Notes under the pieces: model-generated
The model's input: only the letters and a program-made list of their open reading frames with translations
Databases searched by the model: none
Told to the model about the DNA's origin: nothing
Source: Leptolyngbya iicbica LK
Lineage (GTDB): Bacteria; Cyanobacteriota; Cyanobacteriia; Phormidesmidales; Phormidesmidaceae
Reading direction: 5' to 3'
Length of the DNA stretch: 46,017 nucleotides
NCBI RefSeq assembly: GCF_004212215.1
Contig: NZ_QVFV01000002.1
Location: 1,231,306-1,277,322 of the forward strand
Shown: piece by piece, positions 1 through 46,017 of the stretch
Layout of the letters: each line of letters opens with the position of its first letter
How positions within the stretch are numbered: the stretch's first letter is position 1
Made by a program: the position numbers and the translations under genes

Positions 1-50
1 TTTCTCAGGCGCACTTTCTCGGACTTCTCCCTGCGGCGTTCTGAATTTAA

Positions 51-929
51 TCAGGCTCTAAAACTTTTGTCCTTGTACTGAGGGGAACCGTTTCCTCGTG
101 CAACTAAAAAGTCATTCCTCTTGACCAGATATTTTTCTGCTTCTTCTTTCGTCCAGGCTCCTAACTTACGCTCTTTCAAATTTATATAGCCATTTTCAAG
201 GCATGTTAAACGTCATACAGGAAAGCTCTGAGATGGATCTTGGGCATCTACCACGGAACGGCCATTCGCTAAATCTTCTGAAAGCAAAGAGCCGATTTTT
301 TCTTCTTTCCAGGACTCAAGTGAATCGCATTGAAGATTTTGGGCGCGCCAGTCGGCGGTGAGGCGACCGGAGCAGGCGGCGGCGAGGATGGATTGGCGGA
401 AGCGTTTGAGGATGTGGGGAATGCGATCGCACCGCTGTTTACTGGCCTCACATTTCGCCAGCAGTTTTTCCAGGGCAACCACAATCCGCCGTTGTTCCTG
501 AAGAGGCGGCAAAGGGACTTGGATTTTGTAGATGTCTTGTCGGCTAATTCCAGGGATGGCAGATGATTTCTCACTTTGAACACTTTTCAAAGTTGAGGCG
601 AGGTAGAAGGCCTAAAACTTAGGAGGTAGCTCCCCTGGAAATTCATCAATATAGTACGTCGTATCAATTGGCCAACAGCTTTCAGGGCTGTAGTTAACTT
701 CACCAACAGAGCCCTTACGCCCGACGACTATTGTTGGTCCGAGAGTCAAAGCTGTATCGTGTTTGCCAACAGTGCCATTAGAGCCATAAACGTCAACTTG
801 TCCCGAGTTATTTCTTTGCCCCTTAGGTAAACCTTTCCCATACTTGAACTCAAGTAGTTCGTTGATGCTCACACTTAGCCATTGATCGGGGAGTAGACTC
901 AAGTCTCTATTTGTCATGCTTGTAGCCAC
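51..929 (-). pseudogene. hsdS: Type I restriction specificity subunit HsdS, inactivated by in-frame stops
   Basis: One continuous minus-strand frame reads as an HsdS protein once its stops are ignored. The first part (929-615) is a target-recognition half with the YGKGLPKxxRN and GRKGSVG motifs typical of TRD1. A TAG at 614-612 follows. The frame then continues without a shift through the conserved central helix region (IPGISRQDIYKIQVPLPPL, then EQRRIVVALEKLL). A TGA at 215-213 is followed, again in frame, by RLTCLENGYINL and VARGNGS, which resemble the start of TRD2. A third stop lies at 53-51. TTA to TGA would explain the second stop, since HsdS proteins often read PVLRLT here. The partner hsdM lies about 2.4 kb upstream in transcription order, separated by darTG. 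The distal TRD2 is lost or beyond the window edge. HsdS identity is clear; loss of function is inferred. Confidence 0.85.
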
Positions 930-1007
930 TTCAATGAAGTCCAGTCCAGTCTGAATAAGGGACTGGTATCATAGCCAACCAATCTCCACAATCCACCTCA
1001 TTCTTGG

Positions 1008-1637
1008 ATGCCCACCCAGATTTACCATATTACCCATATCGATAACCTGCCCCTCATCCTCGAAACAGGCGCACTCTTGGCAAACAGCAGATTGCAGCAG
1101 CGGCAGGTCAACTTTCGCGATATCTCATACCGCAACATTCAAGATCGCCGTGCTCGCAAGCAAGTGCCCTGCGGCAATGGTGGCTACCTGCATGAGTACG
1201 TGCCCTTCTATTTTGCCCCTCGCTCTCCCATGCTCTACACCATCAACCGGGGCAACGTCCCCGGCTGCCCTGAAGGGCAGACTCGCATTGTGCATCTGGT
1301 GACCACCGCTGAAGCCATTGCTGCCGATACGGCTAATTTCGTATTTACCGACGGCCATGCCGTTATTGACTACTCCGAGTTCTATGAAGACCTGGCCCAG
1401 TTGGGCGAAGCCATTGACTGGCGAGTGATGCGATCAACATACTGGAATGATACCGATGAATACCCCGACCGGAAACGTCGTCGCCAAGCGGAATTCTTAG
1501 TTTATTTCGCCGTGCTTTGGCAACTGATCACCGAAATCGGCGTCTTAAACGATGGCATCAAGGCTGAAGTTCAAGAAATCCTGAGAAAGTTTAATAAATC
1601 TACGCCCGTTAATGCGTACCCTAATTGGTACTACTGA
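1008..1637 (+). CDS. darT: DarT-type DNA ADP-ribosyltransferase toxin (DUF4433)
   Basis: This 209-aa protein has the length and layout of DarT toxins, which transfer ADP-ribose from NAD+ to bases in single-stranded DNA and so block replication. Visible family features are the N-terminal YHITHIDNLPLILETGALLA segment, an NAD-site-like YVPFYFAPRSPMLYTI stretch near residues 65-80, and RRRQAEFLV near residues 160-168, which carries the candidate catalytic glutamate. The ATG at 1008 begins at the expected N-terminus. The antitoxin darG follows about 110 bp downstream on the same strand, the standard toxin-then-antitoxin order. The pair lies between hsdM and the hsdS pseudogene, on the opposite strand to both. 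I see no truncation or missing key residue. Confidence 0.93.
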   Translation: MPTQIYHITHIDNLPLILETGALLANSRLQQRQVNFRDISYRNIQDRRARKQVPCGNGGYLHEYVPFYFAPRSPMLYTINRGNVPGCPEGQTRIVHLVTTAEAIAADTANFVFTDGHAVIDYSEFYEDLAQLGEAIDWRVMRSTYWNDTDEYPDRKRRRQAEFLVYFAVLWQLITEIGVLNDGIKAEVQEILRKFNKSTPVNAYPNWYY

Positions 1638-1749
1638 TGCAAGCGCAGTTAACCGGGTCAGACTCATGGACTCAGATTAGGCTACACCCGACCCATTCAA
1701 GGAATACACACCAGTCAGTACAATAGTTCTAGGCGCTCCTTATTTGAGC

Positions 1750-2799
1750 ATGATTGAATTCAAGCAAGGCAACTTACTGAATGAAAAGACCGAAGCCATC
1801 GTCAACACCGTGAACTGCGTCGGTGTGATGGGGAAAGGTATTGCCTTGCAGTTTAAGCAAGCTTATCCAGAGAACTTCAAAGCGTACAAACGGGCCTGCG
1901 ATGCCAACGAAGTACAGCCCGGACAGATGTTTGTATTTGATACGGGTAGCCTGCTGCCGCCCCGCTATGTGATCAACTTCCCCACCAAGCGGCACTGGCG
2001 CGGTAAATCCCGTCTGGAAGACATCAAAGCTGGTCTGGATGCCCTGGTGCAAAACGTTCAGGAGTTGGGCATTCAGTCCATTGCGATTCCCCCTTTAGGC
2101 TGCGGCAACGGTGGACTCGACTGGGCTGTGGTAAAGCCGTTGATCGTCGATGCCTTTGCTGCTCTTCCCGCTATCCAAGTCGTCATTTATGAACCCGGCA
2201 CCGCTCCTGCCGCTGATCGGGTGAAGGTGAACACCACCAGACCTAAAATGACCCAGGCGCGGGCACTGGTTATTTCCCTCTTTGACCGCTACGGCATTCC
2301 GGGCTATCGCCTGGGACGGTTAGAAGCCCAAAAGCTGGCCTATTTCCTCCAGGAAGCCGGGGAAGCCACCCTCAAGCTGGATTATCGTCGCCACCACTAT
2401 GGCCCCTATGCCGACAAGCTGAACCATGCCCTACAGCGGATTGATGGGCATTACATTCGGGGCTATGGCGATCGGTCCCAGTCATCCCAGATTTACGTCC
2501 TGCCAGAAGGCCGCGAAGCCGCCACAGCCTTCCTAGCGCCCCATCCAGATTCCCAAACACGGCTAGAGCGGGTCAGCCAACTGATTGAAGGCTTCGAGAC
2601 TCCCTACGGTATGGAAATGCTGGCCACCCTGCATTGGGTTGCTCAGGAGAATCCCAAAGCTGCCGAGGATGTGGACGTTGCCATTGCTGCGGTACAGGCG
2701 TGGAGCGATCGGAAGCGGCGGCTGTTTAAGCCCCAGCACTTGCGAAAAGCCTGGGAACGCCTGCGCGATTACGGATGGATGGCGGCTACCGTAGGGTAG
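1750..2799 (+). CDS. darG: DarG-type macrodomain antitoxin (DNA ADP-ribosylglycohydrolase)
   Basis: The product is about 349 aa with two parts. Residues 1-155 form a macrodomain: TVNCVGVMGKGIALQFK near residue 20 is the ADP-ribose-binding loop, and PPLGCGNGGLDW near residue 115 is the second loop. In DarG this domain removes the ADP-ribose that DarT places on DNA. Residues 175-349 match the C-terminal DarG region that binds and neutralises DarT, with the RLEAQKLAYFLQEAGE and HYGPYADKLNHAL motifs. An in-frame TTG lies two codons earlier at 1744; I prefer the ATG at 1750 because it gives the standard short lead-in to the macrodomain. The gene overlaps no neighbour and is followed closely by a small ORF that may be co-transcribed. 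Confidence 0.93.
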   Translation: MIEFKQGNLLNEKTEAIVNTVNCVGVMGKGIALQFKQAYPENFKAYKRACDANEVQPGQMFVFDTGSLLPPRYVINFPTKRHWRGKSRLEDIKAGLDALVQNVQELGIQSIAIPPLGCGNGGLDWAVVKPLIVDAFAALPAIQVVIYEPGTAPAADRVKVNTTRPKMTQARALVISLFDRYGIPGYRLGRLEAQKLAYFLQEAGEATLKLDYRRHHYGPYADKLNHALQRIDGHYIRGYGDRSQSSQIYVLPEGREAATAFLAPHPDSQTRLERVSQLIEGFETPYGMEMLATLHWVAQENPKAAEDVDVAIAAVQAWSDRKRRLFKPQHLRKAWERLRDYGWMAATVG

Positions 2800-2822
2800 A
2801 AGTTCTATTCTGCTTGCACGTT

Positions 2823-3302
2823 ATGCCCAGAAAACGAAAGTCTGCCAATATCCCTCCCTATGTGCTGGAAAAAGCCCAGAAAGCTTATGCAAGGCTGCTG
2901 GCGGCTCAGCAACGTTTAGCGGAAGAGCCTCCTGAGCAACCAGCCAAAAATATCAGCCTTGAGCTTGACCCAGCGATTTTGCAACCGGCCTTAGGCCGTG
3001 CGATCGAACAATTGATAGCAGGCGAACAACCCATCTTGAAACTTGAGGTCAATCTGTCTCTCATTCCTGATGAACTGCTCCAGTGTATAGAGCAATGTTT
3101 TCAAGACAAGAAAGGCGATTTGGCCAGCAGTATCTACAATCGAGACGCCTTCAAACTGGGAAGCTGGACCAGCACTAAACGCTCTCAATCTCCGTCGAAG
3201 CAACCGATTGACGATATCCAGTCGCAAGTCGCTGATCTACTCAGTCAACTTAACCAACCGCCGACCAAAGACAAAAAGGAGCCTGAACAGAAGGAGGAGT
3301 AG
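2823..3302 (+). CDS. Hypothetical protein downstream of darG
   Basis: I do not recognise this product of about 159 aa. The ATG at 2823 (MPRKRKSANIPPYVLEKAQK) is preferred over an in-frame start at 2775 that would overlap the end of darG. The protein has a basic N-terminus, an Ala/Gln-rich helix near residues 15-35, a central region with a LELDPAILQPAL segment, and a low-complexity charged tail (TKDKKEPEQKEE). It has no signal peptide or membrane segment and is probably cytoplasmic. It lies 23 bp after darG and ends only 6 bp from the hsdM stop on the other strand, so it probably belongs to the darTG transcript. A link to toxin regulation or to the restriction locus is speculation from position alone. 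Confidence 0.7.
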   Translation: MPRKRKSANIPPYVLEKAQKAYARLLAAQQRLAEEPPEQPAKNISLELDPAILQPALGRAIEQLIAGEQPILKLEVNLSLIPDELLQCIEQCFQDKKGDLASSIYNRDAFKLGSWTSTKRSQSPSKQPIDDIQSQVADLLSQLNQPPTKDKKEPEQKEE

Positions 3303-3308
3303 ACGCAG

Positions 3309-4742
3309 TTAACCAACGGCACTGTCAGACAAAGTACCCGTCTCTTCCAACGCCTGAAGGATGTCCTTCAGGTCATCGACGACCGCTTCCAACTCCGTGA
3401 TCGCTTCACTGGCCAGGAAATCAGGCTCGGGCAAATCTTCTTCCAAGCTCTCATCCTTAATCCAGGTGATGTCGAGTTTGTAATCGCGATCCTTGATGTC
3501 TTCTAGTGAGAACTTCCGGAAGCGCCCTTCCATGCCCAAATCAGTGCGGGGGCTGTTGCCGTCTGGGTCATCGCCATAGCACTGCTCAAACTCAGTAAAA
3601 TGCTGAGGCGTCAGAGGCCGCTCCTTCTTGGTAACTCCCGGAACATTGGAGCGAGCATCGAAAATCCAGGTTTCCTTCGTCGGCAAGCCCTTTTGGAAAA
3701 AGACCACATTCGCCTTCACACCCTGGGAGTATGGCGTAAAGGTGCCCCTGGGTAGCCGCAAGACTGTGTGAACGTTGCAATCTTGCATCAGAATCTCGAA
3801 GACTTCGCCCGCCTTGCCCTCAAACAGGCAGTTGTCCGGCAGCACCATCGCCGCCCTTCCCCCTGGCTTCAGCACCTTCAGAACGTGCTGGACGAAATTG
3901 AGCTGTTTGTTGCTGGTTTCGATGGTGAAGTCTTCGCGATCGGGCGCTTGGTTCGCTCCACGGGTGCCAAACGGTGGATTGGTGAGAATGCAGTCGTACT
4001 TTTCACCGCGATCGGCTTCGTAAATGGCATCCCCAAGATAAATCTTGGGCTCTAACCCCTGCAGAAATAGATTCATCAGGGCTAACCGTCGAGGCCGAGG
4101 CACCAAATCTTGTCCGTAATAGGTCTTGGTGCGAATGCGGGCATAGTCTTTCCGGTCTAATGCCCCTCCTGTTTCTTCCATGAGCCACTGGTAGGCAGCA
4201 ATTACAAAGCCGCCGGTTCCACAGGCTGGGTCACAAATCTTGAAATGGGGGCTCACCCTGGGGTCAGGCTTCATGACCCGCACAATGGACTGAATCAGTG
4301 GTCTCGGAGTGAAATACTGACCGGCTCCCTTCTTGCCTTCACTGGCTGCCTTTTCCAGCAGCCCCTCAAAGGCCGCCGCTTTCACATCCACATCCAGCTC
4401 AGTCCACTCTTCCTCATCGATCATGGTGATGAGGCGTTTCAGGTTCACCGGATTATTGAAGCGGGGCATCGACTGAGCAAAGATATCGCCCAAAATGCCC
4501 TTGCTCTCCCGCAGCACGCGCAACAGCTCGCCGTAGTGATCGGTCAGGGCCACACCCGAGAGGGCTTTGAGACTATTCCAGTCGTAGGATTTGTCCTCGA
4601 CGACGGGAATATCAATGCCTTTCTCATCAGCCATTTTGAGAAACAGCAGGTAGGTCAGCTGCTCAATGTAATCGCCGTAATCAATGCCATCGTGGCGGAG
4701 GGTGTGGCAAAAGCCCCAAAGCTTGTTAACGATATCGGTCAT
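3309..4742 (-). CDS. hsdM: Type I restriction-modification DNA adenine methyltransferase subunit HsdM
   Basis: This 477-aa HsdM/N6-adenine methyltransferase begins with the HsdM N-terminal helical domain (MTDIVNKLWGFCHTLRHDGI; YLLFLKMADE). SAM-binding motif I, CDPACGTGGF, lies near residue 170, and catalytic motif IV, NPPF, lies near residue 255. KGAGQYFTPRPLI just before motif I is typical of the family. In a type I system it needs an HsdS subunit to find its site. Here the adjacent hsdS is broken, so the enzyme may be orphaned or may use another S subunit. I see no hsdR in the window; it could lie left of the edge. The gene is transcribed leftward and converges with the ORF after darG. Confidence 0.95.
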   Translation of the reverse strand: MTDIVNKLWGFCHTLRHDGIDYGDYIEQLTYLLFLKMADEKGIDIPVVEDKSYDWNSLKALSGVALTDHYGELLRVLRESKGILGDIFAQSMPRFNNPVNLKRLITMIDEEEWTELDVDVKAAAFEGLLEKAASEGKKGAGQYFTPRPLIQSIVRVMKPDPRVSPHFKICDPACGTGGFVIAAYQWLMEETGGALDRKDYARIRTKTYYGQDLVPRPRRLALMNLFLQGLEPKIYLGDAIYEADRGEKYDCILTNPPFGTRGANQAPDREDFTIETSNKQLNFVQHVLKVLKPGGRAAMVLPDNCLFEGKAGEVFEILMQDCNVHTVLRLPRGTFTPYSQGVKANVVFFQKGLPTKETWIFDARSNVPGVTKKERPLTPQHFTEFEQCYGDDPDGNSPRTDLGMEGRFRKFSLEDIKDRDYKLDITWIKDESLEEDLPEPDFLASEAITELEAVVDDLKDILQALEETGTLSDSAVG

Positions 4743-4847
4743 GTAGAGATCTCTAGATTTCGGACAGAATCTTAGACTTCTTCGACTGCATACCCCTGCT
4801 GCACAGCAATCTCAAGGATAGGGCCAATATTACCAATTCCTAAGGAA

Positions 4848-4891
4848 TGGACGTAACTGGACTCGAACCAGTGACCCCCACGATGTCAACG
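4848..4891 (-). other. tRNA-Val(GAC) 3' fragment, probable attachment-site remnant
   Basis: Read on the minus strand, 44 nt form the 3' portion of a tRNA. In order they are the anticodon loop TTGACAT (anticodon GAC), the anticodon 3' stem CGTGG, a short variable loop GGGTC, the T arm ACTGG-TTCGAGT-CCAGT, the acceptor strand TACGTCC and discriminator A. No CCA is encoded. Upstream of the anticodon loop there is no D arm or 5' acceptor strand, so this is not a complete gene. Tyrosine-recombinase elements commonly integrate into tRNA 3' ends and leave such a duplicate at the far end. The 5' side of the fragment faces right, which puts the element to the right of 4891 (inference). Confidence 0.8.
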
Positions 4892-5185
4892 TTGTTAGGT
4901 TATACTTAGGAGCCTTTTCTATTAAAGATTTTAGGGCTTCTGTTAAATATCGCCCCCCAGTTCCTCCCCCTATATGGCTACTTTGCTAGCGTGGTGCTCT
5001 TTTGTTTTTGACCGGAACAAACTCCGACTACCCGCCTGCCTGTTTCTCTAATAAAAGCCATAAATTAAACAGAACTTGTAATTTCTTTTGAAGGGTTGGC
5101 TAGGTTGTATGGATCGATTGGCATTACTCTTGACTCCTCCAGGTTCTCTCGCCATCATTCAAAGGGATTAGTTTGGAGAAGCGAC
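4892..5185. promoter_or_regulatory. Non-coding leader upstream of the Trypco1/VMAP operon
   Basis: This stretch of about 290 bp is visibly AT-richer than its surroundings and has no convincing ORF. It lies between the tRNA fragment and the first gene of the conflict operon, so it should hold that operon's promoter. I cannot pick out one clear -35/-10 pair. An open frame from a TTG at 5096 runs into the Trypco1 gene, but I reject that start in favour of 5186. Confidence 0.4.
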
Positions 5186-5530
5186 TTGGAAAAAGCCCTG
5201 GCAGAATTTCAGCTAGAAGGTGGTGGCACCTTCCTCATTGAGGTGCCAGAACCCGAATCAGAAAACGCTCTGGAACCCGTATCGGTTGATGGGCAGATGG
5301 TCTACCGAGCGACAAAGAGCTTTGAAGAGGCGATCGCTCAAGTCCGTCCCGTTGTCTCATCGATCGCGACTCGGTTCAAAACAGGACTGACCACACCCGC
5401 TGATGAGGTAGAAGTCAAGTTTGGTTTGAATTTGAGCGTAGATGCGGGGGTCGTTTTTTCTTCCGTAGGTGGGCAAGTTAACTTTGAAGTCACCTTGAAG
5501 TGGAAAGGTGACGAGGCCAAGGCTGACTGA
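5186..5530 (+). CDS. Trypco1 (trypsin-co-occurring domain 1, CU044_2847-like) protein
   Basis: The product of about 114 aa has the compact beta-rich Trypco1 form. It opens with an acidic strand (EFQLEGGGTFLIEVPEPE), has a central helix (SFEEAIAQVRPVVSSIATRF), and ends with VEVKFGLNLSVDAGVVFSSV and a final strand that includes FEVTLKWKGD. I chose the TTG at 5186 because GGAG lies at a good ribosome-binding distance (TTTGGAGAAGCGACTTG) and because it gives the usual family length. The longer TTG start at 5096 adds an unrelated-looking N-terminus. Trypco1 is known as a companion of trypsin-like proteases in cyanobacterial and actinobacterial conflict systems, and the next gene, 4 bp downstream, is such a protease. 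Its biochemical role is unknown; a sensor or protease-adaptor role is plausible. Confidence 0.8.
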   Translation: MEKALAEFQLEGGGTFLIEVPEPESENALEPVSVDGQMVYRATKSFEEAIAQVRPVVSSIATRFKTGLTTPADEVEVKFGLNLSVDAGVVFSSVGGQVNFEVTLKWKGDEAKAD

Positions 5531-5534
5531 CCGC

Positions 5535-7334
5535 ATGTGGACGCCTGAAAACGAAGCAAAATATAAAGCTGCCTTAGCACGGTTTTATCACGGCTCCAAA
5601 ATTGCCGGGGCTGGTATTTTAGTGTCCGATCGCTATGTGTTGACCTGTGCTCATGTGTTGACACGAGCCAACACTCCCCCGGCAGAAGTCGGTCTTGATT
5701 TTCCTTTTCAGGGGGATGGACAGCAGCTTAAAGGCACTGTGGAGTACTGGGAACCAGAGCGCGACATTGCTGGTGTCAGACTGTTAGATCCACTGCCACC
5801 AGGCACAAAGCCGTTACCGTTTCGCCCTTCTCGGAACTACACCGATGGCAATTTTAAGGTTTACGGTTTCCCGGATAAGCAACCGATTGGTGGTTGGGCG
5901 CTTGGCAGAATTATTGGGGATGCCACCGGCAATTTAGTCCAGATCCAAGGCGATACCGACCAGGGCTATGGCATTGAGCCAGGGTTTAGCGGTGCACCAG
6001 TTTGGAGCGTTGAATTTGGGGGTGTCATCGGTTTGGCACGATTGCGCGATAAAGACCGACCGGACGCCAAAATTGCTTACCTGATCCCTTATCGGCAACT
6101 GATTGATGCCCTCAAAGGGGGCGAAGCAATCAGTCTGCTCGCGTTACTCGAAGGTGCCGCCGTACCTAGTGAAAGTGTTGAAGGGGCTTATCGGGTCTGT
6201 CGGCCGGAGGGAGCTCTGCAGCCAGTGCCAGAAGATTTACCGAGCAAGGTCAAGGCTTTGGCTCGCATGAAAGATCAAGGGGGGTACTCAGCTCTTGTGC
6301 GGTTTGCGGTTTGTTTGACGCTGGCAGAGTTTCCCGTAGCGTTGCCGTTGAAGCAGCAACTCCGGGCATGGCTGAAACAACGAGAAATTGATACTGAGGC
6401 CGTTGAGCAGGCGATCGCCCCTCAAATTCAGTTAGAACAGGCCATCACAGCCAACACGGCATCTCCTCACTTGTTAATCTGGCTGAAAACCTCGGACATT
6501 AAGGGTGTCTATTCCATCGGCTCTTTGTTCATCCCTGATCGCACTCGGTACAACTGGAAAAAGTCAGAAGGGTTTGAACCAATTCCCGCGATCGCCCCTT
6601 ACGAAGACACTCCCATTCAACTGGCTCAGCTGCCTGAGGTGATTCAAGCCTGCTTAGCGGATTGTCGAGGCTTATGTAGTAGTGCGGAGCTGGCAAACCT
6701 AACAATTGAACTGTTTCTGCCCTTTTCGTTGCTGAAAGAGTCCCTGGAATGGGCCGCCGCTTTTGCGATTGGTGATGAAGATGACGATGATTTGGAATTT
6801 CTAGAGGACGAAGACGAACCTGATCCGCTGGCAATTCTGCATCGCTTTGTCGTGCGCTGTTCGGATCGATTACTCAATGCCTATGAACGCAAGGGTTTTC
6901 GGGCGCTATGGGAGCAACAATGGATTCAAATCGATCCGAATAAGCAAAGTCCCTGCTGTACGGCGCTACTGCCCGCTGAAGATGACACCAATTTGAAAGA
7001 GCTCAAAATTGAGCTGCTACAAAATCCTGAAAAGGTTGGCATTCAGCTGCTCAAGTGTCCGACGCAATTAGCCGTTGGGAATCCTCTTAAAGCAGTTTTG
7101 ACCAGTGGTGCGCCTACCGCCATTTGGCTGCGCGAGTCGCTAAGTCAAGTTGACTGCAACACAGAATTCACAACCCTCTTAGGGTGTTGTGTTGAGGGGT
7201 TGCCAGAATCGGTCAGGCAAGCTCGCCGAAACGCCTTTCCCCTGGCAAAAGATGAGCATATCGGGCATCATCTGTCTTTAGTGTGGGAAGACCCGAATTT
7301 AGTTCCGCCCGACACGGACGACTTGGCATCATGA
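5535..7334 (+). CDS. Trypsin-like serine protease fused to VMAP domains (VMAP-C)
   Basis: This is a 599-aa protein from the ATG at 5535, 4 bp after the Trypco1 stop. Residues 15-200 form a trypsin-like domain with the full triad visible: His40 in TCAHVL, Asp77 in ERDIAGV and Ser152 in EPGFSGAPVW. Residues 215-330 are helical and fit the VMAP middle region. Residues 330-595 match VMAP-C, with the diagnostic end LPESVRQARRNA, then GHHLSLVWEDPNLVPPD. An acidic stretch (EDDDDLEFLEDEDE) lies near residue 420. VMAP is the third component of the vWA-MoxR-VMAP conflict systems, and its N-terminal domain is thought to be the regulated effector, here a protease. There is no signal peptide, so it should act in the cytoplasm. 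The stop overlaps the MoxR start (ATGA), indicating translational coupling. Confidence 0.9.
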   Translation: MWTPENEAKYKAALARFYHGSKIAGAGILVSDRYVLTCAHVLTRANTPPAEVGLDFPFQGDGQQLKGTVEYWEPERDIAGVRLLDPLPPGTKPLPFRPSRNYTDGNFKVYGFPDKQPIGGWALGRIIGDATGNLVQIQGDTDQGYGIEPGFSGAPVWSVEFGGVIGLARLRDKDRPDAKIAYLIPYRQLIDALKGGEAISLLALLEGAAVPSESVEGAYRVCRPEGALQPVPEDLPSKVKALARMKDQGGYSALVRFAVCLTLAEFPVALPLKQQLRAWLKQREIDTEAVEQAIAPQIQLEQAITANTASPHLLIWLKTSDIKGVYSIGSLFIPDRTRYNWKKSEGFEPIPAIAPYEDTPIQLAQLPEVIQACLADCRGLCSSAELANLTIELFLPFSLLKESLEWAAAFAIGDEDDDDLEFLEDEDEPDPLAILHRFVVRCSDRLLNAYERKGFRALWEQQWIQIDPNKQSPCCTALLPAEDDTNLKELKIELLQNPEKVGIQLLKCPTQLAVGNPLKAVLTSGAPTAIWLRESLSQVDCNTEFTTLLGCCVEGLPESVRQARRNAFPLAKDEHIGHHLSLVWEDPNLVPPDTDDLAS

Positions 7335-8326
7335 GCGATTGGAAAGTCTACAAGAACGACCGCGCCACCTCCAGCGAGTGGCAACTCCCCCCGCCACCCA
7401 GTTGGCGTACCTTTACCAAACCAGACTCGGCTGCCGAGAGTCAGCCGGCCCATCGTGGTGCCCTCTTCTATGCTGAAGAAGAAGAAATCAATATGGTGAA
7501 CGCGGCGTTGTACTTGCGGCGACCGCTGCTGGTCACGGGCAATCCGGGTACCGGCAAAACCTCGCTGGCCTATTCAGTCGCCTATGAGCTGGATCTGGGG
7601 GAAGTGCTGTACTGGCCGATTACGACTCGCACGACGTTGAAGGATGGCCTCTACAACTACGATGCGGTGGGCCGGCTACAAGATGCCAAGCTGAATCCGG
7701 ATGACAGCCTGAACCGGATTGGCAAATACATCACCCTCGGCCCCCTGGGAACGGCGCTACTGCCCTCAGAGCGTCCCCGGGTGTTGCTGATTGATGAAAT
7801 TGACAAAAGCGATGTGGATTTGCCAAACGATCTGCTCCATGTCTTTGAAAACGGGGAGTACACGATCCCGGAGCTGACCCGGATTGCCACCACCCAGCCC
7901 ACGGTGACGGTGCAGACCGCTTATAGCAGTGCAGATGTCGCCGATGAAGAAAGCGCTGCCTATGCCGAGGTCACAAAGGGGCGAGTGCGCTGCACCAATT
8001 TCCCCTTTATAATTCTGACGAGCAATGGCGAGCGAGACTTTCCCCCGGCGTTTTTGCGACGCTGTCTGCGGCTGGACATGGCTGAACCGCAAGAACCACG
8101 GCTGCGGCGCATTGTCGCCGCCCATTTGGGTGAGGCCGATGCAGACGAGGTGACGAAGCGGCTCAAAGCCTTTTTAGCCCAGCGCACGGCGGGCGAGATG
8201 GCGACCGATCAGTTACTCAATGCCATTTATCTGGTGAGTCAGGGGCAGCTTTCGCCCCAGGGAACAGACCGAGAGGCCTTAGTGAAGGCGATTCTCAAGC
8301 GGTTGGATAGCCGCGACGGGGTATGA
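7331..8326 (+). CDS. MoxR-family AAA+ ATPase of a VMAP ternary system
   Basis: The protein is 331 aa from the ATG at 7331, whose ATGA overlaps the preceding stop. Walker A GNPGTGKT lies at residues 70-77 and Walker B LLIDEIDKSD at about 153-162. A sensor 1-like FIILTSNGERDFPPAF and an arginine-finger candidate in LRRC follow near residues 225-240. The short proline-rich N-terminus (PPPPSW) is common in the MoxR proteins of these systems. MoxR ATPases work with vWA-domain proteins as chaperone-like activators. Here it lies exactly between the VMAP protease and the vWA-like partner, joined by 4-nt overlaps on both sides, so the three are almost certainly made and work together. ATP-dependent control of the downstream effectors is the expected role. 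Confidence 0.92.
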   Translation: MSDWKVYKNDRATSSEWQLPPPPSWRTFTKPDSAAESQPAHRGALFYAEEEEINMVNAALYLRRPLLVTGNPGTGKTSLAYSVAYELDLGEVLYWPITTRTTLKDGLYNYDAVGRLQDAKLNPDDSLNRIGKYITLGPLGTALLPSERPRVLLIDEIDKSDVDLPNDLLHVFENGEYTIPELTRIATTQPTVTVQTAYSSADVADEESAAYAEVTKGRVRCTNFPFIILTSNGERDFPPAFLRRCLRLDMAEPQEPRLRRIVAAHLGEADADEVTKRLKAFLAQRTAGEMATDQLLNAIYLVSQGQLSPQGTDREALVKAILKRLDSRDGV

Positions 8327-11004
8327 GCCAAAATGACTTTGGCCCTGAGTTTTTAGACTTCACCGATGTGCTGAAGCAGGTGAAGCTGGATCTCTGTGCC
8401 GAAGATTTGATGGATATTCTCTGGCTGGCGAACCAGACCGGAGAAATCCCATCTATCGCCCCTGACCCCACTGAAGACACCGACACCGACGTCGATGTGG
8501 TCTGGGGCGAAGACTTACCACTATCTGAATTGCCGCCGCCCGATCGCGTGGCCGTCACCCAGCGTGATTCCGCCCCAGCAGGGGAACAACAAACTCGCCA
8601 GTCGCCCGCTGGCGGCATCGCGGTATCCGCCCCTGCCGCCCCCGCGTTGCGCACTCGGCTAGAGCTGGGGCGAGCCCTGCGGCCCTTGATGCGCAAGGTA
8701 GCCGCGCTCAATCGCCAGTACCTGGACGAAGATGCAACGGCGAATCAAATCGCGGAGCAGGATGTCTGGTTGCCCGTAATGCGTCCGGCCGCAGAGCGCT
8801 GGCTGGAGCTGGCCCTAGTGGTGGAAGAAACCGACTCTATGCCGATTTGGCGATCGCTGATCCAAGAACTGCGACTACTCACCGAGCGGCAGGGCGCATT
8901 TCGGACGGTACAGTCTTGGCGGCTAACGGCTGATGAGTCGGGTCAACCGCAGCTATTTTCGGGCAATCATGCGCCTCGACCGGGCCAGCGATCGCGCAGT
9001 CCCAAAGAGCTGATCGATCCGGCGGGGCGGCGGCTGATTTTAGTGGTGAGCGATTGTACATCAGCGCTATGGCGGCAGAGCCAACTCTATCGCTGGCTAG
9101 AGCTGTGGGAAAATCATGCCCCCACGACGGTGATGCAGCTCTTGCCCCAGCGGTTATGGGAACGCAGCGCGTTGGGAGAGGGCACGCCGGTGTGGGTCAA
9201 GTCGCTTACCCCCGGCACCGTGACCGCCAACTGGCAGGTGGAGGCCCCTCTTGATTTTTTGATGGATGAATCAGATGGCGAGCCGTCACCCGCCACGCTG
9301 ACGGTGCCAGTAGTCACCGTCGAGCCAAACTCGATTAAGCCTTGGGCCAGGGTGCTCGTCGGTGCTGGGGAAGCCCGAGCAGCGGCAGTACAGTTTGATT
9401 GGAGCAATATTCCGCCCCCCCCCGCTAAAACCTCTGAGGATATGGAGCCCTTGGCGCTGGTGCGACGTTTTCGCGGGGGGGCATCGATTGTGGCCCAGCG
9501 ATTAGCGGGGATGATGGCGGCGGTGCCTGTGAGCCCGGAGATCACTGACTTACTGCGGCAGACATTGCTGCCAGAGGCGCGGCAGGTGCATGTGGCGGAG
9601 GTGTTTATGAGTGGCCTCATCCGCATGACGCGCACTGAGAAGCCGGAGGGAGGGCATAGCCAGACCTATGACTTTGTCAGTGAGAAGGTGCGGGATCTGC
9701 TAACGGATGCGGTGGATGTGCCTACGACGGAGAAGGTGTTGGATACGGTATCGGCCTATCTGTCGGAGCGGTGGGGATTGGGTACACGCACCTTCGAGGC
9801 ATTGCTGACGCCCGATCTGGAACTCAGTGAAGAGGCGGAGGGGCAGGTGTTGCCGTTTGCCTATTTGGCGCGGCGGACGTTGCAGCGCATGGGGCAAGAA
9901 TATGCCGAGCTGGTAGAACTGCTGGGGCAGCCTGAAGCCCCACAATCTATAGATGAAACGCATGCTGCTCCCACCGAAACAGAGTTTTCACCATTAAAAA
10001 CATTTGAATTTGAGGTTGCAAGATTTGTGTCCGCTACGGTCACCTTGCCAGAGCTGCGCACAAAGGAATTTGAAGTCGTCACGGTAGAGCTAGAGTCTAC
10101 AACAGCAATTCTCAAGCCATTTGAGTTTGAGACGGCAACCATCGCAAAACAAGATCAGCGCATTTTATTTGGGTTAGGGCCACAGCGAACCCGCTGGCAG
10201 ATCGAGAAGCAACAAGGACAAGGACGACAATTGGTAGAGCTGCTCGGGGATGACCTGACGCTAGAGATGGTTTGGGTGCCCAGCGGTAGCTTTATAATGG
10301 GCTCACCAACAGATGAGCCAGAACGAACGAGTGATGAAGGGCCACAGCATGAGGTAGCAGTGAGCAGCTTTTTAATAGGACGTTATCCAGTGACACAGGC
10401 ACAATGGCGCTTTGTGGCAGGTTTACAGCGCATACAGACTAAGCTAAATCCTGGGTTATCAAATAAACTCTTAAAGTTTGAGGGACATGACTTGCCTGTA
10501 ATAAAAGTTAGTTGGAATGAGGCCCAAGAATTTTGTCAGCGACTATCTGCTTACACCCAACGTGAGTATCGCATACCAAGTGAATCAGAATGGGAGTATG
10601 CCTGCCGGGCAGAGACAAAGACCCCGTTTCATTTTGGCGAGATGATTACAACTGATTTGGCTAACTATAACGGCAGTGAAGTTTATAACAATGGTCCTAC
10701 GGGGCAAAATCGCGACAAGACAACACGAGTAGGCAGTTTTCCAGCTAATAAATGGGGCATTAGCGATATGCACGGCAATGTGTGGGAGTGGTGCGAAGAT
10801 ATGTGGCATAGCAATTATGAAGGGGCACCAATTGATGGCAGTGCCTGGACTCAAAGTGATGACAAGCGACCTGTGATGCGTGGAGGTTCTTGGTTCACTT
10901 TTTCCAGAGGCTGTCGTTCTGCATATCGAGAGCCCGCTAATCGGTCTGGAGCACTAAATTATGTAGGTTTTCGAGTGTGTCTTTCGACCTCAAGCCTTTC
11001 TTAG
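8323..11004 (+). CDS. SAV_2336/vWA-like protein with C-terminal FGE-sulfatase domain
   Basis: This 893-aa protein has three parts. Residues 1-110 are a variable acidic region. Residues 110-500 match the SAV_2336-type domain (RALRPLMRKVAALNRQYLDE, then WLELALVVEETDSMPIW and LVVSDCTSALW), the vWA-like component of MoxR/VMAP systems. Residues 545-630 are a beta-rich linker with repeated FEFE and FEVVTVELE strings. Residues 640-890 form an FGE-sulfatase (SUMF1/EgtB-like) domain: MVWVPSGSFIMGSP, YPVTQAQW, SEWEYACRAE, DMHGNVWEWCEDMW and MRGGSW...CRSAYR. The stretch from about 9960 onward is visibly AT-richer than the first two-thirds, suggesting the effector module was joined later. The start overlaps the MoxR stop. 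The vWA part probably receives the MoxR signal and presents the FGE effector (inference from the known system). Confidence 0.88.
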   Translation: MSQNDFGPEFLDFTDVLKQVKLDLCAEDLMDILWLANQTGEIPSIAPDPTEDTDTDVDVVWGEDLPLSELPPPDRVAVTQRDSAPAGEQQTRQSPAGGIAVSAPAAPALRTRLELGRALRPLMRKVAALNRQYLDEDATANQIAEQDVWLPVMRPAAERWLELALVVEETDSMPIWRSLIQELRLLTERQGAFRTVQSWRLTADESGQPQLFSGNHAPRPGQRSRSPKELIDPAGRRLILVVSDCTSALWRQSQLYRWLELWENHAPTTVMQLLPQRLWERSALGEGTPVWVKSLTPGTVTANWQVEAPLDFLMDESDGEPSPATLTVPVVTVEPNSIKPWARVLVGAGEARAAAVQFDWSNIPPPPAKTSEDMEPLALVRRFRGGASIVAQRLAGMMAAVPVSPEITDLLRQTLLPEARQVHVAEVFMSGLIRMTRTEKPEGGHSQTYDFVSEKVRDLLTDAVDVPTTEKVLDTVSAYLSERWGLGTRTFEALLTPDLELSEEAEGQVLPFAYLARRTLQRMGQEYAELVELLGQPEAPQSIDETHAAPTETEFSPLKTFEFEVARFVSATVTLPELRTKEFEVVTVELESTTAILKPFEFETATIAKQDQRILFGLGPQRTRWQIEKQQGQGRQLVELLGDDLTLEMVWVPSGSFIMGSPTDEPERTSDEGPQHEVAVSSFLIGRYPVTQAQWRFVAGLQRIQTKLNPGLSNKLLKFEGHDLPVIKVSWNEAQEFCQRLSAYTQREYRIPSESEWEYACRAETKTPFHFGEMITTDLANYNGSEVYNNGPTGQNRDKTTRVGSFPANKWGISDMHGNVWEWCEDMWHSNYEGAPIDGSAWTQSDDKRPVMRGGSWFTFSRGCRSAYREPANRSGALNYVGFRVCLSTSSLS

Positions 11005-11114
11005 CACTTTGCGCTTCTGCTCTCAGCTAGCACGCAACCCATCGGATACTTAGACGATTTTGGGTATCTTGCCCTCCATTCTGTTTTCCAGCTTCTAACT
11101 ACGATCTCCATCCC

Positions 11115-12419
11115 ATGCCCGAACTCACCCTTAACCGCCAACGCTACCAAGCCCAGTGTTTTACTGAGTCTTTGGGAAATGGAATTGATTTGGAAATGAC
11201 CCTCATCCCTGCGGGTAATTTTGTCATGGGCTCCCCAGAGGATGAGCTGGAGCGGCTTGACCGCGAAGGCCCCCAGCATCAGGTAACAGTGCCAAGCTTC
11301 TTTATGGGCACATACCCGGTGACCCAGGCCCAATGGCGTGCCGTGGCAAACTTACCCCAGATAGAACTTGGGCTCAAGGCTGATCCAGCTAACTTCAAGG
11401 GTAACGAGCATCCGGTAGAGCAGGTGAACTGGCACGAAGCAATGGAGTTCTGTGCTCGACTCTCTGCCTATTCTGGTCGTTCTTATCGCTTGCCTACTGA
11501 GGCGGAATGGGAATATGCTTGCCGCGCTGGCACTAATACCCCGTTTCACTTTGGTGAAACGATTACCCCTGATCTCGGCAATTACTGCGGCATTGATCGC
11601 GAGATCCGCGGCAATAAATACAAAGGTCGTTATGGCGATGGGCCAACTGGAAAAAATCTAGAGAAAACAACTCCCGTCAATCACTTCAAAGTTGCTAACG
11701 CTTTCGGTTTATGCGATCTGCACGGTAACGCCTGGGAGTGGTGTCAAGACGTATGGCACGACAATTACGAAGGAGCACCTACTGACGGCAGTGCCTGGAC
11801 TGAGGGGGGTAGACAAGACAGGCGAGCTGTACGGGGTGGCTCATGGCTTTTCAGTCCGGGGGCTTGTCGTTCTGCGTATCGCTGCTACGATGCGCCTGGC
11901 TACGGCGACTACGACAACACTTTTCGAGTTGTTTGTAATGAGCCGCAATTACAAACAACTCAAGCGGTAGGTAGTGGCGGCGACTTTTATTTTCTATACC
12001 CGAACCGCAGACTCGATTTGACTCAGCCGCTCCATAAGGTTTTATATGTCATTTACGATGAAAGCCGTAAAAGAAAACTGCCTGGGTTTACATCTATCAA
12101 GTCCCGTCAAGTAAAACTTGAACCATTGAATCTGAATTGTGATGTGGACACCAAGCGACAAATCTGTTGGTTCCTTGAAGAGGCATTACAAAATGTTGGC
12201 AAGCATGCGATCGGAGCGACTCGTTTAGAGGTGACTGGAAAAATAGTTGATGGCTTCTACTCTCTACGGGTCAAAGACAATGGGCCTGGAATTCAATCGT
12301 CCTATGTTGGTGAGGGAACTCAAGCTTTCTACAGATTAGAGGCCAAGCTTAAAGGTAAATTTTCTCGTGTCTCCATTCCCCAGGGCGGTACGGTATGTGA
12401 GTTAACATTTCCTCTCTGA
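11115..12419 (+). CDS. FGE-sulfatase domain fused to a histidine-kinase-type ATPase domain
   Basis: This 434-aa protein begins with a full FGE-sulfatase domain (residues 18-275). It is very similar to the C-terminus of the previous gene and to the next gene: MTLIPAGNFVMGSP, YPVTQAQWRAVA, TEAEWEYACRAG, DLHGNAWEWCQDVWHD and RGGSW...ACRSAYR. Residues 320-434 form a HATPase_c domain of NarX/DesK style: N box FLEEALQNVGKHAIGATRLEV, G1 box VKDNGPGI, and a terminal GGTVCELTFPL. No phosphoacceptor histidine (HisKA) domain is visible, so it may bind ATP without classic two-component signalling. There is no good Shine-Dalgarno sequence, as with the next gene; the leader is pyrimidine-rich. The fusion is open throughout, with no stop or shift at the joint. 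Confidence 0.87.
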   Translation: MPELTLNRQRYQAQCFTESLGNGIDLEMTLIPAGNFVMGSPEDELERLDREGPQHQVTVPSFFMGTYPVTQAQWRAVANLPQIELGLKADPANFKGNEHPVEQVNWHEAMEFCARLSAYSGRSYRLPTEAEWEYACRAGTNTPFHFGETITPDLGNYCGIDREIRGNKYKGRYGDGPTGKNLEKTTPVNHFKVANAFGLCDLHGNAWEWCQDVWHDNYEGAPTDGSAWTEGGRQDRRAVRGGSWLFSPGACRSAYRCYDAPGYGDYDNTFRVVCNEPQLQTTQAVGSGGDFYFLYPNRRLDLTQPLHKVLYVIYDESRKRKLPGFTSIKSRQVKLEPLNLNCDVDTKRQICWFLEEALQNVGKHAIGATRLEVTGKIVDGFYSLRVKDNGPGIQSSYVGEGTQAFYRLEAKLKGKFSRVSIPQGGTVCELTFPL

Positions 12420-12484
12420 ACAGGTTTTTTTCGTCGCATATTCACTAATGCTGCGATTCCACGTCTCCTCTTTCTTCCTCCCCT

Positions 12485-13294
12485 ATGCCCGAACTCACCC
12501 TCCAGCGCACTCGCTACCAGGCCCAAGGCTATACCGAACCTCTGGGCGATCTTGGCCTCGACATGATGCTTATTCCCGCTGGCGAGTTTCTGATGGGCTC
12601 TCCAGCGGATGAGCCGGAGCGTCGGGATAATGAAGGCCCACAGCATCGAGTGAGCGTTCCCAGCCTTTTCATGGGGCGGTTCCCCGTGACTCAAGCCCAA
12701 TGGAAGTTTGTGGTTGGGCTACCTCAGCAGGAGCTTGAACTCAAGCCAGAGCCTTCAAGCTTTAAGGGGGGAGATCGCCCGGTAGAGCAAGTGAACTGGC
12801 ACGAAGCTGTAGAGTTCTGCGCCCGTTTGGCCGAGTACACCCAACGCCCTTATCGCCTGCCCAGCGAAGCCGAGTGGGAATATGCCTGTCGCGCGGGCAC
12901 CACCACCCCATTCCACTTTGGTGAAACCATCTCCCCTGAACTTGCGAACTACGATGGCACCTCGGCTTTTGCCGATGGCCCCAAAGGTGAGTACCGAGAG
13001 GAAACGACCTCCGTTGGCGGCTTTCAAGTCGCTAACGACTTTGGCCTATATGACATGCACGGCAACGTGTGGGAATGGTGCCAGGATGTCTGGCATAACA
13101 AGCGCGACGGCGCTCCAACCAATGGTAGTGCCTGGTCAGAGGGCGGTGACCAAAGTCGTCGAGTGGTTCATGGTGGCTCATGGCTGGGCTCTCCATGGCG
13201 CTGCCGCTCTGCTTGTCGAAGTGGATTTACGGTCACAGATCGCCTTGTCGATGCCGGTTTTCGCGTTTGTTGCTCCGCCCGAGGCTTTTCGTAG
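12485..13294 (+). CDS. Stand-alone FGE-sulfatase (SUMF1/EgtB-like) domain protein
   Basis: The 269-aa product is a single FGE-sulfatase domain. It starts with the same N-terminal string as the preceding gene (MPELTLxRxRYQAQ), followed by MMLIPAGEFLMGSP, FPVTQAQWKFV, SEAEWEYACRAGTTTPFHFG, DMHGNVWEWCQDVWH, VHGGSW...CRSACR and a final FRVCC. It is clearly a tandem duplicate of the FGE part of the upstream gene. Classical FGE converts a sulfatase cysteine to formylglycine, and no sulfatase is encoded here. In conflict systems this fold is regarded as an effector of uncertain chemistry. The first cysteine of the FGE active-site pair seems absent (SWLGSPWRC), leaving only the second. It is the last gene of the plus-strand operon and converges with the next gene. 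Confidence 0.9.
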   Translation: MPELTLQRTRYQAQGYTEPLGDLGLDMMLIPAGEFLMGSPADEPERRDNEGPQHRVSVPSLFMGRFPVTQAQWKFVVGLPQQELELKPEPSSFKGGDRPVEQVNWHEAVEFCARLAEYTQRPYRLPSEAEWEYACRAGTTTPFHFGETISPELANYDGTSAFADGPKGEYREETTSVGGFQVANDFGLYDMHGNVWEWCQDVWHNKRDGAPTNGSAWSEGGDQSRRVVHGGSWLGSPWRCRSACRSGFTVTDRLVDAGFRVCCSARGFS

Positions 13295-13356
13295 CGCTCT
13301 GTGCTTTTACCCTCTTGCTCTCTGCGGGCGCGCAGCGTCGATTGTTGGATTCATTC

Positions 13357-14613
13357 TCAGCATTCTGGCCGCTCCGACAATAAGCACTGCGGCGGCTTCA
13401 GCCACACCGACTTGCCCTTAAATGTCAGCCGCACCACCGTCCACCCTGGAGCCCTCGCCTGCAACAACCGGGGCGTATTCGCCCATACCTTCACCTGACC
13501 CGTACACACCCCCAAAGCCTCACCCGCTTCCCGCATCGATAACAGGCCATACAACTCCACGGCTGTGCGCGGCGGGTTCGGGGCAGCCGTAGCCGCTGGA
13601 TACAAAAACCGCGTCCGATTCGCCGGATGCTCAGCCACCTGCCAGCCCGGAAACAACTGCTCAAATTTCCCCTGACGAACGTAAACGCCCAATGTCAGCA
13701 GTGCGAGGTTTGTTAGGTTGGCAAAGTCTCGCATCGATAAACTTTGAGGCGGTGGTGCCCAAACCTGAGCCCCCGGCCGTCGAAAAATGAGCCAAGCCAC
13801 ATGGGGATGTTTCACCCGCTTGGCGTAGAACCCAGGAAACTTCTGGGCAAAGCTCCCGGCTTCCAATAACCGCCGAATTTGCCCGCTCGATAGAGGACGC
13901 GCCTGCTGAGCAAAATCCTTCACCGTGAACAACTCAACCGCATCTTTCAGTCGCACAAACCGAAAGTTGATCCCATTGAGACCCACAAAACTCCAGCCCG
14001 CAAACTGACTTTCAAAGCCCCGTCTACCGGCTTGCGCCGCTGTCATCACGTCAGCTGTCGTCAGCCCTTGCAGCCGCGCAAACTGCTCAGTGGTAAGAAA
14101 GTCATCGGGTATCGGGGCGTCGTCCTCACGAGCCCCCAGATCCTCAAGGCGGCCAAACCAATACTCCAAAGGAGCATAACTGTGGGGACGACGAGTAAAG
14201 AACTCCCACCCCTCAAACCGCTCCCGGAAAGCTCCGTGCCCCTGCCGGATCGCGCTCTGCACCTGCGCGACGTCAACCTGATGTCGCTGAGCAAAATCTT
14301 CAAGCGTCAGCAGCCACACCCCATAGCGATGCAGTTCTTGTGGATGCAACACCCCGTAAAACGTAAAGAAGCGCTGGTAAGGGACGCACTGTCCCGATTT
14401 AGTCTTGTCAATTTCCCAAAAGTCACAGTGCTCCGCAAAGTGTTCGCGGAAATGCTCAATCCCCCGAGCGGCATGAAGGTTGACCGTGCCACCGCCGATT
14501 CCAGCCAGTTGCCCAAATTCTCTGGCCGGAATCCCCGCTTTGATAAACGGCGTCCCCATTTTGGCCTCAAACAATGCCACCTGCCATTCGTCATCCCAAC
14601 TCTCAGGGCACAT
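13357..14613 (-). CDS. Unknown protein with six HTH-like/FPGW repeat units
   Basis: I do not recognise this product of about 418 aa. It starts at the ATG at 14613, whose codon overlaps the end of the upstream gene (TATGTGCCCTGA), so the pair is translationally coupled; a longer in-frame start at 14760 only reads over that gene. The chain divides into about six units of 60-90 aa. Each has a helix-turn-helix-like stretch (pattern LTxxxFAxxxGxxxxxV, then about 8 residues and G) followed by FxxxFxGWxFxx and a beta-like tail with aromatic/Arg residues. Examples are RQGHGAFRERFEGWEFF, AGRRGFESQFAGWSFV, RQGKFEQLFPGWQVA and a degenerate last copy, LQARAPGWTVV. The architecture suggests a modular nucleic-acid-binding protein (inference). 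No enzyme motif, signal peptide or membrane helix is seen. Confidence 0.75.
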   Translation of the reverse strand: MCPESWDDEWQVALFEAKMGTPFIKAGIPAREFGQLAGIGGGTVNLHAARGIEHFREHFAEHCDFWEIDKTKSGQCVPYQRFFTFYGVLHPQELHRYGVWLLTLEDFAQRHQVDVAQVQSAIRQGHGAFRERFEGWEFFTRRPHSYAPLEYWFGRLEDLGAREDDAPIPDDFLTTEQFARLQGLTTADVMTAAQAGRRGFESQFAGWSFVGLNGINFRFVRLKDAVELFTVKDFAQQARPLSSGQIRRLLEAGSFAQKFPGFYAKRVKHPHVAWLIFRRPGAQVWAPPPQSLSMRDFANLTNLALLTLGVYVRQGKFEQLFPGWQVAEHPANRTRFLYPAATAAPNPPRTAVELYGLLSMREAGEALGVCTGQVKVWANTPRLLQARAPGWTVVRLTFKGKSVWLKPPQCLLSERPEC

Positions 14614-15286
14614 AAGGCGGTTCCTCCACTTGACGGCAATACACGACCTTTTTCCCTTGCTGACGGAAGCTCCAGCCTGGGAAACGTTGCTCAAAACAGC
14701 CAGAGCCTTTTTGGGTAAAGGTCCGAACAGTTTGGGCGCAGGCACCCACCACATCAGCAAACCGATAAATCGTCAGAGCCGTTTCATCGAGGGGGGAATC
14801 CGGTTGCTCGCCAATGTCCTCTACCGGCCCAAACCAACGCGCTATCGAGGAGCCAATTGCATACTCCAGCTCAATAAAGTCCCAGCCGGGAAACTGTTGC
14901 CGAAATACTGAGTGCCCCTTACGCGCCGCGAGCCGCACCCGCCAGTCCTTGACCTCTTGATGCTGACAAAACTGCGGTAAAGACATTAACCCAGGCAGTG
15001 GCGGCTTCGTCGCTGGTGGCCGAATGGCACCTCCAAATGTGTAAACCCGCTGAGCCACTTGAAACTTTGAATCGCTCACCTGATGAAACGAGCATTGCTT
15101 GCCAAAGCGCTGTTGGAATTCTTCTAAACCTGCCGCAGCGTGCAGGTTTACCTGCCTGATGTTGACTCCAGCCAGAGCCGCAAACTCCTGGGCGGTGAGT
15201 CCTTCGCGATAGCCAATTATCCCAAGTCTGGCCTTGACCAGAGCCGCCTGCCAGTCAGGCGTCCAGCTGTTGGGGGAAGACATCAT
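14603..15286 (-). CDS. Unknown protein with three HTH-like/FPGW repeat units
   Basis: This 227-aa protein is a paralogue of the next gene in the operon; both begin with a unit of the form SWxxxWQxAL...AKxG. Unit 1 has LTAQEFAALAGVNIRQVNLHAAAG followed by FQQRFGKQCSFHQV. Unit 2 has LMSLPQFCQHQEVKDW, then FRQQFPGWDFIEL. Unit 3 has YRFADVVGACAQTVRTF, then FEQRFPGWSFRQQ. Each unit therefore pairs a probable helix-turn-helix with an aromatic FPGWxF turn. The ATG at 15286 is followed by a second ATG. The gene is divergent from the large recombinase at 15527, with a shared 240-bp AT-rich control region, so it may regulate or assist recombination (inference from position only). Confidence 0.75.
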   Translation of the reverse strand: MMSSPNSWTPDWQAALVKARLGIIGYREGLTAQEFAALAGVNIRQVNLHAAAGLEEFQQRFGKQCSFHQVSDSKFQVAQRVYTFGGAIRPPATKPPLPGLMSLPQFCQHQEVKDWRVRLAARKGHSVFRQQFPGWDFIELEYAIGSSIARWFGPVEDIGEQPDSPLDETALTIYRFADVVGACAQTVRTFTQKGSGCFEQRFPGWSFRQQGKKVVYCRQVEEPPYVP

Positions 15287-15526
15287 AGATACTCGCTACT
15301 ATCACCACAGGGTTTCTAAAAACGATTCTAATCCCTAAATCGCAATAGTTTCACCCATTCAAGAGTTAGATAAAAGGATTTTCTATATATAGCCATTTGT
15401 TCGACAAAATCGCTCAAATGGAAAGATACAAGGAGTTTGAAGCGTTATCGTTTTTTGTTATTATCTCAATGTTTAGGTCGATAATATTGCAATAACTCCA
15501 AACAACATAGATAAACCACAAAATCG
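15287..15526. promoter_or_regulatory. Divergent control region between FPGW-repeat genes and recombinase
   Basis: This AT-rich 240-bp intergenic region must hold promoters for both directions. It contains TATATATAG at about 15385, a perfect 10-bp palindrome TATTGCAATA at 15485-15494, and a weak pair TTGTTA...GATAAT (19-bp gap) upstream of the recombinase start. These are suggestive only. Confidence 0.35.
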
Positions 15527-17482
15527 ATGCAGACAATTTACGCCACGCTTCAGTACTACGAAAAGAGCCTGAGGCCGAGCGATCAACAGCATTTCAGGGA
15601 TTTAATGTCTGTCCTCCGTCGTTACTGGATGGCAGGTCTAGGCTTCCCTCGCTTAACCTCAGCAAGAGCGACCCAAGCCGATAAGGCGAATACAGAATAT
15701 GCGCTCAGTCATCTCCCTGTCGAACGTTTATATGACTGGGAAGTGATTCTAGAAAAAGGCTTTGATGTCGAACAAAAGGAAAAGAAAAAGCGCTCTGCTC
15801 ACCGTTCTCATGTTCGACGTTTTGTGAGTTTTTGCTTCAAAAATGGCATCCTCCAAGATCCCCAAAAACTCACTGAAAAACAGAAGCGAATTCCTCGCCG
15901 CCCGGAGAAGATTGGGAAACGCCCCAAACTCAGGCCTGGGCGCATCGACCTCAGCAAATTTGCGCTAACAGCGACTGAGTTAACTGTTCATCAAGCTCAG
16001 TCTCTGAAGGAATACCGTGAGTATCTGGAAAAAACTCGGCAGCGGCAGCGCCGGAAGAAGTCGGTTCGCGAGACAACCAGCGACATGCACCGGCGATCAG
16101 TGTGTCGGTTTTGGGGCTTTTTGCATCGTGAGCGGGGCATTCCCCTTGAGGCACTGACCTTTGACTCCATCATTGGCCGTGCCGACTGCCAAGATCAGCA
16201 GGCAACCCAACAAGTTATCGAAGCGTTTGAAGACTTGGCCGCAGACTACGCCGAGTTTATTAGTGCGCGGGGAGCCGTCAGCAGCACGATCAAGAGTGAT
16301 TTGGCGAGACTGACTCGGCTCTGTCAGTATCAATATCGCGGTCAGTATCTCGACAAGCATGGGAATGATATTCCGGTGATGAGCTGCTTGCGCGAACTCA
16401 TCAACTACTACAAAGAACTTTCCAGCAATGAATTGGCCGTGATTCCCCTGGATCTGAAGTGGCTGGACTTGCCGCAAGTCATTAACCAGGTTACCCTCCC
16501 CGCTTTTCAGTGGACTGAGCATCGCACGGTGCATTGGTCAAAACGAAAAAATACGGCGATCGCCGATAGTTTTGCCGAAGCTATTCTGTTGGCTGTCTTT
16601 ACCCTGATGCCGCCGCGTCGCTCTGGCGAATGGTGCCGTGCCAAAGTTGCCATGGCCTGTGACCTCAAAAGCCGACCAGCCGATCTACGGGAGGAGGAAT
16701 GGATTTGGCCCTTGCCGGAAGACCGCCGGAGTAAGGAAGAGATTAAGTGCAGCTATCTCACCCGTCAGTATGTCCACGTTGACCCCATCACGGGAGAAAA
16801 GTTTGGGGCCTATCTCGGCAGCATTCCGCCCGCAAACCGTTACTTAGAACGGGTGCCCATCTGGTTTAAGGACACCCCAGCGCGGGCGGCTAAGAGCGGT
16901 GACTCCCACAAAGACCAGCGCATCACGGTGTTGAACCGGCAGGTTTATCGGGGCAAAACCCTATATGACTTTCTGGAAGCGTATCTGCTGGGGTGTTGGC
17001 GCGATCAACGGGGCAACTGGGTGAGTTTAGGTCGCAGTTTAGCGCGGCCCAACGAGCAGTTTCAATACTATGAACTGCGTTCCTCTCTACTAAAGCCTCA
17101 AATCACCAGTGGGGAACAACCCGCTGGCTGGCTCTTTCTGGGTCCGAAGTCCGGCAAACCTATTCGCACTAATGACTTTGGCACGAAATTTGCGCTCGTG
17201 TTTAACCGCATGGCTATGCATGCTCAGATTGGTCGTCGCTACATGAACCCCCACCTGATGCGATCGGTTTATGCCGTTCACATGATTGATACCAGCAGTT
17301 CTCTGGCGGAGCTTAAGTCATTGGCAACCGCGATGGGGCATACGCTAGAAACCCTGGAGCGGATCTATGACAAGCGCCGCCCGGATCAAAAGATGCGGTT
17401 AATTGAGGTGAAGGTACAGAAAACCATTGACGACATCTGCGGCGCTGCCACGACTTGGGATTTGCAGGGTAAGAGTGAGTGA
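15527..17482 (+). CDS. Large divergent tyrosine recombinase/integrase
   Basis: The 651-aa protein carries a C-terminal tyrosine recombinase domain. The candidate catalytic residues are an arginine in MPPRRSGEW near 362, His and Arg of NPHLMRSVY near 575-578, His of AMGHT near 603, and the nucleophile Tyr of ERIYDKR near 613. The N-terminal 350 residues are long, basic and helical, rich in Arg/Lys (EKKKRSAHRSHVRRF; RQRQRRKKSVRE), and probably bind DNA. At roughly twice the length of a normal phage integrase, it resembles the large integrase-like proteins seen in bacterial islands. It is divergent from the FPGW-repeat genes. It may be the recombinase of the element marked by the tRNA-Val scar, but it is not adjacent to it. 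Confidence 0.85.
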   Translation: MQTIYATLQYYEKSLRPSDQQHFRDLMSVLRRYWMAGLGFPRLTSARATQADKANTEYALSHLPVERLYDWEVILEKGFDVEQKEKKKRSAHRSHVRRFVSFCFKNGILQDPQKLTEKQKRIPRRPEKIGKRPKLRPGRIDLSKFALTATELTVHQAQSLKEYREYLEKTRQRQRRKKSVRETTSDMHRRSVCRFWGFLHRERGIPLEALTFDSIIGRADCQDQQATQQVIEAFEDLAADYAEFISARGAVSSTIKSDLARLTRLCQYQYRGQYLDKHGNDIPVMSCLRELINYYKELSSNELAVIPLDLKWLDLPQVINQVTLPAFQWTEHRTVHWSKRKNTAIADSFAEAILLAVFTLMPPRRSGEWCRAKVAMACDLKSRPADLREEEWIWPLPEDRRSKEEIKCSYLTRQYVHVDPITGEKFGAYLGSIPPANRYLERVPIWFKDTPARAAKSGDSHKDQRITVLNRQVYRGKTLYDFLEAYLLGCWRDQRGNWVSLGRSLARPNEQFQYYELRSSLLKPQITSGEQPAGWLFLGPKSGKPIRTNDFGTKFALVFNRMAMHAQIGRRYMNPHLMRSVYAVHMIDTSSSLAELKSLATAMGHTLETLERIYDKRRPDQKMRLIEVKVQKTIDDICGAATTWDLQGKSE

Positions 17483-17532
17483 GCGCAATGAAAAGCTTCG
17501 ATGCCTTAACTCATGGTTAAAACTACTGCATT

Positions 17533-17760
17533 TTAAGGCGCATAAGGCAGCACCAGTAAGGTATTTCCACGACGACCAAAGACAGTAACGGGAGTGCCCG
17601 AAGGCAATACATACCGACCATCGGGAATACAGAGACGAGCTGTCCAACTAACACCCATGACCTTAACGCGACCGGGCAGATGCCCTGCAATGGTTTGCTC
17701 CACTTCGCCATGCATGGTTTGTTCAAATAACTCAGCTTGAGTGGTTTCGAGAATGTACAT
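17533..17760 (-). CDS. Small NfeD-like OB-fold protein
   Basis: This 75-aa protein matches the C-terminal OB-fold of NfeD proteins: GRVKVMGVSWTARL, then IPDGRYVLPSGTPVTVFGRRGNTLLVLP. There is no membrane segment or protease domain, so it is the soluble NfeD domain alone, preceded by a short helical lead (ETTQAELFEQTMHGEVEQTI). A strong Shine-Dalgarno GGAGG lies about 6 nt before the ATG. NfeD proteins partner stomatin/SPFH membrane proteins; none is present here. It runs in the same direction as the secreted-protein gene to its right, about 200 bp away. Confidence 0.72.
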   Translation of the reverse strand: MYILETTQAELFEQTMHGEVEQTIAGHLPGRVKVMGVSWTARLCIPDGRYVLPSGTPVTVFGRRGNTLLVLPYAP

Positions 17761-17828
17761 AATCGCCTCCAGGTTTGACGGTGGATTAGCTGATGCTAGA
17801 CATAATTGGCTCGTCAGCGAGCTTCAGC

Positions 17829-17874
17829 GCACCAGTTGTAATTAGGAACATGCACCAGTTGTAATTAGGAACAT
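17829..17874. repeat. Perfect 23-bp tandem duplication
   Basis: Two exact head-to-tail copies of a 23-bp unit (beginning GCACCAGTTGTAATTAGG) occupy 17829-17851 and 17852-17874 in the gap between the NfeD-like and secreted-protein genes. The next bases start like a third copy (GCA) and then diverge. No function is evident; it may be a slippage duplication or a paired binding site. Confidence 0.9.
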
Positions 17875-17967
17875 GCAAAACCAGTACCGGGCATAAAGGC
17901 AGCGACAGCAGGTTTTGCTTTGTCAAGGAAGAAAGGTAGATCGCACCCTGAATCTTCTTGTGCGGTC

Positions 17968-18534
17968 TTAGAAACGACGAGGACTGACAAAGGGGGCCAG
18001 GAGATTTTGGGCTTCTTGATCGATTGCATTTTCGATAGAAGTCCGGTTGGCCTCTAATGCCGCCGCAATCTGTCGGCTAGCCCGTCGCCGAGCTCGCCGG
18101 CAAGCAGGCCGAAAACGACCGCAGCGGCTAACATGCAGGCTATAGCTGTCATAATCAAAGCCCAGGTCGTTACCAATCCGGAATTTGATGTTTAAGCGGA
18201 CGCTTCGTGAACCAATAATTGCCGGAGCACGCCCGTAAAGATTGACCTGAAGAACACCTTCTCGGACGTTTAATTCGGAGACGGCGCGGTTCCAACGCAG
18301 ATTACTAGGGCTGTTGCGTCGAGCTAGATCAAGGGCGAAAGCCTCAATGCGCTGAGAGCTTCGTTGCAATTGACCAGAGAGGATATCGAGAGGATTGGTT
18401 TGGGCTACCAAAACTTCTGATGTCACTGGGCTAACGGGCATTGCTTGGGCTTTTTGCATCAAAGGGGTACCCATCACTGCGGACAACGCCGTTGAAGCGG
18501 CAAAGAAAAGCGCCAGATATTTACGAGTAGTCAT
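17968..18534 (-). CDS. Secreted hypothetical protein
   Basis: The 188-aa product starts with a clear signal peptide (MTTRKYLALFFAASTALSAV, with candidate cleavage after AQA near residue 31), so it should be exported. The mature part has a helical region (ILSGQLQRSSQRIEAFALDL), a beta-rich centre (VLQVNLYGRAP; VRLNIKFRIGND) with two cysteines (VSRCGRFRPACRRARRR) that could form a disulfide, and a C-terminal helix. I recognise no family. AGAGGA precedes the ATG in a context (TCAATTAAGAGGACT...ATGAC) that closely resembles the leader of the small membrane gene at 28107. Both genes are divergent from an AAA-type gene across the same palindrome, which suggests common control. Confidence 0.75.
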   Translation of the reverse strand: MTTRKYLALFFAASTALSAVMGTPLMQKAQAMPVSPVTSEVLVAQTNPLDILSGQLQRSSQRIEAFALDLARRNSPSNLRWNRAVSELNVREGVLQVNLYGRAPAIIGSRSVRLNIKFRIGNDLGFDYDSYSLHVSRCGRFRPACRRARRRASRQIAAALEANRTSIENAIDQEAQNLLAPFVSPRRF

Positions 18535-18713
18535 GATTTGAGTCCTCTTAATTGAGTGAGTTGGACATCCCGAGTTAGAAACCTGAAGTTCCGCCTCGGG
18601 ACATCTCGTTTATCACCCAGGGCGTGGCTGTGAAGGCGAAATGAAAGGGAAGACCAACTCCAAAGTGCTTAACCTGCACGGACGACCAAACCAGCGTGGA
18701 GTTTTGTGATGCC

Positions 18714-18731
18714 TGTGAGAAATCCCTCACA
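18714..18731. promoter_or_regulatory. Palindromic operator candidate, copy 1
   Basis: TGTGAGAAATCCCTCACA is an inverted repeat (TGTGAG/CTCACA) in the divergent region between the secreted-protein gene and the AAA gene at 18838. Nearly the same sequence occurs at 28242-28259 in the equivalent position of the second locus. In both, a CTAAAA...AGAGAGA string follows within about 50 bp. It resembles a CRP half-site pair, but the spacing between TGTGA and TCACA is 8, not the canonical 6. Conservation at two paralogous loci argues for a real binding site. Confidence 0.6.
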
Positions 18732-18837
18732 AATCTGGAACGGCTTCTAGTCAGGGCTAAAAAAAGAGAGACAACATTTCTGAGATCAGGCGTGTTGTCT
18801 TGTAGATGCTTCTAGCGCCCCTTAGTCTTTGGACACC

Positions 18838-20139
18838 ATGAATCGTCAAGAATTTGAGACATCCTTTGAGTCCCTGACGCCAAGACAAAAAGATGTTCTG
18901 TGGCCGTTTTTGGCCTTTCAGACCGACGAAGAGATTGCGACTGAACTGCATTGCACTCCAGCCAATGTGCGACACCACATTGCCAACGTCTGCAAGCGAT
19001 TTGGCTACACCAACGATGAAGGAGAGTCTTACTCTTACCGCCACGATCTGGTCGAAGCGTTTATTCAGCATCAGCCAAAGAAAGTGAGTACACAATGGCA
19101 GGCCAAACTGCTCGCCGCGCAGCCAGAAGAACCCGAATTTCCAGGGCGGCCATTGTTGGTGGATAGCCGTTACTACTTAGAGCGGCCCCCAGCAGAGCAG
19201 AGAGCCCTCAAAGTGTTGAAGCCGGGGGCGCTAGTACGGGTTCGTGGTCCCCGGAAAACGGGCAAAACCTCGTTGCTTTATCGCACGCTGCACCAGGCGA
19301 GAGAATACGGCTGCCAAACGGCAGCGGTGAAGCTATATCGGGCTGGCAGCGGCATCTTGGGAGATGTGCGGCGGTTCTTGCAGTGGTTCTGTTTGCAAAT
19401 CAGTGACGAAGTGGGTTTGCCTCCCAAGCTGGAGGACTATTGGAGCGATTTGCGGGGCGATGCCTCTAGCTGCTCGCAATATTTGCAGTCCTACCTGTTG
19501 GACCAGCTAGAGCAACCTATCGTCATCGGCATTGATGAAGCGGATTTGTTGTTTGAATACCCCGCCACTGCGGAGACCTTTTTTCGTTTGGTGCGGGGCT
19601 GGTCAGAGGAAGCGAAAAGCTCTGAACGCTGGCAGCAGTTTCGTCAGGTGGTGGTTTATGCCACGGAGGTCTATATCGATTTTGACCTCAATCAGTCGCC
19701 GTTTAATGTGGGTACGCCTATTAAGCTGGCGGCCTTTGGAGCTGACCAAGTGCAAGAGTTGGCCTGGCGCTATGGGTTAAAAACCTTCACCATCGATCAA
19801 GCCAATGACCTAATGGGTTTGGTGGGGGGACAGCCACACCTGATTCAGTTGGCGCTCTATCACCTGTACGATGGCTGGACGTTTGAGCAGGTGATGATCA
19901 CTGCAACTAGCCAAACGGGCATCTATAGCAATCATTTGCAGGCACTGATGGATAAGCTGACAGCTCATGATGACTTGGCTGAGGCCTTTAAGACGGTAGT
20001 TGCTGCGCCATCAAAACCAGTGACTTTGGCTGCAAAGCCTGCCAAGCAGCTAGAAGGACTGGGCCTAGTGAAACGGAATGACACCGAGGTTGAGCTCAGT
20101 TGCCAGCTCTATCGCCAGTATTTTGGCACGCATCTGTAG
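18838..20139 (+). CDS. AAA-like ATPase with N-terminal LuxR-type HTH
   Basis: This is a protein of about 433 aa from the ATG at 18838 (an in-frame TTG lies three codons upstream). Residues 8-65 form a LuxR/GerE-type helix-turn-helix (LTPRQKDVLWPFLAFQTDEE, then IATELHCTPANVRHHIANVC). Residues 100-430 form an AAA-like NTPase of the cyanobacterial AAA_35 type: Walker A RGPRKTGKTSLL near 135-145, Walker B IVIGIDEADLLF near 230, a VGGQPHLIQLALYHL motif and a winged-helix-like end. Such proteins are STAND-like signalling ATPases, often paired with effectors in cyanobacterial conflict loci. It is followed about 110 bp later by a longer AAA/WD40 protein with the same ATPase type, so the two may cooperate. 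Confidence 0.85.
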   Translation: MNRQEFETSFESLTPRQKDVLWPFLAFQTDEEIATELHCTPANVRHHIANVCKRFGYTNDEGESYSYRHDLVEAFIQHQPKKVSTQWQAKLLAAQPEEPEFPGRPLLVDSRYYLERPPAEQRALKVLKPGALVRVRGPRKTGKTSLLYRTLHQAREYGCQTAAVKLYRAGSGILGDVRRFLQWFCLQISDEVGLPPKLEDYWSDLRGDASSCSQYLQSYLLDQLEQPIVIGIDEADLLFEYPATAETFFRLVRGWSEEAKSSERWQQFRQVVVYATEVYIDFDLNQSPFNVGTPIKLAAFGADQVQELAWRYGLKTFTIDQANDLMGLVGGQPHLIQLALYHLYDGWTFEQVMITATSQTGIYSNHLQALMDKLTAHDDLAEAFKTVVAAPSKPVTLAAKPAKQLEGLGLVKRNDTEVELSCQLYRQYFGTHL

Positions 20140-20248
20140 AGGTTGAGCGAGACCTAAAGGCAGATTTTGGGTTCTCAATAACACTGTGCTGGATTCCCAA
20201 TACTCACTCTAATCAGGCTGACTGTTCATTAAGCAACCCCTTCCAACA

Positions 20249-23200
20249 ATGACAATCCCCAATTATGACTATGAATTTCAGGCGGGTGGCAGCCTCGCCG
20301 CCGATGACCCTAGCTATGTGGAGCGAGAGGCCGACGAGGCGCTTTATCGAGCCATCAAAGACCGTAAGTTTGCCTATGTCTTTAACTGTCGGCAAATGGG
20401 CAAGTCGAGTTTGCGGGTACGCACCGAAACGCGGTTGAGATCGCAGGATTACTGCTGTGCCACGATCGATCTCAGTGCCTTCGGGGTTGAGGAAGTCTCA
20501 GCGGCCCAGTGGTATCGCACTCTCATTGGGGAACTGAATCGTCGTTTAGGAGACTTGCTCTCTCCCCAGGTTCTTGATCGCTGGCTAGAAGAACAGCGCG
20601 AAGTTGCCCCCATTTATCGGCTCGAAAGATTTGTCGAAGATGTGGTGCTGGCTTGCATCACCGACCAGCCTATCGTCATTTTTGTGGATGAAATTGACAC
20701 GGTGCTGTCGTTGACATTTCCGGCTAACGACTTTTTTGCTTGGATTCGCTCGTGTTATAACCGGCGGGCCGATGAACCGATTTATCGGCGTCTGACTTTT
20801 GTGCTGTTGGGGGTCACAACTCCATCACAACTGATTCAAGATGTGACACGCACGCCGTTTAATATTGGTCAGGCAATCGAGCTGACGCCTTTGGCTTTGG
20901 CCCGCGCCACACCTAAGCTGGCGGCGGGACTGGCCGGTTGGGTGGCAGACCCATCGCAAGTATTAGCAGAGATTTTTGAGTGGACGGGAGGGCAACCCTA
21001 CCTGACCCAGCGACTCTGTAAGGAAGTGCATGAAGCCGCAATGGAGACCGAGAGCCAGCCCTGGATTCAGGCGGGCGAGGAGTCGGCGATGGTGACTCGC
21101 CTGGTGGAGCAACGAATCATTGAGCACTGGGAAGCTCAGGATGACCAGGATCACTTGAAGACAATTCGCAAACGGCTGTTGCAGCGGGAGCAACTGGCCA
21201 GTCGGCTGTTGGGAGAGTATGAAAACATTTTGCAGGGGGCCGTGGTGCCTAAGCGCAATATTGCCGACCATCGCGAGTTGCGGCTGGCGGGGCTGGTGGT
21301 GAGTCGGAATAACCATTTGCAAGTGTTTAACCGCATTTATGCCCAAATTTTTGATGCCGTATGGGTGCAGCAGATGTTGGCTAGCTTGCGCCCCTATGCA
21401 GAAGATTTTCATGCTTGGACGGTTTCCAATTTTATCGATGAGTCTTATTTGTTACAGGGACAAGACTTAATTGATGCTGAGGCTTGGTCCAAAGATAAAA
21501 GCTTAAGTGCCTTGGACGATCGTTATTTGCGGGAAAGCCAAGCTCTGGAAAACCGTAAAGTACGACTCGCTTTGGAGCAAATGGCTACTCAACTCAATGA
21601 GAACATTGAGGAACGACAAGCGAAAATTCAAGAAATTGAGATCCAACGGCAGGAACTCGAAAGTCAAAATCAGGAAAGCCAAAAAAAGCTCCAGCGGCGA
21701 TCAGTGTGGGCCACAGGGTTGCTAATTGCTTCAGTGATCGGGGGGGGATTAGCGCTTGGCACCTATTCACAGTTGGGAAGCGCCCAAGCAGAATTGCAAG
21801 CGGCACGAGAGGAGACCCAAAGAGCTATAGATGAAGCCCAAGGGGCTGATCAGCAACTTACAGAGAGCCAGCAGCGCTTACAGGAGAATGAAACCCGCTT
21901 AGAGGAACTGGAAGAAGCTGAAAAAACAGCACAGGCAACGGCACAAGCGGCTGAACAGCAGCGGCAGCAAGCCGAAAGGCAACAGCTGGAAGCAGTAGCT
22001 CAAGCTAGAAAGGCAAACGCCGAGGCCGAGGCGGCCCAAGTGGAAAAAGGGGAGGCGCAGAAAGTTAGCACATTAACCCGCCGAGAAGCGGAGATATACC
22101 AGCAAGTGAAACAGCTCGAATTAGATGGGGTAGCGGTCCGGAGCATCGGTATCAGGACGCCAATTGGGGCTTTAGCTTCGGCAACCGCGTTAAGCATGAG
22201 CATCAGCACACTTACCGAAGAGCTTATAGAAATCTGTCGGCAGCTAGGAAAAGATGACTGCGACCATAAACTACTGGCTCAAGAGCCAGCGAAAGCCTTA
22301 AAAGCTCTAGTCAACCGCACACGGCATCAGATCCCCCTGCAAAGCCATAGGGGCGAGGTTAATCACGCGGTGTTTAGCCCTAATGGTGAGCTTATTGTCA
22401 CGGCTTCTAAAGATGGCACGGCAAGGGTGTGGGCTCTCGATGGCAATGAAGTCACCATTCTTAAAGGTCATGAGGACGAGGTCGTTCGTGCAGTGTTTAG
22501 CCCTAATGGTGAGCGTATTGTCACGGCTTCTAAAGATGGCACGGCAAGGGTGTGGGCTCTCGATGGCAATGAGGTTACTGTTTTAAGAGGGCACAGCCAA
22601 GATGTTCATCACATCAGCAGCGGTGAACGCATCGTCACTGCATCAAAGGATGGCACGGCACAAGTATGGTCGTTCAATGGTAGCTCCATTAACACTCTAA
22701 GAGGCCATGGAAACGATGTTGTTCACGCGGATTTTAGCCCTAATGGAGAGCGCATCGTTACTGCATCTTGGGACGGAACGGCGCGAGTATGGTCTCTTGA
22801 AGGGAATGAAGCCATTGAAGTCGCCACCCTAGGAAGTCATGAAGACGCAGTAGTTCACGCGGATTTTAGCCCAGACGGTAAGCGCATCGTTACTGCATCG
22901 AGGGACGGAACGGCGCGAGTATGGTTACTCGATAGTAATGAAGTCACTGAAGTCGCTGCCCTAGGAAGTCATGAAGACGCGGTAGTTCACGCGGATTTTA
23001 GCCCAGACGGTAAACGCATCGTTACTGCATCGAGGGACGGAACAGCGCGAGTATGGTCCCTCGATGACAATGAAGCCACTGAAGTCGCTACCTTACAAGG
23101 TCACAGTGCTTGGGTAGTTCATGCGGATTTTAGTCCTGATGGAGAAAACATCGTTACTGCATCAAAAGATGGTACAGCACGGATATGGTCTATTGATGAC

Positions 23201-24340
23201 ATCTCTGTCGTCAACCTAGAAGGTCCAAATAGCGAGGTCGCTCATGCCGCCTTTAGCCCTAGCGATCAGCACATTGTCACTGTGTATAAGGATGGCACGG
23301 CACGATTGTGGTCTTCCAATGGCATCTCAGTCGCTAACCTAGGAGGCCTAAACGAGGTCGTTCGTGCAGTGTTTAGCCCTAATGGAGAGCGCATCGTTAC
23401 TGTATTGAGGAACGGAACGGTGCAGATATGGTCCGTTGATGGCAATGAAGTCGCTACTCTACAACGCCATGATAAAGAAGTTGATTATGTAGCCTTTAGC
23501 CCTGCTGGGCAGCACGTTGTCACTGTATCGTCGAGGGACGGAACGGCGCGGATATGGTCCCTCGATGGCAATGAAGTCACTACCTTAGAAGGCCACGAAG
23601 CATTGGTGGTTTATGCCGCCTTCAGCCCTGACGGTAGGCATATCGTCACTACATCCTTGGATAACACAGCGCGAGTATGGTCCCTCGATGGCAATGAAGT
23701 AGCTACCCTAGAAGGCCACGAAGCATTGGTGGTTTATGCCGCCTTTAGCCCTGATAGTGAGCATATTGTCACTACATCTTGGGATAACACAGCGCGAGTA
23801 TGGTCTCTTGATGGCACCGAAGTAGCTACCCTAGAAGACCATGAGAGACCGGTGGTTCACGCCGCTTTTAGTCCTAGTAGTGAGCGCATCGTCACTGCAT
23901 CAAAAGATGGCACGGCACGCATGTGGTCCCTCGACGGTAACGTAACTGCCATCTTTCTTCATAACAATGAGGTAGCTCACGCAGCCTTTAGCCCCGGTGG
24001 TGAGGTCATTGTTACTGCATCCTGGGATAACACAGCGCGGGTATGGTCTCTCGATGGCACCGAAGTAGCTACCCTAAAAAGTCATACAGAGGATGTAGTT
24101 CATGCAGCCTTTAGCTATGACGGTGAACATATCATCACTGCGTCTAAGGATGGAATGGCAAAAGTGTGGCCTTTGGCAGGGATATATTACCGGCAATTGG
24201 TTGGAGAGTCACTATTGTCTGGGGAAACGGTGTATACGTATTTGGGACAGAGCTGTCGCTGGCTGCGCAGCTACCTGGAATTGGAGTGGAATCAATATCG
24301 TTGGGCTGATTTACGCGAGGGCTGTGCGGCATATTGGTAA
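20249..24340 (+). CDS. AAA-like ATPase with coiled coil, TM segment and 15 WD40 units (locus 1)
   Basis: The protein is 1363 aa. Residues 1-390 form an AAA-like (AAA_35) NTPase, with Walker A CRQMGKSSL near 47-55, Walker B IVIFVDEIDTVL near 142-152 and WTGGQPYLTQRLC near 245. Residues 435-480 are coiled coil, a single TM helix (WATGLLIASVIGGGLALGTY) lies near 485-505, and a long Ala/Glu/Gln coiled coil spans 510-620. Residues 695-1310 hold 15 WD40 units of the form GHxxxVVHAxFSPDGxxIVTASxDGTARVWSLDG, enough for two seven-blade propellers plus one. Unit 3 is about three residues short (VHHISSGERIV). Several units are almost identical at DNA level. The design resembles STAND sensors, with ATPase switch and propeller sensor, anchored in the membrane. 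The partner effector is not obvious. Confidence 0.9.
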   Translation: MTIPNYDYEFQAGGSLAADDPSYVEREADEALYRAIKDRKFAYVFNCRQMGKSSLRVRTETRLRSQDYCCATIDLSAFGVEEVSAAQWYRTLIGELNRRLGDLLSPQVLDRWLEEQREVAPIYRLERFVEDVVLACITDQPIVIFVDEIDTVLSLTFPANDFFAWIRSCYNRRADEPIYRRLTFVLLGVTTPSQLIQDVTRTPFNIGQAIELTPLALARATPKLAAGLAGWVADPSQVLAEIFEWTGGQPYLTQRLCKEVHEAAMETESQPWIQAGEESAMVTRLVEQRIIEHWEAQDDQDHLKTIRKRLLQREQLASRLLGEYENILQGAVVPKRNIADHRELRLAGLVVSRNNHLQVFNRIYAQIFDAVWVQQMLASLRPYAEDFHAWTVSNFIDESYLLQGQDLIDAEAWSKDKSLSALDDRYLRESQALENRKVRLALEQMATQLNENIEERQAKIQEIEIQRQELESQNQESQKKLQRRSVWATGLLIASVIGGGLALGTYSQLGSAQAELQAAREETQRAIDEAQGADQQLTESQQRLQENETRLEELEEAEKTAQATAQAAEQQRQQAERQQLEAVAQARKANAEAEAAQVEKGEAQKVSTLTRREAEIYQQVKQLELDGVAVRSIGIRTPIGALASATALSMSISTLTEELIEICRQLGKDDCDHKLLAQEPAKALKALVNRTRHQIPLQSHRGEVNHAVFSPNGELIVTASKDGTARVWALDGNEVTILKGHEDEVVRAVFSPNGERIVTASKDGTARVWALDGNEVTVLRGHSQDVHHISSGERIVTASKDGTAQVWSFNGSSINTLRGHGNDVVHADFSPNGERIVTASWDGTARVWSLEGNEAIEVATLGSHEDAVVHADFSPDGKRIVTASRDGTARVWLLDSNEVTEVAALGSHEDAVVHADFSPDGKRIVTASRDGTARVWSLDDNEATEVATLQGHSAWVVHADFSPDGENIVTASKDGTARIWSIDDISVVNLEGPNSEVAHAAFSPSDQHIVTVYKDGTARLWSSNGISVANLGGLNEVVRAVFSPNGERIVTVLRNGTVQIWSVDGNEVATLQRHDKEVDYVAFSPAGQHVVTVSSRDGTARIWSLDGNEVTTLEGHEALVVYAAFSPDGRHIVTTSLDNTARVWSLDGNEVATLEGHEALVVYAAFSPDSEHIVTTSWDNTARVWSLDGTEVATLEDHERPVVHAAFSPSSERIVTASKDGTARMWSLDGNVTAIFLHNNEVAHAAFSPGGEVIVTASWDNTARVWSLDGTEVATLKSHTEDVVHAAFSYDGEHIITASKDGMAKVWPLAGIYYRQLVGESLLSGETVYTYLGQSCRWLRSYLELEWNQYRWADLREGCAAYW
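22340..24170 (+). repeat. Array of 15 WD40-coding repeats, several near-identical
   Basis: Units of about 120-132 bp repeat in frame. Units 1 and 2 share long identical runs around TTTAGCCCTAATGGTGAGC. Units 5 and 6 are almost the same from the GAAGACGC stretch through the GTATGG codons. Units 11, 12 and 14 share the GATAACACAGCGCG core. High DNA identity among a subset, with older diverged units between, indicates recent duplication or gene conversion inside the gene. Confidence 0.88.
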
Positions 24341-24444
24341 GTACCTTTCCAGATGAGTCCTGTAAATCCTGAAATCTGTGCGTCGCTCCACTGAAGGTAT
24401 ACGGCTTTTCCATCATTCCATCTCCGTTACCGACGAACAGCAAG

Positions 24445-24644
24445 CTATGAGGGATGTGAATCTTGGCTCGGCAGGGACGTAGCTGCGGCTTCATACCAAG
24501 AGCCGCTAGCCTGATGTCGATCTTCTAGTGGCCTTTCAGCGGTCGCCCACACATACCCCGCCAATAACACTAACAACACAGCGATTCGCAGCTTAGGTAA
24601 ACGTTTTAGGAGAACTTCATTCGGTTGTTGACGATCAATCTGAT
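24445..24644 (-). pseudogene. IS-interrupted small membrane protein gene, 3' part
   Basis: This piece encodes the last 66 residues of a small membrane protein, with one TM helix (LRIAVLLVLLAGYVWAT). The gene is cut by the IS21 element. Removing the element (24650-27287) and one copy of the GGGGC target duplication joins it in frame to 27330-27288. The restored ORF is 80 codons, beginning MMKRTLAPNQFFPPHQIDRQ. As it stands, only a TTG inside the IS end (24654) could start the frame, so the gene is probably inactive. Before insertion it was the last gene of the operon 28107-27366. I do not recognise a family. Confidence 0.7.
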
Positions 24645-24649
24645 GGGGC

Positions 24650-24720
24650 TGCAAAATGCCCCCAACTTCGGCACCCGAATGACATCAACTTCGGCACCTA
24701 AATAACGCCAACTTCGGCAG
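24650..24720 (+). repeat. IS21 left end with three transposase-binding boxes
   Basis: Three copies of a CAACTTCGGCA box occur at about 24663-24674, 24685-24698 and 24708-24720, directly before istA. Two boxes separated by about 10 bp match the right end in inverted orientation. Confidence 0.8.
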
Positions 24721-24723
24721 GTC

Positions 24724-26334
24724 GTGTCCAGCCCTGAGGAAGTGCTTATACCCTGCGCTCAATCCAGCGTCAGGGAGCAGAGCACCCCCATGAGACGAAG
24801 TGGTCAAGGAGCCCAATTGCCGATGGTGAAATTTCGAGAAATTATCCGCCTGCATGAGTTAGGCTACAACCAGAGCGAAATTGCGCAAAGCTGCTCGGTT
24901 GCCCGTTCCACCGTGCAGGACTATATCCGACGTGCGACCGGTAAAGGCCTGCGCTATGCCGAGTTGTGTCAACTCAGTGATAGTGAAGCCCAAGCCCAAC
25001 TGGGCAAAGGTAAACCGCCTTCCGGTGACCAGAGGGTCATTGACTTTGCGGCGGTGCATCGTGAGTTGCAAGGTAAAGGCGTGACGCTAGCCCTACTGTG
25101 GCAAGAAGGGCTGGACCAGCAACGTTGGAACCTGAGCTACGGTCACTTTTGTCGTCGTTATCGCCATTGGAAAGCCCAGCAAAACCTCTCGATGCGTCAG
25201 CTTCATCAGGGTGGCGAGAAGTTGTTTGTCGACTACTGTGGTCAGACGGTAAGCGTCCACGACCCGGTGAGCGGCACCTGCCAGAGTGCCCAAATCTTTG
25301 TGGCCTGCCTGGGGGCCAGTAACTACACCTTTGCCGAAGCGACGCCGACGCAAACCTTAGCGCACTGGATTGGCTCCCATGAGCGAGCGTTAGCCTTCTT
25401 CGGAGGCGTGCCCAAAGCCATCGTCCCCGACAACCTGAAATCCGGTGTCACAGATCCGTGTCGCTATGAACCCGGCGTTAACCAAAGCTATCAAGCCTTT
25501 GCTGAGCACTATCAAGTGGCGATTCTGCCCGCTCGCTCGAGGAAACCTCGGGATAAGGCCAAAGTGGAAAAAGCGGTCCAGGAGATTGAGCGGCAGATTC
25601 TCGCCCCGTTGCGTCATCAACGCTTCACCAGTTTCAGTGAGCTGAATGAGGCGATTCGAGCCCGCTTAGAGCAGCTCAATCATCGGCTGATGAAAAGCTA
25701 TGGCTGTTCCCGTCATGACCTGTTTGAACAAGTTGATCAACCCGCGTTGCAGCCCTTGCCCGCTCGCCCCTTTGTGTTTGCGCGTTGGAAACAGGCCAAG
25801 GTGAACTTGGATTATCACCTGGAAGTCGATAAACACTACTACTCCGTGCCCTACTGGTTTGTGCGCCGTGAGGTCAGCGTCAAAATCAGCGAAAGCTTGG
25901 TGGAAGTCTTTTATGACCATCGCCGCATTGCCGTTCATCCGCGCTCAAGTGCCCCCTATCGTCATACAACGTTGCCCGAGCATATGCCGCCGGAGCATTG
26001 GGCTTACAAACGTCAGTCGAAAGAGACGTTCTTAGCCTGGGCGCAGCAAGTGGGCCCCCACACTCACCGTCAGGTGACTGATATCTTTGCCGCCAAAGCC
26101 CATGAAGAACAAGCCTTTCGGACTCTCAAAGGCTTACAGTCCTTAGCCACTCGCTATGGCCCCCAGCGGTTAGAGGATGCCTGTCGGCACGCCAATACCT
26201 TTGCCCTTGTGGGATATCGACGCCTCAAAGCCATTCTCAAAGCCCGGATTGACCAACCACCGTCACTCGTTGAAGTGCCTCAAGTGCCCTCAGCTTGTCA
26301 TGACAACGTGCGGGGCGCGGACTATTACCAATAA
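24724..26334 (+). CDS. istA: IS21 family transposase IstA
   Basis: The product is up to 536 aa. An N-terminal HTH (IIRLHELGYNQSEIAQSCSV) is followed by an rve-type DDE domain. Candidate catalytic residues are Asp in LFVDYCG near 170, Asp in IVPDNLKSGV near 238 and Glu in KAKVEKAVQ near 280. The C-terminal beta-rich domain (LEVDKHYYSVPYWFV) is typical of the family. The frame opens at GTG 24724 directly after the terminal repeats; an ATG at 24790 (MRRSGQGAQLP) is a possible start, and neither has a good Shine-Dalgarno sequence. The protein cuts and joins IS ends with help from the IstB ATPase encoded 40 bp downstream. Confidence 0.95.
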   Translation: MSSPEEVLIPCAQSSVREQSTPMRRSGQGAQLPMVKFREIIRLHELGYNQSEIAQSCSVARSTVQDYIRRATGKGLRYAELCQLSDSEAQAQLGKGKPPSGDQRVIDFAAVHRELQGKGVTLALLWQEGLDQQRWNLSYGHFCRRYRHWKAQQNLSMRQLHQGGEKLFVDYCGQTVSVHDPVSGTCQSAQIFVACLGASNYTFAEATPTQTLAHWIGSHERALAFFGGVPKAIVPDNLKSGVTDPCRYEPGVNQSYQAFAEHYQVAILPARSRKPRDKAKVEKAVQEIERQILAPLRHQRFTSFSELNEAIRARLEQLNHRLMKSYGCSRHDLFEQVDQPALQPLPARPFVFARWKQAKVNLDYHLEVDKHYYSVPYWFVRREVSVKISESLVEVFYDHRRIAVHPRSSAPYRHTTLPEHMPPEHWAYKRQSKETFLAWAQQVGPHTHRQVTDIFAAKAHEEQAFRTLKGLQSLATRYGPQRLEDACRHANTFALVGYRRLKAILKARIDQPPSLVEVPQVPSACHDNVRGADYYQ

Positions 26335-26373
26335 CGACGACAACTGCTGATCTACAACTGAGAGTTTTGACCG

Positions 26374-27144
26374 ATGCAACAAACTTTAGACCAATTGAAA
26401 ACCCTCCGCCTCATTGGCTTGCTGGAGGCCTGGCAAGAGCAACAGGGACAATCCACTTACCATGACCTCACCTTTGATGAACGTTTCGCCCTGTTGGTTG
26501 AGCGCGAGTATCTGCGGCGACAGCACCAACGGCTGCAACGACGGCTCAAGCAAGCCCACCTCTCCACCCCGGCCACCTTAGAAGCCGTTGATTTTCAGGT
26601 GGCTCGGGGGTTGAAGAAAACCCAATTCCTGGAATGGGCACAGGGGCAGTGGTTGAGTCAGCATCTCAACCTCATTTTCATGGGACCGACGGGCGTGGGT
26701 AAGACCTTTCTGGCTTGCGTATTAGCGGACCATCTCTGTAAGCAAGGGTATAACGTGCGCTATTTCAAAACCGCTGAACTCCTCTCGGAACTGAAGTTTG
26801 CCAAGGTCGACGGCTCGTTCCCGAAACTCCGCAAGCAACTTGCAGCCTTTGACCTGATCATCCTGGATGAATGGCTCCGCGATGCCCTCTCGCCCAATGA
26901 TGCACGGGAGGTTCTCGACTTCCTCGATGACCGCTATCGGCGCTCCTCTTGTTTGCTGGCTACCCAGTTTCCAGTGAACCAATGGCATCCCCAAATTCAA
27001 GACCCGACGTTAGCCGATGCCATTCTCGACCGTTTGGTCCACGACTCTTTACGGTTGACCCTCAAAGGCGAGTCCATGCGCAAACTCACCAGTCCTCTCC
27101 AAGGGCAGACTGATCTTATTGCGGAGGAAAACGCCATGGCTTAG
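26374..27144 (+). CDS. istB: IS21 family helper ATPase IstB
   Basis: The 256-aa AAA+ helper has Walker A FMGPTGVGKTFLA near residues 105-117 and Walker B LIILDEWL near 165-172. The N-terminal segment (LKTLRLIGLLEAWQEQQ) is the usual IstB lead. The second Walker B acidic residue is present (DEW). IstB oligomerises on target DNA and recruits and activates IstA. The spacing and order after istA are standard. Confidence 0.95.
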   Translation: MQQTLDQLKTLRLIGLLEAWQEQQGQSTYHDLTFDERFALLVEREYLRRQHQRLQRRLKQAHLSTPATLEAVDFQVARGLKKTQFLEWAQGQWLSQHLNLIFMGPTGVGKTFLACVLADHLCKQGYNVRYFKTAELLSELKFAKVDGSFPKLRKQLAAFDLIILDEWLRDALSPNDAREVLDFLDDRYRRSSCLLATQFPVNQWHPQIQDPTLADAILDRLVHDSLRLTLKGESMRKLTSPLQGQTDLIAEENAMA

Positions 27145-27242
27145 AAATGCCGTTCATCATTGTCGTCACCAACTCGTCAACTGACGACATAATGAAATTG
27201 ACCTGCCCGACGACGGCGAAATTCGCTCAGGTTTTCAGGGGG

Positions 27243-27287
27243 GGCCGAAGTTGATGCAACTCGGTGCCGAAGTGAGGAGAATACGCA
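27243..27287 (-). repeat. IS21 right end with two transposase-binding boxes
   Basis: Two boxes inverted relative to the left end lie at 27243-27255 (GCCGAAGTTGAT core) and 27263-27274 (GGTGCCGAAGTG). The element ends in CA at 27286-27287, followed by the GGGGC duplication. Confidence 0.8.
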
Positions 27288-27330
27288 GGGGCGGAAAGAA
27301 TTGATTTGGAGCCAAAGTTCTTTTCATCAT
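27288..27330 (-). pseudogene. IS-interrupted small membrane protein gene, 5' part
   Basis: Two consecutive ATG codons (27330 and 27327) follow GAGG at a suitable distance and open the frame MMKRTLAPNQFFPP, which runs into the IS right end. It joins in frame with 24644-24445 after removal of the element and one GGGGC copy. The start is 35 bp after the stop of the 77-aa gene at 27366, as expected for an operon. Confidence 0.7.
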
Positions 27331-27365
27331 GATGCCTCGTAGGTTAAGGATTACGTTGGTCAAAC

Positions 27366-27599
27366 TCAGTGGCGCAGCGATTCAACAATGATGGCAGTGG
27401 TTCCCAAGCACATCAGCAAAGCCAATACCCGTGGCACAAGGTGCTCCAGTAACCAGGTCAGCAGATAGGTGACGTCAGCTAGGTCAAGGGAGATCGCCCC
27501 AAAGTAAGCGATCGTGAAGCCTGCCAAACTCAACAGAAAATATTTCAAAGCCTTCGCGGTAATTCGCAGCAGCCAACCGTAGGGCGCAGATGTCTTCAT
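27366..27599 (-). CDS. Small two-TM membrane protein
   Basis: This 77-aa protein has two predicted membrane helices, near residues 17-35 (ALKYFLLSLAGFTIAYFGAI) and 50-70 (LVPRVLALLMCLGTTAIIV). A Shine-Dalgarno GGAGA lies just before the ATG. The gene is 15 bp after the 56-aa gene and 35 bp before the IS-split gene, so it is the third cistron of a four-gene set of small membrane-type proteins. I do not recognise a family. Confidence 0.65.
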   Translation of the reverse strand: MKTSAPYGWLLRITAKALKYFLLSLAGFTIAYFGAISLDLADVTYLLTWLLEHLVPRVLALLMCLGTTAIIVESLRH

Positions 27600-27614
27600 G
27601 GGTTGTCTCCAGAA

Positions 27615-27785
27615 TTAAGCCGGACGCATGAGCAGTTCTAGGAGCCACAGGGCTTCCAGGTCATCCTGATCAGACACCGGAGGCTGTGGGACTGGTTTAG
27701 AAATTGGTAGGGAAGGCTTAGCCGCGCTTCTACGAACGGGGCAGGAGCAATACAGCAATTGGAGATAACAGATTGAACAGTTCAT
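27615..27785 (-). CDS. 56-aa cysteine-rich small protein
   Basis: A short frame starts at the ATG at 27785. It encodes an N-terminal cysteine cluster (MNCSICYLQLLYCSCPVRR), a proline-rich middle (SLPISKPVPQPPVS) and an acidic/leucine-rich end (DQDDLEALWLLELLMRPA). It lies in line between two small membrane genes, with 15 bp to the next ATG. The ribosome-binding site is weak, so the case rests on operon position and composition. Confidence 0.45.
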   Translation of the reverse strand: MNCSICYLQLLYCSCPVRRSAAKPSLPISKPVPQPPVSDQDDLEALWLLELLMRPA

Positions 27786-27840
27786 GGCAGGTCGGGTTTG
27801 AAAGGACTAGGTAGGCACCCTGACCAAGGCGGTACGTGAG

Positions 27841-28107
27841 TTATTCGTTTTCAGGCCAAAACTTGATACCGTCGGCATCGGCAGGAGCCTGTTGAGAGGG
27901 GGCTGCCTCGACAGCATCGGGCGGAGCCGGGGCGATCACCTGACAAACGGTCGGGCGTAAATCCATCAAGACAGCGATCGTTAACACCACGACGCCAATC
28001 GCCAGCAAGATGCTTAAACCGCTCAGTCGCTGCTGCTGTGCATAAGGGCAAATCGGCGGAACAGTGCCACTGGTAGGTCTAGTTTTATCGGTGTAAGGAC
28101 AGGTCAT
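27841..28107 (-). CDS. Small single-TM protein, first gene of small-protein operon
   Basis: This 88-aa protein from the ATG at 28107 has AGAGGA about 8 nt upstream. An in-frame start at 28131 lacks this. The cytoplasmic lead has two CPY motifs (TCPYTDK, ICPYAQQ). A TM helix follows (LSILLAIGVVVLTIAVLM), then a Pro/Ala-rich tail (APAPPDAVEAAPSQQAPA). The leader sequence around the Shine-Dalgarno is strikingly like that of the secreted protein gene at 18534. The gene is divergent from the AAA/WD40 gene of locus 2. Confidence 0.65.
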   Translation of the reverse strand: MTCPYTDKTRPTSGTVPPICPYAQQQRLSGLSILLAIGVVVLTIAVLMDLRPTVCQVIAPAPPDAVEAAPSQQAPADADGIKFWPENE

Positions 28108-28241
28108 TAGCAGTTCCTCTTGATTGACCACACCATTAGGTTGTGATGAAAAGAAGCCAATCTCTGATACGAGAGGGATGACTCACAGCAAGCTGAAGAG
28201 ATCTCACACTGGCCGATGCTGCAGGCCAAGTGGGAGCGACT

Positions 28242-28259
28242 TGTGAGAATTCCCTCACA
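28242..28259. promoter_or_regulatory. Palindromic operator candidate, copy 2
   Basis: TGTGAGAATTCCCTCACA differs by one base from the copy at 18714. It lies in a 350-bp divergent region (28108-28458) that otherwise holds no gene. About 30 bp downstream is GCTCTAAAACAGAGAGA, matching the GCTAAAAAAAGAGAGA that follows copy 1. Together the palindrome and this string are the best candidate for shared regulation of both AAA/WD40 loci. Confidence 0.6.
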
Positions 28260-28458
28260 GATCGTGAGGAACTGGAAATCTGCTCTAAAACAGAGAGATG
28301 AGCCAAGTCCGTTTTGCCGATTTAAGTGACTTGGCACTGTAGTTGTTGCTGTGGCCTATGCGTTGAAACATCATGTCTTGGACACTGGCGACGGCTACTG
28401 CAAGACACGCTCGCGAAGTCACACCTTTTCCCTCAGTCACTCGAATTTCTGTTGAACC

Positions 28459-31400
28459 ATGACCAGCCCGAACTACGACTATGAATTTCAAGCCGGGGGT
28501 AGCCTGGCGGCTGATGCGCCCACCTATATCCAGCGAGCGGCTGACGAGGCGATCTATCAAGCGGTGAAAGCAGGCAAATTCGCCTATGTGTTTAATAGTC
28601 GGCAAATGGGCAAATCAAGCCTGCGAGTGCAAACGGAGAATCGCCTCAAGGCGGAAGGCATCCGCTGTGCCGCGATCGATCTCAGCACCCTGGGAACCGA
28701 AGAAGTATCAGCGGCCCAGTGGTATCGCTCTCTCATTGGCGAACTGAATCGCTGCCTTGATCTACTCCCTGCCCAAGAAGTCGATGCCTGGCTCGAAAAA
28801 CAGGTAGAAGTGACTCCTGTTTTTCGTCTTCATCGCTTCATTGAAGATGTGCTGCTGGTACAAATTCCTGACCAGCGCATCGTGATTTTCATTGACGAGA
28901 TTGATAGCGTGCTGTCGCTGTCCTTTCCTGCCAGCGACTTCTTTGCCCTGATCCGCGCCTGCTATAACCGCCAGGTCGATAATGCCGCTTATCGCCGTCT
29001 AACCTTTGTCCTGCTGGGGGTGACTACGCCCTCTCAACTCATCCGCGACAGCTCCCGTACCCCCTTTAATATCGGGCAGGCTATTGAACTAACACCCCTG
29101 ACTCTGGATCGAGCCACTAGACTCGCCGACGGTTTATCGGGCTGGGTGGCCGAGCCGCAGCAAGTCCTTGCTAAAATCTTCTACTGGACCGGGGGACAAC
29201 CTTACCTGACTCAGCGTCTCTGTGCGTTAGTGCAAGAAAAGGCCATGGAAGCCGATTCCTTACCTTGGATTGGCAAGGGGGAAGCCGCTGTTGCGGTTGC
29301 CGATTTAATGCAGCGCCAACTCATTCACAACTGGGAAACCTCCGACGAGCAAGCACACTTCAAAACGATGCGCGATCGCCTCCTGCGCCGTGAGCATCTA
29401 GCTAACCGTCTACTAGGCATGTACGAGCAGATTCTGACGCAAGGCTCAATTCCTAAAGAAAACAGCGACCCTCATATGGAACTGCGACTATCAGGATTAG
29501 TCGTCAGCTCCAATGGCGATCTAAGAGTCTTCAATCCCACCTATGCCCAAATCTTTGACATCGCCTGGGTACAAACGACACTGGAGAGCTTGCGCCCCTA
29601 TGCCGAAAGCTTCCAGGCCTGGATGACCTCTGGCTGTACCGATGAGTCTCGACTTTTGCGGGGACAAACGTTGACTGAAGCTGAAGCCTGGGCCAAAGGC
29701 AAAGGACTCAGCGATCTGGATGACCGCTACCTGCGAGAAAGCCAAGCCGCAGAAAATCGCGACGTGAAATCAGCGTTGGAGCGATCAGAAGCCCTAAAGC
29801 AAGAAATTGAAGCGCGCCAGCAGGCTCTCGAACAGTTTAATCAGGAAGCAGAAGCTCAGATCCAAAAACAAAACCGCCGCATCCGCAACCGCTCTCGAAT
29901 CGCAGTGGCTACACTCATTGCTTCGCTCGTTGGTGGTGCATTTGCATTGAGCGCGATCGTTCTCTTTAACAACGCTCGCGATGACTTGGATGTAGTTCGC
30001 GAAGTAGCCCAATTGGAAAGGGCTGGATTAGCAGCTCAAGAAAAGTTCTCGCTAAGAGAAACAGCAGCACTTTGGGATGCATTTAGAGCCGCTCATAGAG
30101 CTGTTCAGATCTATAAAGAATCCAACGGAAATCATCTGGCAAGCAGTCCAATCCTTGCACTACAAATGAGTTTAGAGCAAAAAAAAGAAATACTTTTACC
30201 TAGCTTCAAAGGAGCTGTTGAGCAGCCAACCACTTTGACGGAGTTCACACCCGAAGGAAATAGGGTGCTTACGATCATGAATGAGCATGGAGATATAGGC
30301 CTATGGGACTTAGAAGGAAACTTAATCACTCAATTCAAGGGACATGAAGATTTAATCAATCGAGCAAATATAAGCCCCAATGGAGAGTACATTGTTACAG
30401 CTAGCAAAGATGACGCTATACGTATCTTAAGCATAGATGGCAGCCTTATAAAAACCATGAATAGTATAAGTCCAATCACTAATATTTCGTTTAGTCCAAA
30501 TGGGAAAAACTTTGGGATACTTGAGCAGAACGGAATATTAAACATATGGGATTCTAAAGGGAGTAGGGTATCAACATTAGGAAATGAGACTGATCCCATT
30601 GAGGAATTAATATTCGGCTCGAATGGCAAAATAGTTTTATTGAGAAGAGCGCAAAGTAATGCTTATATTCTTGATTTTTTAGAGGACAAAATAGTTAATC
30701 TGGAGACGAACAAAAAAACAATTTCTTCTATCAAGTTTAGTCATGACAGAACCCACATCCTGGCAAGTACAGATGATGGATGGATATTTATTTGGGATTT
30801 AGAAGGGAATCAAAGGTTATCAAAGCAAGTTCATGGCGAGATAAGTGAAATTATTCCTAACACTGATGACAATAACTTCATTATAATCTTAGACGGATTT
30901 GCAGAATTATGGAACTTTGAAGGCACTAAAGTTGCTGATTTCTATCCAGAAAAATGGGCTTTTGACAACGCTAATTTCAATCCTGAAGGCGACACTATAC
31001 TATTGCGAGAAGCAAATGGATTCATGAGTTTATGGGATCTTGATGGTAATCAAACTGCACTTATGGAAGGTCATGAAGGTGTGATCACAAAGGCTGCATT
31101 TAATAATCGAGGGGATCTCATTGCCACCGGAAATAATGGCAACAAGGTAATACTCTGGGACTTACAAGGTAATCAGATTACTGTTATGGATGGTCATCAG
31201 TTTGCCGTGAAAGATTTGAAATTCAACTCAAAAAGCACATACTTATCCACAACCTCTTCTGAGGGTGTGGTGAGGCTCTGGGATCTAAGAGAAATAAGCG
31301 AATCTACGGAAGGACATCAAGGCCCCATTACTCCAACAGTATTCAGCCCAAACGAAAATTTTATTGTTTCTACCGGCATCGGTGATAAGCAAATATTTTC

Positions 31401-32442
31401 TTGGGAAATTCAGAATGGTCGACTTAAACCTGTTAAACGCCCTTCTCCTAAGCTACCAGAAAATGACATTCTTCATATCAATGAGGTTTTCTTTCATGAC
31501 GATGAATACTCGATTCTAACAGTAGAGATTGCTGGAGAAAATCGGATGTGGCTCTGGAGTAGTGATGCAGAATTGATGTCAATGATGACAAACCCTAACG
31601 ACGGGCCTCTTTTAGGAAGATTTAACACTGATTGTAATTGTATATATAGTGTTTCCTCAGATGGAACAGTACCTATCTGGGACCTAAGAGGAAATCAAAT
31701 ATCACTTATTTCAGGGCAAAGTCAGCGCTTTCCGGAAGTTGCATTCAGCTCAGATGGAGATTTTGCTATAACTACTAGCGAAAATGGGATTGCTCGTATA
31801 TGGAATCTAAAATTAGGTAAGGCTACAGAAATAGAAGCACACGATGATGAGGTCTACAAAGCTACATTTAGTCCGAATGGAAATCTTTTTGCCACAACTG
31901 GAGGAGATTCGAAAATAAAAATATGGGAGCTAAATGGCAATAAAGTACTTGAGACAGAGATTCAAAATCAAGCCCCCCATATAAAGTTTAGTCCTAACAG
32001 AAATCAAGTTCTGATAGGTAGTGCTGATGGTAGTGTACAGCTGTGGAATTTAGATAATAATGTAGTTTCGCATTTTGAAATCAATCTGAATGGTATTAGT
32101 GAAATTCAATATAGTCCTGATGGAAACCACTTTGCTATCACTGATAGGGATGGTGTCGTAGGGATTTGGTTGTTAAACGGACAGCAGATTGCAGAGTATA
32201 GCGTACACGGTTCTTTCAATAAGGATTGGACATTGATAGCCAATCTGCAGCGAAATCCTTTAAGCAATAACCATTTTTTAGACCTTGCTACTGTATATAC
32301 CACTTCAAACCTCGATGAACTCATAACGGACGCCTGCGATCGCCTCACTCCTTACCTGATGAACAACCCCGATCGCTCTGACGAAGATCGCGCCCTTTGT
32401 GGTCTCCCTCCCCTAGAGCAAACAACCACCACGAGTGACTGA
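28459..32442 (+). CDS. AAA-like ATPase with TM segment and degenerate WD40 units (locus 2)
   Basis: This 1327-aa paralogue of the gene at 20249 starts with the same string (NYDYEFQAGGSLAAD). AAA-like domain: Walker A SRQMGKSSL near 47-55, Walker B IVIFIDEIDSVL near 142-152, WTGGQPYLTQRLC near 240. A short coiled coil leads to one TM helix (IAVATLIASLVGGAFALSAI) near 480-500. Residues 595-1270 hold about 14-15 WD40 units, strongly diverged (examples IGLWDLEGNLITQFKGHED, VRLWDLREISESTEGHQ). The final part, LDELITDACDRLTPYLMNN, is a common C-terminus of cyanobacterial WD40 proteins. Codon use changes inside the gene: the ATPase half is GC-rich, while the WD40 half (about 30000-32300) is clearly AT-rich, and GC rises again at the tail. 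A chimeric origin is likely. Confidence 0.9.
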   Translation: MTSPNYDYEFQAGGSLAADAPTYIQRAADEAIYQAVKAGKFAYVFNSRQMGKSSLRVQTENRLKAEGIRCAAIDLSTLGTEEVSAAQWYRSLIGELNRCLDLLPAQEVDAWLEKQVEVTPVFRLHRFIEDVLLVQIPDQRIVIFIDEIDSVLSLSFPASDFFALIRACYNRQVDNAAYRRLTFVLLGVTTPSQLIRDSSRTPFNIGQAIELTPLTLDRATRLADGLSGWVAEPQQVLAKIFYWTGGQPYLTQRLCALVQEKAMEADSLPWIGKGEAAVAVADLMQRQLIHNWETSDEQAHFKTMRDRLLRREHLANRLLGMYEQILTQGSIPKENSDPHMELRLSGLVVSSNGDLRVFNPTYAQIFDIAWVQTTLESLRPYAESFQAWMTSGCTDESRLLRGQTLTEAEAWAKGKGLSDLDDRYLRESQAAENRDVKSALERSEALKQEIEARQQALEQFNQEAEAQIQKQNRRIRNRSRIAVATLIASLVGGAFALSAIVLFNNARDDLDVVREVAQLERAGLAAQEKFSLRETAALWDAFRAAHRAVQIYKESNGNHLASSPILALQMSLEQKKEILLPSFKGAVEQPTTLTEFTPEGNRVLTIMNEHGDIGLWDLEGNLITQFKGHEDLINRANISPNGEYIVTASKDDAIRILSIDGSLIKTMNSISPITNISFSPNGKNFGILEQNGILNIWDSKGSRVSTLGNETDPIEELIFGSNGKIVLLRRAQSNAYILDFLEDKIVNLETNKKTISSIKFSHDRTHILASTDDGWIFIWDLEGNQRLSKQVHGEISEIIPNTDDNNFIIILDGFAELWNFEGTKVADFYPEKWAFDNANFNPEGDTILLREANGFMSLWDLDGNQTALMEGHEGVITKAAFNNRGDLIATGNNGNKVILWDLQGNQITVMDGHQFAVKDLKFNSKSTYLSTTSSEGVVRLWDLREISESTEGHQGPITPTVFSPNENFIVSTGIGDKQIFSWEIQNGRLKPVKRPSPKLPENDILHINEVFFHDDEYSILTVEIAGENRMWLWSSDAELMSMMTNPNDGPLLGRFNTDCNCIYSVSSDGTVPIWDLRGNQISLISGQSQRFPEVAFSSDGDFAITTSENGIARIWNLKLGKATEIEAHDDEVYKATFSPNGNLFATTGGDSKIKIWELNGNKVLETEIQNQAPHIKFSPNRNQVLIGSADGSVQLWNLDNNVVSHFEINLNGISEIQYSPDGNHFAITDRDGVVGIWLLNGQQIAEYSVHGSFNKDWTLIANLQRNPLSNNHFLDLATVYTTSNLDELITDACDRLTPYLMNNPDRSDEDRALCGLPPLEQTTTTSD

Positions 32443-32542
32443 CAGACCTCTATGTGTCTACCGCGCGCCAGTTAAATTCTCGCGCTGCCTGACACAATAC
32501 GGATGCATTGCAACGCCGCTTTGCTAAGAGCTGAATGAGAAG

Positions 32543-32572
32543 CATTGCCGAAAATGCTCGTTTTCGGCAATG
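32543..32572 (+). terminator. Perfect 12-bp hairpin
   Basis: CATTGCCGAAAA and TTTTCGGCAATG flank a 6-base loop (TGCTCG). No long T run follows, so it may be a terminator for the AAA/WD40 gene ending at 32442, or a recombinase-related site upstream of the integrase at 32612. Confidence 0.55.
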
Positions 32573-32611
32573 TTCATCTAAGTCAGCAACGACGCTTCAG
32601 TAATTAGAGAC

Positions 32612-33241
32612 ATGTCAGACAAAACCGCCCAAACATCATTTTCGGCAAAGTTTGAAGAGCCACTTAATCAGCCACCCCGTAAACCGAAAAATGACGAGGT
32701 GCGATCTCGCGAGCACCTCACCCCCGACGAAGTCGATCAGCTCATCCAGGCCGCGAAGAAAATCGGCCGCCACGGTCATCGCGATTCGACTTTGATCATG
32801 ATCATGTATCGCCACGGCTTTCGAGTATCAGAGGCGATCGCCCTACGGTGGGACCAGGTGGATCTGAAAGCCGGTGTTCTCCATGTGGCACGACGGAAGA
32901 AAGGGACGCCGGCGACTCATCCGTTACGAGGGCCAGAGTTGCGATCGCTGCGGCAGCTCCAGCGGGACTATCCCAACACGCCCTACCTGTTTGTAACGGA
33001 GCGGGGTGGCCCGATGACGGAGCGCACGGGGCACAACATCATTCAGCGAGCGGGGAAAGCGGCGAAGTTGCCGTTTCCGGTGCATCCTCATCAGTTACGC
33101 CATGCTTGCGGATACTACCTGGCCGCCAAGGGGCATGACACGCGGGCGATTCAAGCGTATCTAGGCCACCGCAATATTCAGCACACTGTGAAATATACGG
33201 AGCTGTCACCGGGGCGCTTCAGGGATTTCTGGCAGGATTGA
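32612..33241 (+). CDS. Short tyrosine recombinase (FimB/FimE-like size)
   Basis: The 209-aa protein consists almost entirely of a tyrosine recombinase catalytic domain. Arg of HGFRVSEAIALRW lies near 71, HQLRH (HxxR) near 160-164, His of LGHRNIQHT near 186, and the nucleophile Tyr of KYTELSP near 194. The N-terminal SAM-like core-binding domain is missing apart from a short HLTPDEVDQLIQAAKK lead, as in FimB/FimE-type invertases and small island integrases. It starts at an ATG with weak AGAGA upstream. It lies between the locus 2 AAA/WD40 gene and the convergent MADS-like operon, with a hairpin on each side. It could invert or move one of these modules, but no obvious inverted target pair was found. 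Confidence 0.92.
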   Translation: MSDKTAQTSFSAKFEEPLNQPPRKPKNDEVRSREHLTPDEVDQLIQAAKKIGRHGHRDSTLIMIMYRHGFRVSEAIALRWDQVDLKAGVLHVARRKKGTPATHPLRGPELRSLRQLQRDYPNTPYLFVTERGGPMTERTGHNIIQRAGKAAKLPFPVHPHQLRHACGYYLAAKGHDTRAIQAYLGHRNIQHTVKYTELSPGRFRDFWQD

Positions 33242-33251
33242 TGATGGACGA

Positions 33252-33288
33252 CGACATCGCCTCCTCTCCGGCACTCCTGGCGATGTCG
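33252..33288. terminator. Hairpin between convergent genes
   Basis: CGACATCGCC (33252-33261) and GGCGATGTCG (33279-33288) form a 10-bp stem with a 17-base loop, directly after the recombinase stop. There is no T tract. It is a candidate terminator or processing hairpin. The remaining bases to 33440 show nothing else convincing. Confidence 0.5.
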
Positions 33289-33440
33289 CTCTATGAGGAA
33301 CCCAATTGACATTCCTGGAAAGTGGAGAATACAGCCACCCATACTACTGAGCGGTCTTCAGCGGCTCCGGCAACTGGCAACCACTCCAACTCGCAGAATA
33401 AAGAGCTTCAGCATATTTGTGTCCCGGCGATTGCTTCTCG

Positions 33441-36400
33441 TCAATGATCGACGGCTGTCTTTGTACTGCCACCATGCTGAGTGACCCTTGGTCGGCACTT
33501 AACTTTCACGGCACCTTTGATGAAGGCATCTTCATTGGCCTTGTTCGACCAGATATAAGCTTCCCCTGGTTTCAAGTTGGACATCCTATCTGGCGACAAG
33601 CTGTCAAGGGCAGCATTCGCCTTTTGAATGTGCTTGAGCCAAGCAGGAGAGTTGAACTTATGAAGGATAATCTGGCTTGATAGCTCGATAAGCGAGACAG
33701 GTACTGAGGGCGGATCCTGGCTAGCGACCATAATGCTGGTGCCTTTATGGCGCATCTCGCGAACCACTTCGATTAGCCCAGAGAGGAGATCGGGGCTTTC
33801 GATATATTTGTGAGCTTCGTCAAAGACAACCAGCTTGTTGAACTTGCGACCTTCGTATTCGGCATCGGCAAAGAGCTGGAGCAGCACGACAAACAGCCCT
33901 AGTGCCTCGTCTTTTTCAATGAATTCGTCTCGGAGATCAACGATAACTAAACGCCCTGGTTGAATCAGGTCGCCGAGATGGGTTGTATCGTCAATGTATT
34001 CTGAGGCCAACTCCAAGCGCTGATGAGCCAATCCTTTCAGGGTATCCGGCAACAGAGAACTATCGATGCCATCCCGAATGGCTTGGACGGTCAGGTTATT
34101 GCGATGGGTCTTCATAATGCGGTTGAGCTGCCGCATGTAGGTGGATTGATTCCCCACAGCCCCCATCAAGAAGCGCCAGTGGCTGGCTTGCAGCTCTGAT
34201 GCTGCGAACTTAATGGGATAAACCGTGATGCTGGGGTACTCTTCCCTGCGCTCATCCAGTTTGTCTGCGGGGGTGAGTAGGATAACGTCAGATAGAGCTT
34301 TGGGTTCTGCCCCGTAACGGTCTCGAAGAGAAGCAATTTGCGCTTCATCAGAATTGGGCTCCACCATGCTGGTGAATTCGGGCCTATAGTCCTGGGTAGG
34401 GCTGTAGTGGAAGATGATGGTGGTCAATGGCTCTGGCAGGCGGTTGATGTTGGGAATTGCCAGAGAGGCCATTTCGGCTATGGTGCCCAGGGTGTAGCTT
34501 TTGCCGCCGCCTTGAACCCCGAAAAGACTAATGGTGTGGGTCTGATTGAGATCGATCGCGACTTTGCGCCCGGAAGCTTCTCCCAAAATGCCGTACTGGG
34601 GCGATTCGCCGTTCACTCCCAGCAAGACATCATAGTTCGGGCCTTCTCCGCTTGAAGCTGAAGCTACGGCAGGTTGCTCGGTTTCAACTTCAGCCGCTCG
34701 GGGGATTGGTGGTTCTTCTACTGCCCTGAGATAGCTGAGGGAGTCTTGCTCGGTTGAGGTGGGTTCTGCTGAAACTTCTTCTTCCTGGGAGGATGTTACC
34801 TGGTCATCTTCCGTACTAGCTGAATCGATGGGCTCTGAGGTTGTCTCCAAATCGCTGGCAGTTTCAGAATCCACGGCTTTTGCAGTTCGAAGGTCTTCCC
34901 AGGAAACGGAGCGATCGCGCTCACTTCCCAAGAAAGCAGCGCTACTCAATTTAGGTACCGAAGCTGCCTTACTTCGAAGCCGCTCTGTTGTGGTCTCAGT
35001 GGAGGCAACTACGACTTCAGCAGCCGCTTCAGCAACCAAAGTGGCTTCTTCAGGTTCTTCAAGGGATGCTGATGCCTCCAGCAGTTCACGAATCAGGTCA
35101 ATGCCGATGCGGTGAAATTCGATACCGGCTTCTTCATCGGGGGCCTCTGTGCCAGGCTTGGCTAAGTCAAAGATGAGGGCACTGCGGGTAAAGTCGAGCC
35201 GATAGCCTTCTTCCAGAGTTTCTATGAAAAATCGGGCCTCTTCGTTGGCTTGTGGGTCGATCAGTTGATAGCGAAAGCCCCGATTTAGATACGTTTCTAG
35301 TAGTTGGGCAAACTCACGGGTTTTGACCAGTCGGTCTGGGCGATCATTAGGCCAGCGATGGGCGTCAAAGTGGTAGCTAATAATTTCTTCACTCTGGCCA
35401 ATCTGCTGGGCAATGCTCTCCTTGAGCTGGTTGAGCTGAGAGAAGTTTTGGCTCTGGCTGTAGCACTTAACCTCCACCAGACGGCAGGTAATGGTTCTAG
35501 AAGCGGCATTGAGGTCGAAAAGCGCTAGGTCAGTCCGCTTAAAGCTGACCTCGTCTCCCAGTTCATCTGACTGCTGCTGGAGGCTGCGATACAGCTCCAG
35601 GTGAGCGTCAAGGGGGACTACTACTTGATTGCTGAAGACGCCCTGGTACTCAAGGTAAAGGCGGGCTAAGGCTAATCCGAGCACTTCTGCTCGCTGGCTG
35701 GGGGAGGAGATGAGTTTAAGGGCTAAACGACCGGAGAGCGATCGCAACTGATCCAACACTGCTTCGGCATGGGATGTACTGTCCGGTAGGCCGTATTTCT
35801 GTAACACTGGCCTTACCATGGCCTCTAGTTCTTCTGTAGAACGGGAGGTAATCACCAGGCTATGGCCTAGGTTGGATGCCTGCTCCGGAGAGTGATCAAT
35901 CAGGTAGTCGGGGCGATTCTTACGCTGCCCGTGGTCATAGAACTCGATGCCCATATTGCGATCGATAGTGATCACCCAGTCACTGACCTCGTGAACGCGC
36001 ACGATCATGGCCCGGTCATCCTCGTCGAGGGCAAGGGCCAGCACAGGGCGGAGGTCGGAGCCGGTGCGTCCGGTCGCGATCGCAGCTGTAGCCTGAGACA
36101 TAGTGGCAGGCAAACCCGAAAGCAAATCACTTAAAGCACCACAGTCTTCACAGGGTAAGGCTTTACCGTGCTTGGGCTTACGGTTCCAGCGCACTGTGCT
36201 GTCATCTTCGAAGTAATCGACCTCAAAGGTTTGATACAAGCCATGTACGGGAGCCGTCACTTCTTTAGTGGAGGCAGGCTCAGCGGACACCTGTTCCGCT
36301 GGAAAAACATCAAACAGGATGCTGATGTGGGCCAAATGCTGATCAGGCGAACGCTGGAACTCCTGCGCTCCTCGAATCGCCAAGCTTAGTTTGGGATAGA

Positions 36401-38987
36401 GATGGTTCTTGCTGGGGGTCGAAAAATTATCCGCTTCTTGAGCTGTGGTTGAGGAAGTGGGAGATAGCAGATTGAAGAGAGCACTGCCAACCCCCATAGC
36501 ATCAGGATCCGGCACGAAGAGGCGAATGTCATAGTTCAGATCAGCGAAGGGCTGAGCTTTTTGAAGCTCCAGCAGCATATCCGCTAAGACAGCTCCCTGC
36601 CCTGGGTTAAAGGCGTTGATGGTTAGGGTACGGACATAGGGGTGCTGGACCAGGTATCGCTTGAGGCGCTGGGCCAGGTAGGCTCCATCGATGGTGGCTC
36701 CACCAATGCCGGGCTCATCCAGGCTAAAGGCTGTACAGATGTCGCTGATTAATCCCCGTGGGTCATCTTCTTTAGAAGGGGCATAGAGAGTCCACAGGGG
36801 ATGAATATTGTCAATTGCCGTGAGTACCTGGCTGCTGCCTAAAGTGAGGACGGGCGGAAAGCTGACGGGAGCCATAGACCGCAGTAGGGTGTCACGGGTA
36901 GACACCACAAATTCGTCAGCACTTTGAGCTGCCTGCTTGAGCCAGTTCCTACCTACTTGCGCCCAGGTGGCCAGCCATAGCGCTCTCAGAGGGTGGGTCG
37001 GACTCACGAGAGCTGCTTCACGGATACGGCCTCGGTAGTCGGTGATAGTAACAGCGATAGTATCAACCGCCAGGAGGGTTTTGAGGGCTGCCAGGGCTCG
37101 TTTCTTCGCATCTCCATCAGTCTGGTTAGCAACCTGTATTTGATGCTGTAGAGCAGCTTGGTAGGTGCTGGCATAGTCTGACACCAGGAGCTGCAGTTGA
37201 TAAAAGTCTGCTGCTTGGGTGATCAGATGCAGCTGGCCCTGACTGACGGCTTCAAAGTATTGCGATCGCGTTTGTAGGAACCGTTGAGTCGGGTCATCCT
37301 GTGGCCAGGTGGAGAGTCGGCTGGTGCTGGTGCCCACAACCCCGGCATCAATGGATAAATGCCAGTTCACGCTACCTGCTGGCTCGGCCAGAATCTTCTG
37401 TTCAATTACCTTGAGGGTGTCTGAGACCGGGATATTGACGCTGCCCTCTCGACCGAATTTGACCTCAATAAAGTTTGTGTTGGAGGTGGAACGGTTGGAC
37501 TTAGCGGCCCACTCAACAGCAGTCGGTTGAATCGTGTCTGGATCGCGCTCATCCTGAAGAGCTATGAACTGTAGGCGCAGCTGAGCATGAACCAAACTGG
37601 ATTCCCGCTGTTTAGCTCGCTGAACAGGAGCAATATCGAGTTCATCATCGGGTAGGACATAGAACAGATCACTTTCATGGGGATAGACCCCGACCGCTCC
37701 CTCAGATTCGCCGCCCCACGGGATCGGCTGTCCACTGGCATCGACTAGGGGCAACAGGTCGCCAGAGTCAGTCAGCGGGACGATGCGCACAAAATGCCAT
37801 CCTTCTTCCCAATCGACTTTGGTGTAGCGGGAAAAAGAGATGGTGGCTTCGGCTTTCTTAGATTTCCAGACAGACTTGGTTCTGACCAGTCCAACTGGGC
37901 CAGCTTCGACAGAGATGACCTGAGCCGCGAACTTTGCCAGTCCCGGCACTTTAGAAGGATGAGGGTCGGTTTGGAAGCTGACCGAAAACTTCCGCAGTCC
38001 CTTCTTTCCGACTGGGAGAATCTTTTGCCCCAGCAGATCCCCCAATCGAGGATCCTCTTCGTTTTCCTCAACTGTGGGCAGTTCCAGAGCCGTCACTTCA
38101 ACAGCAATCGTGCCTGCGTCTTCCCCTGCGTCTTCGAACTGCCAGCGGTTAAAGGCAAATTCCCAAAGGTTGCGATCGAGAACAATGCGGCGGGTCCAGT
38201 AACGGGGATCCTCCAGACCGACTTCAACCAGAAAGTTAGCGAGCTTATTACGAAAGGCTCGGTTTGCTAGCTCCAGGTCTAAGACCCGCAAGCGTTCAGA
38301 CTTAGGAGACCAGGTGAGGGTGCTAACACAGTCTCGGTTTCGATCAAGTCGCTGAAGGACTTTGGCGGGGTCACTTAACAACTCAAAATCAGGCACCAGG
38401 CCCACTTCGAAGAGTGCTGCTCCAACAACAGCGGGGTCGTATTCGTTGACCTCGATAGTCAGCAAGAAACGGGCGATCGCCTTTGACTCAGCATAAGTCC
38501 AGGCTTTATCTGTTAGACGTCGAACAATCTCCTGCACGGGGTTTTGCAAGCCAGTGGGCAAACGATTGAGCAGTTCGCTCACAACCTGCTTATAGACGTC
38601 TCCAACCTGGAGGTCTTCAAAGGTGGCTACCCCGAATGAGTCTTCGGCAGAGGTGCGTAAATCATCGGGAATAAAAACCAGCAGGGGTGGGCGCTGGGTA
38701 CCATCTGGAAGCGGATTACGTAGCTCTACCAGTTTGGTGCCGGTAACAGTCATCTCTGAGGGAATTGCCCCAGCCCTACCGTCCCAGAGCAACACGACTT
38801 CAGAATCAGAAACCTCTGCCCGCAGGCCGCTACAGAGACGCACCATCAAATCGGTGCTGAGGTTGGACACTTGCATACAGTGACCCGGTTGGCGAGCGCG
38901 AACCTGCTCGGCTAATAACGGCAACAGTATCTGCTCTAAAGCAGCGGCAAGTTCATGACCATTAAGTTCCTGAAGCCCTTGTGCCAT
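33441..38987 (-). CDS. mad8: Giant HerA-like ATPase, MAD8-like, of a methylation-associated defence system
   Basis: The product is 1848 aa. The C-terminal 400 residues form a HerA/FtsK-type ATPase: Walker A LFGVQGGGKSYTLG near 1490-1500, Walker B KLVVFDEAHKYIE near 1720, and a sensor-like SIMVASQDPPSVP. Residues 1-1150 are a long region without motifs I can name. Near residue 1170 is LALFDLN...CRLVEVKCYSQ, with the D...ExK spacing of PD-(D/E)XK nucleases, so a nuclease domain is possible. A low-complexity Ser/Thr/Glu linker spans about 1330-1440. It is the last gene of the operon, 15 bp after the 537-aa gene. The name rests on size, the ATPase type and gene order as remembered for MADS; a BREX- or HerA-type defence ATPase is the alternative. 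Confidence 0.8.
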   Translation of the reverse strand: MAQGLQELNGHELAAALEQILLPLLAEQVRARQPGHCMQVSNLSTDLMVRLCSGLRAEVSDSEVVLLWDGRAGAIPSEMTVTGTKLVELRNPLPDGTQRPPLLVFIPDDLRTSAEDSFGVATFEDLQVGDVYKQVVSELLNRLPTGLQNPVQEIVRRLTDKAWTYAESKAIARFLLTIEVNEYDPAVVGAALFEVGLVPDFELLSDPAKVLQRLDRNRDCVSTLTWSPKSERLRVLDLELANRAFRNKLANFLVEVGLEDPRYWTRRIVLDRNLWEFAFNRWQFEDAGEDAGTIAVEVTALELPTVEENEEDPRLGDLLGQKILPVGKKGLRKFSVSFQTDPHPSKVPGLAKFAAQVISVEAGPVGLVRTKSVWKSKKAEATISFSRYTKVDWEEGWHFVRIVPLTDSGDLLPLVDASGQPIPWGGESEGAVGVYPHESDLFYVLPDDELDIAPVQRAKQRESSLVHAQLRLQFIALQDERDPDTIQPTAVEWAAKSNRSTSNTNFIEVKFGREGSVNIPVSDTLKVIEQKILAEPAGSVNWHLSIDAGVVGTSTSRLSTWPQDDPTQRFLQTRSQYFEAVSQGQLHLITQAADFYQLQLLVSDYASTYQAALQHQIQVANQTDGDAKKRALAALKTLLAVDTIAVTITDYRGRIREAALVSPTHPLRALWLATWAQVGRNWLKQAAQSADEFVVSTRDTLLRSMAPVSFPPVLTLGSSQVLTAIDNIHPLWTLYAPSKEDDPRGLISDICTAFSLDEPGIGGATIDGAYLAQRLKRYLVQHPYVRTLTINAFNPGQGAVLADMLLELQKAQPFADLNYDIRLFVPDPDAMGVGSALFNLLSPTSSTTAQEADNFSTPSKNHLYPKLSLAIRGAQEFQRSPDQHLAHISILFDVFPAEQVSAEPASTKEVTAPVHGLYQTFEVDYFEDDSTVRWNRKPKHGKALPCEDCGALSDLLSGLPATMSQATAAIATGRTGSDLRPVLALALDEDDRAMIVRVHEVSDWVITIDRNMGIEFYDHGQRKNRPDYLIDHSPEQASNLGHSLVITSRSTEELEAMVRPVLQKYGLPDSTSHAEAVLDQLRSLSGRLALKLISSPSQRAEVLGLALARLYLEYQGVFSNQVVVPLDAHLELYRSLQQQSDELGDEVSFKRTDLALFDLNAASRTITCRLVEVKCYSQSQNFSQLNQLKESIAQQIGQSEEIISYHFDAHRWPNDRPDRLVKTREFAQLLETYLNRGFRYQLIDPQANEEARFFIETLEEGYRLDFTRSALIFDLAKPGTEAPDEEAGIEFHRIGIDLIRELLEASASLEEPEEATLVAEAAAEVVVASTETTTERLRSKAASVPKLSSAAFLGSERDRSVSWEDLRTAKAVDSETASDLETTSEPIDSASTEDDQVTSSQEEEVSAEPTSTEQDSLSYLRAVEEPPIPRAAEVETEQPAVASASSGEGPNYDVLLGVNGESPQYGILGEASGRKVAIDLNQTHTISLFGVQGGGKSYTLGTIAEMASLAIPNINRLPEPLTTIIFHYSPTQDYRPEFTSMVEPNSDEAQIASLRDRYGAEPKALSDVILLTPADKLDERREEYPSITVYPIKFAASELQASHWRFLMGAVGNQSTYMRQLNRIMKTHRNNLTVQAIRDGIDSSLLPDTLKGLAHQRLELASEYIDDTTHLGDLIQPGRLVIVDLRDEFIEKDEALGLFVVLLQLFADAEYEGRKFNKLVVFDEAHKYIESPDLLSGLIEVVREMRHKGTSIMVASQDPPSVPVSLIELSSQIILHKFNSPAWLKHIQKANAALDSLSPDRMSNLKPGEAYIWSNKANEDAFIKGAVKVKCRPRVTQHGGSTKTAVDH

Positions 38988-39002
38988 ACCAATTCTCTAT
39001 AA

Positions 39003-40616
39003 CTACTTTGTGATAGACGTTTCCAAACCAATTTCATATCGGGGAGTTACGGTCTGAGAGATATACGCATCCGACAAATCACGGTAAAAGCCCACCTCTC
39101 GCAGCCGTGATGTAAAAGCGCGGCGATTTTCCTGTAGTGCCTGCCGTTCGGTAATGCTGGCCGGACCAAACCCATCTCCATCAGGGAGTTGATCGACGTA
39201 TAAGCCATAGCGCTCCCGCAAAAAGCTGAGCAGCTCATCAATGCGCATGGGGCCACTGTAAAAGCCCAGACTGCCACCAGGGCGAAGCACGGCGATTTGT
39301 AACAGCACCTCCAGCAAGCGACTATCTAAGATAAATTTTCGGGGAGAGTTACGGGTTCGGGCCTGGGTCAGGAAAGCTCCCGGACGATTTTTGAGAGTCA
39401 GAGAGTCCAGGCACTGGGTAATGTAGCGGCGATGGTATTCTCCCCGTAGAGCCGTCAGGATTTCGATGTAAGTCTCAAAAGTCGGTAAGTCCATGCTGAC
39501 GATCGCCTGGGTTTCTGGATCTAGCTCTTCACTATTGCTGCCGCTGTCTTCCAGCAGTCCGGCCAGGCGCTGTTTGAAGAAAGGGTCGCGTTCGTTCTTG
39601 TAGATGGAACCCTGAAGTGCGGCGACTTCGGCGACGGTGAACTGTTCCTCCGTCTGCTTATTCAGCTTGCCGACTTTGACCAGGTGTTTGCCGAACTCAT
39701 CCAGCTTACGGAGGGCGTAGTGGGCTTTGACAAAGTTGGGGATGCGGCGAAAGTGGAAATCGGCGCTGGATTCTGCCAGACCGGCAATGCCCGTGTCCGG
39801 TCGATTCGCCACATCCACCAGGATACCTATCGGGTAAGGCTTCTCTCCCCAGCTCAAACCTCCCTGGCGCTTCACCATTTCGGGGATGAGTTTGAGCAGA
39901 CGCAAGTGATACAGGGCCAGGTGGAAAGCAAAGAGGATTTTTAGGTATTCCACCATCACCGATCGCGGAATGAAGCTCTGGTAGAACAGGAGCCGCTTCA
40001 CATCCTCTGCCAGGAGGTTGGCTGAACTCTGACACACCGGAGGGCTCTGGTCTCCCCGCTTATTGGTATCAGGAGCATCTGAGATGGTCATGGGCAGGTG
40101 TAAGAGCGCCTGGGTCTCCACATCCACCGCATCCTGGTTTTGCTGATGGGTGACTGGGTCAATGCCGGGGAAGAAAAACTGCTTGAGCTGATCCAGGGCA
40201 TCGCTGCCGCCTTTGGCGTGGTACAGCATCTCATAGAGCTGTTGAGAGGTGCCATAGTCTCTGGAATGCTTAGGATTGCGCAGGCGATAGGTAAACCCAT
40301 GCAGGGGCCGGGGAGCGGCGACGGCTTCTTTATCGCCCTTGCCGCGATTCACCATGTCCATCAGGTGGGTGCTCATCCAGCGTTCCAGGATGTCGCGATG
40401 GTCAGCAAATCCGTTGAACAGTTCGGGATGCTCCAGGGCAAAGTCAATGAAGGTTTCCACTTCCAGGGAAAAGTTGCGGGTTAAGCGACTGGGATAACCC
40501 CCATGCCAGAGGCGGGCAAAGAAGGCCGTCAGCACCCGATCCATATCGGTGAATTTGAATTCCAGATAGCTGATACGGGGCAGGCGAAACTCACTATCGC
40601 GTTTAGACAGCGCCAT
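39003..40616 (-). CDS. mad7: MAD7-like protein of a methylation-associated defence system
   Basis: This 537-aa soluble protein has no motif I can assign to an enzyme. It is mostly helical (DRVLTAFFARLWHGG; VMVEYLKILFAFHLALYHLR), with a C-terminal FYSGPMRIDELLSFLRERYG segment that looks like a winged helix. The start codon overlaps the end of the kinase gene by 14 nt, and the stop is 15 bp before the giant ATPase gene, so translation is coupled. Identification as MAD7 is from position between the kinase and the HerA-like ATPase and from its length. Its biochemical role is unknown to me. Confidence 0.7.
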   Translation of the reverse strand: MALSKRDSEFRLPRISYLEFKFTDMDRVLTAFFARLWHGGYPSRLTRNFSLEVETFIDFALEHPELFNGFADHRDILERWMSTHLMDMVNRGKGDKEAVAAPRPLHGFTYRLRNPKHSRDYGTSQQLYEMLYHAKGGSDALDQLKQFFFPGIDPVTHQQNQDAVDVETQALLHLPMTISDAPDTNKRGDQSPPVCQSSANLLAEDVKRLLFYQSFIPRSVMVEYLKILFAFHLALYHLRLLKLIPEMVKRQGGLSWGEKPYPIGILVDVANRPDTGIAGLAESSADFHFRRIPNFVKAHYALRKLDEFGKHLVKVGKLNKQTEEQFTVAEVAALQGSIYKNERDPFFKQRLAGLLEDSGSNSEELDPETQAIVSMDLPTFETYIEILTALRGEYHRRYITQCLDSLTLKNRPGAFLTQARTRNSPRKFILDSRLLEVLLQIAVLRPGGSLGFYSGPMRIDELLSFLRERYGLYVDQLPDGDGFGPASITERQALQENRRAFTSRLREVGFYRDLSDAYISQTVTPRYEIGLETSITK

Positions 40617-43600
40617 GGGCTACCTCCTGGTCGAGAGCGTCAAACTGGAGCTGGCCAGAGTCTTCCCGGCAAACGCGGTAAAAGTCGTGGCCGGTGGTGG
40701 TCAGCAAAACTTCCCGGTAGGGAGCAGAGGCCAACAGGTTCTTAAATACCACCAGGCTCAGGTAATATCCCTGGGTCTGTTCGATGCTGGGGCGATAGCC
40801 ATCATTCAGCCGTTCAAGCATTTCGAACATATCAAGGTCGATGATTAGCTCGGCATCAGTGCTGGCAGCGCCCTGGTGCCGCAATACGAGACCGCTGGGC
40901 ATATGCTCCACAAAGCAGGCAGCTTCGGCCTGGTCGTAGATGTCCAGGGTAAAGCGATCGCACCCAAAAATCCGATAGCTGCGGATGGTGCCATTTTCCA
41001 CTTCGCGCACCTGGAGCGCCAAGTCTCCCTGTAGTCGTTCGGGATTGGTCAGCCCTTCGCCCCGGTTAATAGCTGAGAGCACACGGGGTAAGGCATCGTC
41101 GGGTAAGGGATGACTCTGGAGCAGGTCTAGCAAGGTCGTGGCACTGCGGTAAGGCAACAGCCGCTGCCAGCCCTCGGCCCGTTGCTCAAAGAAGTAGCGG
41201 CGACGCAGGGAGGCCACATAGCGACGGTGAGCATCAAACCGATCGCGCCCGCCAATGCCGGAAAAATCGCGGGGCAGTTCTTCAAAGACGGTGGTGAAGA
41301 TCTGCTGGTCAAAGTTCGACCGCTGCTCGAAGGTAAAGCGTTTGCCCCCAGCCACCGGAGCCATGAAGTCTAGCTCGCGGTCTAAGCGAGCGTCGGTGGC
41401 GTTGCCGATATCCACATCCTTCAGCAGGGTCAGCAGGCGATCGCTATTCTCCCCTTCGCCGCCGCGCCAACTGTTGAAGTAATAGCCGTCGAGGATGGCC
41501 TCGCGGGCACCGGGAGCATAGCCGTTGTAGAGCTGTTTTATTTCCTCACAGGTGCGATCGCTCACCAGCAGGTAGGAGAGGGCAGAGCGCAGATCCCGCA
41601 GGGTAATGTGGAGCCGATTTCGCAGGTGGGTCAGGGTGTAGAGGGTCTTGATCCGCTCGACCACTTTCTCCCCAGCTGTGGGATCCTGGAAGGTCTGGGC
41701 ATTGTGGAGGGCATAGCAGCGATCGGCAATCTCACAGGTCTTGCAGGCTTCCCAGAAGGTGGGATGGGTGAGCTTGCGGAGCTGCCGTTCCAGAATGGAG
41801 CCGTCGCGATCGGGCACATCGGCCACCACGCTGCGGAGGTTGAGGTTGAGGATGGCTACGCCGGCTTCCGGCAGTCCGGTTTGCAGCCCCCGAGACACCA
41901 CTTCTTTAAGCTGGCCAAAGGTCTCCTCTCGGCTAGTAAGGAAGTCAATCAGCCGTCCCTCGTTGATGGCAATCAGGCGCACTTCGGCGGGCTGCCACTG
42001 ACTGGCCTCTGACCCGGCAAAGGGGGCAAAAAAGGCATCGAGTACGGCATCGTTGGTTTGTTCCCCTTCGTCCTGGCTGCCGTCGTAGTTGCTGAGGTAG
42101 GTGCGACCGTCGAACTCCATGCGGCAGCCATTGTGCCGATGGTCAAGGACGCCCCCCTGCTCGGCGGCGTACAGCTCTAGCTTTTGCAGAAAGGCGGTTT
42201 TGCCATCCCCGGCATTGCCGGTAATGATTACCAGCTTGAACTCCCCCTGGAGGACGGCGGGCAGCAGCTCATCATCCAGCAGGGTGTTGACGTAGGTTTT
42301 ATGGCCTAATTTGTTATTTAGATGATCTAGGCCACGGGTACCGGCGTTGCTGCGGTGGCTCTGGCTGTACAGAGTGACCAGATAGCTGACAAAGGGATTC
42401 CCCGTTTCGCCCTCCCGCCCTAGATTGGATAAGGTGACATCGGTTTCGGGGGGCGGCGGCAGGCGGCGAGCCTGCTGAATTTGCTGGAGGGCATGGCGCA
42501 AATCGGCAGCGGTCTGGAAGCGATCGCACTTTTTGGGCGCAATTAGCTTCAACATCAGGTCGGCCAGTTCAGGAGCCAGGTCTGTCAAGCCGGAATACTC
42601 GCGGGGGTCTTTGGCGGGTTGTCCGGCGGGGGGCTGGGCCGTTTCCCAGGGATAGTAGCCGGTGATGACTTCATAGAGGGTGACCCCCAGGGCATAGAGA
42701 TCCCGGTCCATTAGGTCGGCCTTCTGGGCATCGCTGTCGAGGTCGAGATCGGGGGGCAGATAGCGCAGGGAACCCCCCCCATGGGAACCACCGCGCCCCA
42801 CCTGCACCGAGACGTTGAAGTCGATGATTTTGGTGCCTTCGTCAGTCCACAGCAGGTTGCTGGGCTTGATGTCGCAGTGGCAAACGTCGTGGTGATGGAT
42901 ATGGTCTAGCCCTGCCGCCACATCCAGGGCCAGCCGCAGGCCATCGTCGGGGGAAAACAGCCGCTCTTTGACCATATCTTTGACATCGATGCCCTCCACG
43001 TAGGCAAAGGCGATGAAGGGTGGCCCCTCGTTGGGCAAAAAGTCTGGATAGAAGACTTTGACCACGTTGGGATGGTCGGGCAGCCCCCGCAACGGTCGAA
43101 ACTCTTTTTTCAGCCGCTCGATGACCGAGTAGCGGTCTTTCAAGATGATTTTGATGACGACACGCATGTCCGCCAGGGTATCGATCACCTGGTAAACTAC
43201 GCCAAAGGTGCCTTCCCCCAGCTTTTTTTCCACCCGAAACTTACGGCCTAGTTGGGTATCGGGGGTCAGGTTGCGGTAGTCGAGTTCGGCGGGGGGCTCG
43301 GCGGGTTCGGGCGGTGCCGTTGGTTTGTCGGGTTTAGGCTTAACGGGTTGCGCTTTGGCCTCGCGGATCAGGGTTCTGAGCTGGGTCCAGGCTTGTTTGG
43401 CGGTGGGGCGTTCCTGAATGGCGAAGGTACAGAGGCTCTGAAGCCAGTCATCAAAGCCGGTGGGCAGGTCTGGCTCCTGGTCGGAGGGCTTGACGGGGAA
43501 GATGGCCTCCCGGCTGCGGCAGTCGCTGGGGTCGTCGAAGGGCTTTTGGCCGGTGAACAGTTCGTAGAGCAGCAGCCCGGCAGCAAACACGTCAGAAGCA

Positions 43601-44760
43601 GGGCTGGCGGCGGCCAGGTTGCCCCCCTGGCATTCGGGGGCGAGGTAGTCTTTGTCGAGCTGTTCGGTGATTTCTCCGGCAATGGTGTGGCTGCGCTGGG
43701 TGCCGGTGCGGGCGTAGTCAAAGTCAATCAGGTAGGTCTGGCCGTTGGTGCCCACCAAAACGGCGCTGGGGTTGAGGTTGCGGTGAATGTTGTTGTGATA
43801 GTGGGCGGAGTGCAGGGCGGAGAAAATGTCCTGGGCGATTTTGAGCTTTTGGTCGTAGGTGAGGGCCAGGTCGGGTTTGTCGAAGTAAAGCTTGAGGACG
43901 TTGCCGGGAACATCGTCGGTGACGAGGTAGAAGTAGTCTTCCATCTCGCTGGCAAAGAAGCCTTTTACCCCCAGAATATTGGGGTGGGGCGGCATTCGGT
44001 TGAGGGCGATGTAGGCGTTTTTGATGCGGGCCTGCTGTTGGGCTTTTTCGTCAGGGTCGGTAATGTAGGGGTCGGCTTCATAGGCACGGAGCAAGGCGGT
44101 GCCGGAGTTTGGCCCCGCATTGGTACTGTAGACGCGGTAATCGTTGTAGTTGCCTTCGATGCCGCCGAGATCTTCTAGGACGGACCAGTCGCCAAACTGC
44201 TTGGGGCCAGAGATGGGGCGGCTGTTGGCTTGCAGGGCGTTGAGCACCAGGCGATGGAAGCCCCGAATGTCGCGAGTGAAGCGATTATCGATACGGGTAC
44301 TGTCTTTGAAAAATCGTTCTGCCCGTCTGAGCGTAGTTGTGTATTTCCGATCTCTGCCCCGTTCATCATTAAGGGTGGCGTCAGGGGCAGGAAGGATCAC
44401 GGCAGGATCAACACAGACCCCATTAATTTCAGGGCGAGCCGGATTTGCATCTAAAAGAATCCCTTTGAACGCCTTGGCATGGCCCCTCAATTTCAGCATG
44501 GGAGAGGTGAAGGGCTGGCGACCTTCGGGGTACCACTTGGAGCCGTAGACGTTGATGGTGCCACGGGTGCCTTTCACGTCGATGAGGTAAACGGCGTGGG
44601 GGGCGAGGAGGGCGATATCGACTTCAAAGTCTTGGTTGTAGCGGGTAATTTCGAAGTTATGGACAACGGTGTAGGTGTCGGGGAGATGATCGCGAAGGTG
44701 AGCGATGACGAGACGTTCGGCATCGTTGATGGGTTGGCCTATCGCAATCACTTTTGCCAT
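40603..44760 (-). CDS. mad6: NERD-pseudokinase-kinase-NTPase protein, MAD6-like
   Basis: The 1385-aa protein has four modules. Residues 1-130 form a NERD nuclease-related domain (FEVDIALLAPHAVYLIDVKG). Residues 185-470 are kinase-like, but the catalytic loop reads HRNLNPSAVL and the DFG site IDFDYA, so the catalytic Asp is replaced by Asn: a pseudokinase. Residues 510-765 look like an active Ser/Thr kinase: P-loop GEGTFGVV, VIKII lysine, HCDIKPSNLL, IIDFNV (DFG as DFN) and DLYALGVTLYEV. Residues 840-1385 hold a P-loop NTPase (TGNAGDGKTAFLQKLE near 850) and a tail with a cysteine cluster (CKTCEIADRC). The ATG shares one base with the S-subunit stop. In MADS a protein kinase is central; the name is from domains and order. 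Confidence 0.85.
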   Translation of the reverse strand: MAKVIAIGQPINDAERLVIAHLRDHLPDTYTVVHNFEITRYNQDFEVDIALLAPHAVYLIDVKGTRGTINVYGSKWYPEGRQPFTSPMLKLRGHAKAFKGILLDANPARPEINGVCVDPAVILPAPDATLNDERGRDRKYTTTLRRAERFFKDSTRIDNRFTRDIRGFHRLVLNALQANSRPISGPKQFGDWSVLEDLGGIEGNYNDYRVYSTNAGPNSGTALLRAYEADPYITDPDEKAQQQARIKNAYIALNRMPPHPNILGVKGFFASEMEDYFYLVTDDVPGNVLKLYFDKPDLALTYDQKLKIAQDIFSALHSAHYHNNIHRNLNPSAVLVGTNGQTYLIDFDYARTGTQRSHTIAGEITEQLDKDYLAPECQGGNLAAASPASDVFAAGLLLYELFTGQKPFDDPSDCRSREAIFPVKPSDQEPDLPTGFDDWLQSLCTFAIQERPTAKQAWTQLRTLIREAKAQPVKPKPDKPTAPPEPAEPPAELDYRNLTPDTQLGRKFRVEKKLGEGTFGVVYQVIDTLADMRVVIKIILKDRYSVIERLKKEFRPLRGLPDHPNVVKVFYPDFLPNEGPPFIAFAYVEGIDVKDMVKERLFSPDDGLRLALDVAAGLDHIHHHDVCHCDIKPSNLLWTDEGTKIIDFNVSVQVGRGGSHGGGSLRYLPPDLDLDSDAQKADLMDRDLYALGVTLYEVITGYYPWETAQPPAGQPAKDPREYSGLTDLAPELADLMLKLIAPKKCDRFQTAADLRHALQQIQQARRLPPPPETDVTLSNLGREGETGNPFVSYLVTLYSQSHRSNAGTRGLDHLNNKLGHKTYVNTLLDDELLPAVLQGEFKLVIITGNAGDGKTAFLQKLELYAAEQGGVLDHRHNGCRMEFDGRTYLSNYDGSQDEGEQTNDAVLDAFFAPFAGSEASQWQPAEVRLIAINEGRLIDFLTSREETFGQLKEVVSRGLQTGLPEAGVAILNLNLRSVVADVPDRDGSILERQLRKLTHPTFWEACKTCEIADRCYALHNAQTFQDPTAGEKVVERIKTLYTLTHLRNRLHITLRDLRSALSYLLVSDRTCEEIKQLYNGYAPGAREAILDGYYFNSWRGGEGENSDRLLTLLKDVDIGNATDARLDRELDFMAPVAGGKRFTFEQRSNFDQQIFTTVFEELPRDFSGIGGRDRFDAHRRYVASLRRRYFFEQRAEGWQRLLPYRSATTLLDLLQSHPLPDDALPRVLSAINRGEGLTNPERLQGDLALQVREVENGTIRSYRIFGCDRFTLDIYDQAEAACFVEHMPSGLVLRHQGAASTDAELIIDLDMFEMLERLNDGYRPSIEQTQGYYLSLVVFKNLLASAPYREVLLTTTGHDFYRVCREDSGQLQFDALDQEVAHGAV

Positions 44761-46017
44761 CAGTCTGCCTCCCGTATAACCTTTTCCAATTTTTGACGAG
44801 CCTCAATGAAGTTCTCAACTGCTTGATTCCGGAAACGATACGCTTCGCGGATAGTATCTCCGATTTGATTTTCTTCATTGATGGAGAGTCGCGGAATAGG
44901 AATATTTGGTACAGTCCGCCAGTGCAGGTCTTGTTGTTTGGCTCCTTCTGATAGACTTCTTAGTATCCGAAACCCAGCGTTAGATCTAAGGAATGCAAAC
45001 AAGTAGCCAGGATGAATAGCTCCAGGTTTCACAACAATTCTCATGCAATGGTCTGAATATGCTTTTGAAAGCATACGGGCACCTGTAATAAATTCACATC
45101 GACAATAAAGCTCCCTTTCTCCTAGTGTCCCCTGCTTGGCGATCAAAATTGTTTCATCTGGAACTACATACTTTGGAGAATGGTTTAGTAGATACTCTCG
45201 AGACAACCATCGACCTTCGGGAAAAAGATTAAATAAGGGCTTCTGAGTTATTACTTCAATACCGTATTTAGGGTCGGCATCTCGGCGCTCAAACATTTTT
45301 CGCCATCTTAACCATTCAAAAATAGTGACATCACCAAGCAGATCCCACTTTCCAGATTGAATCTGATCATATATTTTCTGGACTCTACGAGAGTGGTTCC
45401 ATGCTCTAAAGATACCTTTGAGTTCAGATGAACGAACAGAGAAGCCAAGATCACTTGAATCTGTAAACCATTCATGAGGTTCAGGATTATCAACTTTCGC
45501 CTTTGTGAAAAGCCGGGAAGTTGCTTGATTGATGAGTCTTTGATACCTTTCTAGAAGCGTTCCTGCGTCCATGACGAGATCATGAATATTTTTCTCTATT
45601 GATAAGCTAAACCTAGGTACAGGTAGATTTTCGATATGCTGCGGCTCAATTGATTGAATGATTGAGCCATATGTACCAGATATTATTTGTGGTATTCCAA
45701 AGGCACTACTTAAATATGCATAAAGATATCCAGGCAAGATTTTATGTTGGTCTGGCACAACTTTCATGACGTGCTGAGATGACCACATTCCTGCCATGCC
45801 AGGATGAGCATATGCCATTTTACCGATAGTGCCTGAACAGGAAATCAAAGTCATACCTTCCTCCATTTCTAGAAAAGAAAGCTTTTTCGATTCCGCATAA
45901 CTTCTTCTTAGGAATGGCAATTGAGATAAATCAGCTCTAAGAGGATGTTTGATAAATCGCTCAGTCAGTAAAAAAGCTCACTCGCCATAAGCTGAAGATA
46001 CGAACCATCAGCCCTTG
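44760..46017 (-). pseudogene. mad5: S-type specificity subunit, MAD5-like, frameshifted at a T6 tract, partial
   Basis: The frame 45977-44760 encodes the end of TRD1 (MTLISCSGTIGKMAYAHPG; SGTYGSIIQSIEPQHIENLP), the central helices, a full TRD2 (VITQKPLFNL; ILIAKQGTLGERELYCRCEF) and the final helical conserved region. Its N-terminus is in another frame: upstream, AGG GCT GAT... reads RADGSYLQLMASELFY then stops. After the T6 run (45970-45975) the other frame continues as LTERFIKHPLRADLSQLPFL, the natural sequel. One extra T, or two fewer, would rejoin them. No ATG opens the downstream frame before MEEGMTLIS; the first start-like codon is a TTG at 45920. The gene may be phase-variable, dead or mis-sequenced. 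Its stop shares a base with the kinase start. Confidence 0.75.

Follow-up and report, generated by a model that had tools for sequence, protein, structure and literature searches.

Several wHTH proteins, among them the directionality factors RdfS and Xis and the regulator BldC, line up head to tail and distort the DNA, and their binding is described as often showing little sequence preference (PMC11963761; PMC5859096). Directionality factors of this type are found as head-to-tail oligomers on DNA (PMC11963761), BldC assembles in the same manner on direct repeats with distortion of the DNA (PMC5859096), and RdfS is reported to govern excision and promoters alike (PMC11963761). The length of Xis, RdfS and BldC filaments is set by cooperativity and by the DNA. 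TraN of plasmid pIP501 is described as having an N-terminal domain like Tn916 Xis and a C-terminal half like BldC (PMC10877727). In Tn4651-type elements, the tyrosine recombinase TnpS and its divergently expressed helper TnpT have the site rst between them (PMC7157771).

Here we analysed a 46,017-nucleotide stretch of Leptolyngbya iicbica LK DNA, referred to as a whole as the window, which lies on a 1.57-Mb contig. It carries two array genes made of repeated units beside a divergent large tyrosine recombinase gene. VMAP/FGE conflict genes lie upstream and a MADS system lies downstream. The window was compared with G004 (Halomicronema sp. CCY15110, of the same genus as the window), G031/L035, G023/L036 (Phormidium tenue) and L034. 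By analogy with the wHTH systems, the array proteins are probably (about 0.55) DNA-architectural accessory factors of the large recombinase that would set the direction or efficiency of recombination as well as expression.

Array genes and their repeat units

Array gene 1 (14603..15286, minus strand) encodes a protein of 227 aa with three predicted winged-helix units, A-B-C, and array gene 2 (13357..14613, minus strand) one of 418 aa with six, A-B-C-D-E-F. The first assignment comes from the ORF and a held-out unit HMM (matches at residues 29-90, 100-159 and 170-221), the second from the ORF, six held-out HMM matches and AlphaFold. A mechanical ORF listing gives 13357-14760 on the minus strand for array gene 2. 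The true start is most likely the ATG at 14613, giving 418 aa, because the N-terminus then parallels that of array gene 1, and with this start the two genes overlap by 11 bp.

The initial annotation had described two paralogues consisting wholly of HTH-like units, three in one and six in the other. The proteins of the four array loci were cut into units, and a profile was trained on three loci with the fourth held out (one truncated G031 unit was excluded from training). The HMM from the other three loci finds all nine window units, six within residues 28-411 of the 418-aa protein (domain i-E 5.6e-6 to 2.2e-18) and three within residues 29-221 of the 227-aa protein (i-E 1.9e-12 to 4.9e-19). 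As controls, 20 shuffled copies per protein gave nothing better than E 0.12 in any of the four runs, and no unrelated ORF scored better than E 0.08; the other array genes, still present in the background, gave the matches anticipated and were excluded from this count. The unit count is thus confirmed. The units, of about 60 aa, occupy nearly the whole length of both proteins, with about 27 N-terminal residues of each outside them.

An FPGWxF motif in every unit, which had also been claimed, was overstated. By direct reading, the motif is exact in 2/9 window units and FPGW is present in 3/9. The remaining units carry FEGWEF, FAGWSF, FPGFYA and APGWTV, and both first units read F(G/A)xxCxF. A looser motif is present; among 16 aligned units a glycine and a later phenylalanine are kept in at least 90%, and the consensus starts with xLTxxxFAxLxG.

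The Phormidium tenue array homologue (G023/L036) has six units in the order A-B-C-D-A-B, as read by eye and supported by the held-out HMM, and therefore units have been reshuffled. With three, six and six rearranged units, the copy number and not the unit design differs, as first described. Between the window and Halomicronema CCY15110, the array genes and both recombinases of the locus are under purifying selection, with dN/dS values of 0.27 for the 418-aa array, 0.11 for the 227-aa array, 0.08 for the large and 0.06 for the small recombinase; dS is 1.2-2.1, near saturation, for both array genes and the large recombinase.

Differing copy numbers (3; 6), the rearranged unit order in L036 and the low identity of the recognition helix among the window's own units (63/324) would all suit modular sequence readers, with a few bases recognised per unit and the target site of the recombinase picked by the array. 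The recognition helix, however, is the least conserved part of orthologous units, with 34/81 identical vs 64/99, 87/132 and 50/102 elsewhere, and no code is kept between the two genomes. For units of MerR, BldC and Xis type, the literature also describes few contacts to bases or an indirect readout of DNA (PMC5859096; PMC11963761). The conserved base code implied by the original comparison with modular readers is not supported, and target choice by such readers is very unlikely. The low conservation of the helix fits indirect readout better than a conserved base code.

AlphaFold2, run on six sequences, gave a mean pLDDT of 74.9 for the 418-aa array protein and a repeat of two to three helices and two strands, a predicted winged-helix fold that recurs six times. 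The pTM of this model is 0.49, and the relative placing of the units is not readable from it. In a structural comparison covering mainly units 3, 5 and 6, unit 5 matched the MerR-family protein HiNmlR on DNA (Z 5.1, 42 residues, 1.9 Å), while unit 6 matched Pukovnik Xis (Z 4.6, 45 residues, 2.0 Å) and BldC (Z 4.5, 45 residues, 1.9 Å). SoxR and MtaN were also among the matches, those of MerR/Xis/BldC type ranging over Z 3.9-5.1, and TraN aligned with Z 4.9 over 58 residues at 3.4 Å. The tool flags Z 4-5 with caution, and unrelated winged helices are equally good (ESCRT-II, Z 4.8; RNA polymerase III, Z 4.7). We therefore take the unit, as modelled, to be a winged helix leaning to the MerR/Xis/BldC type, with a long FPGW-containing linker; it is only a lean because the unrelated winged helices score equally. 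Foldseek with the whole array against the PDB and a viral library returned nothing at E 0.001. Against PDB sequences, the unit profile gave sub-significant matches to MerR, Pukovnik Xis, BldC and P2 Cox at E 0.19-1.5, and the 28 matches at E 0.07-3 also include lac repressor, ribosomal L5 and unrelated enzymes.

Curated family collections gave a similar picture. Neither array protein matched Pfam above cut-off (best AbiEi_4, E 0.0084; HTH_17, 0.092), NCBIfam gave no match to either, and no curated excisionase or HTH family cut-off was passed by either of them. In PADLOC, mad1 matched the 418-aa protein weakly, over a short part of unit 4 (E 1.9e-4). Among PHROGs, which have no cut-off, Cox-like excisionase matched the 418-aa protein at E 0.0032 and the 227-aa protein at E 0.19. 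The PADLOC and PHROGs whole-protein matches of the 418-aa array are short stretches, none passing alone. Scans of single units returned HTH_17, MerR and excisionase families amid unrelated ones (best Pfam E 0.024), and in PHROGs one unit matched an HTH PHROG at E 1.8e-4, while excisionase families were reached by single units at E 0.017 and 0.078. Of the proposal that the family is undescribed, the lack of a Pfam or NCBIfam match above cut-off stands, while the unit is predicted to be a winged helix and not a new fold.

The large recombinase and the distribution of the arrays

The large recombinase gene (15527..17482, plus strand) encodes 651 aa and is divergent from the array genes, as the ORF layout and the catalytic residues confirm. 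The catalytic set is R365, K456, H576xxR579, H605 and Y614. Of these, R365, K456, R579 and Y614 do not vary across the 8 aligned large recombinases, and the full R-K-HxxR-H-Y set, including H576 and H605, is invariant in the 4 array-clade sequences. NCBIfam NF001399 (tyrosine recombinase) matches at E 3.2e-5 and 23.3 bits, against a cut-off of 279. Judged by the catalytic set together with this weak match, the 651-aa protein is a tyrosine recombinase. Pfam gave no match to it, and no PDB sequence matched the recombinase profile at E 1. Two distant relatives, from L056 and L058, reach E 3.2e-5 and 5.4e-5 against Phage_integrase, both under cut-off, and the ties of the 651-aa protein to known integrases are weak. 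The AlphaFold model of the recombinase has a pLDDT of 46.9, too poor for use.

Array relatives are present in 4/59 genomes, own included. In an even draw of 386 cyanobacterial genomes, with at most 4 first-look candidates scored per genome, the array profile found the window's own genome only. A unit profile built from units of the four array loci themselves gave 25 matches at E 1.5e-5 or below in 63 genomes, all in the four known array genomes, and the next best match had E 0.00126. Across the 386 genomes, with at most 16 candidates scored per genome, its best matches besides the own genome were two partial ones at E 7e-4 in 53-aa frames. Nothing in plasmids and phages matched the 418-aa array at E 0.01, and pattern scans of viral contigs with recombinase and array alignments confirmed no relative. 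The search of cyanobacteria with a unit profile, called for in the initial annotation, thus returned no array locus beyond the four at E 1.5e-5 or below, and no characterised family had its cut-off passed. The four array genomes fall within one cyanobacterial family in the genome searches, and Halomicronema is placed in Nodosilineales.

Within the family, 9/63 genomes have a match to the large recombinase at E 0.001. Its close copies occur in the same four genomes as the arrays, with identities of 100, 80 and 48% and, in G023, two pieces of 56 and 37%; the G023 gene is split by an insertion sequence (read by eye). Four loci came from scanning a species-genome collection with a recombinase alignment, a method relying on two short peptide patterns; three are on already known contigs and one, L034, is new. 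Arrays are divergent from the large recombinase in 4/5 recombinase loci, although the array gene of G031 runs off the contig end. L034 (Nodosilinea WJT8-NPBG4) has an open recombinase frame and no arrays within the 17.5 kb covered of its 49.2-kb contig. The three-gene recombination module proposed at first is therefore not absolute; all array loci known, four in number, adjoin the recombinase, and the L034 recombinase has no arrays in the stretch covered.

The neighbourhood bears on another explanation, in which the arrays regulate, or sense DNA for, the defence island around them and lie beside the recombinase by accident. It could draw on the conflict genes upstream and the MADS system downstream, on the weak mad1 stretch in unit 4 and on the synteny of the conflict-gene cluster with the arrays, shared by the window and CCY15110. 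Arrays and recombinase nevertheless stay paired in G023 and G031 despite different neighbours, and we consider a chance association highly improbable. A literature search on defence-island recombinases showed nothing relevant among the titles listed.

Distant relatives of the large recombinase (22-27% identity, 429-735 aa as annotated) are found on ten cyanobacterial plasmids. A ribbon-helix-helix (RHH)-like gene of 61-98 aa lies on the same strand, 258-923 bp upstream of the large recombinase, in 8/10 plasmid records, a count that overstates independence since near-identical records (L058, L142) are included; the RHH matches are each below the Pfam cut-off (E 0.0005-0.0091). On the L140 plasmid only a divergent gene, matching DUF6364 weakly, is present, and no RHH partner was found beside the recombinase of the L143 plasmid. 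Chromosomal large recombinases of L023 (the window's own genome), L027 and L028 adjoin the same RHH family by a held-out profile, and L029 has a similar-looking RHH gene downstream (by eye). Leave-one-out RHH profiles recovered all 11 genes at E 1.6e-6 or below, and the array-clade stretches, with 1402 ORFs, gave nothing better than E 0.096. This distribution suggests that the arrays replaced the RHH partner in the array clade, and that a change of accessory protein is open to large recombinases on plasmids and in islands of cyanobacteria. We found no report of large cyanobacterial recombinases changing accessory protein among the titles and abstract starts searched.

The divergent region, the small recombinase and the proposed function

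The divergent intergenic region (15287..15526) is a putative binding and recombination or regulatory region of 240 bp. Its G+C content is 33% vs 52.6% for the window, and 33-38% across the four array loci; 2/763 tiles in the window are as G+C-poor, the region's own tiles included. The palindrome CTATATATAG (15383..15392) occurs 4 times in 195,904 bases, always in this intergenic region and once per array locus. It lies 97-99 bp from the array start codon in 4/4 loci. Further on is a degenerate dyad, TCAATG...TTGCAA (15466..15492), a candidate core or operator site on account of its position and conservation. The spacing between CTATATATAG and the dyad is 73, 73, 72 and 72 bp in the four loci, and the distance from the dyad to the recombinase start varies (61, 61, 121 and 116 bp, the last, in G031, using an internal recombinase start and depending on start-codon choice). 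The dyad and inverted repeats of the region do not rise above shuffles in any single locus. An AT-tract periodicity of 10-11 bp is absent from the region, 401/1000 shuffles reaching the observed value.

A common 240-bp AT-rich region between divergent genes, together with a MerR-like unit, would also be in keeping with arrays that are transcriptional regulators only, binding the divergent promoter region and repressing their own operon and the recombinase with no role in strand exchange. The distance of CTATATATAG, constant to the array start and not to the recombinase start, resembles that of an operator or a -10-like element. Six tandem units would nevertheless exceed the need of a simple repressor, and pure regulation overlaps the accessory reading, as RdfS is described in both roles (PMC11963761). 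Regulation alone is a rather doubtful account.

L034 is about 92% identical to G023 across the recombinase, and the homology stops at TTTAGG inside the dyad. The breakpoint is compatible with site-specific exchange there, weakly so because it is a single event within a 300-bp region. We found neither an element boundary nor an empty site or excised form.

A second recombinase gene lies further downstream in the window. The small tyrosine recombinase (32612..33241, plus strand; 209 aa) is TnpI-like and matches Phage_integrase at E 2.4e-40. It is preceded by a palindrome (32541..32574) of near-identical 14-bp arms around a 6-bp spacer, as would be expected of the core site of a TnpI-like enzyme, and a third half-site (32639-32652) lies 78 bp beyond the palindrome, inside the start of the gene. 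The 14-bp arms and the third copy are present in 4/4 loci with the gene, and the spacer differs in each of the four. From the sequence, recombinase and palindrome are most likely a TnpI/irs-type module, with an IR1-IR2 core and an adjoining direct-repeat copy in 4/4 loci. One direct copy was found, whereas irs of Tn4430 is described with two (PMC7157771). Two of the plasmid relatives of the small recombinase show a similar-looking site (by eye), and relatives on the plasmids L133, L134 and L138 adjoin Tn3-family transposase genes. In G004 a ParD/ParE-like pair (read by eye) sits just upstream of the small-recombinase module, a position like that described for Tn3 toxin-antitoxin pairs (PMC7157771).

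The stretch between the large recombinase and the palindrome (17483..32540) is 15.06 kb in the window and 42 bp in L034, 687 bp in G004 and 697 bp in G031. Accordingly, the two recombinase genes are direct neighbours in L034, with the small one downstream; the gap is at most 0.8 kb in G004 and G031 and reaches 15 kb in the window, and at this place G023 has only a decayed palindrome. The array and large-recombinase module may go with the small recombinase and its site (3/4 other loci; 15 kb off in the window). Between the window and CCY15110, dS is 0.60 for the small recombinase vs 1.70 for the large one, a difference suggesting that their histories are partly separate. A search of the window's genome gave one copy of the paired palindrome; elsewhere in that genome nine single 14-mers match with one mismatch, vs two for a reversed control. 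Capture of the 15-kb stretch as a cassette at the palindrome was considered, and we make no claim of it.

A heteromeric cointegrate resolvase inside a Tn3-like element, in which a recombinase and a divergent helper act on the site between them as in TnpS/TnpT (Tn4651-type), would have the same layout as tnpS/tnpT with rst between (PMC7157771; pWW0 genes). The TnpI-like small recombinase with its irs-like site near the large one in 3/4 other loci, and the end of L034-G023 homology inside the dyad, as after a site-specific deletion, are further points in its favour. TnpT, however, consists of KfrA_N and a coiled coil and bears no resemblance to the arrays, a search of 13 stretches around the array and recombinase loci with two cyanobacterial Tn3 transposases returned none, and the breakpoint, as one event, had about a one-in-ten chance of falling in the dyad. 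A resolvase of this kind is unlikely.

If the arrays are accessory factors, each unit would be a winged helix of Xis/MerR/BldC type, and three or six units in one chain would give a nucleoprotein filament whose length is fixed by the gene, because the units are covalently joined, unlike separate Xis, RdfS or BldC monomers. Array binding would fall between CTATATATAG and the dyad, in the AT-rich divergent region, and the bending or wrapping of this DNA would decide how efficiently or in which direction recombination runs and how both genes are expressed. We infer the DNA binding, one unit per helical turn, the bending, the effect on recombination and the recombinase's cargo. A more specific form, which we hold as a tentative possibility, takes the three- and six-unit chains as DNA rulers between CTATATATAG and the dyad, an Xis/BldC-like filament of fixed length that replaced the RHH partner and would make an undescribed accessory class. 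The 72-73 bp correspond to about seven turns, and six units at one per turn would cover about 63 bp. If the accessory reading is true, filament length, bending and site spacing could be altered by adding or removing single units, which would open a direct test of how filament length matters in tyrosine recombination. A literature search of titles and abstract starts, mostly outside subscription journals, found no tandem wHTH recombinase partner.

Comparison with known systems

TnpT was tried as a relative of the arrays and rejected; the unit profile finds nothing in TnpT, the best BLASTP match has E 0.5, and TnpT itself matches KfrA_N. TnpS and the large recombinase showed no similarity when compared. 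The large recombinases of cyanobacterial plasmids have an RHH-like partner upstream on the same strand (8/10 records), and not divergent wHTH arrays. In Gamma-mobile-trio (GMT) elements, two partner genes and defence cargo likewise accompany a large tyrosine recombinase.

TraN has two wHTH halves vs the three or six units of the arrays, and is presented as a conjugation regulator with no recombinase partner described in that account (PMC10877727). The BldC family shares with the array unit a MerR-like wHTH that lacks an effector domain (PMC5859096); BldC itself is a 68-residue regulator, not tandem, and its description names it as no partner of a recombinase. The wHTH directionality factors (phage Xis, RdfS, P2 Cox) share with the arrays the winged-helix unit, predicted here, an AT-rich adjoining region and a gene beside a tyrosine recombinase (4/5 loci for the arrays). 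They have one wHTH per chain and oligomerise, whereas the arrays have 3 and 6 units per chain, come as two paralogues, carry the FPGW linker and show no curated sequence match. The array system would work like a wHTH accessory factor, and its tandem architecture is what is new.

Gene clusters on either side of the recombinase genes

Upstream of the array genes lies a conflict-type cluster (5508-13294), comprising genes for a VMAP-C/VMAP-M1 protein with a trypsin domain, an AAA ATPase and an FGE-sulfatase. The FGE-sulfatase gene is followed by two further FGE-like genes, which we assigned from translations. The cluster is syntenic in Halomicronema CCY15110. Downstream, the minus strand of 33441-45920 carries MADS defence system genes, with matches to mad8 (E 1.3e-44), mad7 (9.7e-142), mad6 (1.8e-116) and mad5 (4.7e-71).

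The stretch between the two recombinases

The 15-kb stretch that follows the large recombinase (17483-32540) encodes two giant proteins of the AAA_35-WD40 type and one LuxR-AAA_35 protein, and it also contains a Mu-type transposase element. In three relatives the matching interval is only 42, 687 and 697 bp long. The transposase element (Mu-transpos_C_2/rve, 24647-27288) has a second copy of 99.96% identity shortly before the window, at 14117-16758 of L023, a stretch of the same genome. Two copies of the 23-bp CACCAGTTGTAATTAGGAACATG, found by eye, stand in direct tandem at 17830-17875, downstream of the large recombinase. Single 14-mer copies of the small-recombinase arm, with one mismatch, occur at 9 places scattered across the genome, versus 2 for the reversed control.

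At the Nodosilinea WJT8-NPBG4 locus, where the large recombinase has no arrays within the 17.5 kb covered, the recombinase is surrounded by mobile-element features at 71-3104 and about 8400-10300 of the locus: Mu/TnsB-type transposase and TniB genes, together with a gene resembling TniQ and CRISPR-like repeats in an array, the last two recognised by eye.

Related large recombinases

A second large recombinase is encoded in the same genome, about 7 kb before the window (L023 8506-10317). It has KEFR in place of the HxxR box, and an RHH-like gene lies divergently beside its gene. On cyanobacterial plasmids (L055-L059, L139, L141 and L142), where the annotation of these genes is mostly "hypothetical", a small RHH-like protein is paired with a very large tyrosine recombinase.
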